64,000 nt of DNA from Isoetes taiwanensis. Taxonomy: Eukaryota; Streptophyta; Lycopodiopsida; Isoetales; Isoetaceae. The DNA is taken from positions 310,001 through 374,000 of the forward strand of contig JAJEKV010000286.1 in the NCBI GenBank assembly GCA_021234155.1. The letters are read 5' to 3'. The notes under the pieces were generated by a model. The model did not search any database, was not told where the DNA came from, and worked only from the letters and a program-made list of their open reading frames with translations. Below, in pieces: positions 1 through 64,000 of the stretch (positions within the stretch are counted from its first letter, which is position 1; the number at the start of each line of letters is the position of its first letter). The position numbers and the translations under genes were made by a program.

Positions 1-224
1 ACATTGCCGTGGTGGTTATGGATAACATTTTATAAGGTCACCAGATTCATACAAAAGTATGACTCATAAACGTAAATTGGCAAGAAAACAAAACATATAT
101 GCTTGAAGTTAGAATGATACTATATATCACCATATAATTGAGGAACGGGTGGAAACATGATTTGACATGTTACCGTGTCAACATACCGATGTATAAAATG
201 AATTATAAAATGATCCATCATTTT

Positions 225-1836
225 TGTGACGTCCCCTACTCCCTATACGATGCACACATCGTATCTGAAGGAGGAGCCTTCCCCCTGGCAGCTGCACTGA
301 CAGGGGCCATCCACCTGACTCCACTCCCAGTGGAATGAGCCAGCAGGGGAAGAGTGGATGTGTCATTCACCCGTCTTCCATCGGGTCGACCTATCTGCGG
401 AAGCGCGAATAAACAAACATGAGCACAAACTAACAGTATACATAAATACAACCACCTCGTAGGGTGGACATAGCGTCAACATCACAAGAGATAACAACGT
501 CAACATAAACAATAACTGAAAGGGGGAATCCTACCCAAGGCTCAGACTCAAGGGGGTGTGACTGACGGCTTGGGCCTCCAGAGATCATTGCAGACAGAAT
601 TCATGGCAATGGATTTGGCTGGTATAGATCATGGCTTGGGGTAGTCCACTCCATCCGCCCCTCCCATGCACACTTTGCAGAGTAGGTTGAAAGATATTGG
701 GATCTGACCGTAGCCTGCCGGGTGAATAGCCAGAGGGGCTACTACTACTGGGTTGCATCTCCCCAGCGATGCGAGGGGGAGGAAGTCACCTCCCTCCAGG
801 AAGCATCCATGCCCTTCACAGGCGGTAGAGAGCCCTTTGCTCTTATTCGACTTGAACTCACCGGAAGGTGGCGCATCACCCCACGAGTGTCGAGCTCATG
901 CCTTGCCCACACGCGCGGTGGCAAGCCATTAATCCTAGCCCGCATAGACCCCGGGTAGGCCTTTACACACCGGAGGGGATGCGTGGCAGGGACAAGTTCT
1001 TCCTTATCATCGGTCGATCCAGCCACCCACAACCCGAGGCGGGCTCGTGCATGGGCCGCATGTAATTGGGAACCACCGGGTGCTAACTAGGATCATATGC
1101 TACCGCCTTTAAGTCTCTACCCCCTTCCCAAGACATGGAAGCAGAATGAATGAAATACATCCAACATCATGGGAACTGAAATAGAGAATATCATCAAATC
1201 AATCTATCTACACAACGTGAGTTAGATTGATTAGTTAGGGCTTATGACCTCGGGATCTATAAGGCTTCTAGAGTTGATCTAACACACCAAATCGGCCTAT
1301 TGCCATGCCCAAAGACGGATTTACTGTGAACAACTAGATACCTGCTCCTTGACCCCGGTTGATCCTCGGGGGCGTCCATGATCTTGATCTTCTTTGGAGA
1401 TGGCTGCAGATGAATCGGTGTCTGTTGGGCAATTCCGGCTCACCGGGCTTCGGCAATGCGGATTGGAGTCCTGCCTTGGCCGAAATGGCCCAAGAGAACC
1501 CTAAATGCGAGGATGGGAAAGAAGCTCTAGAAAACCCTAATGCGAAATTGAAAAGAGAGTTAGGGTTTAGGGTTTTAGCCCTTATATAGACCCTTTTTAG
1601 GTTAGGTTAACCATTTGGCCAAATGGGTTCATGCCATTTGGAAAATGGGGTTCAAGGGGGTTTTGTTGTGTATGTTTTATTAACATGCACAACATTCGAG
1701 GTTGCCCCCCTAGGTGCCTCTTGGTCCCTAGGTGCAATGTTCTTCGACTCTCAAGTACATGTCATCTATGACATGTACGTGTGACGTGGCAATATAATAT
1801 ACGTATTAGGAGCGTATATTATGCTAGAACGTCACA
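225..1836 (-). repeat. 3' LTR (left copy)
   Basis: Nearly identical to 15193-16804, with scattered substitutions and small indels, so the insertion is not recent. The ends are inverted, TGTGACGT at 225-232 and ACGTCACA at 1829-1836. Read on the minus strand it has a TATA-like TCTATATAAG at 1581-1590, followed by telo-box-like CCCTAAACCCTAA sequence. Confidence 0.9.
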
Positions 1837-1849
1837 TTCTCCCCACCTT
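1837..1849 (-). promoter_or_regulatory. Polypurine tract of the retrotransposon
   Basis: On the minus strand the sequence next to the 3' LTR is AAGGTGGGGAGAA, a typical plus-strand primer for LTR elements. A second copy of AAGGTGGGGAGA lies about 40 bp away, near 1879-1891. Confidence 0.7.
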
Positions 1850-2689
1850 GACTTGATGTTGTCCTCAGCATCACGCGTCTCCCCACCTTGGGAACCTGTA
1901 TCTCCTGCAATCACATATAATATAGAAAGATACACGATATTATTACATCAAGGTTATATTTCAATTATAATAAGATCATATTATTGTGAGAGGCTCTTAC
2001 GTCCTCTGCTTCAACATCTATTATTCACAAAATTTTACGACATTATCATCAATTATAGTTCAAAACTTTCTAATTAAAGCTCCTTGTCGCCTCCTCACAA
2101 CACATTATAGCAAAATTATGTGTTGCGCGCCCTCGTAGTGCCATCCTCCTGCCGCTCAAATCCTCTATTGGCCTGCAGGTTCAACACTACGTCAGTACGT
2201 GTTTAATTATTATAAGGGTTGGTTGTAAGGGAACCACCCATTAAATACAATTATATGGATGCAAGGCATATCTCCCGGCATAGGAAGATTATGTTTCTTC
2301 CATCATGGCCGTGGAGACAGCGCCCTATCATGCCTATATGCCACTCATGCCTACACCTGTAGTTGCACCACGTGGGAGATAGGTTCTTCCCATATATGGG
2401 GCGTGAAGGGCCCTCCCCGTAGGCATTGACTAGAGGTGCTTTTCCTATGATATATTCCTGCATGACCTCTTATCTCTCGAAGCGGTCTACTTCAGTGGGA
2501 CAGAAGTAGACCTTCTAATCTACCTTCCACTCATCCAAGCGGAACCACGGTCATGCCTACCATGACATTACACCACGTCCTAGAGATCACCGTAGTGGTC
2601 TCATCATCGGTAACAACGCATGCAACCCATACCTGGCATAGGCTGCATGCGTAGATTAATCTTAACACAATTAATCTAAACACAAATCG
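1850..2689 (-). other. 3' non-coding region between pol and the LTR
   Basis: AT-rich sequence between the end of the chromodomain and the polypurine tract. No convincing reading frame is seen. This placement is normal for the untranslated tail of a gypsy element. Confidence 0.5.
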
Positions 2690-3488
2690 ACATGCCTGAG
2701 CCGATTTCTTGGGTGTCGATGTCGATTACTTCGGTGACGAGCTGACCTTTGCATTGCTCCATGAACTCGGGGTACTGTTTCTGAAGATCTGTTTCAAGTA
2801 CCCACGTAGCGTCTTCCACTGGTAAGTGCTTCCACTTTACAAGGTATTGGAGAAATTTTGACCTTCTTGTCTTCTTATAAGATCATTGGGAGGACTTAGG
2901 GACGATTTCAAGGATTTTTCGTCGAGTCATTTCCAATAACTCATTAGTCTCAATACTTCCTCGGGATTAGGGGGTGTGCCTCTTTAGGAGACTTACGTGG
3001 AAAGCGTTATGGAATTTTAAGCAATTTGGGAGTTCCAATTTGTAGGATTGGGTACCTACTCTTTTGATTATCTCGAAAAGGACCAGCCCATCTTGGAGCA
3101 AGCTTCTTGCAATTGCCGATCGCGGGAGCTTGGCCTGCTTCACCTTGATCTTCAACCATACTTTGTCTCCCAACTTAAATTCCCTTCTAACGTCCACGTG
3201 CTTATCGGCTATGCTTTTACTTTTGCTTCTTGTTGCTGGGAGATATCCTCTCACCTCCTCCACCAAATCTTGCATCTCTGAAAAGCATCTGGCTGGGAGA
3301 CCTCTACCTTGGACGAGTTTGTGCCAAGTATCCGGGGTAAGACAACGATGCGTAATTGACCATAAAAGGACTCATCTGCGGCGACTCACGCTTGAAGTCT
3401 TTGTTGTATCACGAACTCTACTAAGTGGATGAAATCATCCCACTTAGATTGCTTATTCCATACATAACTTCTTAACATATCTTGATGA
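2690..3488 (-). pseudogene. Integrase C-terminal domain and chromodomain (broken)
   Basis: The minus-strand reading frame at 2967-3275 gives an integrase C-terminal region with the GDKVWLKIK and FHNAFHVSLLK motifs seen at the end of plant gypsy integrases. Downstream, about 2690-2880 reads through LQYLVKWKHLPVEDATW, a chromodomain core with its aromatic and acidic positions; chromodomains of this group bind methylated H3K9 and guide integration. The segment 3276-3488 also carries integrase-like residues but needs frame changes to read. The chromodomain is in a different frame from the C-terminal domain, so it cannot be made as one protein from this copy. The identification is firm; the exact end is not. 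Confidence 0.8.
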
Positions 3489-4200
3489 TCAGGTTTGTCC
3501 TCTCGTCGACCATCTGTTTTGGGGATGATATGCCGTGCTCATTGAGAGCTTCGTCTGGATGGTGGTGAATAGGTCCTGCCAAAAGGCACTCATGAACTTG
3601 GAGTCCCTATCTGAAATTATCTCCCTTGGCATGCCATGGAGTCTGAAAATCTCCTTAACAAATAGATTGGCCGTGTCTAAAGCCGTATCCATTTGTCACC
3701 CGCGGCACAAAGTGTGCCATCTTTGACAACTTATCTACTACCACCATCAAGGCATCTTTGCCCCTTACTGTTCTTGGGAGCCCTGTAATAAAGTCCATGC
3801 TTATTACCTCCCACTTCGCGTTTGGCATAGGCAATGGTTCCAAAGCACCTGGAATTCGTAGTTGTTCTGCCTTTGTCTGCTGGCATATCTGGCACTCTCG
3901 AATATACCTTGCTATTTCCTTCTTCATGCCGGGCCAGTAGTAACTGCTTCTAATTTTGAAGTACGTCTTCATGAACCCTGCATGCCCTGCTATGGGACTA
4001 TTGTGTGTATCATTCAAGATCAACTTCCTAACTTGTGAAGATTTTGGTACACACAACTTGTTTTTATGGTATAGCAAGTTTCCCTCCTTCTTAAGTGCCT
4101 AAACATCTCCCTTTCCTTGTCGGTTCTGGCCTCCTTGCAAAGACTTGCCCATCTTCCTTGAAGTCGAGGTCCGTTGGCAATGTTTCTTCGATCTTCTTGC
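3489..4200 (-). pseudogene. Integrase zinc-binding and catalytic core (broken)
   Basis: At 3655-4077 the minus strand encodes an integrase zinc finger of the H-H-C-C type (HDxH-like start, then CQICQQ) followed by WEVISMDFITGLP, which holds the first catalytic aspartate. A second frame at 3489-3692 continues with [13 protein letters not shown], which holds the second catalytic aspartate, and STAYHPQ. The frame changes between these parts, and the sequence after YHPQ departs from the usual QTERVN consensus, so the enzyme is interrupted. It would insert cDNA into host chromatin in an intact relative. Confidence 0.85.
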
Positions 4201-5422
4201 CAAACTCGCTTACGATGTTGATATGGCATTACAATGAATTCTTGTTGCCAAAGGCTTCCTAGAAAGGGCGTCCGCAACCACATTGAGCTTCCCTGGCTTA
4301 TAACTTATCTCAAAGTCATATTCTTCTAGGAATTCCATCCATCTCCTTTGCCTCAAATTGAGGAAGTGGTTGTGTAAATATGTATTGAAGGCTTTGATGA
4401 TCCTCCCAATAGATAATGCCTCCAAATTCTTAAAGCTCTTACTATAGCCAGGAGCTCCTGATCGTGCGTTGGGTACCACTGTTCAGCGTCGTTCAACTTC
4501 TTGGAATCATAGGCTACTACTCTTTCCTCTTGCATGAGGACTGCACCTGTTGCTATCCTGCTAGCGTCTGTCGCTACAAGCTTATCTTTGGTCGGATCTG
4601 GCAAGACCAATACTGGCGTTGTCGTCAATGCCTCCTTCAATGTATCAAATACTTTCTGGGCCTTGTTTTGCCAATGGGTTGCCCAATCTTTTATCTTCCC
4701 ACCTTTTGTGAGGTCAGTTAATGGCGCTGCTACCTTGGCAAAATTCTTCACAAATCTTCTATAATAGCCTGCTAGGCCTAGGAAGCTTCTGACTTCATGC
4801 GTATTCTTCGGTGCCGGCCAATCAATCACGGCTTCGATCTTTGCAGGATCTGTGGAAATGCCTTCTGCTGTGATCACATGCCCTAAATACTCCACTCTTT
4901 CCGTTGCGAAGTGGCACTTTGATAACTTCGCGAAGAGTTGATGCTTTCTTAACTTTTCAAGCACCTTCTTCAAATGTTGGGCATGTTCCTCCATAGATTT
5001 ACTGTACACCAAGATATCGTCGAAGAAGACTATGATGAAGGAGTCTAGAAACTCGTGGAAGACGTCGTCCATCAATCTCATAAATGTTGCTGCGCATTAG
5101 ACAATCCAAAAGGCATGACTGTGAACTCGTAGTGCCCATATCTTGTTCTGAACGCCGTCTTGTGGATGTCTTCCTCCTTGATCCTGATCTGATGATATCC
5201 TGATCTGAGATCTATTTTGGAGAAGATCTTCGCTCCCTGCAACTGATCCATTAGGTCATCTGACCTAGGCAAGGCATACTTATTCTTAATGGTGTGCTTG
5301 TTCAACTGATGGTAGTCGATGCACATCCTAAGGCTCCCATCCTTCTTCCTCACAAAAAGAATAGGCGCTCCGAAGGGAGAGACACTAGGTCTTATGAACC
5401 CTAGGTCTAGTAGCTCCTGCAA
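4201..5422 (-). pseudogene. Reverse transcriptase and RNase H (broken)
   Basis: The minus-strand frame at 5078-5422 begins the RT domain with [17 protein letters not shown], and the frame at 4353-5081 contains the active-site block [11 protein letters not shown] and then [11 protein letters not shown] and [11 protein letters not shown], all typical of Ty3/gypsy RT. RNase H follows with LVATDAS (catalytic Asp), and the last part, VADALSRKP, lies in a shifted frame at 4210-4479. At least two frameshifts (near 5080 and 4360) and a nonsense codon at 5423-5425 separate the pieces. The domain order PR-RT-RH-INT supports Ty3/gypsy over copia. Confidence 0.9.
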
Positions 5423-6040
5423 CTACTTCTTTAGCTCCGTCAACTCTTCAGTTGACATTCTATAAGGTGCCTTGCTTGTTGGCTTCGTCCCTGGCTCAAG
5501 TGCTATTTCACACTCGACTCCTCTATAGGGCGGAAGATGCTTGATCTCATCAGGAAACAAGTCATGAAATTCCTTGATCAACTTCGCTATAGCAAGCTTA
5601 AGGAGATAGGCCACTTGCTGCTTCCTTATGCACTTAAGCAACTTTTCACTACTCATGCATTGCATGATTGGGGTTACTTCTTTACTTGTAATCTCGATGA
5701 CCTTGCCCTCTGGAGTTGTTAAGGTCACCTTGTGTTTCCCACAATCGATGAGTGCTCCTGCTGGCCCAAGGTATTCCATTCCAATAATCAGGTCATACTT
5801 GCCTATATTCATGACTTCTGCTCCCAATGCCACATTAATGCCTGGCAAGTCTATATTGAAGTTTATTCTCTTCCCCGCTGTATGCCTGACTGCCCCATTA
5901 GCTAACACAACTGGCCTGGGCTTGGACTTCAACGGCTTTAGCTTCAACATGCTTACCATCTTAGGTGGCCTCTTTGCCCTAGGAGTCTATCAGCACTATG
6001 AAGGATTTCTCTTTGGCTTTCCCGGTTATTGAAATTACCT
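5423..6040 (-). pseudogene. Aspartic protease and PR-RT linker (broken)
   Basis: A minus-strand frame of 178 codons holds YDLIIGMEYL, the second conserved block of retrotransposon aspartic proteases, and then a linker leading to the RT start (YRMSTEELTELKK). The first protease block, with the catalytic aspartate, reads FIVLIDS near 5975-6010 but is followed by an in-frame stop. A nonsense codon (TAG at 5423-5425) cuts the polyprotein just before RT. Confidence 0.8.
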
Positions 6041-6233
6041 TTATCTTGACTTTTGCATTTCTGTATCAATAGCTGCAAAAATGTGACACTCACCATGGAT
6101 GTAATCTGGTTAGCCGTCGTCGTCGCATCCAGATGGTGTCTCCCATCCCAGTTCTACCAATGCGCATTCATCACCAGGGGGCAATGCTCGGTCCTATGCC
6201 ACTGGCTGAAAGCATCGAAACATAGCTCCTTTT

Positions 6234-7435
6234 CTATACACTCCTTCTTCTTCTCTTTGGGGATGGACTCTGAGAAATTGCCTCACGCTTTGGGTAGTTA
6301 GACCCGCCTCCTTGCTCCTTGAAGCTCACATGTTTCTTTTCACCTTGCCACCACTTGCATTGCCTTGCTTCCCATAATTGGAGTTGTATTGCGATTACGC
6401 TGGGCTGCTGGACTTGCTGGCCTTGGGCTATAGCTTCCTGTGCCCTTTCCTTTGTCTTGGAAATACTGCTGCCTTGGAGCATGCTCTTGTGGTCCAGTCC
6501 CTTGCAAACTCACTGCCTTGGACTCTGCTTTCGATACGGTCTTGGGGTTTATTGCCCTAACAAGCTTGCGGATCTCTTCATTCAGCCCCTCGATATAGCC
6601 TTCCACCGCGTGCCTTTCACTCAACTTTGGCACATAAGGCCTTAGTCTCATGAATTCCTCGGTGTATACGGGTGATTTGTTGCCTTCTTTGCAACTTTGT
6701 AGAACTGCTGCATCATGTTGCACTTCTGTTCCCTTGGCACGTAATGGCACTTGAACACCTTAGCAAACTTCTTGAACTTGCAACTGTCCCTGCTCAGCCC
6801 ATGTGCTTTGGCATACCCCTTCCACCATATTCTGGCTGCCCCCTTGAGGTTTGTTGTTGCTACCCTGCCTTTGTCCTTGTCCTTCATGCCATAAGCGTTG
6901 CCATACTCGCTCATCTCATCGAGCCAAGCCTCCGCTTCCATTCGGATCTGTTGTCTCACGAAGGCTGCTCTAGCTTTTCGGCTTTCCACACATTGCTAGC
7001 CTTTGAGTCAACCTTCTTGCATTAAATCAGTTGTGATCTATCCCTGTCATGGTTTGGATTCTCCCGTCTCTCTTCCTCCTGTTCCTCTGATCCAGAGTCT
7101 GTGTCTGAGCTAGAGTCCGAAGATCCCGAACTAGGAGATCTTCTCCTTCGGTTCCTCTTCCTTTGGTGTACTGTCCGGCCAGCTGGTGTTTCAGGCAAGG
7201 GCACATTCTGATCTTGCCCTCCAGCTCCTGCTGCCCCTGCTAGCAATGCCCTTATGTCATGGATGTCGGATCTAATCTGGGATAGCTCTTCCTCTAGTGT
7301 TACTGCCTCAAACTCTGGGCGCAGGTTTCTCGGCTGGAAGCGCCTTGGTGGGGTACGCTCCTGCTCGCGTTGTCTCTGTTCATCAAGATTTCTAGGTACT
7401 CTTGCTGCATGCACATTAGAGTGAGTTCTGATCAT
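6234..7435 (-). pseudogene. gag (broken into several frames)
   Basis: The minus strand at 7022-7435 encodes an Arg/Ser/Glu-rich N-terminal region; 6648-6989 encodes a capsid-like segment with AARIWWKGYAKAHG (the tryptophan block of plant retrotransposon gag); and 6340-6750 in another frame continues with RLRPYVPKLSERHAVEGYIEGL, typical of the gag C-terminal half. A Lys/Arg-rich tail follows at 6234-6482. No intact CCHC knuckle was found. The protein would form the virus-like particle; frameshifts rule out a complete product here. Confidence 0.8.
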
Positions 7436-7590
7436 TAGTTTCTTGTTTTGGGTGTTACGTTGCTTGTTTGTTCATGCAATTTGAGGGGACAATTGCATAC
7501 AAAGAGACATATTTACGATCATAATTTATATTCCTACATATAGTAATATTTTTAACATTCAAACATATGAGGAAAACAACAATTCTAATT

Positions 7591-8731
7591 CTACTCTTGG
7601 AACTTCTTCAAATAGTCTGGGTTGTCTTCGAGGAATTTGTTCACTTGGGCTGTACCAATGGTTCCCCCTAGGTTCCTGAGGACATTCGTGGACGTACCTC
7701 CTTGAAGTGCGTTCAACAAGTCTTCAATCTTCCTGTCCGACGTATAGGCTGCAGTTACTACCAATCTGTCGTGCCATCTGTAGGAACTGCGAAGTCGAAG
7801 ACACTCAATGCCATCGTTCTCTTGACTAGGATGGCATGGTCGATGTTTGAGGGCATACGAGCATGACTTCCAAATCCAGAGAGGGCGATAAGCATGAAGA
7901 CTCCCTCTTCTCCCCGCGGGCTGAACTGGCGGTGTACCACTGCTATCCTTCCATCTAAGAACAAAGGAAGGTAGAATCTAAGGGCTTTGTCATGCCCTGC
8001 TTCTCTGCCTGAAGTGATGGCCGCTCGGTATCTCCCAGAATCGTCAACCGGCACTTCCACCAAGTCCATGTAATCGCTGTAGATGGAAGATGCGAGGTTG
8101 ATGCTTCTCTTCTCTGATACTGGTGTTGATGCAGATGAGTTTGGCAGGAGTACTGATGTTGTCTTCCCTTTGATTCCCATGCTCTCCTGAATCGCCAAGA
8201 ACTCTTCTTCCGTCGGTAGCTCTTGCTCGGCCATCATCTGTCTGATGCCGGTGTAGGCTTCAATATCTGTAGATGTCTGGCCGGTGTAGGTTCTGGCTTC
8301 CCTTACACTGATGGGGGAAAGTCTTGAGCTTCCCTGTCGATGAAGTCGTCGAGCACAGGGTCTTGTCATAGGAGATACAACAATTCATCCAGTCTGTAGC
8401 CCCTGTCTCGGCACTCGGGAAGATTCTTGATATCATGGAGGCTTAAATATGGCTCTCCTTGTATGATCACTGGGGTCAAGCTTGTGATCCCTTGTCCCAG
8501 TGGTGGGGCTCTTCTCGTTGCTCTGAGTCCGTCCTCGAAACTCTAGATCTGTTGTTCCACCAGTTGCCTCTCCTGAGCTAGGTCGATGTCTTCTGAGTCT
8601 GACTCTTCTTCTTCTTCTTCTTCTTCTTCTTCTTCTTCTTCTTCTTCGAATATGTTCTTACAAAGACTACGGTCAGATAATGCTAAAAAAACATTTAAAA
8701 GCCTTGTACAGAGTAAGGACATGTCTCCCAA
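7591..8731 (-). pseudogene. Pre-gag ORF3, unknown function, starts with a poly-Glu tract
   Basis: Minus-strand coding sequence lying 5' of gag. It opens with a run of about 14 glutamates (8604-8647), then SDSEDIDLAQERQ, has a stop near 8543, and continues in shifted frames at 7758-8369 (203 codons) and to a stop at 7591 (ending in KFLEDNPDYLKKFQE). I recognise no domain. The 7758-8369 part is acidic then mixed alpha/beta-like, with RFYLPLFLDGRIAVVHRQFS. The poly-Glu start repeats the poly-Glu end of ORF2 at 11342-11376, so ORF2 and ORF3 may once have been one gene split by the intervening 2.7 kb. Confidence 0.55.
8604..8647 (+). repeat. (TTC)n microsatellite
   Basis: About 14 TTC units on the plus strand, encoding poly-Glu on the minus strand. 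It pairs with a similar tract at 11342-11376. Confidence 0.95.
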
Positions 8732-11337
8732 TATCTACCCTGGTGTTTTATGCCAGGCCACATCAGGTACTCCTACTTCCATTATCCTTTAATATAATCA
8801 AACCTTTCACAATATAACTTAACTTTAGATCATATCATCATTATCATTTAGAATTTGTACATGATTTTAAAAGCATAAGGTGTAAAATACAATCTGAAGT
8901 TTAACGTGAAGTTTAACGTGTAGAGTATAAATTGTAAAGTGTACAATAGAAAGTGTAAAACGTAAAAAATATGAAGTATAAAGTAATAGTTACATTCCTG
9001 TATTTCATAGTTCTATCTCTTTGGTCTCCAGTTATCATTTCCGCGTTAACGCCAACTCTAACAGCAAAAGAGAGACAATTAGAGGAGAGAACCCGTACCT
9101 GCAGCCAACCAATACACAATTAGCATGATAATGGTAAATGTGCAAGGGCCAAAAGGTACATTGGGTCTCTCAGTTTATCACTGATCACCAATTGTATCCT
9201 TTTGCCCTAAGGTGACATTTAACAAGAAAGGACACTGGAATATTAACGTTTTTAGCATTATAGACTTCCCATTTGATCTCAAGTATAACCATTAGACGAG
9301 AACTAATTTCTTAGTCCCAAATCTAGCTGGTTATTATGATCTCAAAAATATGATTTTAGCCTTGATCAACATAGTCAGTTTCATAGCATATCGTAAAACA
9401 TTTAACATTTTAACTTCCTCAGTTCCATCTCAACATTTTATATAAGCATTTCCAACATATTTCAGATTTTTTCCGGCATCATAATCACTTCCAAAATGTA
9501 TCACAATCGGATATAAGATTTAGAATATAAACTTTTGAATATAATAATTTAAGCATGTCATATCCAGTAGCATTTGAATAACAAGGTAGCTAACCATAGG
9601 GCTCATCCATGAGCTGAAGCATGAGAGCTTGATCTTGCATCTTGCATGATAAACAAACACTCTTTTTTCAACTTAATAGGAACTAAGCTTAAATTTACCA
9701 TGGCTGGAACTTAGCATTCAGGCCAAAGCACCTACATTACTATAGGCTAACCTGAATAGATGCACTCCACAATCATATTTCTTCCCATATGAGCGTCCAC
9801 ACTACATCATAGCAGAGCTGCATCAAATGTCTAAGGCCAAAAAAGCCAACATCTGTTTGTCACAGCTAAGGGAATCATTTTCACATTGGTTGGTTGCAGC
9901 AGAAACCTGTTTCAGCATAGAGCCATTTGTATCAGATATTTCTATTTGTATTAGACATCCGTTATCCAAGGATCAAAGGCAGATAGGAACATGAATGCCA
10001 GCATATCTATTACCAAGAATATCAGGAAACAAGGCAGATCCCTTGAGTTAAAAAATCACATTTGTTTCTCACTGATGCCACATAAGTTGCTTTTTTAAGT
10101 GCAGGTCAGCACTAATAGCTTCAAATGCATTTCGAAAATTTTAACTGTGCTAGATACAGTAGAGCAAAACAGAACAAAACATACCTCGTAATGCTGATTT
10201 GCAAAGTCCATGGATTTTGCAAAGTCCATGAGCTCCAGAGCAAGTTTGAAGCTCAAAACACAAAGCTTTAGATCTTCTTGACCATTTTCGAAATCACCTT
10301 TGTGCCTTAGATAGCTGCCTCTTTTCGAAAAGGCAGAGATTTGCATCTGTATTTCTACTAGTTCAGGCACCTGAGATCTGTATAGTCAGGTCAAAAACGA
10401 CCTTGCTACATGACCTTCTAGCAAGATCAAAGCCTCACAGGCATAGCTTGATGGCAAATATGTAGAAGCATCTGCATGCGGCAGTCTTTGGCGCCAAGCA
10501 TAGTCGCAGCTAATGCTGGACGTTTCAGTATTAGGTATTTTTTTGCCTATTAACCTATTAGGCAATGTATTTTCTACCATATTATCCAAAACCATGCAAT
10601 ATATTACCATGCAATATTGTCCAAAACCATTGGCACAAAAGGTACCGTACCTTAGAGTATATGCATGCTAGAAAGCCCACGTTCCATGAGCTCCTTCGTG
10701 CTAATTATAAGCCACAAAGTTGCATAAAGCCACAAAGTTGAATGCAAAGTACATTTGCATGTAGACCACCACTTGTTAAGCTTGCATATAAGGCCATGCA
10801 TGCATAAGTTTTAAAAGAAAGAAAAGGCTTATCTTTATCTTTAGTCATAAAACAATATATATGACCACTTGATGCTTATGTACACATAGAGTATCATGCC
10901 ACAAATAAAGTATCATGCCACATCTAGTCCAAAATATTTACATGTATTTTGCCTTAGCTCATAAAATTAGTGTATATAAATGTTCACACAATCATTTCCC
11001 ATGTATTTCTAGGGTAAAGACTATTTGCCTTCAATATACTTGGAGCATAGCTCCTCAAATTTCAAGAATTATGAAAGATTAGCTTGTCTTTACATATCCC
11101 ATCTATAAATCCATGTCTTGCCTCATTATTCGTATTGGAATTTGTTCACCTCATAGGTGAGTTTATGCCATATCCAATAAATCACCAAAGTTGTTTACAA
11201 ATAGTTTATTTAACATCAAATCGCATATAAAATGGCAGAACATATCTCAAAACCTTATAACTTAATTGCCAATGGGAATGATTATCCCCATAGCCCTTTA
11301 GAACTTGCTTGCACAATTTGAAAACTCAAAAGAGAAT
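8648..11337. other. AT-rich 2.7-kb segment between two (TTC)n tracts: nested insertion or intron
   Basis: Base composition is clearly more AT-rich than the flanking retrotransposon ORFs, and there are no long reading frames. It lies exactly between two poly-Glu-coding tracts. The ends (GAATATGTTCT at the left, AGAGAATATTCTC at the right) are not convincing terminal repeats, and no GT..AG pair was found that joins ORF2 to ORF3. It contains one exon-like block at 10187-10370. Otherwise I see nothing coding. Confidence 0.5.
10187..10370 (-). pseudogene. Exon-like fragment of an unidentified gene
   Basis: On the minus strand an open block reads from a 3' splice site (ATCTCAG|GTGCC) to a 5' splice site (TACGAG|GTATGT), with residues such as RHKGDFENGQEDLKL and ALELMDFAKSMDFANQHYE. 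The clean AG and GT borders suggest a host exon brought here by a mobile element. I do not recognise the family. Confidence 0.4.
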
Positions 11338-11943
11338 ATTCTCTTCTTCTTCTTCTTCTTCTTCTTCTTCTTCTTCCTCCTCCTCGTAGGCGAGGCGCAT
11401 CTGCTCCTCCTCTGCAGCTGCCATGGCCATTGGCTCAATGTCTAAGGGCTGTACTGAAGGCTCTCCTAGCTTAGTTTGACCTCGGAGTGATAGGAATATG
11501 GCTACGGCTGCATTGTAAGAGAAGTATCTCCTCTTATTGGCGGAGACTGACATATAATCGGGCAGGCGGGTTGCTTTGTTTTCTAGGTACTTTTCTACGT
11601 TTGGTATGTCCCGGAGGGCTGTCTTGAGGGCCGTATTAGGTGCAAAGTATCCTATGCAAGGTGGGAGTTCTACTAAGAATGGTCCTATCTTAGCATGGAA
11701 CTCAGACATAATGTCCTGGTAGAAGGGTGTGGCATTGATGGTGGCCTCCACATCGATCTGCTTCTGAAAAACATTGAAGACAGAATTGATGTCGGCCTCG
11801 GCCACATGAGCTGTGGCACTGTACCATCGCCTGAACATAGAGGTTGCCATGGAGTATGAGCAGCTGAGGATGATAAACAGATGTGAAAGCGCCTTAGGGG
11901 TCTGGAAAATCGGCTTGGAGTGAAGAGCAATGGTGTAGGGCAC
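11326..11943 (-). CDS. Pre-gag ORF2, unknown function, poly-Glu C-terminus
   Basis: A 205-codon minus-strand frame between ORF1 and gag inside the retrotransposon. It has a hydrophobic N-terminal stretch (HLFIILSCSYSMATSMF), so the real start may be the internal Met at the end of that stretch; a middle part with LPPCIGYFAPNTALKTALRD; and ends in MRLAY plus about 15 glutamates and NILF. I recognise no family. It is open over its full length, unlike gag and pol. The shared poly-Glu joins it conceptually to ORF3. It could be an accessory protein of the element or a captured host fragment. Confidence 0.5.
   Translation of the reverse strand: MPYTIALHSKPIFQTPKALSHLFIILSCSYSMATSMFRRWYSATAHVAEADINSVFNVFQKQIDVEATINATPFYQDIMSEFHAKIGPFLVELPPCIGYFAPNTALKTALRDIPNVEKYLENKATRLPDYMSVSANKRRYFSYNAAVAIFLSLRGQTKLGEPSVQPLDIEPMAMAAAEEEQMRLAYEEEEEEEEEEEEEEENILF
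11342..11376 (+). repeat. (TTC)n microsatellite, second copy
   Basis: A run of TTC units encoding the poly-Glu tail of ORF2 on the minus strand. Confidence 0.9.
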
Positions 11944-12142
11944 AAATGGCCCCCATGGTCCTATTTATAAGCAAAACCCTAAATTTGGGAAAATTCAAGG
12001 TTGGGAAATATCTATGATTCTAAGGTCTAGGTGTGCAATTCACAGGTTAACTATGCTAAAAACTGCTTCGAGGGGTCGTATGACAGCAATTTTTCAGCTA
12101 TCCTGTGGGGGAAATGTGGATGAATTAGGGCAATTTTGGGGG

Positions 12143-12215
12143 AACCACTCACACAGTGCACGAGAGCTAGTTAGGAAAAAATCCTAAGTGTCCTGGGCGG
12201 ACTCTGTGGGGGGTT
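12143..12215 (-). repeat. Leader hairpin repeat, copy E
   Basis: The same 73-bp fold as copies A-D, with GCACGAGAGCTAGTTAGGA and TCCTAAGTGTCCTGGGC between the outer arms. The TRIM inserted 11 bp downstream. Confidence 0.8.
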
Positions 12216-12226
12216 GAGCTCTGTTT

Positions 12227-12384
12227 TGTAACGGGCCCATGGTAGACCACTCGAGTATTCGAACCTTGAATGTGCCTGTGGGGCGTTCCCGAGACACCGG
12301 CATAAATGGGTAGAAGCGACTACTCATAAACGTCTAGACGGTTTTGCCCAGTTGGTTAAGGGCATGTCGGTTAGGAACGTTACA
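12227..12384 (+). repeat. TRIM 5' LTR
   Basis: 158 bp, TG..CA ends, indistinguishable from 12523-12680. Confidence 0.95.
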
Positions 12385-12522
12385 GTTGGTATCAGAGCAG
12401 GTCTCGAGTTCGAGTCTCCATGGGTGCCTATATGCATGGGTAATTTGCAAAGACTTGGTAATCATTGTGACATGGTATAGCTTTGGATGCTCGAGGACGA
12501 GCATAGTTCTAGTGGGAGAGAC

Positions 12523-12680
12523 TGTAACGGGCCCATGGTAGACCACTCGAGTATTCGAACCTTGAATGTGCCTGTGGGGCGTTCCCGAGACACCGGCATA
12601 AATGGGTAGAAGCGACTACTCATAAACGTCTAGACGGTTTTGCCCAGTTGGTTAAGGGCATGTCGGTTAGGAACGTTACA
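12523..12680 (+). repeat. TRIM 3' LTR
   Basis: 158 bp, identical to the 5' LTR by eye and followed directly by the TGTTT duplication. Confidence 0.95.
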
Positions 12681-12805
12681 TGTTTGGGTCAAGGATCATG
12701 CCAATCCTGCTAACTAAGGATGAATTCCTACATATCTCGAGGAGATAGTTCGAATTGAGCCCTTACTTGCTGCATTTGGGCAAGTTTTGGCCAAGATTAG
12801 GGGTC

Positions 12806-12879
12806 AATCACTCACACAGTTGCGCGAGAGCTAGTTAGGAAAAATTCCTAAGTGTCCTGGGCACACTCTGTGAGGGGTT
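12806..12879 (-). repeat. Leader hairpin repeat, copy D
   Basis: Same arms and inner stem as the other copies. It lies 131 bp from copy C, and also 131 bp from copy E once the TRIM and one target copy are subtracted, showing a tandem unit of about 204 bp. Confidence 0.8.
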
Positions 12880-13009
12880 GGGCCTTGTTTGAGGTAGGGT
12901 TGGCCAATTTACACAAACTAAGGGTCAAATCCTATCAACTAGGTCGAGTTGAGTCCAATGGTGTACTTACTTTCTGCATTTGATCATGTTTTGATCATGT
13001 TCAACAAGC

Positions 13010-13081
13010 AACCACTCACACAGGCGCGAGAGCTAGTTAGGAAAAAATCCTAAGTGGCCTGGGCGCACTCTGTGAGGGGTT
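13010..13081 (-). repeat. Leader hairpin repeat, copy C
   Basis: Same fold, with a two-base loss in the outer arm (CACAGGCGCGAGAGC). First copy downstream of ORF1 on the minus strand. Confidence 0.8.
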
Positions 13082-13224
13082 CAGCCTAAAACACTGAGTT
13101 TTGCTCCAATTTTGCTAATTTTAAATGCAGAGGTTTGTAATACACCTTGATTAAGATAGATTCAACACATTAACTTATCCAAAATTGCAACTTATACTTA
13201 CAAAAGTTCACTTACAATGGCTAA

Positions 13225-13425
13225 TTATAATTCTTTCTTAATGAACTTAGCAAGCCTCATATCCTTTGGCATACACGTTACTCTTTTTGCATGCATAGCA
13301 CATGCAATTGAGTCTTCGAAGCTCTGCACTATATGTTGCTCCGCCTCTGTAACGCTAAAGAGCATATATCGTCCGTAACTCGCTCCGAGTTGTCGAACTC
13401 CTGTAGAACTTCCCTTGTGAGTCAT
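13225..13425 (-). CDS. Small ORF1b overlapping the ORF1 stop
   Basis: A 66-codon frame whose ATG overlaps the ORF1 stop as ATGA (13422-13425). It runs through VRQLGASYGRYMLFSVTEAE and ends KFIKKEL. It is either a separate short product made by termination-reinitiation, or the real C-terminus of ORF1 cut off by a frameshift. I recognise no family. The reading frame looks plausible but is short. Confidence 0.4.
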   Translation of the reverse strand: MTHKGSSTGVRQLGASYGRYMLFSVTEAEQHIVQSFEDSIACAMHAKRVTCMPKDMRLAKFIKKEL

Positions 13426-14474
13426 GCAAAGGAGGCTCTAGGGATGAGGAAGCCGTAGCTCTGCTGAAAATGCTTGTTGGAGTCCGCATGTCTCTTCATT
13501 GGCTTCTTTGGTGGCTCTGGTTTCTCAGGTGGCGGTTTGAGCGTGTTCTTCTTCATCGGCCGACCTCCTTCCACAAAAGTCACCTTATGCTCCTCGTAAT
13601 ATTTAGAGTATTCTTCGTACATTTTCATGAATGAATTATACTCTTTCAGCTCCTTCCGGTACTTGAGGTCTTGCTTGAGCACGTAGGACTCCCTTTGTGG
13701 TTTCGGCTTCTTTGTACTGTCACTGGGATGCTTTGGCGACGGCCACCTAGGGTATGGGGGTGCTCTTGCTACAACGTCCTCCTCCTCCTCCCGCGCTGTG
13801 TTTGAGGGTCCGGAGCCTTCAGCTGGGTCGGGTCTTCTAGCTTCTCTATCCGACTCTGTGTCGGATGAGGATGGCGATTTCTCCGGGTCTGGCTCCTGGA
13901 TCGTTACTCCCTTGGCCGGAGTCTTCTTCTTTTTTGGTTTCTCCACCGGTCGCTCTGGATCCTTCCCCTTCTCCGCTCTCACTCTCTCCCGCTCTTCCCT
14001 GCGCTTCTTCTTTTCCTCCCTCCTCTGTTTCTTCTCTTCTTTCTTCTTGCGCCGCTCCTCCTTTTCTTTGCGGCGCTCCGCCTTGGTTTTCTTCTTCTCG
14101 CCTTCCTCCCTTTTTCTCTTTCCTTTCTTGTGCGCTTGCTCTGTGTTAGTGCCGTCTCCAAAAATTTCTCTCTCCAGTTCCCTCTTCAACTCCTCGGCTG
14201 CGTCCATATCAACTTCGACCTCCTCTGATGCCTCGAGATCTTGGGCTGTTCTTCCTTCTTCGGTGTTAGGGTTAGGCTGATCCACCTCTTCGGCGTTAGG
14301 ATTAGGTTGATCTACCTGTTCCTCCTCTTCGGCATTAGGATTAGGTTGATCTACATGTTCCTCCTCTTCGGCATGCTCTCGGGATGGTCGGGCCTTCTGT
14401 TGAACGGCCCGCTCTTGGGCGCTCACATATCCATCAGGCATAACCTTGCGGGCGGTCTGCTTCGTTCGAGCCAT
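13422..14474 (-). CDS. Pre-gag ORF1: histone H3 tail-like N-terminus on a charged, coiled-coil protein
   Basis: An intact 350-codon minus-strand frame between the primer site and gag. Residues 1-10 are MARTKQTARK; after Met removal the first nine residues equal histone H3 residues 1-9, including R2, T3, K4, T6, R8 and K9. Position 10 is Val, not the H3 Ser. Then come three acidic DQPNPNAEE-type repeats (about residues 40-75), a very Lys/Arg/Glu-rich probable coiled coil with nuclear-import-like clusters (about 115-195), a Ser/Asp patch and a basic, Pro-rich C-terminal part. It lacks the histone fold. Family knowledge: the H3 tail is read by PHD, chromo and Tudor modules and modified at K4 and K9. 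Inference: a nuclear histone mimic carried by the retrotransposon. Expression is unknown. Confidence 0.75.
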   Translation of the reverse strand: MARTKQTARKVMPDGYVSAQERAVQQKARPSREHAEEEEHVDQPNPNAEEEEQVDQPNPNAEEVDQPNPNTEEGRTAQDLEASEEVEVDMDAAEELKRELEREIFGDGTNTEQAHKKGKRKREEGEKKKTKAERRKEKEERRKKKEEKKQRREEKKKRREERERVRAEKGKDPERPVEKPKKKKTPAKGVTIQEPDPEKSPSSSDTESDREARRPDPAEGSGPSNTAREEEEDVVARAPPYPRWPSPKHPSDSTKKPKPQRESYVLKQDLKYRKELKEYNSFMKMYEEYSKYYEEHKVTFVEGGRPMKKNTLKPPPEKPEPPKKPMKRHADSNKHFQQSYGFLIPRASFA

Positions 14475-14692
14475 GTCTTTGTTTGACGAATTTCGAGCTC
14501 TGGCGCCTGAAGATCGTTTTCTTGGGCGAGCTGTTCTCCGGGGGTGCTGGGGGCAAAATGGGAACCCTAACTTTCTATTTATAAGAAGGGAAGATTTAGG
14601 GTTTGGACCTGCAATTTCATATGGGGAAAAAAAAAATCTAGGGGCATTAGTGAAGATATGAGAACATTGGTTTAATCAGCCAGAAAGTGTCT

Positions 14693-14765
14693 ACCACTCA
14701 CACAGTGCGCGAGAACTAGTTAGGAATATGATCCTAAGTGGCCTGGGCGCACTCTGTGAGGGGTT
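14693..14765 (-). repeat. Leader hairpin repeat, copy B
   Basis: About 73 bp with outer arms CCACTCACACAGTGCGC and GCGCACTCTGTGAGGGG, pairing at about 15 of 17 positions, and an inner stem TTAGGA / TCCTAA. It lies in the leader, upstream of ORF1 on the minus strand. Confidence 0.85.
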
Positions 14766-14905
14766 GCCTCTTTTTGGGTCCCATTTTTCGATTTTCAAGG
14801 GTTTATTAGGGTTTTAACATGCAAAACTAGCTAGAACTTAAGCATTAAGCCGAATTACATCATTAGATTAGCTCAATTATGCATCTAACTGGGTCAAGTT
14901 GGGCC

Positions 14906-14979
14906 AACCACTCACACAGTGCGCGAGAGGCAGTTAGGACCATAATCCTAAGTGGCCTGGGCGCACTCTGTGAGGGGTT
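14906..14979 (-). repeat. Leader hairpin repeat, copy A
   Basis: Same arms and inner stem as copy B, 141 bp away and nearest to the primer site. Both arms and the internal-loop sequence AAGTGGCCTGGGC are conserved while spacers differ, which points to a selected structure. Confidence 0.85.
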
Positions 14980-15178
14980 CCCTCTTTTTGGCCAATTTAG
15001 GTTTGTCTAAATCTAAAATTTATCTCTATTGCTAGCATTGCCTTACCACTGCACTACAATTGAGAAAAAATTTTCCCAATTTTCGAGGTTCTTGCTTGGG
15101 AAGTTGTTCCCAAGACTGGAAGTCTACTGTTAGTCCTAGGGAAAGTGGTCAGTGCTCGGTCTTGGTCTACCAAGATCA
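14980..15178 (-). other. Retrotransposon leader next to the primer site
   Basis: Non-coding sequence between hairpin copy A and the primer binding site. Nothing else is recognised. Confidence 0.5.
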
Positions 15179-15191
15179 TGCTCTGATACCA
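15179..15191 (-). promoter_or_regulatory. Primer binding site (initiator Met tRNA)
   Basis: On the minus strand this reads TGGTATCAGAGCA, the complement of the initiator Met tRNA 3' end used by many plant LTR elements. It sits one base inside the 5' LTR and fixes the element orientation. Confidence 0.9.
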
Positions 15192-15192
15192 C

Positions 15193-16804
15193 TATGACGT
15201 CCCCTACTCCCTATACGATGCACACATCGTATCTGAAGGAGGAGCCTTCCCCCTGGCAGCTGCACTGACAGGGGCCATCCACCTGACTCCACTCCCAGTG
15301 GAATGAGCCAGCAGGGGAAGAGTGGATGTGTCATTCACCCGTCTTCCATCGGGTCGACCTATCTGCGGAAGCGCGAATAAACAAACATGAGCACAAACTA
15401 ACAGTATACATAAATACAACTACCTCGTAGGGTGGACATAGCGTCAACATCACAAGAGATAACAACGTCAACATAAACAATAACTGAAAGGGGGAATCCT
15501 ACCCAAGGCTCAGACTCAAGGGGGTGTGACTGACGGCTTGGGCCTTTAGAGATCATTGCAGACAGAATTCATGGCAATGGATTTGGCTGGTATAGATCAT
15601 GGCTTGGAGTAGTCCACTCCATCCGCCCCTCCCATGCACACTTTGCAGAGTAGGTTGAAAGATATTGGGATCTGACCATAGCCTGCCAGGTGAATAGCCA
15701 GAGGGGCTACTACTACTGGGTTGCATCTCCCCAGCCCCGATGAGGCAGGAGGGAAGTCACCTCCCTTCCGGAAGCATCCATGCCCTTCACAGGTGGCTAG
15801 AGAGCCACTGCTCTTATTCGACTTGAACTCACTGGAAGGTGACGCATCACCCCACGAGTGTCGAGCTCATGCCTTGCCCACGCAGTGGCAAGCCATTAAG
15901 CCTAGTCCGCATAGACCCCCGGTAGGCCTTACACACCAGAGGGATCAGTCTGTGTAGGGACAAGTTCTTCCTTATCATCCGGTCTGATCCCGCCACCCAC
16001 AACCAGGCGGACTCCTGTGCATGGGCCGCATGTAATTGGGAACTACTGGTGCTAACTAGGATCATATGCTACACAGCTTTAAGTCTCTACCCCCCTTCCC
16101 AAGACATGAAAGGCACAGAATGAAATACATCCAACATCATGGAACTGAAATAGAGAATATCATCAAATCAATCTATCTACACAACAGAGTTAGATTGATT
16201 AGTTAGGGCTTATGACCTCGGGATCTATAAGGCTTCTAGAGTTGATCTAACACACCAAATCGGCCTATTGCCATGCCCAAAGACGGATTTGCACAACAGA
16301 ACAACTAGATACCTGCTCCTTGACCCGCCGCTGATCCTCGGAAGGCGTCCATGATCTTGATCTTGCTGGAGATGGCTGCGAATCGGTAATCTGTTGGGCA
16401 ATTCCGGCTTCTCGGAGCTCAGCAATGCGGATTGGAGTCCTGCCTTGGCCGAAATGGCCCAAGAGAACCCTAAATGCGAGGATGGGAAAGAAGCTCTAGA
16501 AAACCCTAATGCGAAATTGAAAAGAGAGTTAGGGTTTAGGGTTTTAGCCCTTATATAGACCCTTTTTAGGTTAGGTTAACCATTTGGCCAAATGGGTTCA
16601 TGCCATTTGGAAAATGGGGTTCAAGGGGGTTTTGTTGTGTATGTTTTATTAACATGCACAACATTCGAGGTTGCCCCCTAGGTGCCTCTTGGTCCCTAGG
16701 TGCAATGTTCTTCGACTCTCAAGTACATGTCATCTATGACATGTACGTGTGACGTGGCAGTATAATATACGTATTAGGAGCGTATATTATGCTGGAACGT
16801 CACA
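15193..16804 (-). repeat. 5' LTR (right copy) with promoter
   Basis: Direct repeat of 225-1836. The inner end reads TATGACGT instead of TGTGACGT, a single change. Minus-strand transcription should start within it. Confidence 0.9.
16528..16559 (-). promoter_or_regulatory. LTR core promoter: TATA box and telo-box
   Basis: On the minus strand TCTATATAA (16551-16559) is followed at once by CTAAAACCCTAAACCCTAAC (16528-16547). Telo-boxes (AAACCCTAA) sit near the transcription start of many plant housekeeping genes and are bound by TRB and related Myb proteins. Confidence 0.6.
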
Positions 16805-17014
16805 ATTTCTAATGCTGGTGGCTAAGATATGGGGTGAGGACCTTATATTTGAGTTTGTTACACCTTGAATCAAGAAATGAATCATAAGAAGCTAGAAGGT
16901 TGATACCTTAATATTATGTGGGTCCTTAAACTATGGATTATAAAAATCACTCTTACTTTGGGTTTCATAAGAAGACTTAAATTCCTAAGGTGTTGTAACA
17001 CATAGATGCAAATT

Positions 17015-17590
17015 TATCCATGAGTCAGATGAAAAAAGAAGGGGGGAAAGGAAAGGGAAAAAGGGTACTGGGAAAAGCAAAATGATTGCGAAAGAATGAA
17101 AAGAGAAGGGAAAGGAAAAGGAAGGCAGAAAGGGGGGGAGGGAAGGGAAAATAGGCACGAGGAAAAGGGGAGAGGGAAATTGGAAAAGAGAAGCGGAAAA
17201 TGCCAAGGGATAAAGAGAAGAGGATGGAAAAGGAAGAAAAAGGGCACATGAAAAGGTGAGGTAAAGAGAACGAAAAGAGTGCATGGGAAAAGGGAAAATG
17301 AAAAGGAAGGGAAAAATGGAAAGGGCGGGAAAATGATAAAAAGGAAAAGGAAAAAGTCATCTAAAAAAAAGGAAGGGAAAAAGGGAAAGGGAATGGGAAA
17401 AGGGAAAGGAAAGGAAAGAGAAGGGAGAAGGGGGTAAGAAAAGGAAAAACGAGAAGGGAAAAAAAAGACGCGTAGGAGAAAAATGAAAAAGAAGGGAAAA
17501 GGAGAAAGGAAAGTGTGTAGGGAAACGAGGAAAAAGGGAAATGTGGGATAGAGCAAAACACAAAGGGAAAAGGAAGGTGTCGAATGCACA
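17015..17590 (+). repeat. Purine-rich low-complexity tract
   Basis: Nearly 580 bp are almost wholly A and G on the plus strand, built from irregular GGAAAAGGGAAAGG-like units. The many reading frames across it are by-products of low complexity, not genes. Confidence 0.9.
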
Positions 17591-17739
17591 AAAACCTCTT
17601 AAAGCTCCGCAATGCTAGACTTGGTTTCTATTATATTATATTTATGAAAAGGAGTCTGAGCTGAATAGGTTTTTGTCCACACAAATTCTCAACTTATGCC
17701 CAGCAACGCTGGGCACCATTACTAGTGCTAAACTCTAGA

Positions 17740-19620
17740 AGTGCTATTTTGCAAGGAGTAAGGTGGAATACGTGGGGCATGTAGTGACACCAGAAGGAAT
17801 GTCCACCGACCCAACAAAGATTGAAGTGATAGTCAATAGGCCAGCTCTAAAGAACGTGTCCGAAGAGAGAAGTTTCTTGTGCCTTATAGATTATTATAAG
17901 CAAATTGTAAAAGATTTTGCTCAGTGAGCAGCCCTTTCTCAGATCTCACTATGCATAATTAAGTCAAAGGTTGGGTTTGCACATTACCAACAGATGCAAG
18001 TGAGTGGCAACTGGAGGAATCCTCATGAAAGAAGGAAGAGTAATCTCATAAGACTCTTAAAAGATGAACGATGCCGAGCAACATTGTTTTATCCATGATC
18101 AAGATGTCTAAGGGTCGTAAGAGCTTTACGCATAAGAGGAATTATTTGCTTGGAGGCAATTTCAGTTGGATACAAATCATCAAAGCCTCAAATACATCTT
18201 CACGCAACACTCCTCAATTTGGGGTGAAGATGCTGGATGGAATTCCATGAAGAGTATGACTTCGAGATAGTCTATAAACCTGGTAAATTAAACGTGGTTA
18301 CTAGCACACTCTATTGACGACCATCGGAGACTCGCGTGCATTGCAATGCCATCTCCACCTTGTCCAGTGCATTCGGCAAAAAAAAAAATGAAGATATAAA
18401 AAGGAAGACAATCTTTTTTATCCAAGGGCAATTGTTGCACTCCAGAGGCATGAGGAGTAAAGAACTTAATTCTTCATGATACTCATAATAGCACAATAGC
18501 TAGCCACACGAGATTCATGAAAACTTACTTCAAGATAAAAAATAGTTACTTTTAGGTGGCATGAAGAAGGACATGGCCGACTACATTCGGCAGTTTAAGC
18601 CATGTCAACAAATGAAAGTAGAGCAACTCCGAATACCGGGAACCTTAGAACCCTTGGCAGTGCCAAATGCGAGGGTGTGAGCATGGACTTCATAACTGGA
18701 CTTCCAAGAACAAAAAGGGGCCATGATGCCTTACTGATAGTGCTCAAAGGAAATATTCAGATCACGCGGTATGCCAAGGGAAATCATCTCCGACAGAGAC
18801 CTTTATAAGTGCCTTCTGGAAGGACATCTTCAACACGAACTAGACCAAGTTGTCCATGAGTACATCATATCATCCCCAAACTGATGGTGGGCAAGCAGAA
18901 CGTACAAATCAAACATTGGAAGACATGTTGAGGAACTATGTATGGAATAAGCAGTCAAAATGGGGTGACTATATTTACTTGGTAGAGTTTGTATATAATA
19001 ATACCAAGAAAGAATCCTCACAAATGTTCCCCCTCATAAGAAAGAATACTCACAAATGTTCCCCCTCATGATGAATATCAATTCTTAACACCAAACACTT
19101 GACATAATGCAGTGTCCAAAGTAAACGTTTCTCAACAAATGCTGACAAAGATGCAGTAATTGGTCAAAGAAGTTCAAGGCCATCTCTTGGTAGCAAGAAG
19201 TCGACAAAAGAGCATAGTTGGTAAGAACAGAACCAAAAGGAAATTCCAAGTAAAGGATAATGTTTGGCTCAAAATAAAAGTCGAACAAGCAAACCTCCAC
19301 ATCGGCAATTGCAAGAAGCTTGCTTGAAGGTGGACGGGTGATTCCAAATCATTCAAAGGATAGGTAACCAATCCTATAAATTGGATCTCCCCGCACACTT
19401 GACAGTTCATAAAGCCTTCCACATAAGCCTTCTTAAGAAGTATACTCCTAATCCAGAGGAGATATTGGAGACTCCAACTTTATTGGAAATGACCAAGGAA
19501 CAACTTGAGATTGTTCCAGAAGCTCTTCTTGATAAAGCATATAAGAAAACAAAAAGATCTCATGTCCTCCAATATTTGATCAAGTGGAAACACTTATCAG
19601 TGAAGACGCGACGCGCGTAG
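17740..19620 (+). pseudogene. Second gypsy chromovirus remnant (RT, RNase H, INT, chromodomain)
   Basis: The plus strand carries pol pieces in many frames: RT/RNase H near 17760-17960 (VEYVGHVVTPEGMSTDP), the RNase H end near 18240-18310 ([15 protein letters not shown]), integrase zinc finger and core near 18470-19020 (VSMDFITGLPRTKRG, then STSYHPQTDGGQAERTNQTL), and a C-terminal region with LQYLIKWKHLSV near 19381-19610, a chromodomain core. It resembles the pol of the first element but is on the opposite strand and far more decayed. No LTRs were recognised. It contributes no product. Confidence 0.85.
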
Positions 19621-20359
19621 TTATCATTTTTTTTCCCTCTTAAGCATTTCACGGACGGCTAAAGATGCTTCCACATTTGCATTGATTTATACATCTAGTT
19701 CTTTTTCGAAGGCTGTCTGAGCAGTGCCCTGCATATGACTCTCCACTGGAGGTAATATAGTCGAATGTAGCTCAATAAAAACCACCTAGATAATGAGACA
19801 AATTAACCTTTACTATATGTATATCACATCAAAGTATTTATTAAAGCCTTAAAGATAGGCTAAACACTATGTCGAATGTTAACACCAAGTAAAAATCGAA
19901 TGTTCTAAACCCTATTTAACCATTTTTTGAAACTTTAAATACATGTTGAGTATTAGCATCAAGTATGTTAAGATGCCCACGAGCATTTTTTTAACTTTTC
20001 CTATAAGTTTACACATGGATCCAGAGGGCCACGTTTCTTTTGTTTCGAGGATCCTAAACCTCACTTAACCGTAGAAAGGTATTTGGATTAATTAAGAGAA
20101 TGTATCCATTTGAGTCTTAGTTGAGTGTAACTCAGCTATAGTCGAAAATACGCAAAGGACCATGTTGAATGTTAACAGTAAATAAGAGCTTGATATTCCA
20201 AACCTTATAGTTTAATCTTCGTTAGCAAGATAAGAGGGTACGCAAGACCCATGGTTGGCAGTTAATTGGTAACACTTATAAGTCTTTACTAGAAGATTGC
20301 TTTTGTTCTGCCTAATGAATTGCTTCATCATAATGAGTTGGTACCTACGTCAACAAAGT
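19621..20359. other. Intergenic, start of tandem unit 1 near 19925
   Basis: No gene seen. From about 19925 the sequence matches 39870 onwards and 49727 onwards, marking the left edge of the first copy of a tandem repeat. Confidence 0.6.
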
Positions 20360-20560
20360 GCAATGTCCAGATAAGTATTGTGGATATGGAAAAGTGCTTG
20401 GAAGAAGTCTCTCCCTTCAAAAGTGAAAACTCTAGTATGGCAGACTATTCATAGAGTTCCAAGAGTAAATCATGTTTTGAGTAAGTATAATATAGACGTT
20501 CTTTGTGTGATTGACATTGCTCATATATTCATCCTTCTTAGAGCTATGCAATGGACTTAG
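20360..20560 (+). pseudogene. LINE reverse-transcriptase zinc-binding fragment
   Basis: The plus strand reads WKKSLPSKVKTLVWQTIHRV and a few residues later IDIAHIFI, resembling the zf-RVT domain at the end of plant LINE proteins, with the cysteine part damaged. Copies recur in units 2 and 3, where a further LINE piece interrupts them. Confidence 0.5.
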
Positions 20561-21435
20561 TTGAGTCTAAATTTAACATCGGTCAAAAACATCATATACC
20601 TAGTAAAGTGGAATTCGTTAAAGAAGCAAGTGATCATCTTTGTAAAGTTCAATTGCTAGTAGGGAAGGGTAATGGTTTTCTCTCATAAATATCTGCAATC
20701 TTAGATTTGATCTAAGCTTAGAAAGCAACTAATAATCATGAACTTGATTAGGAATTGTAGAATACCCTTTTTTGCTCGTTTTTGAAGTACCAAGATAATA
20801 TTTTGCTATGTGATTACCCCCGATTCAGCTCTGAGTAAACTATTCCCGTTGTTTATTTCCCAATTCCCATACCCAATTATATATCCTTAAACTTGGTAAC
20901 CTAGGTTGGCTGGTGGCTGGTTGGTGTGTCTTTTTAGAGTTCTCTTTGTTCAGAATATTAGATTGTTTTTAGTTACTTTGTCTTAGAAATTTTTAAAGCG
21001 TATCAGAATCCAGACAATGTTAGCTCATAAAATTGACATTGTACATCAGCAAAATTACATGCATTTGACATCACACATATCCTAAATAGTACAAAGAATA
21101 TTTGCATGGAACAATAAGAATCAACAACTTCATGTATGTCCAAAGTTGTTGGATGTAAAAGAGATAATTGTATCTTCATTACAAATATTAAATTTCAACG
21201 AAATTTAATTGATCTTTTGTAGAACGTCAATAAAATTTCAAGCAGTTGCGAGTCATTATAGATTCTAATACAATCAACTATCTACAGTCCCCATAATAAA
21301 TACATTTGACTATGTACATTTGACTTTGTACAGTTTCTAAGTAATACAAATACTATTTAGCTAGGGACTAGTATATAGTGATATTTAGCTAGGGTCTAGG
21401 ATTTAGTATACAACTAGATTTTATGTAAGTGAAGA
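20561..21435. other. Intergenic, shared by all three units
   Basis: AT-rich, matches 40990-41980 and 50846-51850. No gene seen. Confidence 0.5.
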
Positions 21436-22506
21436 TGTAATATCATTATATTTATAAACATATATAAATCAGTTTCCTTTTTTTCGTCCGCCAAAAAAAA
21501 ATTCATATTTTCTCCCCGTCGTCAATCAGTTGTGTTTAATTTTCTTTTGAAATCCACTGCTATGTGTTCCGAGAGAAATACAGGGCTTTCTTTGCTTCGA
21601 TCGCTCGCCTGCCTCAGCAGTCAGACAGTCTAATTCCGCCAAATTCTTCAGTTCGTCTTTTAATCCATCCAATCCGGCCTCTTCTCTTAATTTATCCAAT
21701 CCAGCCTCTTCTTTTGCGGATTATCGACGCCTCTTTCTCGTCGCCATAGCCAAATCTCGCCCCCTTTCTCGGGCGACATCTTGAATCGGGCCGGGATATG
21801 GCTACAAATGTTGAATCGAGATTCGCCGTGTATTGCCCCGCATGTTTATTTGTTGGTTCGGGATTTTTGTGGAGCTAGCTTTTTAGTTATGGCAATCGAG
21901 TTATGCCCTTTCTTCCATGCCATGCCATGCCATTCCATTTTCCAATCGGTAGGAGTTGAATTGAATCCATTCTGGAAGAGAAAAAATGCGCGTCGCGTTG
22001 ACACTCTGCCAAATGGGTCCTTTGCAACAAATGGCTATGGCGGGATTTAGTGAAAACATTTGGGTACAAAGATGACTTAGTGCAAAAAAATCATAATGGG
22101 AAATGATATTTTCCGGAAGAAGCCATATCCAGAGCTTTGAATCAGAAAAAAACTATAACCATAGCTAGACATTAGAAACGGGTTTTTTTTGAAGGAGATG
22201 AAGAAGAAGGATCAAAAAGCCAATTTCTTGTGGCTTTCGCACTGCGACCGCAAAGTTTCTTTTCAAATCCAAGCTTAGCTATTGAAACCCCGTGTCCAAG
22301 ATCTTCCTTTGAAATCCAAGCACCTTTTCCCGAAATCCGGTAAGGGATGACTTCTTGCACTGCGACCGCAAAGTCATCCACAAATTCAAGCAAATGCATT
22401 GCTTCTTCATTTCTCGACCGCCACAAGTAGGGATCCCAAAAATAGAAATCCGAAAAAAAAATTAGATAAAGGAAAGTTGGCCACTTTTTATTTGCCCTGA
22501 GCTAGT

Positions 22507-22614
22507 CGCTGTTGTGTTTCCCTCTATTTTTATTGTTGTATTTTTGGTTCAAAGCTACATCGCTGTTGTGTTTCCCTTTCTATTTTTATTGTTGTATTTT
22601 TGGTTTAAAGCTAC
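22507..22614 (+). repeat. Tandem duplication of about 54 bp
   Basis: TCGCTGTTGTGTTTCCCT and the following TATTTTTATTGTTG part occur twice head to tail with few differences. Confidence 0.8.
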
Positions 22615-23491
22615 ATTGCCTCCCTGACCTCACGCCTCCCTCACATACATTCAGACCTGACGTTAAAAAACTCCAATCATTCTAGTTAGAGTCCACCAAT
22701 ATACTTATACTAAAGACCGTAAAATAGAAAAAAATCTCCTCCTTTATAGCCATTGTACCTTCGCATCTTTAATAGCAAATGATGATAGACATGAATGTTA
22801 CCCTTTTTTTTTCAACCATTGTGTACTCCATATTTAATGTAAGTGATGAAAAGAATATAGAAAAATAAAATTGAATATATATTAGATAGCTCAAAAAGAT
22901 CATTCAAGACCACAAAATAGAAATAGGGTCGCCAGTTTTGTCTGGCGTGCATTCTAATGCCGACATGTGGCAACCGCCAATATACCGGAATGGAAGTCGG
23001 GTTGCCTAATTCCGCTTGACCGGCGGCCCAGGTTTCCTTAGGTTTTTTCTCCTTTAGGGTTTTTTTTCTTTAGGGTTCTTCAACACGCCAGAAAGGGGCT
23101 TTATGACTCTTCTTCGAGCATGATGCTCTTCACGATTCAGAGTTTTCACAGATGAGTTCTTTGCAGGGTTCTTCAGCGCTGGCGTAGCAGTTCGAGCAGC
23201 TCTTCTTCGAGCATGGTGTTATTCGATTGGCGTTTTTAGATAATCTTCACCGGATGAGTTCTTCGCGGATGGTCTTCCACGATTCAAAGTTTTTTGCGGC
23301 TACTCATCACATCATCACGATTCATAGTTCTTCTTTTGCGGGTGAGCGTGATCTCGCAAACAACCCGGATCTTTCTTCACGGACCGCGCAAAGAACCCCG
23401 TGGATTGGATGTTTCTTCAAAGTATTTGGTGATCTTCGGGCCGAATCTCGTTTTTTTTTTTTTCAAAGGCTCATAACGATCGGCTCCCTAT

Positions 23492-23620
23492 TTCTATTTT
23501 GTAGGGAATGGAGGTTGGTCCTCCATTCCCAGCTGAGTGACCGCTCCGCTAACGCCGGCCGCGGGACCCCACTGAAAACTGGGAATGGAGTCCCAACCTC
23601 CATTCCCCATACAAAAATGA
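23492..23620. repeat. Small foldback element with two nested hairpins
   Basis: GGGAATGGAGG (23504-23514) pairs with CCTCCATTCCC (23520-23530); GGGAATGGAG (23581-23590) pairs with CTCCATTCCC (23598-23607); the two hairpins are also inverted copies of each other and the outer flanks TATTTTGTA / ATACAAAAAT extend the pairing. Confidence 0.75.
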
Positions 23621-24903
23621 TAAAAACATGTGTGCCACTCTACGAATTTCAAACATATTTTTTGCCACTATTGGTTGCTCAATTGAAGAAGATGCTACTC
23701 ATCTGCAACCTCAATCTTTGGAACTAGAAGCCCATGCAACATGCTAAGGCGAATCACGTTGATGCACATGCCTAGATGCCGCGTTTATCACCAAGTCTCC
23801 TTGGTGATAAACATGTACCATCAAAGGATTGATCGTTCTAGCATCTATCTATATTCATGATGTTTTGTATACCTTAAACTCCTTTGAACTAGATTAGTCT
23901 CTCATAAGCCTTTAAGTATAAAATATTGTTCTAAATACAGATTTGCCTTTTTGGAAAATCTTATCAATAGGCTTATATGCTCGTAGAATAGTTGGTTTCC
24001 CAAGCCCGAAAGTGCATTGCCTATGGATATTGAACTCGCAAGGTAAATATTGATATTTCAAAACAAGACCTAAAGTAAAAGAGCATTTTTCATTCAAGAT
24101 AGGCCGATTACTATGTCAATAAATACATTTTGAAAGCAAAATATTGACAATCCTACAAGGCATTGTTTGGCAATCATCTGAAAAACATAAATTTATTTCA
24201 TAATGACAATTGGTGCAACCAATTCAACTTCAAGCTCTATTATAACTCTCCTTCATCCACGCAAAGTTTCAAGAGGGCAAGCCACTATCGCGTTAGCACC
24301 CTATTTCTTTATCCGAGATTAAAAAGAAGCAGGGTTTTGAGGGAATCACATCCGAAAAACAAAGTGCAAGGAGAAGAAGTGTGAACTATTGTACTAGCAA
24401 AGCTTATAATAAGTCAAGTAACTCCAAAAAGGTAAAAAAATGCTTGAAAACAATAGGAAGATTAATCATGAGTCGCATAATTAACCCAAAAAAATATAAA
24501 ATGCTTGAAAACAATAGGAAGATTATCAGGCAATAGCAATAATAGATCAACCGAATGCCATTGGCATTCCGCAAGAGCAAATATTTCGCAATGTGAATCT
24601 GGCATTTCGTTTGAGGTGATGTTTGAGATGGATTTCCATCAATTCTATTCTTACATATTCTATACACAAAGTTTCTTGTGTGTAGAATATTCTATTTTGA
24701 ACTTAAACATTGAAATTAGGCATAACTATTGTTGTAGGAAATAAAAATGATGCAGAGGACATATTTACACGATCAATAAGCTTCTTCCACCAACACGGGA
24801 ACTCAAAAGGAACTTGGGGAGGTATCTTTGACTCTGGCCCTCTTTAACACTGTTTGGGACTTAACACAGATTCTCCATGATGAATTTGAAAAAGAGAAAT
24901 GTT

Positions 24904-24925
24904 CGCGGCGGCCTTGGCCGCCGCG
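24904..24925. repeat. Perfect GC-rich palindrome
   Basis: CGCGGCGGCC and GGCCGCCGCG are separated by two T bases, giving a 10-bp all-GC stem inside AT-rich DNA. An inverted repeat GCCCCCATGGA / TCCATGGGGGC follows about 50-150 bp downstream. Confidence 0.85.
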
Positions 24926-25489
24926 ATAAATTTCTTGTATTTATAAAATTACTTTGGATGCCCCCATGGAATAGATTGTTGATATATTCAAATCGATCCT
25001 GACCATTCGTTTGAAATACGGTGAGGTGGCACACTTACAGCCATTGGATATCCATGGGGGCATGCATGGGGCATGCTTCACATCCCTGGACCGTTGGATC
25101 GAAAGGGGAGGATAAATCTTGGCCCTTGATTTTTGTGAGGAAGGTGCAATGAAGGTGCAAAAAAGTGAATTTGATGTAGCAGATCTCAACCGTTAGATTA
25201 AAAGGTGAGCATAAATCATAACCATTAACTTTTTAATTATTAAATTAGTTTTTTTTAAAGGAGGTGAGGTGGCATCCTCATTAATAAAGAAAAGTAGTGA
25301 GGTGGCAAAGTATTTATGAATAGACTTTCTAGGAAGCTTCCTTCTATTTAATCGACTTCAAATGCACGTAGCTTGCAGTAGAGAGGTCGGATGAAGGTGA
25401 GACCTATGCCTTTGGATTCCTCTCGTTGAGAGCTTTCCAATGAGTGGTTTGGCACTATTTTGTCGCAGTTGGAGACAATGTGATCTAAT

Positions 25490-26395
25490 ACTAAGAATCT
25501 TCGCCTTTCAAGGAAACTATGGTAAGTTGAGGGAATCTAGGAGAATCTTCATAGGATCTTAGAGAATCCAGAGGAATATCATGAGAATCTTAGAGAATCT
25601 ATAGGAATCTCAAGAGAGCAACTTTGAGAATGTAAGGGAATCTAAGTGAATCTTGATAAAATCTTTAAGGACTTGGAGGAATCTTGAAGGAATCTTGGGG
25701 AGTCTAGGGGAATCTTCATAGAATCTAGGGGAGCTAGAGGAATCTCAAGAGAATCTATATGAATCTCAAGTGATCCTTTGGAAATTTAGGGAAATATTCC
25801 TAAAATCTTTGAGAATTTAGATGATCTAGAAGAATCTAGGAGAATCTTCATAGAATCTTGGACAATCTAGAGGAATCTTGAGGTATTCTTTTGGAATCTA
25901 GGGGAATTTTTAGAGAATCTAGAAGAATCTAAAGGAATCTTCATAAAATATTTAAGAATCTATGGGAATCTAGATGGAATCTTAGAGAATCTAGGGGAAT
26001 CTTAGTAAAATCTGGGGGAATCTCCATAGAATCTTAAGAATCTAGAAGAATCTTTGTAGAACTTTAAGAATCTAAGAGAGTCTTTGAGAAACTCGGAGAA
26101 TCTCAGAGAATCTAAGCGAATCTCAAGAGAGTCTTTGGGAATCTAGGGGAATCTTCCTAAAAATTTTGAGAATCTAAGTGAATCTCAATGGAATCTTAGA
26201 GAATCTAAGAGAATCTTCATAGAATCTTGGGGAATCTAGGAGAATCTTTATAGAATCTTGGGGAACCTAGAGGAATCATGGGATAATCTTTGGAAATCTA
26301 GGGGAATGTTAGGGAATCTTAAGAAAATCTATGGAAATCTAAGAGAATCTATGGGAACTTATATAGATTCTTGGAGAATCTAAGGGATATATATA
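25490..26395 (+). repeat. Degenerate GAATCT array
   Basis: About 900 bp made of dozens of GAATCT hexamers spaced roughly 10-20 bp apart in a loose pattern such as AGAATCTAGGGGAATCTT. There is no sharp higher-order period by eye, and it is absent from units 2 and 3. Confidence 0.85.
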
Positions 26396-26487
26396 AGAGA
26401 ATCCAAGAGCTATATCTCTGTATTTGGCTTCTAGTTGGATTTGTACAGTCCCTAACTCGTACAGGCCCTACATAGTACAAAGACTTG

Positions 26488-27457
26488 TATAATAAAAAAA
26501 TTTGAAAATGGTAGCCATTCTAGTAAAAGCTACAAGTTTTCCTCCATTTCCATTTAACTAACTTTTTTTATGTTTGAATCTTCTACACGCCCGCAAAATT
26601 AAGTGTGTGCATGGCTAGAAACATTCAAATTTAGACCTTGAGCATCTTGATACTTTGCAAAGCCTCGATTACTATTAATCATGGTGTGGTCTCCATGTTG
26701 TTAACATGATGTTTTTTGGTTTTTTTTTTAAGGTTACAAAGCAAGACTCTAATGGGACGGAGATAAAACCCCCAAAATCTCATCCTTATCTCATCATCAG
26801 ATAATATGGACACTAAATACTGATCAACAATCTATCTTTAATCTCCCGAAGCACTTGATCTCGGTAGAGGAGACATTCTTAAATACTAAATGACACCGAC
26901 TCTTCCAAATGACCCAGTAGGCCAACGAACGTGTGATATGGAACGTTAATTTCTTGAGTCATGATGTCAAAGCAATATAATATAATGTCTTGACCAAGCA
27001 CTGACATTTGAAAGGCCTACTATTACTAGTGTGGTCTCCATCACTAGTGTGGTCTCCATCTTTTTAAAGATGATGATACAACCCCTTTACCAAGTAGAAG
27101 GAGCGACATATAATTTATTCCAAAAAATGCGTATGGAGACTAAGTAAATCCCAACTTCAGAACGTTTATTCTTTCGAACTCCCAACGAATTAAAAGCCTG
27201 AATTGTCTTAATTTGAAACGTTTTTTCTTTGGACTGTGACATCGGTTGGTACTTGGTAGGCCAGTGTACATAATTCATATATGGACAAAATACCTCTACC
27301 AACATGCTGTATGGTGCAGATTAATGCATGATCTAAGACTGCTATGCTTCCTTGTGTCAATTTTTGATATGGAAATTTATTTCTTTAGAACATCCCACCA
27401 CAGTATCACGCCTCTCTATAGTAATTGACAAAAAAACCACCGGCAGAATCCTTCAGA
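26488..27457 (+). other. Upstream region of the intact receptor kinase
   Basis: Matches 41990-42939 and 51855-52807. No separate gene is seen. I cannot point to a convincing TATA box. Confidence 0.45.
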
Positions 27458-30112
27458 ATGTATATTGTGTCAAAGCTCCTTTTGTTTTTTCGCAACCTGC
27501 TCAGATCATCAACTATGCAGATTACCTTGTGTCTCCTTCTCTTCCTCCTACAAATTCCTGTTGCATATCTCCAAAACACTACCATAGATTTTACAATAAA
27601 TTCAATCTGTGGTTCCATCTCTCCTGTTTACGACACAAGCTACAAACTTTTAGCCAATGACAGATTTTGCGTTGGTTTCTCTAGCCTATTCCAAAATAAA
27701 CTTGTTTTTGGGATTTTTGCAAACTGGCAAGGAGATGCACAAATGATATGGTATGCTGATGTCCCAGACCCAGTAGAGCTAGGTTCTCGTCTTTTATTCA
27801 ATCCGAACAAAGTGTTAGTTTTGCAGCCACGGGACAGCAATCAAACAGTCTGGGCTGCTAATGCAGCAAATGTGACGAGTTGGAAATTAACAGATATTGG
27901 AACTTTCGTTCTCTATGATGGTCAAAATAATTCGATATGGCAAAGTATGGACTATATGACTGACACTCTATTCATGGGGCAATCATTCACTAGCACTTCT
28001 GAGATCATGAAAGTGAGTGATTCTCGGCTTGCATTCGCTGCTTATGACTGTAAAATTGAGTTCTCTGATCCTAACCTCAGTTGGAAGCCACAGCTACAGT
28101 CGACCAGCACTGGTGATGTATTTCTTAGCTTCAACAATTCTGCTGTCTTATTTTCATTTACATTCTGGACTTATGAAGATGGTCGAGATTTATCAAATGC
28201 TTTTATAAGATTACATCCTCAGGAGATCTCCATATATACCCTTCTCAACGGCAAATGGGATGTACAACTTATTTCTTTCACCAGACTTACATTAAACAAT
28301 CCGCAAGTAACAGTTGATATTAATACCTGCGGACCAGTACATTGGTCTCGCGAGTTACTTTCTTCTTTAGAACGGGTACTTTGTGGCCTCTTGATCTTAC
28401 TTCTCTTTTCAGAATGCCTATTTCTCTTCATTGGTGCTCTTACTGCATACTCAAAAATACTCCTACTCATTATTGCTACCATTCCTCCATCTTCAATTGC
28501 TGTTGCCCTCATGATTTCCCAGCAGTACCTGATGCCCAATAAGTTTCATACTCCTTATGCAATACATGCTATAATTCTTACCATCATCATGTTGCATGTA
28601 GTTAATATAATTCTATGTTGGATTATTTACGCAAGAGCACTTTCTAATCTGACTGTTAGAAACAATTTTATTGGATTGCTTCTAATCAACATGCTTTCCC
28701 TTTTGAGTGCACACCTGGGGGCATATTTCTTTCGCTCTCTTAGTACAAATGATTTAAACGTGAAGAAATTGGGGTATTTTTTCATCCCTGGCTTGTTGTC
28801 TCATACAAACACTATATGCCTCATTGTGGAGACATTGCCGGGCCGTAAATGGTTTGGATCTGATGCAAGGATCATTATGGTAATTATCTCCAACATCAGC
28901 ATAGGTGCAATATCTGGTTTTCAAATCTACTGGAATTCTGTTCATCCATATCAGTACTTGCATAACCATATAATCTGGGTTTGTTTACTAGCTGCAAATG
29001 GGATACTTATACTCTTATCCCTATGGGGATGCTATGCCCATGACTTGATGACAGGAAGATCTGTTGTATCAGCAAGGTTAAGTTCTTTGAAGACTTGGTG
29101 TGGTAGACAAAGGAAAAGGATTGTGGTTTGGTTAGTTTCTTGCCTTGTGGGGAGGTCTAAACCGCTTAAAGATCCAGAGGATGATATCACTATGTCATTG
29201 TCTTATTTTAGGTATGAGGAGCTGGAAGTAGTTACAGACGGTTTTAGCAGATTGTTAGGTCAGGGGGGCTTTGGTGGAGTGTACAATGGAACACTTTTGT
29301 CTGGAAGGAAAGTGGCAGTGAAGAAACTAGAGAGCGCTAGCCAAGGCAACAAAGAATTCAAGGCAGAAATAAGAATACTTGGGAGAGTTCACCACCTAAA
29401 TTTGGCTAGCTTATTGGGATTTTGCGCTGAGGGTCCTAATAGACTCCTTGTATATGATTTGATGGCCAATGGCTCTCTTGACAAATGGATATTTGAAGAT
29501 GGTCCCTTTCTGGATTGGCCAACAAGATTGAACATTCTAGTTGGTACAGCTCGAGGATTGGCTTACCTCCATGAAGAATGTGATCCTAGAATAATACACT
29601 TGGATGTAAAACCTCAAAACATTTTACTAGATGAATCCTTTGGAGCAAAAGTCTCAGACTTTGGCCTATGCATGTTCTTGTCCAAAGATGAGAGCTCTTT
29701 GGTACTCACTAGAATGATGGGAACAATGGGCTACTTGGCACCAGAACGGGTACAAGGCTTGGTGACAGAAAAGAGTGACGTTTATAGTTTTGGAATAGTG
29801 ATGCTAGAGGTTATTAGCGGCAACAGAGGCTACAAAACTCTGGAGTTAGAGGAAAATTTTCAACCTTTTCGAACTTGGGCTATACAGAGGATGCATGAGA
29901 ATAGCTTAATAGATCCACGACTGCGTCATTGTGTTAATGAGGCGGAAAGCAAAAGGATAATCGAAGTGGCATTATGGTGCACTAGATATGATCCAAACAA
30001 GCGACCTTCAATGGGCAACGTCGTAAAGATGCTGGAGGGGAGTGCAGAAATCCCGTATTGCACTTGGACAGAGGAAATCACTCTGTTTTCTATAGATGAA
30101 GCTGGAGAGTAG
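27458..30112 (+). CDS. Lectin / seven-transmembrane / kinase receptor-like protein, copy 1 (intact)
   Basis: A single intronless frame of 884 codons from the ATG at 27458 (the open frame begins at a TTG upstream). Residues 20-39 (MQITLCLLLFLLQIPVAYLQ) form a signal peptide, so the internal Met20 is an alternative start. Residues about 80-185 are B-lectin-like, with the S-locus-type block IWQSMDYMTDTLFMGQ. Then come about seven hydrophobic segments: 307-330, 333-355, 367-392, 404-425, 438-459, 471-492 and 504-529. Last is a complete kinase: glycine loop GQGGFGGVY 601-609, Lys622 in VAVKK, HLD 714-716 with KPQN, DFG 734-736, APE 761-763. HLD makes it a non-RD kinase. Lectin receptor kinases normally have one membrane span; here a multi-span block replaces the usual SLG/PAN region. 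Inferred role: plasma-membrane sensor of a sugar or glycan signal. The ligand is unknown. Confidence 0.9.
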   Translation: MYIVSKLLLFFRNLLRSSTMQITLCLLLFLLQIPVAYLQNTTIDFTINSICGSISPVYDTSYKLLANDRFCVGFSSLFQNKLVFGIFANWQGDAQMIWYADVPDPVELGSRLLFNPNKVLVLQPRDSNQTVWAANAANVTSWKLTDIGTFVLYDGQNNSIWQSMDYMTDTLFMGQSFTSTSEIMKVSDSRLAFAAYDCKIEFSDPNLSWKPQLQSTSTGDVFLSFNNSAVLFSFTFWTYEDGRDLSNAFIRLHPQEISIYTLLNGKWDVQLISFTRLTLNNPQVTVDINTCGPVHWSRELLSSLERVLCGLLILLLFSECLFLFIGALTAYSKILLLIIATIPPSSIAVALMISQQYLMPNKFHTPYAIHAIILTIIMLHVVNIILCWIIYARALSNLTVRNNFIGLLLINMLSLLSAHLGAYFFRSLSTNDLNVKKLGYFFIPGLLSHTNTICLIVETLPGRKWFGSDARIIMVIISNISIGAISGFQIYWNSVHPYQYLHNHIIWVCLLAANGILILLSLWGCYAHDLMTGRSVVSARLSSLKTWCGRQRKRIVVWLVSCLVGRSKPLKDPEDDITMSLSYFRYEELEVVTDGFSRLLGQGGFGGVYNGTLLSGRKVAVKKLESASQGNKEFKAEIRILGRVHHLNLASLLGFCAEGPNRLLVYDLMANGSLDKWIFEDGPFLDWPTRLNILVGTARGLAYLHEECDPRIIHLDVKPQNILLDESFGAKVSDFGLCMFLSKDESSLVLTRMMGTMGYLAPERVQGLVTEKSDVYSFGIVMLEVISGNRGYKTLELEENFQPFRTWAIQRMHENSLIDPRLRHCVNEAESKRIIEVALWCTRYDPNKRPSMGNVVKMLEGSAEIPYCTWTEEITLFSIDEAGE

Positions 30113-30539
30113 TGCAGAAATTCATACCGCATCTGGGCATTGAAAACGCTCTGTGTCTTCTGTAGACAGAGATGAATATGAACGCAGTTTATCAACTTCA
30201 GTGACATTTTCAAGGACATCCGCACCTATTTATTTGCCCTAACTTTTCAAGGATCAACATATATGAAAGAGTTTACAGCTAGCTATTCATACCTTGGAAT
30301 TCCAAGGCGGCTGCTGTTGATGATGCAGGGTCTTTTAGGCTACACAAACAAACTGAGAAGAGCTCTAGATCTTGGCGACGCCCCAATCTCGTGACACTAT
30401 CACTGTTATTTCCTTTCTACAAATGCATTATTATCGCTTGTTGATCCAAATTCCATTCGCTCCAAATTTAGATTTATTTCATTAAATTTCCTTCTTCTTC
30501 CCCGGTCTTGTGTTTTTCTCTCTTTGTTTAATGGTTTTT
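30113..30539 (+). other. 3' flank of receptor kinase copy 1
   Basis: Conserved in all three units (45596-46018, 55459-55886). It probably holds the 3' UTR. A GAGAGTAGTGCAGAAAT-like piece repeats sequence just before the stop. E1 or E3 follows at the same T run each time. Confidence 0.5.
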
Positions 30540-30831
30540 GGGTTGCCCCTAGGGGGGCAAACGCTCATTTATGTGGGTTTTTGGCATATTCAAGCATATG
30601 CCAGCATATGCCTAAGATATTCTAGTGACTGCTACAAACCGGCATTTGCAAGAAATTCGTGATCAGCCCACGTTGTCCGAAAAGTGCTATTGGAACCGCA
30701 TAACCGGAATGCAATTTGACGTTGTGGGTTTAGGCTCTGCACATTTTCCAATCTGTCAATTCCAATCAAAATAATCAGTCCATGGCACCCAACAAGCTGC
30801 AGCTTCAAATTTAAATACCTCCTCTGTTCCG

Positions 30832-31036
30832 GTGCCCCATTTCGTTTTAGAACTGATGCGAGATACGGTGATTTTATGCACAGGGCTTACTTATGACAGA
30901 TCTAGTATTGAGCAATGGTTTGAGCAAGGGCATAATACATGTCCAGCAAATATGGGGGAGCTTGAGACCCAAGATTTGGTCCCAAATCATACTTTGCGAA
31001 GATTAATTCAGGATTGGTGTGTGGCAAGTCGGGGAT
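30832..31036 (+). pseudogene. U-box E3 ligase fragment captured by E1
   Basis: The plus strand reads LELMRDTVILCTGLTYDRSS, then IEQWF, CPANM and PNHTLRRLIQDWCVA, the full U-box signature of plant PUB proteins. The remainder of the gene is missing and the preceding sequence has no start in a gene context. It is a sense-oriented fragment inside E1. Confidence 0.85.
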
Positions 31037-31224
31037 AGAACGGATTCCAACTCCGAAGCTTCCCCTTGATCCAGCAAATCAGATCCATGCTCGGGGAAGT
31101 ACCGAAGGTGGAAAAAATTTGAGAAAGATGAAGAATTTGGCCAAAGAATCCTTCAGAATCCTTCAGAATCCTTCCTTCAGAATTCTGCCTATTCTCCACG
31201 TATGGAGGACACTTCAGATGAAGC

Positions 31225-31460
31225 CAGAATCCTTCAGAATGTATATTGTGTCAAAGCTCCTTTTGTTTTTTCGCAACCTGCTCAGATCATCAACTATGCA
31301 GATTATCTTGTGTCTCCTTCTCTTCCTCCTACAAATTCCTGTTGCATATCTCCAAAACACTACCATAGATTTTACAATAAATTCAATCTGTGGTTCCATC
31401 TCTCCTGTTTACGACACAAGCTACAAACTTTTAGCCAATGACAGATTTTGCGTTGGTTTC
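31225..31460 (+). pseudogene. Captured 5' part of the lectin receptor kinase in E1
   Basis: Nearly identical to the first 200-plus bases of the receptor kinase gene (27440-27690), from just before the ATG to GCGTTGGTTTC. From the ATG at 31239 an open frame of 112 codons keeps the signal peptide and the first part of the ectodomain, then ends in unrelated sequence at 31577. It matches copy 1 (TTTTTTCGC) better than copy 2 (TTTTTGCGC). Confidence 0.85.
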
Positions 31461-32019
31461 CATTCTATAAGTTTATTCAGAGAACATATCTTCTGCATCC
31501 TATTTTGTTGGGTTGGGTATTTCCATATACTATTTGAGAAATGGTGTGTTGTTTTGTTCAATCCATTAAACAGTTGAAGTTTTTTGCACTAACACATCTT
31601 TTTATAGGCAGTGCGGGTTGTGTGGGTCTACCACATAACTTGAGCAGTAAATTCTGCTGCACATGTATGGGGAGCGATTTATCTAGAAATAACTAGTAGG
31701 TTTATAGATTATAATGTCACAAGAGACTCATGGATGGCACAATAAAAAAAAAGGGGTTAATTGGCACATCATTTGGAATAGGAGACATTTAAATTTTCTT
31801 ATCTAAGAAAACCATAAGATTTAACCATGTGATGCATGTGGGTGGCTTTGCTTGCTTTTGCGGAAGGATGGCACAACAACCATCATGCAATTGAGTACTC
31901 TGCAAGACATGGTTTAGAGTCTTTGGTGACTTCATCCAACATGGTATATGATATGCTTATTCTTTGTTAAAATGAAAAATTTGGCTTCCAATTTGATGTT
32001 GGAATCTATAAAATCACAA

Positions 32020-32246
32020 TCTAAAGTGGAAATAGATGGTGCACACTTCCAGCATTCTTCCAAGATATTACATTCAAAACAGTACATTGAAGAACTTGAA
32101 ACTGTAAGTTTTATGGTAAGCTATGTTCTTGTGTTTAGTCTACTACTGTAATTTTATGATAAATGTGCAGGTTGTGGATGTTCCCAATGTTAGCGGGGAA
32201 GACATTGGAGGCCTAGATAATGTTAAGAAAGAACTTAGCGCATAGG
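32020..32246 (+). pseudogene. CDC48-like AAA ATPase fragment captured by E1
   Basis: The exon at 32171-32246 reads VVDVPNVSGEDIGGLDNVKK, the start of the second ATPase region of CDC48/p97, with one change in the usual VSWEDIGG. It is preceded by an intron with GT (ACT|GTAAGT, about 32105) and AG (TGTGCAG|GTTGTG). The exon ends at a stop, and the ATPase motifs are absent. Confidence 0.75.
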
Positions 32247-32309
32247 TGGACTCGGAGAACAGATCTGGCTACTTTATGTACGTAAAGCTTGACTCAAAGG
32301 TGCAAGTGA

Positions 32310-33246
32310 GAAAAGATGGATGTTATTGACCTCCAGGATGGGCTAGGGTTTCTCATAAACACCGTCAGCATGGTTTTCCAAAATGTAAGCAACGATGAGT
32401 TGGTATTTGATTGCCTTAATGTTCACCATGAAGATGTTAGAGACATTATCTATCACATAGTTTATGAATGCACCAAACAAAAGGACCGTGAACTATGCAG
32501 ACGGATCTAGATCTCGATGTGTATAATGGACTTGATTCTTTTGTAGTTTTGCCTGACCCCATTAGTTCGCTATTTTCCTTCTATGGAAGAATGGCAGAAG
32601 CAAATCATGCACTTGCGAGAGTCTCAAACCCAAGTCTATATGGAATTATTGATATCTATGCAAATTTTGTTGAAGGACAGATATAATGCAATGCATAGTG
32701 CTGGTAAGATGCCAAACAGATTTACTTTCTTAAGCATCCTAACATTATGTTGCAACACAGTTGCCATAGAACCTGCCAACACGCCAGAAAAATTCATGAG
32801 CAGATTCTTGCCTATAGGCTTCAATCAAATGTGGTGGAAAATTGTCTTGTTGACATGTATGGCAAGTGTGGTCGATTGGTTGAAGCACATTGAACTTTGG
32901 ATAGCTTGCCAAACCAAAATGTATTCTCTTGGGGTGCCATGATTCCAAACGTGTTGATCATGAAGAGAGCCACCTTGCTCTAGAGTATTTTGAAGTCATG
33001 CAGCAAGACGGCATAGAGCCATATAAGTTCACATTCGCTAGCATCTTAAAAGCCTATGGTAGCATAAGTGCCTTAACTCAAGGTAGATACTTTAATTGTC
33101 AAATTCTGAAAGCTAATCTTCAATGTAATATGGTCGTGGGAAATAGCCTTGTAGATATGTATTCTAAATATGGTAGTTTGAAAGAGGCACATAGAATTTT
33201 TATCATATTGCCAAAACGGGATGTTATTGAATTCAATGATTGCTAG
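32310..33246 (+). pseudogene. PPR-protein fragment captured by E1, plus an unidentified piece
   Basis: From about 32540 the sequence codes in shifting frames for pentatricopeptide motifs, for example FTFASILKAYGS, NMVVGNSLVDMYSKYGSLKE and AHRIF, with several frameshifts. Just upstream, 32316-32510 is a 64-codon open piece (MDVIDLQDGLGFLINTVSM) that I do not recognise. Plant organelle RNA-editing or RNA-processing PPR proteins are the likely source. Confidence 0.75.
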
Positions 33247-33758
33247 CTATAGATGTGTGTTACATACTAATTTCATTCTAAACATGTAAATGGTCCTATG
33301 CATCTCCCAATAAATAGATGTCAAAAGCATGTTCTTAATTGAAAACGATTCAGACATTTTTTAGCAAACGAGATATTAAAACTACTTTTACCTAAGAAAG
33401 AGAATTGAAGGTTTCTTTCCAACGTTATAACAAATCTATACCATTAAATTTAAGGGCTACATAATGTCCTCCCTCGAGGCGTTATGGCCATGTGGTTGTG
33501 AGAAGGTGCATATTATTCCAGACAAGGTAAGCTCAAAGGTCTGGATTCTTGATATAGTTGTAGAGCTTGTCGTGAGAGGGCATAGATTATGAAAAACAAA
33601 GTAAGCCCAAAAGGCTCTGGTAGCTCAAAAGGATCCGAATTCTTGATATAGTTGTAGAACCAATGATGTATTAAAGCAAAACAAAAGGAAAAAATACAAA
33701 AAGAAGTGCCCATCAATTTACTTTTGCATCCTTGTAGATAATGAATTCAAAGTAAAAA
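33247..33758. other. E1 interior, non-coding
   Basis: No gene seen. It is matched at 48722-49230 in unit 2. Confidence 0.5.
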
Positions 33759-34941
33759 CAAGGTGCTGCGCACGGAGGGTTGCCCTTCATGGTCGGAGAG
33801 TGAAGTGGCTTAAATCATAGTTCAAAGTCATGTTTTGACATCATAGATTAGAGTATCGACATGGAACGGGTCTCTGAACTTGGGCCTACTGGACCTGCTA
33901 GTCTAGGATATTTAACTGGTTAAGTAGTCAGGAAAATCGGTATGAATAGTAGAGTCGTATGGCTTGGTCATGGCAATACGAATTTTTAGGGAATCAACAA
34001 TTAGCATTATATATGCCTGTATATCTACGTTTTCAAGGAATTCAATTCGATCAGCTAGGTCAAGAGGCTTTTTGCAGATACTCTATTGAGTTTAGAGATG
34101 TCGATGGGTAAGGGGAAGCGGACCATTTTGGTCAACAACTGCCAAAGGTAGACTCTTAAGTCCCATCTTCAATGGTTTTATCTTCCTACTCTAGTTTTCA
34201 TTCTGATGCCTGTCATGTAAACTCTGTTTCTTTAATGGAGTCTTTCCGATGACTATTTTTATTTTGGCGCCAAATGCTGCAGGGGTAGTTGCAGGATCCA
34301 GCAAATAGAGGAGCTTATTTTTTGTGATGTTGATAATTCACAAATCAAGGGAAGCATTATATAACCTAAGAGATTATTATTATTATTTTACTCCTTGCAT
34401 AGTTAAAAAATTCAATAGTGTGTTGCAACCTGCAAAGACTTCCGTAGGTGAATTATGTTGTCCACCAAAATCCTTGTGCAAAAAGCTCGGCACCATCAAA
34501 AAAGGAATATTTCACGAAAGGCTTGCAATAAACTCAAACGAAAGCTACGAATCTATCTGAGGCCTTGCAAAAAAATCCATAGAAAGCCCTAAGGTATGCA
34601 CTTAGTGCAACTTAAAATCAACTTGTTCTATGCAAGCTGTGGTATGCAATAGCCAGGTGAAGTTTAGAACATTCTCCTTCCATCCACAAATTTCAATAAT
34701 GTTGTGTAAGTTTAGAACATTCTCCTTCCATTCACAAATTTACATAATGCTGTGAAAAAAATGCACATGTTAAAACCTTAGTCCTAGTCTTGCAGATTTT
34801 CAACTACTTGTTGCAGGAAACCAAGGCAAAAGATTCAGTTCCCCATTTGTTTCAGTTCGATAAGCTACAAAATGTTCAAGGATATATGAAGCACCCTTGA
34901 TTAACAATGACAAAAAGATCAATACATAAAGGATAACATAC

Positions 34942-35216
34942 CTTCTTAAGACGTTCTTCTTTGCGGGGTTCGTATTCATGATTTATATGAGTAAAAAACA
35001 TTTGTAATTTCTTCACAGATTCCATGAACTCTTTCGCATGGCATTCAACATCAACTAGAAATCCATAAGAAAATAATTAAAATATGGTGCATTTCAACAC
35101 GCACAAGCACAATAAAGAATACCATGATGAGATGCATGTCTTGAATGATCTGCTGACTGAAGTTCCGAGGTGATAAGCAAGATAGCAGAGCGAGAATCCA
35201 TAGCAACCACCCAAAC
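34942..35216 (-). pseudogene. MED28-like (Mediator subunit) fragment captured by E2
   Basis: Two exons on the minus strand: 35123-35216 (TSELQSADHSRHASH) and 34942-35054 (VDVECHAKEFMESVKKLQMF). They are separated by a 68-bp intron with GT and AG that keeps the frame across the join, and a GTATGT donor follows the second exon. They resemble the plant MED28 core. Only the middle of the gene is present. The identification rests on memory of the Arabidopsis protein and is good but not certain. Confidence 0.65.
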
Positions 35217-36940
35217 CTATCATCTCATCTGCTGTTGTTTCTTTTCGAGGGGAATCCATTTGCATAGTAAGGCTACCACCTACCAGTATTTGATAATATT
35301 TATAACAATTTAGCCCGTAATGACGTGAGGATTTTATTGAATATAAAAAATAAAATAGCATGACATTTGAAGACAACAAAATGCAGGCCAAGCCTTGTTG
35401 CAGTCCCTTTTTTGCAAGTTAAACAGCAGTGCCTGGAGCAATTAGCCAAAAATCATCCTCATCTCAGGGGTAGGCTTCAATCTCGAGAATAAACAATGTA
35501 CTTCCTTCGTGATTGTCCCCTCCAACAATTAACAGTCAGGTACAGAGATTCAATGAACAAAAACAGTTGACGCGATAATAGAAAGAAAAGCATTTATGGC
35601 AAATATTGGAAACAGATTCTGGCATTGAAGAGTTGATTCGATACAAGTGTCCAGATCCAATGTATGTCCATGTTGATCTCTTTTGGTTGTTTCTCATTAT
35701 CAACAACGACATGTTCTGCAAACACAAAAAGCATAAGAATTAATTTATCCAATATGAACTCCTCTGAACAATCATGCCTTCTCTAAAGGGAAGCAAGGTT
35801 ACAACTTCTACGCTGAAATTCTATTAAGGGAGCTTCTAGTCTTCTAATCAAGTGGAACACACAGGCATGATCATCATGCATCATATATCTTTGTTTGGAG
35901 ATAATGTCTTACATCTAGCCCATGAAAACATGGTCGCAAGCATGTAAGAAGCTTGTGCTGCCATATTATACCTTGGTACCAGTCATAAAATTAAACAATG
36001 CGTTAATAGATTTTCAATTTGTAGAATGACCCCAGTTGATCTGTCTGCCTTATGTCAGCATGTAACCACAAGAACTATTTGCCTACATCATTTCATGCCG
36101 CCCCAAATGCATTAGTGATTCAACTCACCCTAAATTAAACAATGTGTGGCATGGAAATTGACACTTTTAGTGGGCTACTACTACCTTTAGAGAAAGATTT
36201 TTTGTTTCCTCCATTCAATTGCCACCCTTAATGGAATTGTTGATAAAATAGCACAGTGGGTGGTCGAATTTGACCCTCTATTTCCATGAAAAGTAAACCA
36301 ATATTACGCATATACATTAAAGGTCATTTACTTGACGTTTCTTTACTTGACCTCCCTGCCATGGAAACAAGGCTTCGTTCATTCTGTTCCACGTCCTAAG
36401 CTCAACAATTGAAGCCAAAAGGTGAGCAAAAAATCAAAATGTTAGTAAGTGAACTTAAGGAACAGTGCGACATATAACTTTTACTGGCCAGTATGAACAG
36501 TTGGATGCAACAGGTGGATGAATCTCTAGGGTCAACACCATGCACATGCAAAACTAACAACCCATTGACACCTTAAAAAATTTTGATCGCGTTGGCCCAT
36601 TTTTCAAGTAGGGTCACATCTATATTGTATGTTGATTGACAATTCAATAACAGGATAATGTATCTTCCGGGTATTAACCTTTGAATTGGGACGTTTTCCT
36701 CCTCCGACCATTTTTTCTTTGTTATTTGGACAAATACGGATGTCCCGATATCGTGCGTTATTTTTGTGCCAAAATATCTAAGATGGTAACAAGTACCTTC
36801 TTTGCAGCAATGACTTCATATTTACACATGAGGTAATAATTTCTATGTGATTAGACCAAAACTCACCACGTAACTGGATTCTCCCGCATGCCTATCTTCG
36901 TGATCATTGGCATGGGCGGGTTGAATTCTTTCATACTTCG
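35217..36940. other. E2 interior with one possible exon
   Basis: Mostly non-coding. At 35600-35712 on the minus strand an open block follows a TTTGCAG acceptor (HVVVDNEKQPKEINMDIHW) but I do not recognise it. Confidence 0.35.
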
Positions 36941-36947
36941 TGTTTGT

Positions 36948-38040
36948 TTATCTTGGCTGAATAATGGCAGCAGACCTCATGGTAATCCCCATTCCAATCA
37001 AAAGCAAGCCCGTTACATCTTTGCTCGATAATGGTTTGGTAAATATAATGTAAGATAGCAGCAGAGTGAATGCTTTTCGCAAGATAGTTACCGCGAAGAG
37101 ATAACAACTAATCTCATTCTTCATGACCAAATAACTTATTACGGAAGACTGAACCAACATGAGAGAGCACTAACCATAGCGGTTGTAGCAAAGCACCAAA
37201 AGAGCAATTAAAACAAGATCTGAAAGTTGTCCAATAAATGTTGCCATTGCTTCAAATACTAACTACATAGATATATGGATCTTTGTACAAACATAATTGT
37301 CAGTTAAATTTAACTTCAAAGCTGGTTATAAAAGTTATTTGTTACCTTTGAACATGCCACCCATGCTCTAAACACCTCTCCGGTTAGAACCATTGGAGGG
37401 ATGAGGAATGGAAGCCCTACAAGAGTTGAGCAGAACAACATTTCCATCTAAAACCAACAAAGTGGACAAAATAAATGTTAGTAATACAAAACAAAATTAT
37501 ATCTATAAACTAGGGTAGAAAACGTACTTGAGTTGTTCGCGGGATTCATTTTAAAGATGGCCTCTTGCAAATTCCTAAAAAGGAGTCCGGGACTAGAGCG
37601 AAACTACCATAACTACCAAAATATATGAAAATTAAGCGAAGAATGTGCATCCGCAAGGGTGAAAACAACAAGCCCTACAACAAGCATCAACTTTGAGACA
37701 TATTCTTGCAGTGGATATTTTCGTAGAAGGCGGGAATAAATGCTCCCATCACCATAACAAGGGCAAGACCTGCATTGAAAATGAAATTGTCAAATTTGAA
37801 AACACAAAAATAGTACAGGAAGCATGCTTATAACCTTGGTTGATTTGAACATAATCTGAGCAGGATAGTTGAGAAACATAAGGGACCCTTTGGTGAGGCC
37901 ATGAGAACCCATGAGAACTGCAGAAAGTTTGACATATGTTTTTCAAGGGTTCAATGTGTGCTTCAATATGAAGCCCTGCCATAATATGAGAGCAAGGTAC
38001 ACAAATCCCTGCACAAAAGTGAAGTACCAGCCATAGCTAG
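36948..38040 (-). pseudogene. UDP-sugar/PAPS-type nucleotide-sugar transporter fragment (UTR/SLC35B-like) captured by E2
   Basis: At least six exon blocks lie in order on the minus strand: [20 protein letters not shown] (about 37980-38040), [20 protein letters not shown] (about 37850), VMVMGAFIP and RKYPLQEYVSKLMLVVG (about 37640-37770), [20 protein letters not shown] (about 37350-37440), AMATFIGQLSDL (about 37190-37260) and LLSYIIFTKPLSSKD (about 36960-37100). These match the plant UTR family of Golgi/ER transporters through most of the membrane region. A single-base change breaks the frame at MGAFIP. Intron borders are retained, which shows capture of genomic DNA and not of cDNA. Confidence 0.8.
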
Positions 38041-38161
38041 TCCCGAAAAAGAGATCCAACATCTATTGTGCCTATGGTAGTGCAGGCTTTCAAAAGCCCA
38101 AGAAATGTAACTTTGCTAGGTTTCGCGCCATCTTTCTGCATTCTTTGGAAATAATCCAGGT

Positions 38162-38422
38162 CTACATCCTTCTCCATTTTGGGCATATGCTGCAACCATT
38201 GCGCTCCACGACCACCACGTCTCTATTCTGTAATCCATCAAACACATGTTCTGCTTCCTCCAAACTCCCACATTTCCCATACATGTCCAACAAAGTTATC
38301 AGATTGAAGCCTGCTCTCAATGATAAGCTCATGGATGTATATACCTTTCTCTTTGGCATACATGCCAGTACATGCTTTAAGGATCTAGCTGCATCAAAAG
38401 TAGACATTTCTCCTCTTAGCAT
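38162..38422 (-). pseudogene. PPR-protein fragment captured by E2
   Basis: The minus strand reads NLITLLDMYGKCGSLEEAEH, then VFDGLQNRDVV, a PPR motif pair, in an 86-codon frame. No further repeats adjoin. It is different from the PPR piece in E1. Confidence 0.75.
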
Positions 38423-38429
38423 TTAAAAT

Positions 38430-39290
38430 AGTTGTGCTTTTTGCTCAAGATATGCTCACCTTTCCTAGGCAAGAGAACTTTCTTCTCATGCACAGCAAAC
38501 TGAACAGATGGATGGACAATGCCTGCCATTGCTGAGACCAATCCACTCCCCAAACAATCATTTGAAAAGTTTGTTGTTGCACTCACAAAAACTTGGAAAA
38601 TAAAAACAAATGAGAAGACTATCTATATACGGCATATGATACATATCACTCTTAAAGATGGATGACTTGCAAAACATAAACCTGTAAAGCCCGTGTAGTC
38701 CCTCCTCAATTGCAATAGTAATGTTTAAACTGCCTCTTGAATATTCCCTGGTTTCCTTTGCCTTGTCAGAACTCTAAAATTTCGTGTAATGGCATGCATC
38801 GAACATGGCCTGCGAAGCAGATCCATTGTTGTCTCGCCAGATTTCATATGCTCATTAATGTACCAAATTGTTAGAAATTCTTCATTATGCTTACAAACAG
38901 AAAGGCAAGGAAGGCTCCCAACTCACTGCCTCCGTTTGAATACATATAGCTTTAAGGCAAAATCGATGGCATAATCTGTACCATCCCTTTAAGATCTCAA
39001 ACATTGCATCTGATGCATGCTCTAAAGCTATAGACACGTTCATGCTTCCTGCTGCTGCCGCGGTTTGTTCTGGAGCATCTGAGTACCTATGATCTGTACC
39101 ATCCCTTTAAGATCTCAAACATTTGCTCTAAAGCTATAAACACGTTCATGCTTCCTGCTGCTGCCGCGGTCCAAACACACACACTCAAAATACTTGCCAT
39201 CTGCCCAAGATACCTCTCCGGTTAGCCGGTTTCGAGAGCGGCTGCCCACCAACAGAAGTGACCTAGCATTTACAGCCAATCGTAAGTTTT
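38430..39290. other. E2 interior with a short duplicated segment
   Basis: No gene seen. ATGATCTGTACCATCCCTTT-like sequence and the following CTCTAAAGCTATA...CACGTTCATG part occur twice (about 38970-39060 and 39089-39172), an internal direct repeat. Confidence 0.5.
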
Positions 39291-40410
39291 TAGCAGTCAC
39301 TAGCATATCCTAGGGATATTCTAGGGATATTCTAGCATATACATAGGATATGCCAGTTGCCCACATAAACAAGGGTTTGCCCCCTTAGGGGCAACCCAAA
39401 AAGGAAGGTGCAGGTGGAAAAATAAGTGCCCACAAACACTTATGAATAATGACGTCTGATAAAAATGAAAAAATGCAAGAACCACAAGCTGCATGAGTGC
39501 TCTGATGGATAATGACTTCTACAGAAATTATGTGCAGTGAAGTGTCCACTTGGAGCAAGTACACAGATCTTTAATTTCATAAGTCATTGAGCAAGAGAAT
39601 CTGACCTTTGTCTCAATAATATCATGCAAAGTTCCTTCACCATGTAGATTGCGAACAAAATAAAAAACAAGAAGAATGTCCAAATCCCAATTCGTATATC
39701 CTTATTCCTTTCTCCCTAACAATAGGTAAACGGTTGAAGGAGACAGCATTCAAGCTTGATCTTAAGGAACAATCAAACAAAAAACATGAAAATAAATGAC
39801 GAAAAAGAAACCATGAAAAAACACTTTCGTGCACCAGAGGGCAACCCCTCGTGTGCAGCACCTTGTTTTAATTTATTGAAACTTTAAATACAGGCTAAGG
39901 AGCATGTTGAGTATTAGCAAGTATGTTCCGATGCCCCACAAGCATTTTTTGGGCTTTTTCTATAAGTTTACACATGGAGCTAGAGGGTCACGTTTCTTTT
40001 GTTTCGAAACTCCTAAACCTCACTTAACCGTAGAAAGGAATTTGGATTAATTAAGAGAATGTATCCATTTGAGTCTTAGTCGAGTGTAGCTCAGCTATAG
40101 TCGAAAATACGCAAAGGACCATGTTGAATGTTAACAGTAAATAAGAGCTTGATATTCCAAACCTTATAGTTTAATCTTCATTAACAAGATAAGAGAGTAT
40201 GCAAGACCCATGGTTGGCAGTTAATTGGTAACACTTATAAGTCTTTACTAGAAGATCGCTTTTTTCTGCCTAATGAATTGCTTCATCGTAATGAGTTGGT
40301 ACCTACGTCAACAAAGTGCAATGTCCAGATAAGTATTGTGGATATGGAAAAATGCTTGGAAGAATTCTCTCCCTTCAAAAGTGAAAACTCTAGTATGGCA
40401 GACTATTCAT

Positions 40411-40988
40411 AGAATAGAATAGAATATAATTTTATCGTCCACGGAGACCAACTGGCCTATGGGACCCAAGTACAAAGAGAGAGCAGCAGGCGTATTACTA
40501 CCAGGATTAAAAAACCCCCGCCCCGAAGGGTTTTCGGGGGAAAAACCTTAGTAGCAATAAGGATCTTTGACATCTTACCGCACGATTATATACATAATCA
40601 CAAGTGCGGTGAGGTTAATGTCGGACGGGGGCATAAGCGAGTCCGCAGTATCCATTACCTCCTGGGAGGTGATCCCAACAAGCCTCACAGAGGTGCTTTC
40701 AAGAGCTCATGCAAGGCCTGATGGGGCACAACTAACCGAGCATACCAAGCCCGGATATGCTGGTACGCCGGACAGGCCTGGAGGGCGTGACTTTCATCCT
40801 CAATGGCGCCCTGTTGACAGCACTGACAGACTCTGTCCTCACGCGGCTCCCGAATCCATCTCCCTGTCTCAATGCGGAGGTGGTGTGCACTGTCTTGAAT
40901 GGAAGCAATCACCTGGCGCTTTTCATGGGTAGATGGGTGCGCAGGTAGTGGTGTGGGCCCCTCGTGAGCATGGGATTAACCTGCATGG
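40411..40988 (-). mobile_element. LINE 3' fragment in unit 2
   Basis: Inserted relative to unit 1 (20450). The minus strand encodes RIETGRWIREPREDRV, then CQCC, SHALQACPAYQHI, the zinc-binding tail of a LINE reverse transcriptase, and ends in an AT-rich TATTCTATTCTATTC tail. It is also present in unit 3. Confidence 0.7.
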
Positions 40989-42939
40989 GAGTAAATCATG
41001 TTTTGAGTAAGTATAATATAGATGTTCTTTGTGTGATTGGCATTGCTCATATATTCATCCTTCTTAGAGCTATGCAATGGACTTAGTTGAGTCTAAATTT
41101 CACATCAGTCAAAAACATCATATACCTAGTAAAGTGGAATTCGTTAAAGAAGCAAGTGATTCATCTTTGTAAAGTTCAATTGCTAGTAGGAATCATGTGG
41201 AATAGAAGAAGGGTAATGGTTTTCTCTCATAAATATCTGCAATCTTGGATTTGATCTAAGCTTAGAAAGCAACTAATAATCGTGATCTTGATTAGGAATT
41301 GTAGAACACTCTTTCTTGCTCGAAGTACCAAGATAATATTTTGCTATGTGACTACCCCCGATTCTAGCTCTGACTGCTCCTACCTCATCTCTCTCAGTTT
41401 GAGTAAACTATTCCCGTTGTTTATTTCCCAATTCCCATACCCAATTATGTATACTTAAACTTGGTAACCTAGGTTGGCTGGTGGCTGGTTGGTGTGTCTT
41501 TTTAGAGTTCTCTTTGTTCAGAATATTAGATTGTTTTTAGTTACTTTGTCTTAGAAATTTTTAAAGCGTATCAGAATCCAGACAATGCTAGCTCATAAAA
41601 TTGACATTGTATATCATCAAAATTACATGCATTTGACATCACACATATCCTAAATAGTACAAAGAATATTTGCATGGAACAATAAGAATCAACAACTTCA
41701 TGTATGTCCAAAGTTGTTGGATGTAAAAGAGATAATTGTATCTTCATTACAAATATAATTTAATTGATCTTTCGTAGAACGTCAAAAAAATTTCAAGTAG
41801 TTGCGAGTCATTATAGATTCTAATACAATCAACCATCTACAGTCCCCATAATAAATACATTTGACTTTGTACAGTTTCTAAGTAATACAAATACTATTTA
41901 GCTAGGGACTAATATATAGTGATATTTAGCTAGGGTCTAGGATTTAATATACAACTAGATTTTATGTAAGTGAAGATGTAATATATAATAAAAATTTTTG
42001 AAAATGGTAGCCATTCTAGTAAAAGCAACAAGTTTTCCTCCATTTCCATTTAACTAACATTTTTTTACGTTTGCATCTTCTACATGCCCGCAAAACTAAG
42101 TGTGTGCATTGCTAGAAACATTCAAATTTAAACCTTGAGCATCTTGATACTTTGCAAAGCCTAGACTACTATTAATCATGGTGTGGTCTCCATGTTGTTA
42201 ACATGATGTTTGTTTTTTTTTTGAAGAACGTACATAATTCATATTAAATACTCAAAGAAGTTACAAAGCAAGACTCTAATGAGACAGAGATAAAACCCCC
42301 AAAATCTCATCCTTATCTCATCATCAGATAATATGGACACTAAATACTGATCAACAATCTATCTTTAATCTCCCGAAGCACTTGATCTCGGGTAGAGGAG
42401 ACATTCTTAAATACTAAATGACACCGACTTTTCCAAATGACCCAAGTAGGCCAACGAACGTGTGATATGGAACGTTAATTTCTTGAGTCATGATGTCAAA
42501 GCAATATAATATAACCTCTTGACCAAGCACTGACATTTGAAAGGCCTACTATTACTAGTGTGGTCTCCATCTTTTTAAAGATGATGATACAACCCCTTTA
42601 CCAAGTAGCGACATATAATTTATTCCAAAAAAATGCGTATGGAGACTAAGTAAATCCCAACTTCAGAACGCTTATTCTTTCGAACTCCCAACGAATTAAA
42701 AACCTGAACTGTCTTTCTTTCGACTGTAACATCGGTTCGTAGGCCAGTGTACATAATTCATATATGGACATATACCTCTACCAACATGCCGTATAGTGCA
42801 GATTAATGCATGATCTAAGACTGCTATGCTTCCTTGTGTCAATTTTTGATATGGAATCTTATTTCTTTAGAACATCCCGCCACAGTATCACGCCTCTCTA
42901 TAGTAATTGACAAAAGAACCACCAGCAGAATCCTTCAGA
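40989..42939. other. Upstream region of receptor kinase copy 2
   Basis: Matches unit 1 on both sides of the unit-1-only block. No gene seen. Confidence 0.5.
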
Positions 42940-45595
42940 ATGTATATTGTGTCAAAGCTCCTTTTGTTTTTGCGCAACCTGCTCAGATTATCAACTATGC
43001 AGATTACCTTGTGTCTCCTTCTCTTCCTCCTACAAATTCCTGTTGCATATCTCCAAAACACTACCATAGATTTTACAATAAATTCAATCTGCGGTTCCAT
43101 CTCTCCTGTTTACGACACAAGCTACAAACTTTTAGCCAATGACAGATTTTGCGTTGGTTTCTCTAGCCTATTCCAAAATAAAATTGTTTTTGGGATTTTT
43201 GCAAACTGGCAAGGAGATGCACAAATGATATGGTATGCTGATGTCCCAGACCCAGTAGAGCTAGGTTCTCGTCTTTTATTCAATCCGAACAAAGTGTTAG
43301 TTTTGCAGCCACGGGACAGCAATCAAACAGTCTGGGCTGCTAATGCAGCAAATGTGACGAGTTGGAAATTAACAGATATTGGAACTTTCGTTCTCTATGA
43401 TGGTCAAAATAATTCGATATGGCAAAGTATGGACTATCTGACTGACACTCTATTCATGGGGCAATCATTCACCAGCACTTCTGAGATCATGAAAGTGAGT
43501 GATTATCGGCTTGCATTCGCTGCTTATGACTGTAAAATTGAGTTCTCTGATCCTAACCTCGGTTGGAAGCCACAGCTACAGTCGACCAGCACTGGTGACG
43601 TATTTCTTAGCTTCAACAATTCTGCTGTCTTATTTTCATTTACATTCTGGACTTATGAAGATGGTCGAGATTTATCAAATGCTTTTATAAGATTACATCC
43701 TCAGGAGATCTCCATATATACCCTTCTCAACGGCAAATGGGATGTACAACTTATTTCTTTCAACACACTTACATCAAAGAATCCGCAAGTAACAGTTGAT
43801 ATTAATACCTGCGGACCAGTACATTGGTCTCGCGAGTTACTTTCTTCTTTAGAACGGGTACTTTGTGGCCTCTTGATCTTACTTCTCTTTTCAGAATGCC
43901 TATTTCTCTTCATTGGTGCTCTTACTGCATACTCAAAAATACTCCTACTCATTATTGCTACCATTCCTCCATCTTCAATTGCTGTTGCCCTCATGATTTC
44001 CCAGCAGTACCTGATGCCCAATAAGTTTCATACTCCTTATGCAATACATGCTATAATTCTTACCATCATCATGTTGCATGTAGTTAATATAATTCTATGT
44101 TGGATTATTTACCATAAGGGCACTTTCTAATCTGACTGTTAGAAACAATTTTATTGGATTGCTTCTAATCAACATGCTTTCCCTTTTGAGTTCACACCTG
44201 GGGGCATATTTCTTTCGCTCTCTTAGTACAAATGATTTAAACGTGAAGAAATTGGGATATTTTTTAATCCCTGGCTTGTTGTCTCATACAAACACTATAT
44301 GCCTCATTGTGGAGACATTGCCGGGCCGTAAATGGTTTGGATCTGATGCAAGGATCATTATGGTAATTATCTCCAACATCAGCATAGGTGCAATATCTGG
44401 TTTTCAAATCTACTGGAATTCTGTTCATCCATATCAGTACTTGCATAACCAAATAATCTGGGTTTGTTTACTAGCTGCAAATGGGATACTTATACTCTTA
44501 TCCCTATGGGGATGCTATGCCCATGACTTGATGACAGGAAGATCTGTTGTATCAGCAAGGTTAAGTTCTTTGAAGACTTGGTGTGGTAGACAAAGGAAAA
44601 GGATTGTGGTTTGGTTAGTTTCTTGCCTTGTGGGGAGGTCTAAACCGCTTAAAGATCCAGAGGATGATATCACTATGTCATTGTCTTATTTTAGGTATGA
44701 GGAGCTGGAAGTAGTTACAGATGGTTTTAGCAGATTGTTAGGTCAGGGGGGTTTTGGTGGAGTGTACAATGGAACACTTTTGTCTGGAAGGAAAGTTGCA
44801 GTGAAGAAACTAGAGAGCGCTAGCCAAGGCAACAAAGAATTCAAGGCAGAAATAAGAATACTTGGGAGACTTCACCACCTAAATTTGGCTAGCTTATTGG
44901 GATTTTGCGCTGAGGGACCTAATAGACTCCTTGTATATGATTTGATGGCCAATGGCTCTCTTGACAAATGGATATTTGAAGATGGTCCCTTTCTGGATTG
45001 GCCAACAAGATTGAACATTCTCGTTGGTACAGCTCGAGGGTTGGCTTACCTCCATGAAGAATGTGATCCTAGAATAATACACTTGGATGTAAAACCTCAA
45101 AACATTTTACTAGATGAATCCTTTGGAGCAAAAGTCTCAGACTTTGGCCTATGCATGTTCTTGTCCAAAGATGAGAGCTCTTTGATACTCACTAGAATGA
45201 TGGGAACAATGGGCTACTTGGCACCAGAACGGGTACAAGGCTTGGTGACAGAAAAGAGTGACGTTTATAGTTTTGGAATAGTGATGCTAGAGGTTATTAG
45301 CGGCAACAGAGGCTACAAAAGTCTGGAGTTAGAGGAAAATTTTCAACCTTTTCGAACTTGGGCTATACAGAGGATGCATGAGAATAGCTTAATAGATCCA
45401 CGACTGCGTCATTGTGTTAATGAGGCGGAAAGCAAAAGGATAATCGAAGTGGCATTATGGTGCACTAGATATGATCCAAACAAGCGACCTTCAATGGGCA
45501 ACGTCGTAAAGATGCTGGAGGGGAGTGCAGAAATCCCGTATTGCACTTGGACAGAGGAAATCACTCTGTTTTCTATAGATGAAGCTGGAGAGTAG
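42940..45595 (+). pseudogene. Lectin / 7TM / kinase receptor-like protein, copy 2 (one frameshift)
   Basis: Very close to copy 1 along its full length, with the same signal peptide, lectin block, membrane block and kinase motifs. A one-base gain near 44112 (TTTACCATAAGGGC where copy 1 has TTTACGCAAGAGC) shifts the frame in the third membrane segment and stops at 44130. The downstream frame 44159-45595 keeps the remaining membrane segments and the whole kinase without any other stop. It may make a truncated secreted/membrane ectodomain, or be a young pseudogene. A sequencing error at this one site cannot be excluded. Confidence 0.85.
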
Positions 45596-46309
45596 TGCAG
45601 AAATTCATACCGCATCTGGGCATTGAAAACGCTCTGTGTCTTCTGTAGACAGAGATGAATATGAACGCAGTTTATCAACTTCAGTGACATTTTCAAATCC
45701 GCACCTATTTATTTGCCCTAACTTTTCAAGGATCAACATATATGAAAGAGTTTACAGCTAGCTATTCATACCTTGGAATTCCAAGGCGGCTGCTGTTGAT
45801 GATGCAGGGTCTTTTAGGCTACACAAACAAACTGAGAAGAGCTCTAGATCTTGGCGACGCCCCAATCTCGTGACACTATCACTGTTATTTCCTTTCTACA
45901 GATGCATTATTATCGCTTGTTGATCCAAATTCCATTCGCTCCAAATTTAGATTTATTTCATTAAATTTCCTTCTTCTTCCCCGGTCTTGTGTTTTTCTCT
46001 CTTTGTTTAATGGTTTTTGGGTTGCCCCTAGGGGGGCAAACGCTCATTTATGTGGGTTTTTGGCATATTCAAGCATATGCCAGCATATGCCTAAGATATT
46101 CTAGTGACTGCTACAAACTGGCTGTTGCCAGTAAATTCGCGGTCAGCCCTGTTGTCCGAAAGTGCTATTGGAACCGCATAACCGGAATGCAATTTGACGT
46201 TGTGGGTTTAGGCTCTGCACATTTTCCAATCTGTCAATTCCAATCAAAATAATCAGTCCATGGCACCCAACAAGCTGCAGCTTCAAATTTAAATACCTCC
46301 TCTGTTCTG

Positions 46310-46579
46310 GTGCCCCATTTCATTTTAGAACTGATGCGAGATACGGTGATTTTATGCACAGGGCTTACTTATGACAGATCTAGTATTGAGCAATGGTTTG
46401 AGCAAGGGCATAATACATGTCCAGCAAATATGGGGGAGCTTGAGACCCAAGATTTGGTCCCAAATCATACTTTGCGAAGATTAATTCAGGATTGGTGTGT
46501 GGCAAGCTCTGAGGATAGAACGGATTCCAACTCCAAAGCTTCCCTTGATCCGAAATCGGATCCATGCTTGGGGAAGTAG
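46310..46579 (+). pseudogene. U-box fragment in E1, unit 2
   Basis: Same U-box as 30832-31036 (LELMRDTVILCTGLTYDRSS). The frame stays open further, to 46579. Still only a fragment of a PUB gene. Confidence 0.8.
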
Positions 46580-46698
46580 AAGGTGGAAAAATTTGAGAAA
46601 GATGAAGAATTTGGCCAAAGAATCCTCGAATCCTTCAGAATCCTTCCTTCAGAATTCTGCCTATTCTCCACGTATGGAGGACACTTCAGATGAAGCCA

Positions 46699-46932
46699 GA
46701 ATCCTTCAGAATGTATATTGTGTCAAAGCTCCTTTTGTTTTTTCGCAACCTGCTCAGATCATCAACTATGCAGATTATCTTGTGTCTCCTTCTCTTCCTC
46801 CTACAAATTCCTGTTGCATATCTCCAAAACACTACCATAGATTTTACAATAAATTCAATCTGTGGTTCCATCTCTCCTGTTTACGACACAAGCTACAAAC
46901 TTTTAGCCAATGACAGATTTTGCGTTGGTTTC
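46699..46932 (+). pseudogene. Captured receptor-kinase 5' part in E1, unit 2
   Basis: Copy of 31225-31460. The ATG at 46710 opens a 112-codon frame to 47049 that keeps the signal peptide. Conservation of this frame between the two E1 copies may simply reflect recent duplication. Confidence 0.8.
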
Positions 46933-47489
46933 CATTCTATAAGTTTATTCAGAGAACATATCTTCTGCATCCTATTTTGTTGGGTTGGGTATTTCCATAT
47001 ACTATTTGAGAAATGGTGTGTTGTTTTGTTCAATCCATTAAACAGTTGAAGTTTTTTGCACTAACACATCTTTTTATAGGCAGTGCGGGCTGTGTGGGTC
47101 TACCACATAACTTGAGCAGTAAATTCTGCTGCACATGTATGGGGAGTGATTTATCTAGAAATAACTAGTAGGTTTATAGATTATAATGTCACAAGAGACT
47201 CATGGATGGCACAATAAAAAAAAAGGGGTTAATTGGCACATCATTTGGAATAGGAGACATTTAAATTTTCTTATCTAAGAAAACCATAAGATTTAACCAT
47301 GTGATGCATGTGGGTGGCTTTGCTTGCTTTTGGGGAAGGATGGCACAACAACCATCATGCAATTGAGTACTCTGCAAGACATGGTTTAGAGTGCTGGCAG
47401 CTTCATCCAACATGGTATATGATATGCTTATTCTTTGTTAAAATGAAAAATTTGGCTTCCAATTTGATGTTGGAATCTATAAAATCACA

Positions 47490-47715
47490 ATCTAAAGTGG
47501 AAATAGATGGTGCACACTTCCAGCATTCTTCCAGGATATTACATTCAAAACAGTACATTGAAGAACTTGAAACTGTAAGTTTTATGGTAAGCTATGTTCT
47601 TGTGTTTAGTCTACTACTGTAATTTTATGATAAATGTGCAGGTTGTGGATGTTCCCAATGTTAGCGGGGAAGACATTGGAGGCCTAGATAATGTTAAGAA
47701 AGAACTTAGCGCATA
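47490..47715 (+). pseudogene. CDC48-like fragment in E1, unit 2
   Basis: Same intron-containing piece as in unit 1 (VPNVSGEDIGGLDNVKK at 47642-47715), followed by a stop. Confidence 0.7.
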
Positions 47716-47779
47716 GGTGGACTCCCGGAGAACAGATCGGCTACTTTATGTGCGAGAAAAACGGCTCTTGAAGGCAAGT

Positions 47780-48721
47780 GAGAAAAGATGGATGTTATTG
47801 ACCTCCAGGATGGGCTAGGGTTTCTCATAAACACCGTCAGCATGGTTTTCCAAAATGTAAGCAACGATGAGTTGGTATTTGATTGCCTTAATGTTCACCA
47901 TGAAGATGTTAGAGACATTATCTATCACATAGTTTATGAATGCACCAAACAAAAGGACCCGGAACTATGCGAGGGCGGATCTAGATCTCGATGTGTATAA
48001 TGGACTTGATTCTTTTGTAGTTTTTTGCGACCCCATTATTTCGCTATTTTCCTTCTGTGGAAGAATGGCAGAAGCAAATCATGCACTTGCGAGAGTCTCA
48101 AACCCAAGTCTATATGGAATTATTGATATCTATGCAAATTTTGTTGAAGGACAGATATAATGCAATGCATAGTGTTGGTAAGATGCCAAGCATTTACTTT
48201 CTTAAGCATCCTAACATTATGTTGCAAACACGGTTGCCATAGAACCTAACCGCCAACACGAAAAAATTCATGAGCGCATTCTTGCCTATAGGCTTCAATC
48301 AAATGTGGTGGAAAATTGTCTTGTTGACATGTATGGCAAGTGTGGTCGATTGGTTGAAGCACATTGAACTTTGGATAGCTTGCCAAACCAAAATGTATTC
48401 TCTTGGGGTGCCATGATTCCAAACGTGTTGATCATGAAGAGAGCCACCTTGCTCTAGAGTATTTTGAAGTCATGCAAAGAAGGCGGCATAGAGCCATATA
48501 AGTTCACATTCGCTAGCATCTTAAAAGCCTATGGTAGCATAAGTGCCTTAACTCAAGGTAGATACTTTAATTGTCAAATTCTGAAAGCTAATCTTCAATG
48601 TAATATGGTCGTGGGAAATAGCCTTGTAGATATGTATTCTAAATATGGTAGTTTGAAAGAGGCACATAGAATTTTTATCATATTGCCAAAACGGGATGTT
48701 ATTGAATTCAATGATTGCTAG
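47780..48721 (+). pseudogene. PPR fragment and unidentified piece in E1, unit 2
   Basis: Counterpart of 32310-33246, with its own small indels (for example at 47955 and 48480) that break the frame in other places. Confidence 0.7.
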
Positions 48722-49700
48722 CTATAGATGTGTGTTACATACTAATTTCATTCTAAACATGTAAATGGTCCTATGCATCTCCCAATAAATAGATGTCAAA
48801 AGCATGTTCTTAATTGAAAACGATTAGGAGGCATTTTTTAGCAAACGAGATATTAAAACTACTTTTACCTAAGAAAGAGAATTGAAGGTTTCTTTCCAAC
48901 GTTATAACAAAATCTATACCATTAAATTTAAGGGCTACATAATGTCCTCCCTCAGGTTATGGCCATGTGGTTGTGAGAAGGTGCATATTATTCCAGACAA
49001 GGTAAGCTCGAAGGTCTGGATTCTTGATATAGTTGTAGAGCTTGTCGTGAGAGGGCATAGATTATGAAAAACAAAGTAAGCCCAAAAGGCTCTGGTAGCT
49101 CAAAAGGATCCGAATTCTTGATATAGTTGTAGAACCAATGATGTATTAAAGCAAAACAAAAGGAAAAAATACAAAAAGAAGTGCCCATCAATTTACTTTT
49201 GCATCCTTGTAGATAATGAATTCAAAGTAAAAAAAAGGAAGGTGCAGGTGGAAAAATAAGTGCCCACAAACACTTATGAATAATGACGTCTGATAAAAAT
49301 GAAAAAATGCAAGAACCACAAGCTGCATGAGTGCTCTGATGGATAATGACTTCTACAGAAATTATGTGCAGTGAAGTGTCCACTTGGAGCAAGTACACAG
49401 ATCTTTAATTTCATAAGTCCTTGAGCAAGAGAATCTGACCTTTATCTCAATAATATCATGCAAAGTTCCTTCACCATGTAGATTGCGAACAAAATAAAAA
49501 ACAAGAAGAATGTCCAAATCCCAATTCGTATATCCTTATTCCTTTCTCCCTAACAATAGGTAAATGGTTGAAGGAGACAAATCGGATGAAAAGAATAAAT
49601 TAGCATTCAAGCTTGATCTTAAGGAACAATCAAACAAAAAACATGAAAATAAATGACGAAAAAGAAACCATGAAAAAACACTTTCGTGCACCAGAGGGCA
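48722..49700. other. E1 interior, non-coding, includes the empty E2 site
   Basis: No gene seen. GTAAAAAAAAGG near 49227-49240 is the site into which E2 inserted in unit 1. Confidence 0.5.
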
Positions 49701-50261
49701 ACCCCTCGTGCGCAGCACCTTGTTTTAATTTATTGAAACTTTAAATACAGGCTAAGGAGCATGTTGAGTATTAGCAAGTATGTTCCGATGCCCCACAAGC
49801 ATTTTTTGGGCTTTTTCTATAAGTTTACACATGGAGCTAGAGGGTCACGTTTCTTTTGTTTCGAAACTCCTAAACCTCACTTAACCGTAGAAAGGAATTT
49901 GGATTAATTAAGAGAATGTATCCATTTGAGTCTTAGTCGAATGTAGCTCAGCTATAGTCGAAAATACGCAAAGGACCATGTTGAATGTTAACAGTAAATA
50001 AGAGCTTGATATTCCAAACCTTATAGTTTAATCTTCATTAACAAGATAAGAGAGTATGCAAGACCCATGGTTGGCAGTTAATTGGTAACACTTATAAGTC
50101 TTTACTAGAAGATCGCTTTTTTCTGGCTAATGAATTGCTTCATCGTAATGAGTTGGTACCCTCGTCAACAAAGTGCAATGTCGGATAAGTATTGTGGATA
50201 TGGAAAAATGCTTGGAAGAATTCTCTCCTTCAAAAGTGAAAACTCTAGTATGGCGGGACTA

Positions 50262-50845
50262 TTCATAGAATAGAATAGAATATAATTTTATCGCCCCCAC
50301 GGAGACCAAGCGGCCTATGGGACCCAAGTACAAAGAGGGAGCAGCGAGTATTACTACGGGATTAAAAACCCCACCCGAAGGGTTTAGGAGGAAAAACCTT
50401 AGTAGCAATAAGGATGTTGACATCTTGCACGTTATATACATAATCACAAGTCACGGTGAGGTTAATGCCGGACGGGGGGCATAAGCGAAGTCTGCGTATC
50501 CATTACCTCCTGAGGGTACGATCCCAACAAGCCCTCAGGCCGCGTGCTCAAGAGCTCATGCAAGGCCCGATGGGGGCACAACTAACAGAGCATACCAAGC
50601 GGATATCTTTGGATGCAGCGGACAGTGCGGGAGGGCGTGACTTTCATCCTCAATGGCTCGTTTTGTTGGCCCGGCCGGCGGACTCTGTCCTCACGCGGCT
50701 CCCGAATCCATCTCCCTGTCTCAATGCGGAGGTGGTGTGCACCTGTGCGAATGGAAGCAATCACCCTGCGCTTTTTCATGGGTAGATGGGTGCGCAGGTA
50801 GTGGTGTGGGCCCCTCGTGAGCATGGGATTAACCTGCATGGGAGT
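50262..50845 (-). mobile_element. LINE 3' fragment in unit 3
   Basis: Same insertion as 40411-40988, with more small indels, so its zinc-binding frame (RIETGRWIREPREDRV) is broken. Confidence 0.65.
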
Positions 50846-52807
50846 AAATCATGTTTTGAGTAAGTATAATATAGATGTTCTTTGTGTGATTGGCATTGCT
50901 CATATATTCATCCTTCTTAGAGCTATGCAATGGACTTAGTTGAGTCTAAATTTCACATCAGTCAAAAACATCATATACCTAGTAAAGTGGAATTCGTTAA
51001 AGAAGCAAGTGATTCATCTTTGTAAAGTTCAATTGCTAGTAGGAATCATGTGGAATAGAAGAAGGGTAATGGTTTTCTCTCATAAATATCTGCAATCTTG
51101 GATTTGATCTAAGCTTAGAAAGCAACTAATAATCGTGATCTTGATTAGGAATTGTAGAACACTCTTTCTTGCTCGAAGTACCAAGATAATATTTTGCTAT
51201 GTGACTACCCCCGATTCTAGCTCTGACTGCTCCTACCTCATCTCTCTCAGTTTGAGTAAACTATTCCCGTTGTTTATTTCCCAATTCCCATACCCAATTA
51301 TGTATACTTAAACTTGGTAACCTAGGTTGGCTGGTGGCTGGTTGGTGTGTCTTTTTAGAGTTCTCTTTGTTCAGAATATTAGATTGTTTTTAGTTACTTT
51401 GTCTTAGAAATTTTTAAAGCGTATCAGAATCCAGACAATGCTAGCTCATAAAATTGACATTGTATATCATCAAAATTACATGCATTTGACATCACACATA
51501 TCCTAAATAGTACAAAGAATATTTGCATGGAACAATAAGAATCAACAACTTCATGTATGTCCAAAGTTGTTGGATGTAAAAGAGATAATTGTATCTTCAT
51601 TACAAATATAATTTAATTGATCTTTCGTAGAACGTCAAAAAAATTTCAAGCAGTTGCGAGTCATTATAGATTCTAATACAATCAACCATCTACAGTCCCC
51701 ATAATAAATACATTTGACTATGTACATTTGACTTTGTACAGTTTCTAAGTAATACAAATACTATTTAGCTAGGGACTAATATATAGTGATATTTAGCTAG
51801 GGTCTAGGATTTAATATACAACTAGATTTTATGTAAGTGAAGATGTAATATATAATAAAAATTTTTGAAAATGGTAGCCATTCTAGTAAAAGCAACAAGT
51901 TTTCCTCCATTTCCATTTAACTAACATTTTTTTACGTTTGCATCTTCTACATGCCCGCAAAACTAAGTGTGTGCATTGCTAGAAACATTCAAATTTAAAC
52001 CTTGAGCATCTTGATACTTTGCAAAGCCTAGACTACTATTAATCATGGTGTGGTCTCCATGTTGTTAACATGATGTTTGTTTTTTTTTTGAAGAACGTAC
52101 ATAATTCATATTAAATACTCAAAGAAGTTACAAAGCAAGACTCTAATGAGACAGAGATAAAACCCCCAAAATCTCATCCTTATCTCATCATCAGATAATA
52201 TGGACACTAAATACTGATCAACAATCTATCTTTAATCTCCCGAAGCACTTGATCTCGGGTAGAGGAGACATTCTTAAATACTAAATGACACCGACTTTTC
52301 CAAATGACCCAAGTAGGCCAACGAACGTGTGATATGGAACGTTAATTTCTTGAGTCATGATGTCAAAGCAATATAATATAACCTCTTGACCAAGCACTGA
52401 CATTTGAAAGGCCTACTATTACTAGTGTGGTCTCCATCTTTTTAAAGATGATGATACAACCCCTTTACCAAGTAGCGACATATAATTTATTCCAAAAAAA
52501 ATGCGTATGGAGACTAAGTAAATCCCAACTTCAGAACGCTTATTCTTTCGAACTCCCAACGAATTAAAAACCTGAACTGTCTTTCTTTCGACTGTAACAT
52601 CGGTTCGTAGGCCAGTGTACATAATTCATATATGGACATATACCTCTACCAACATGCCGTATAGTGCAGATTAATGCATGATCTAAGACTGCTATGCTTC
52701 CTTGTGTCAATTTTTGATATGGAATCTTATTTCTTTAGAACATCCCGCCACAGTATCACGCCTCTCTATAGTAATTGACAAAAGAACCACCAGCAGAATC
52801 CTTCAGA
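50846..52807. other. Upstream region of receptor kinase copy 3
   Basis: Nearly identical to 40989-42939. No gene seen. Confidence 0.5.
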
Positions 52808-55458
52808 ATGTATATTGTGTCAAAGCTCCTTTTGTTTTGCGCAACCTGCTCAGATTATCAACTATGCAGATTACCTTGTGTCTCCTTCTCTTCCTCCTAC
52901 AAATTCCTGTTGCATATCTCCAAAACACTACCATAGATTTTTACAATAAATTCAATCTGCGGTTCCATCTCTCCTGTTTACGACACAAGCTACAAACTTT
53001 TAGCCAATGACAGATTTTGCGTTGGTTTCTCTAGCCTATTCAAAATAAAATTGTTTTGGGATTTTTGCAAACTGGCAAGGAGATGCACAAATGATATGGT
53101 ATGCTGATGTCCCAGACCCAGTAGAGCTAGGTTCTCGTCTTTTATTCAATCCGAACAAAGTGTTAGTTTTGCAGCCACGGGACAGCAATCAAACAGTCTG
53201 GGCTGCTAATGCAGCAAATGTGACGAGTTGGAAATTAACAGATATTGGAACTTTCGTTCTCTATGATGGTCAAAATAATTCGATATGGCAAAGTATGGAC
53301 TATCTGACTGACACTCTATTCATGGGGCAATCATTCACCAGCACTTCTGAGATCATGAAAGTGAGTGATTATCGGCTTGCATTCGCTGCTTATGACTGTA
53401 AAATTGAGTTCTCTGATCCTAACCTCGGTTGGAAGCCACAGCTACAGTCGACCAGCACTGGTGACGTATTTCTTAGCTTCAACAATTCTGCTGTCTTATT
53501 TTCATTTACATTCTGGACTTATGAAGATGGTCGAGATTTATCAAATGCTTTTATAAGATTACATCCTCAGGAGATCTCCATATATACCCTTCTCAACGGC
53601 AAATGGGATGTACAACTTATTTCTTTCAACACACTTACATCAAAGAATCCGCAAGTAACAGTTGATATTAATACCTGCGGACCAGTACATTGGTCTCGCG
53701 AGTTACTTTCTTCTTTAGAACGGGTACTTTGTGGCCTCTTGATCTTACTTCTCTTTTCAGAATGCCTATTTCTCTTCATTGGTGCTCTTACTGCATACTC
53801 AAAAATACTCCTACTCATTATTGCTACCATTCCTCCATCTTCAATTGCTGTTGCCCTCATGATTTCCCAGCAGTACCTGATGGCCAATAAGTTTCATACT
53901 CCTTATGCAATACATGCTATAATTCTTACCATCATCATGTTGCATGTAGTTAATATAATTCTATGTTGGATTATTTACGCAAGGGCACTTTCTAATCTGA
54001 CTGTTAGAAACAATTTTATTGGATTGCTTCTAATCAACATGCTTTCCCTTTTGAGTTCACACCTGGGGGCATATTTCTTTCGCTCTCTTAGTACAAATGA
54101 TTTAAACGTGAAGAAATTGGGATAATTTTTAATCCCTGGCTTGTTGTCTCATACAAACACTATATGCCTCATTGTCGAGACATTGCCGGGCCGTAAATGG
54201 TTTGGATCTGATGCAAGGATCATTATGGTAATTATCTCCAACATCAGCATAGGTGCAATATCTGGTTTTCAAATCTACTGGAATTCTGTTCATCCATATC
54301 AGTACTTGCATAATCAAATAATCTGGGTTTGTTTACTAGCTGCAAATGGGATACTTATACTCTTATCCCTATGGGGATGCTATGCCCATGACTTGATGAC
54401 AGGAAGATCTGTTGTATCAGCAAGGTTAAGTTCTTTGAAGACTTGGTGTGGTAGACAAAGGAAAAGGATTGTGGTTTGGTTAGTTTCTTGCCTTGTGGGG
54501 AGGTCTAAACCGCTTAAAGATCCAGAGGATGATATCACTATGTCATTGTCTTATTTTAGGTATGAGGAGCTGGAAGTAGTTACAGATGGTTTTAGCAGAT
54601 TGTTAGGTCAGGGGGGTTTTGGTGGAGTGTACAATGGAACACTTTTGTCTGGAAGGAAAGTTGCAGTGAAGAAACTAGAGAGCGCTAGCCAAGGCAACAA
54701 AGAATTCAAGGCAGAAATAAGAATACTTGGGAGAGTTCACCACCTAAATTTGGCTAGCTTATTGGGATTTTGCGCTGAGGGACCTAATAGACTCCTTGTA
54801 TATGATTTGATGGCCAATGGCTCTCTTGACAAATGGATATTTGAAGATGGTCCCTTTCTGGATTGGCCAACAAGATTGAACATTCTCGTTGGTACAGCTC
54901 GAGGGTTGGCTTACCTCCATGAAGAATGTGATCCTAGAATAATACACTTGGATGTAAAACCTCAAAACATTTTACTAGATGAATCCTTTGGAGCAAAAGT
55001 CTCAGACTTTGGCCTATGCATGTTCTTGTCCAAAGATGAGAGCTCTTTGATACTCACTAGAATGATGGGAACAATGGGCTACTTGGCACCAGAACGGATA
55101 CAAGGCTTGGTGACAGAGAAGAGTGACGTTTATAGTTTTGGAATAGTGATGCTAGAGGTTATTAGCGGCAACAGAGGCTACAAAAGTCTGGAGTTAGAGG
55201 AAAATTTTCAACCTTTTCGAACTTGGGCTATACAGAGGATGCGTGAGAATAGCTTAATAGATCCACGACTGCGTCATTGTGTTAATGAGGCGGAAAGCAA
55301 AAGGATAATCGAAGTGGCATTATGGTGCACTAGATGATCCAAACAAGCGACCTTCAATGGGCAACGTCGTAAAGATGCTGGAGGGGAGTGGAGAAATCCC
55401 GTATTGCACTTGGACAGAGGAAATCACTCTGTTTTCTATAGATGAAGCTGGAGAGTAG
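52808..55458 (+). pseudogene. Lectin / 7TM / kinase receptor-like protein, copy 3 (multiple lesions)
   Basis: It matches copy 2 but has indels in the first 250 bases (shortened T run near 52835, an extra T near 52939, base losses near 53040-53057), a TAT to TAA stop at the start of the fifth membrane segment (54125), and a two-base loss near 55335 that shifts the kinase C-terminus. The remaining frames 53091-54125 and 54141-55337 are otherwise open and nearly unchanged. It does not share the copy 2 frameshift (TTTACGCAAGGGC is kept). A dead copy of recent origin. Confidence 0.9.
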
Positions 55459-55999
55459 TGCAGCAATTCATACCGCATCTGGGCATTGAAAACGCTCTGT
55501 GTCTTCTGTAGACAGAGATGAATATGAACGCAATTTATCGATTTCAGTGACATTTTCAAGGACATCCGCACCTATTTATTTGCCCTAACTTTTCAAGGAT
55601 CAACATATATGAAAGAGTTTACAGCTAGCTATTCATACCTTGGAATTCCAAGGCGGCTGCTGTTGATGATGCAGGGTCTTTTAGGCTACACAAACAAACT
55701 GAGAAGAGCTCTAGATCTTGGCGACGCCCCATCTCGTGACACTATTACTGTTATTTCCTTTCTACAAATGCATTGTTATCAGCTTGCTGATCCAAATTCC
55801 ATTCGCTCCAAATTTAGCTTTATTTCATTAAATTTCCTCCTCCTTCCCCGGTCTTGTGTTTTTCTCTCTTTGTTTAATGGGTTTTTGGGTTGCCCCTAGG
55901 GGGGCAAACCCTTGTTTATGTGGGCTTTTGGCATATCCTAGGTATATGCTAGAATATCCCTAGGATATGCTAGTGACTGCTCAAAACCTCCTATTTCCT

Positions 56000-57930
56000 G
56001 TAAACTGGCAGTCACTTGGTAAAGAACTCGACGGACGTTCTAACCGGTACTGGCAGGGCAGATCGAAGCTGCAATCTGATGCTGGGCCACTAGTCTTGCA
56101 CTGGATGGTGATCATTACGAGAGTGCAAGCCTCAACCTCAATGTTTGCCCACATTTATGATCAATCTTATTTTGAGTGGACTTAAATACTTGGCCAGCAT
56201 TAGAGATCATGACGCATCACTATGGTTGCGGTAACATCCCAGACATGAAGGCTTGAAACCTATGCCTTGTTAAGAATGCCATGGTAAGGTAAACTTTGGA
56301 AACTCTGCTATTGATTGGAATGTTGCATATTTATGCTTTAGGCAATTGTATACAAGAAATGTGAAAATAGAATCAGCAAAAATGTTGCTGCTACCATGAT
56401 AGGCACGTGATTCGCTGTTCAGGGAAAGGTAATAGGGCGCTTTGACAAAAGCTATGTGGATGTCTACTTCTTAGAAATCTGTATTGTTTGCATAAATTTT
56501 TATTCTGTATTATGTTTCCCCTCCATCAAGCGTTCTCTTTGTTTCTCCTCCATCAAGCACTTGCTCTGTTTGGAATTGTGAATACTGCAGCCGTTTGCAA
56601 GGAGATAGACATGAGACCAAACACATATCTAGATGTCCATCTTTTATTGTTGTTGATGACTAAGCTTCTTCACTATAACATGGTTTACCTCTCCAAGCAA
56701 TATGGATCATTGGTGTAATCGAACAGCAGAATATGTGCCTAGCTTTCATAGGCAGTTGCTAATGGAAAATGCAACCTGACCTATAACTCTATGCATCACC
56801 TCATACAACCTTGAGAAAGGATGGCATAATTTCTGTGCATTGTGTTGGAAATGTAATGAAAATAAAATTGCTATGCAAGCTAGGAAGTTTAATTTGGGAA
56901 AGAATTGGCCGTCCACTATATATCCTTTTGTTTGTCAAAACATCATTCTTTTGAGATCGATGACATTGTCGTGCAGGCAATGGCCAAGGAAGTGGAGGAA
57001 ACTGCGGTTGAAATAGATGGCTTTGTAAATGCACAAGGCAAGAAAAAGGAAGGCATAAAAAACCGAAGCCGTGGGATACTGATGATATTCATCACTGGAA
57101 AGTTGAACATGTTGACCCCTCTTGGAATATGGGTGGAATGCTAGAGGAAAGCTCCTTTTGTACTCTTTTTCCTCGGTATAGAGGTATGTCAGTGGAAGTT
57201 TAGTGTGGAGGTTTTTCATTTGCAAATTGGTAGAATTAACACAATTTAATTTGGCAAAGAAGTATTTGCAGGATGCATAGCCTACCGTAACGAGGGCGCT
57301 CAAAGAACATGGAGTGGCATGCCAATTGAATCTGGTGAGGCTGATTCTTTACTTGTTCTTCTAAATCTCACCTACAGCTCGCTTCCTGCATTTAGTTCGT
57401 TTGCAAATTACTAGATGAAAACTTGTGACTGTAGTATATGTGCACAAGATCCTTACTGCAGTGTGCCAATACAGGGAAGTTATAACTTTTGTTTATGGGG
57501 AAAGAATTGTAATAATCCAGCGAGCATATGCTATATTAAATTAGAAGAAACCTAAAGTAGTTTGCCATACCTCTCCAAACTTGCTATGTCCCATGCTAGA
57601 TGTCTCTTGCTTTGGTTGTCCCCCCTTCATGTGGCTGCGAACTTGTGATATTATTATGGTCTGAATCTGTATATCTATATTCTCTGTGATTCAGTTATAA
57701 ATCATTATCTAGACTATAGCATCTAACCTGTTTGAGACGCAACAGGAACCTGTTTTATGCTTTAAATCATAGTGCATATCTCACAATGTACCGGAATTCC
57801 TAGATGCCAGTATATGTTTATGGTGTGACCTTGTTTGTTACGCTATTTGGCATGAAAACTGTTTACAAATTTACGAAGACAAGATTTTCATGTACTTATC
57901 TCATCTATACAACTTTTATATCAATTATTT
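56000..57930. other. E3 interior, mostly non-coding
   Basis: Several exon-like pieces but none identified. One lies at about 57272-57341 between AG (TTTGCAG) and GT (TCTG|GTGAGG) and reads GCIAYRNEGAQRTWSGMPIE. Confidence 0.35.
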
Positions 57931-57936
57931 AACAGA

Positions 57937-58140
57937 ATGTCACAGAGTTTTGCTTTTGATACAGATATGCTGCCTATGACAATATGCCTATTCTGGAATC
58001 TAGTTGCGAGGGAAGGTTGCACTTCGATCTGGCAGAAGACAACAAATGACTCGTCTTATTTTGGGCCATCGTCTACCAAGCTCCTGCCCTTAGACGTCAA
58101 GGATACCATTTTGGTTCGGTACTGTGTTCCCTTTCTTGTC
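57937..58140 (+). pseudogene. Possible PMT-type methyltransferase fragment captured by E3
   Basis: The plus strand reads LFWNLVAREGCTSIWQKTTN, then DSSYF, like the conserved CWE-LV-x-GKIAIWQKP-NNSCY block of plant Golgi methyltransferase-like proteins (PMT, DUF248). Only about 65 residues are present, after an AACAG acceptor. Confidence 0.45.
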
Positions 58141-58267
58141 TTCTAAATTTGGCAATTTCTTCTCTGTTTTTGATAAAAGGTTATGCAAAATAAACATTCT
58201 GATAAGCACATTAGGGCAGTTACTAAGAAATACAGGCATGATGAGTGCAGTTTTGCCTTGGCCGGTA

Positions 58268-59047
58268 CTGTTCTGGTTCTTTTCACATTCTCAATAATTG
58301 CAGGCAAGTTGATTATAATTTTCAAGTAGACATATGCTTGCCTTGTGCCTGTGTATGTGGGGCAATACCATTACAAAAAAATTCTGAAAGTGAATGATTT
58401 AAGACCTTGTGAACATAATCAGTTATCCTCACCCCCGAGCAACGATGATTGTTCTTCCAACATGAAAGAAAAACAGAAGGGTACGGATGGGGCCATGGTA
58501 GGAGATGAGATGAACAAAGTTCAAACTGCAGAGGTAGAATATGATGCAATGCTTGCACTTTCGCGACTTGTTATCATCTACTTTTTTCTCATTCATATTG
58601 TCAGCTTGATAATTGTAGAGATATGTGTTCTCTGTAGTCCCCATGTACTTGGTATATTGAAGGTGAAAAATGTCCCCCATGTAATGTTTGCCATATTTAT
58701 AACAGTCTCTCTGTTTGCCAACGCAGGGTTTTCCCCATTGAATGAGAATCTAATCCCATTCCAGAGTTCTCCTGTGCTTTTATTGTGGCTCCTTGTATTG
58801 ATATTAGTGGGGAACACAATGTTTGCACCTTGCCTATGTTTTATTATCTGGGTCCTTCACAAATGTGAATGTCTTTTCTTTTTCTTTCTTGACTGGAGAT
58901 CAGTGGCTTTGCAAGGACTTCGCCCTGCTTATAAGATGGTAGTTGGAGTTTCAGTCTGTCTCTACACGCAATGCTGGAGCAAATGTAGTGAACTTAGCAG
59001 ATTTATCTCCTTCTATGCTTGTCCTCTATATTGGAATGATGTGAGAT
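58268..59047 (+). pseudogene. HKT/TrkH potassium-sodium transporter fragment captured by E3
   Basis: An open frame (58345-59283) contains TVSLFANAGFSPLNENLIPF and LILVGNTMFAPCLCFIIWVL, the pore and following membrane segments of plant HKT transporters. The motif is FANAGF where many family members have FxNxGF. After about 58960 the family sequence continues in another frame (NLADLSPSMLVLYIGMM), so a frameshift or lost intron border breaks it. Only the middle and C-terminal part are present. Confidence 0.8.
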
Positions 59048-59289
59048 TCTTGCTTTCTCAACTATTTGTCGTATTTGAAAGCTTTGTTGTAATAATTCAC
59101 TGTGTTGATCATGATGTAAGCGAGATGGTTATGTCTCAAGCTTTGCACATCTACAGGTACGTTGCTGCATATCTAGTTTTTCTTTCAAGGCAAACGACAA
59201 AACTTATAGAAAATGATTTACAAAGATACTTTTACATGAGCAGGAGAAAACAAATAATGTTGCTCAAATTTGCAATGTGCTAGAAACTT

Positions 59290-60850
59290 GCTTGCACGAG
59301 ATTCGGCTTATTTGTTCCTTTCTATATTCCTAATTTGTTTGATTGAAAACCATCATATCAAAAATGACTCAGAAAATTATTCCATATTCAATATCATATT
59401 TGAAGTTATGAGGTTACTGAAGCAATCCTTTACTTGTTTTTTATTTCATTATTTTGTCATGTGATTTAAATCTTTTTTTTTTTTTCTATACGATTGCCTA
59501 TGGAAATGTTGGACTATCTCAGTAGGCTATAGTTGCAGGGTTGCTAAAGTCCGGGGAGCCCTTGTGAGGATGTTCCTTATAGCTTTTTCAAAAGTGGAAT
59601 TACTTTGGCAAGGTGATTATTGTAATTGTTATGTTCCTAGGAAAGCATAGGGTCCACTGAAGATATTGATGTTCTTTGTTGGACTTCCTCATCAAAGGCA
59701 ATATCGAGATCGACATGTAACAATATGAAGTTGTGCAAGTTGTTATGAGATATTTATTCTTTGTAGAAATAGGTTCTCTCAGTTGGATGTTGGGAAAAGC
59801 AAAAGGACTTCGTTATTCTGTAAATTGAAAATAGCAGCCGAAGCTCTAATTTGCTCTGGTTTAGGTCATACGCACCCCCTAGCAAATGTCTGTTATATAC
59901 CTACATATGTGATTTCCTCAGTTTGATAGATTATGCATGTTCTGTAATATTCTAAAGGAAGCCTTTGTGCATGCCTGGTGTAAGACGTCATTTTGGTTAC
60001 GATTAATTGCCTTGAATGACAAACCCAGCAAGGGTGGAGCATGGACTTGCATGGAGTGTGGGCTTGCAACGGTTTCAGATGAAAACCGCCCTGTCATTCA
60101 CATATAAAAGGTAAATGGCATGTTTCCTTAGGCTTCATCATACTGTTCTCCACGTTCATATAGCAGGTTTTTTCCAGGCCAACTGATAACGAGCATATTG
60201 AATGACCCATTTAATGTTATGGATGGTCCTCAATTTTGGTCTATAAGAACATCTCTACAATCTAGCAAACGAGTCCTGCCAATCATATATTGATTCTAGG
60301 GACTTTCATCCATGCAAATTATAGCAAGTTGAGTGAGGAAATGTTGTCCTATTCCTGCTAATCCTCTTGTTATGCCCAACTTATTAGCAATCAAATTGGC
60401 CTGGAGTTTATTTATTAGTCACCATGCGAATCAGCTTCTATATCCAAAGACTTCCAAACATAACCATGAAATGCAAGTGATGGCTCTATGTCATGCAATG
60501 TGATATACTAATTACATGTACATTGCTACGCCATATGTGTTTTCTATCATGTCTTGATGAGGAAATTGAGAGAACTTGTGCTTATCATAGTCTTATCCAC
60601 ATTGAACCGAATATTTACCTGGAATCAACATGCTGTGGAAGCCCGTTTTGGAGCCATACAACTTTGCAACTTGAAATATTGAATTAGTAAAGCACATGAT
60701 TTTAACAATCCCATGGAGAATATGGAGCTTCCAAGCATGTGAATCAAGGTATACATTGTAATCACTAATCATAGATATTTTCTTGCAACAAGCCAAAAAG
60801 AAAAGAAGTTACCGTGTTTTTTCAAGTAGGGAAAATGTAGTTATAGGGAT
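59290..60850. other. E3 interior, non-coding
   Basis: AT-rich. No exon recognised. Confidence 0.45.
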
Positions 60851-60879
60851 GACGAAGTAGTGAGAGAGCAAGGGAAGGA

Positions 60880-61175
60880 GAGAGAGCAGCATGTTAAGTA
60901 TCTAATAGATAGTACAAGTAGCAAAGATTTGAAATCAGAGTGCAAAAAAGCACTTAAGGCCATTATAAACAGTCTCATCCACCTACCTGCACTTGATTCC
61001 CTTCTTCACAACGAGGTAAATGAGCCGTCAAAAAGCTATTTATATTCATATTGCATATTGTTAGATACTATGCAGGGTCCAATTTTACCACAAGACATTT
61101 TGAAGAATGTGGCTCTGCAACTTTCAAAGATACTTCCTCTTGATTCAGGTTTAAGAACAACTAAAAAAGGGCCTT
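60880..61175 (+). pseudogene. SPAG6/PF16-like armadillo fragment captured by E3
   Basis: Two exon parts, KKALKAIINSLIHLPALDSL (to a GAG|GTAAAT donor near 61014) and DILKNVALQLSKILPLDSGL (after a TATGCAG acceptor near 61076), resemble the C-terminal armadillo region of SPAG6/PF16, a central-pair protein of motile cilia. The intron is kept. It is a fragment, but it implies the genome holds a SPAG6 gene. Confidence 0.6.
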
Positions 61176-61289
61176 TTTTCCATATAAGGATGGCTCAAGA
61201 AGTGCTAAAGCAACAAACCATGACTTTTTGTTGGCTAATCACCCAGTACCAAAGTACTAAGTCGATGAGATTTTTCCTTGGCTAAAGCA

Positions 61290-61960
61290 GCCTTTTCATA
61301 TTATTGTCTTATATGATAACCATAGAACGCTACCACTTAAGCAAAAGAGACTAAGAGGACTCATTTAGACTTGAATAAGTTGAGTGGTTCCATTTAAGGG
61401 CAATGGAGTCTTTTCTAATACCGAGGGACTTACCCTAGCATTTGCTAGTGATATAAGACTACAACATCCATCTTCAGATGTAAAAACAAGTTATATTTTA
61501 TGTGTTGCATTTTTTGTTCTAGAGTCACAAATGTCGTCATATATAAAATGTGGCATCATATTCTAGGATGAAGTGTAAAAAGGTCTAAACCAGGGTGGTA
61601 AATCTTATATATTTGAATATGCACAATGTTCTGACCAAAACATCATAATTATAATCATACACTATTTCTTTAACTTCATCCGCATCAGCATCTTCGCACA
61701 ACAATGCTCCATGCTTTCCTCCCCCAGAGCATAAAAAATAGATCAAAGGTCTTCAAGGAGTTCTCTCTTTTCTATGCTCACAAAACATGTATTTCCATTA
61801 TCTGCTATGCTTCTGCAATACTTGTTCCATGCCAAGCACCAAAGATTGCTTCAGGATAATTCCCATAAAGTCATGGTATCAAGTATCTATTGTTTTGAAG
61901 TAGCAATTTTGATTGATTCTGAAAACATGACTTTGACGTATAATTTAAGCCACTTCACCC
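61290..61960. other. E3 3' part, non-coding
   Basis: No gene seen. Confidence 0.45.
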
Positions 61961-62039
61961 TCCGGCCATAGAGGGCAACCCTTCGTGCGCAGCACCTTGT
62001 TTTTTTGGGTTGCCCGTAGGGCAACCCCAGGGGAGTATG

Positions 62040-62490
62040 GGGCAAGACACATAGAGGGCCGTGATTGAAGAATCTTGTGGCATATCCCTTGTCGACGGCT
62101 GTGGACTTTTGGGATTTGAGGGACCCCTCAAGACGTTTAGACGGCATGGATTCCACATGAGCTTGGCGGAGGGTGGGGATGTGGTCGGCAGATCTCTCAG
62201 GCTCCAAGCCTGTCGTCCACTGATGTCTGGTCCAGGGACGGATTTCGGGTAAGCTGCTCTTCCAAACATGCTGGGCTTAAAATTTCAGACATGGGGAAGA
62301 ATTTTCCCTTGAGTTCATTTGTGTGACAAATCCAATTGGTATGGTATCTTTCACGAATTTTGAAGCCAGACTATCATGGTATTACAGCTTGGTGAACTGA
62401 GTTAGGCAAAGAGGAAAGCCTCCGTTCATGTCTGTATCTGCTGTAAATACGTTTTGAAGCAGACATAACTTTTGTTGAATCAGGTAGCTT
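62040..62490. other. Gene-free stretch before the ACS-like exons
   Basis: GC-rich until about 62270, then AT-rich. Open frames on both strands but none recognised. Confidence 0.4.
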
Positions 62491-62499
62491 TTTGTTCAG

Positions 62500-63695
62500 G
62501 AGCTGCTTCTATGGGCTGTGCGCAGAGGGCTGCATGTTCTTTCTGATGAAATTTATGCAAACTCAAAATTTGGGTATTTTATGTTTTTTCATCCCTTTCC
62601 CTTTCTTTTGTTTTGTTAAATATTATCTTAGACTAGTAATATGGATTGAGTTTGTCAGCATTGAGCGTGTTGCTCAGACTGCTGTAAAAGAGAACTTATT
62701 AGAAGCAGATAGAGTAGCACAACTTGTGCACACTGCATATGGCATGAGCAAAGATTTTGGCATGAACGGATTTCGAGTTGGTTGTCTCCATACCAGAAGT
62801 AGAGATCTTTTGGATGTAAGCTTCTTTGTTTGTATCAGAATAAGTTTTTTCAAGAACCCGCAATGGTAAACGCATTTTGTTTAACATGACAGGTCTGGCA
62901 GAATATGGGAATGTTTGCTGCTGTTTCCAATGATACTCAACATGCTCTTGCAGTTATGCTTGAGGATGATGAGTTCATTGATAAGTATGTGTCAGAAAAT
63001 AAGAGGTTTGTACTAGCTACATTGAATCATATTTGTACTTTAGTGCATAGTTCGAAGTCACAAAATATCACCTCTCATTTCACGTGCCTTTTTCACCTCA
63101 TTTATAATGATTCTACTTTCATGCCATTAAGACCATTATAAGGGAATGTGATTCACAAAGGTCGTTATTACATTATTGCTTTTAATAGTACAAGTGTTGC
63201 AAAACAAGAGTCAAATGTTGATAGAGTTTATATGAGACAGTCAGATCTGGCTGATATGGAGCTTTGAAATACATTGTTGGAAGTAAATAGAGCCACTTCT
63301 ATGTCATGACTTTTTTCTTGCTTGGAGATCCCATCTGGATTGAGTCTGATGGGTCACAACAGCATGTGCCTTCTCGTGCATCTGCTCTACGTTTAACCAT
63401 ATCATGATATGTTGGTTAAGAACAATTATAGTTTGGCTGGGGACGATTGAAAAACTCATACGACATCCTGACTAGTATGCTTGAAGCATCAAAGTTGAAG
63501 TACATGCCTGCATGTGCAGCCATGTTCTGTTGGCTTGACCTTAGAAACTTGTTAGCAGAGGTAAGGCAAGGAACCTCGTGACTTTTTATGGTTTAAGACT
63601 ACATGATTTCTTTTTTACTTTTCAGGCAACATTTGGAGCTGAAAATTGTCTTTGGAAGGAGATAATTGATGAATGTCATATAGTACTAACCCCAG
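62500..63695 (+). pseudogene. ACC synthase-like (PLP aminotransferase) gene, 5'-truncated
   Basis: Five exon blocks with good splice sites: 62500-62573 (GLHVLSDEIYANSKFG), about 62656-62815 (GMSKDFGMNGFRVGCLHTRS, where the Lys is the PLP-binding residue), 62893-63005 (NMGMFAAVSNDTQH), 63432-63560 (YMPACAAMFCWLDLRNLLAE) and 63626-63695 (ENCLWKEIIDECHIVLTPG). The order and motifs fit ACC synthase or ACS-like aminotransferases. The first exon has a TTTTTGTTCAG acceptor but no upstream exons lie between it and the E4 left end, so the N-terminal third is absent. It may be captured by E4, or be a host gene cut by the insertion. The final exon may lie beyond the window. Confidence 0.75.
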
Positions 63696-64000
63696 GTATT
63701 TCTGAAGAAAAACATTGGCTTTTACTGCATTGTGGAAGGTTTTACTATGGATTTAAATTATAGCTGTAGTTTGCTCGATGATGGCATGCTGCCTTATGTG
63801 AAGGAATTGTGTACCTTCCACATCATCCGGCCTTGTATTTCTTTAATCTTTATAGGACATATACCTCTGCCGGTTTTCTTATGACATTGTATACTTTGGT
63901 TGAGGAATAGTAGATGTCATATCATTCATGACACTGGCAACACTGATTTTTCAAGCCTGACATTTCAAAACAAGATGCTGCGAGCTTTCCATCATTTTGT

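Follow-up and report, generated by a model that had tools for sequence, protein, structure and literature searches.

Among protein kinases, the receptor kinases of plants fall into the TKL group, and those of the non-RD type are often immune receptors. Plants also possess receptors in which more than one membrane span is joined to a kinase, such as the ethylene receptor ETR1 and the cytokinin receptors of the AHK type; these are, however, two-component histidine kinases with fewer spans than seven and with other domains. The closest described relatives of the locus examined here are the SD2-5/SD-2b proteins (G-type lectin receptor kinases), with which it shares a signal peptide, a B_lectin ectodomain and an SD-2b kinase, but which carry a PAN region and a single span where the Isoetes family has seven spans and a kinase clade of its own. 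In its treatment of architecture, a survey of S-domain proteins gives the order S domain, transmembrane segment and kinase, and leaves the spans out of the architecture analysis on the ground that their prediction is not always accurate (PMC3616866); this omission suggests how genes with seven spans could be overlooked.

Proteins that fuse a seven-span (7TM) block to a kinase are known outside plants. As summarized in the sections of PMC12716839 that deal with these fusions, earlier reports came from oomycetes and amoebozoans, other eukaryotes having yielded none, and that work itself describes them in choanoflagellates and sponges; its authors state there that they know of no functionally characterized example. 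The GPCR-TKL/K and GPCR-TK fusions of that report resemble the Isoetes family, in a comparison made by description only, in having a protein kinase placed C-terminal to a seven-span block, and differ from it in that the Isoetes proteins bear a plant-type lectin ectodomain and a plant SD-2b kinase. The GPCR-PIPK proteins (Dictyostelium RpkA and oomycete members), as outlined in PMC3206951 and PMC12716839, likewise join a seven-span block to a kinase, but one that acts on lipids, in contrast to the Ser/Thr protein kinase of the Isoetes family. Plants lack canonical GPCRs according to a statement by the authors of PMC12839735, and a literature search of open-licence PMC papers found no plant precedent for a seven-span receptor kinase.

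The window considered here is a stretch of 64,000 nucleotides of the Isoetes taiwanensis genome (C801:310001-374000 in our genome search). We think it likely that its gene at 27458-30112 belongs to an Isoetes family of polytopic receptor kinases that derives from an SD2-5/SD-2b kinase and has since spread and diversified. The features of the gene and its copies, all on the plus strand and with residues counted from the first codon of the frame, are as follows.

27458-30112, plus strand: intact gene, 884 codons in a single open frame with no internal stop
27515-27574, plus strand: predicted signal peptide, residues 20-39 (hydropathy and conservation)
27575-28351, plus strand: ectodomain, residues 40-298
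27743-27994, plus strand: Pfam B_lectin, residues 96-179
28355-28432, plus strand: predicted span 1, residues about 300-325 (hydropathy, AlphaFold)
28448-28516, plus strand: predicted span 2, residues about 331-353 (hydropathy, AlphaFold)
28553-28627, plus strand: predicted span 3, residues about 366-390 (hydropathy, AlphaFold)
28664-28732, plus strand: predicted span 4, residues about 403-425 (hydropathy, AlphaFold)
28769-28837, plus strand: predicted span 5, residues about 438-460, with a conserved N-T-I-x-L ... L-P motif
28871-28933, plus strand: predicted span 6, residues about 472-492 (hydropathy, AlphaFold)
28970-29038, plus strand: predicted span 7, residues about 505-527 (hydropathy, AlphaFold)
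29039-29227, plus strand: juxtamembrane segment, residues 528-590, with a predicted basic helix
29228-30052, plus strand: Ser/Thr kinase domain of SD-2b type, non-RD (HLDVKPQN)
31225-31460, plus strand: 236-bp copy of the 5' part of the gene, 99.6% identity
42940-45595, plus strand: copy B, with one frameshift where span 3 ends (near 44110)
46697-46932, plus strand: 236-bp copy of the 5' part of the gene in the second duplicated unit, 99.6% identity
about 52808-55458 (approximate ends), plus strand: copy C, with five indels and a premature stop

An earlier, sequence-only reading of this DNA had proposed a signal peptide, a B-lectin block, about seven hydrophobic segments between residues 307 and 529, and a complete Ser/Thr kinase in one uninterrupted frame, and these elements were recovered. 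Translation of 27458-30112 gives 884 residues with no internal stop; Pfam places B_lectin where it had been proposed (4.9e-8, above cut-off) and Pkinase at residues 598-857 (3.1e-46), with K622, E637 and the DFG motif retained, and reports no family between the two. The signal peptide is borne out from hydropathy only, as a family-mean peak of 1.46 at residues 20-38, within a stretch in which Met20 and Ala36 are invariant. Because Met20 (27515) is invariant in the lectin and transmembrane alignment of 15 family members, it is probably the real start of the gene, which would give a product of 865 aa. The same reading had argued that a single exon rules out a gene-model artefact; what the sequence shows in this respect is a single open frame. 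In all six SD2-5 controls that were read, a stop-free frame likewise runs from lectin to kinase.

It had also been held that three genomic copies keep the layout. Self-comparison of the window does show three copies of a duplicated unit (26488-33763, 41984-49238 and 51851-55985) that are 96-97% identical, but they are tandem duplicates and, when copies B and C are aligned as they stand, copy A at 27458-30112 is the only intact one. Recent duplicates of which two are broken lend little independent support to the layout, and the three window copies were accordingly rejected as proof of it. The genome assembly is described, in the account of its sequencing, as having used nanopore reads (PMC8566536), and so some of the frameshifts and indels of copies B and C could be sequence errors. 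Time-of-day expression is also mentioned in that paper.

Several other features of the window were recorded. A pentatricopeptide-repeat (PPR) fragment adjoins copy A (32929-33246, plus strand), and 58330-59283 (plus strand) encodes part of a cation transporter of the TrkH/HKT type (1.8e-16 for Pfam TrkH). Retrotransposon matches (reverse transcriptase, RNase H and a weak protease) lie at 4353-5986 on the minus strand, and a 1.6-kb direct repeat of 94% identity occupies 227-1836 and 15195-16804; its two copies, separated by 15 kb, are possibly the LTRs of a single element. The minus-strand frame at 13422-14675, from the Met at 14474, encodes a 350-residue product that starts MARTKQTARK, the first residues of histone H3. 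The remainder of this product is acidic and lysine-rich with no Pfam match, and a histone H3-tail mimic is a possible description of it.

Independent paralogs on other contigs replace the weak support that the window copies provide. A search of the genome (1,658,258,908 bp in 1110 contigs) listed 53 matches; 30 stretches and then six more were read. Fourteen further full-length, stop-free frames were found on 14 other contigs (C1091, C963, C1080, C90, C992, C1105, C981, C1067, C974, C942, C943, C1079, C988 and C2, the contigs carrying full-length members reaching 29.5 Mb), with their parts in the same order as in the window gene and with lengths of 841-885 aa from the first Met. Identity to the window product ranges from 37 to 97% in the alignment of these 15 members (A2), two of which (L013 and L022) lack 9 and 14 residues in the C-lobe of the kinase. 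Six of the other matches read (L031-L036) are ordinary one-span SD2-5 kinases and served as controls.

Partial or broken stretches of the family outnumber the full-length ones: counted from the match tables there are about 28, copies B and C included, of which 18 were read as open frames and the others are known as table rows only. The alignment A2, the hydropathy profiles and the charge counts were built from full-length members; partial or broken members entered the kinase tree (L014, L024, L026, L027 and L030), a 22-row alignment of the block (L014, the second frame of L020, L024, L025, L027, L028 and L029) and the pN/pS pairs (the second frame of L020, L024 and L025). Three stretches on C1027 and C1035 (L027, L041 and L042), whose frames are partial or broken, represent a further seven-span subfamily with long tyrosine-rich stretches in the predicted outer loops.

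These counts bear on the explanation that the family consists of artefacts or pseudogenes, whether through an open frame that occurs by chance, through read-through between adjacent genes, through misassembly or from a foreign contig. The disruption of two of the three window copies and the many partial or interrupted stretches are what such an explanation would draw on. Fifteen full-length open frames of one layout in the genome exclude chance, however, and the kinase has a dN/dS of 0.05-0.19 in all eight pairs compared. The kinase is, moreover, closest to plant SD2-5 kinases among the database matches listed and in the tree, and PPR and TrkH-type genes surround the window gene. Chance open frame, read-through and foreign contig were rejected on the 14 additional frames, the constraint on the kinase, its likeness to SD2-5 kinases and these neighbours, and we regard an artefactual origin in general as highly improbable. 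The proposal of a polytopic lectin receptor kinase is supported as the best reading, in the form of a diversified family with 15 full-length paralogs and not of one odd gene.

The seven spans are most evident when the family is viewed as a whole. Within residues 300-530 of the window product itself, six segments exceed a hydropathy of 1.6 and the seventh (from 439), which is span 5 and the lowest of the seven, exceeds 1.2, at which threshold one ectodomain segment (from 70) passes as well. The family mean, taken over 11 of the 15 aligned members with four near-duplicates excluded, has seven peaks of 1.65-2.3 (at 300-318, 334-352, 372-390, 404-422, 440-458, 472-490 and 506-524), which agrees with the number and place of the hydrophobic segments first reported; the only other peaks above 0.9 are the signal peptide and one kinase segment (1.09), and none reaches 0.9 in the lectin part. 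In the individual profiles of the 15 members, the part before the kinase has 6-8 peaks at 1.6 and 7-9 at 1.2, the extra ones lying in the ectodomain or the juxtamembrane part, or resulting from one span being split in two. All six SD2-5 controls have one peak of at least 1.6 immediately before the kinase, and an additional peak further N-terminal is present in two of the six at 1.6 and in five of the six at 1.2.

The predicted orientation, as in a GPCR, has seven spans with the N-terminus and the lectin domain outside, and the kinase inside, and it is supported by the loop charges, from which a basic stub and the glycosylation sequons dissent. With loop borders set from the window product and fractions taken over the 15 members, Lys plus Arg make up 0.22, 0.28 and 0.26 of the inner loops and 0.15 of the C-tail, against 0.05, 0.08 and 0.03 of the outer loops; the stub before span 1, which is expected on the outside, equals the C-tail in its share of basic residues (0.148 vs 0.154). 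Sequons number 25.7 per 1000 residues in the ectodomain vs 7.5 in the cytoplasmic part, but they do not separate inner from outer loops as the topology predicts, and the six found in 368 inner-loop residues and none in 463 outer-loop residues run against it.

Structure prediction for the 884-residue product had been suggested at the outset. AlphaFold, run on the full length with 15 rows, did draw seven span helices, but mostly at a pLDDT below 50 and with the fifth broken, and with a mean of 50.9 the model is too weak to use, its lectin part (residues 41-180) reaching 65-85 per block of ten. A model of the block of the paralog L010 with 22 rows (pLDDT 67.0, pTM 0.53) also has seven span helices and, after them, a juxtamembrane helix of 37 residues; a proline that is nearly invariant interrupts the fifth span helix.

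The lectin and kinase parts point to the source of the family. B_lectin was found in the four relatives scanned, once above the Pfam cut-off and three times below it (E 7e-7 to 1.7e-6). PAN matches at E ≤ 0.01 occur in five of the six SD2-5 controls (two above cut-off, three below, the sixth having none) and in none of the five family members scanned at full length. When aligned by eye, the family follows the SD2-5 proteins until a second lectin-like module ends, after which span 1 begins. This alignment, together with the distribution of PAN matches, indicates that the PAN region and the single span were exchanged for the block; by all signs this occurred once, in an SD2-5/SD-2b lectin kinase. 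In a kinase tree of 42 rows (20 from the family, six of the SD2-5 kinases of Isoetes itself and 16 hand-picked from 120 listed database matches), all 20 family rows lie on one side of a branch and the 22 others on the other, with a support of 100/100, that is, in 100% of 200 bootstrap trees. As the tree is midpoint-rooted, the family kinases are one clade beside the one-span SD2-5 lectin kinases on the supposition that the root lies outside the family. Identity between family and SD2-5 proteins reaches 55% over the kinase half, and SD2-5 proteins fill most of the lower part of the 120 listed matches, after long multi-kinase proteins. The glycine loop, the VAIK lysine, the alpha-C glutamate, HLD (non-RD) and DFG are retained in all 15 members.

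Selection differs greatly along the protein. The eight pairs in which the kinase is so constrained give a dN/dS of 0.20-1.23 for the ectodomain and 0.17-1.92 for the seven-span block. When pN/pS is pooled over six overlapping, non-independent pairs of one subfamily, the kinase (0.20), inner loop 2 (0.21), the juxtamembrane segment (0.30), spans 1, 3, 5 and 7 and inner loop 1 (0.5-0.7), the ectodomain (0.71) and outer loop 2 (0.85) all fall below unity, while values of 3.05 for outer loop 1, 2.67 for outer loop 3, 2.29 for span 2, 1.43 for inner loop 3, 1.36 for span 6 and 1.15 for span 4 are obtained, the fast parts having 2 to 5 synonymous changes each. Purifying selection on the kinase is detected in all six pairs (p from 0.003 to 7e-17), and for the block an excess of change reaches nominal significance in a single pair of the six (L019-L022, p = 0.048, uncorrected). 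The kinase is thus strongly conserved, and the ectodomain, outer loops 1 and 3 and span 2 appear to change fast, on few counts.

Relaxed constraint is a possible cause of the fast change in the block, and would suit an ordinary lectin receptor kinase in which the lectin senses and the seven spans are an elaborate anchor or dimerization device under weak constraint. Summed over the pooled table, the block has a pN/pS of about 0.95, near neutral and above that of the ectodomain, and its identity to the window product is only 22-38% outside the near-copy L009. Yet some loss of spans would be expected if the block were no more than an anchor, and the seven spans and the charge pattern of their loops are kept across the 15 members despite this low identity, with N451, I453, L455, L460 and P461 of span 5 invariant in all of them. 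We therefore hold it unlikely that the block serves solely as an anchor, and favour the reading in which the seven spans take part in sensing.

The block (residues 290-576) matches no meaningful Pfam family, either singly or as an alignment of the 15 members, and finds nothing in the PDB by sequence at E ≤ 10 by either route; Pfam 7TM families at E ≤ 10 are absent from all 15 members scanned singly, with which remote kinship is still compatible. A protein database search with residues 290-884 matched 3093 proteins, and among the 120 listed none spans more than 61% of the query, none covers the block, and none exceeds three hydrophobic segments at 1.6, compared with seven in the window product, signal peptide included. 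Searches with residues 1-600 (no relative) and with the lectin and transmembrane alignment of 15 (none at E ≤ 0.01) each scored only about 8000 candidates sharing most words and listed not even the SD2-5 lectin domain, and can therefore miss distant relatives. Isoetes proteins may be missing from the database altogether, and absence elsewhere accordingly means absence from its content.

In fold comparison with Foldseek, GPCRs, a class crowded in the PDB, make up 41 of the 50 rows listed (best E 0.14, best query-length TM-score 0.32), and scores equal to or above theirs are reached by vinculin tails, by designed bundles and by a channel; a second look at the fold gave no telling match. No internal repeat was seen in three profile comparisons of the block, nor was the 3+1+3 repeat of a SWEET protein, and the MtN3 family is absent among the Pfam matches at E ≤ 10. 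A transceptor, with the block acting as a transporter or channel and the lectin and the kinase reading or gating its activity, is a further explanation, which we consider rather improbable. As the block has no detected relatives, the Isoetes fusion most likely arose independently of the GPCR-TKL/K fusions.

In the mechanism that we favour, the PAN region and single span of an SD2-5/SD-2b lectin kinase gave way to seven spans, and the new gene spread and diversified. Its product would be secreted N-terminus first, with the lectin domain outside, followed by the seven spans, a basic juxtamembrane helix and the kinase inside. The ectodomain, together with the bundle's outer face, may read a variable external cue; the bundle, or its dimer, would then rearrange and shift the juxtamembrane helix, which in turn would switch the non-RD kinase. 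Like other receptor kinases of plants, it would presumably phosphorylate kinases of the cytoplasm, and the role may lie in defence or environmental sensing. Comparison of the family's sequences supports the parts of this scheme, the seven spans, their orientation by charge, the single kinase clade, the conservation of the kinase and the rapid change of the outer parts.

Most probably the family is a receptor repertoire that is specific to its lineage and is diversifying. The receptor kinases of plants are regarded as proteins with one span. A diversified seven-span family in a lycophyte would add a further design for surface receptors in plants and would mean that the fusion of a 7TM block to a kinase has an additional, separate origin. 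With it, the switching of a plant kinase by a polytopic bundle becomes accessible to experiment. More tentatively, and as a conjecture that may well prove wrong, plants may have independently evolved a heptahelical sensor wired directly to a receptor kinase, the outer face of whose bundle binds diverse small molecules or peptides and of which Isoetes keeps a fast-evolving repertoire. If this is true, heptahelical receptor kinases would be a plant counterpart of the chemosensory GPCR families, one that bypasses G proteins.
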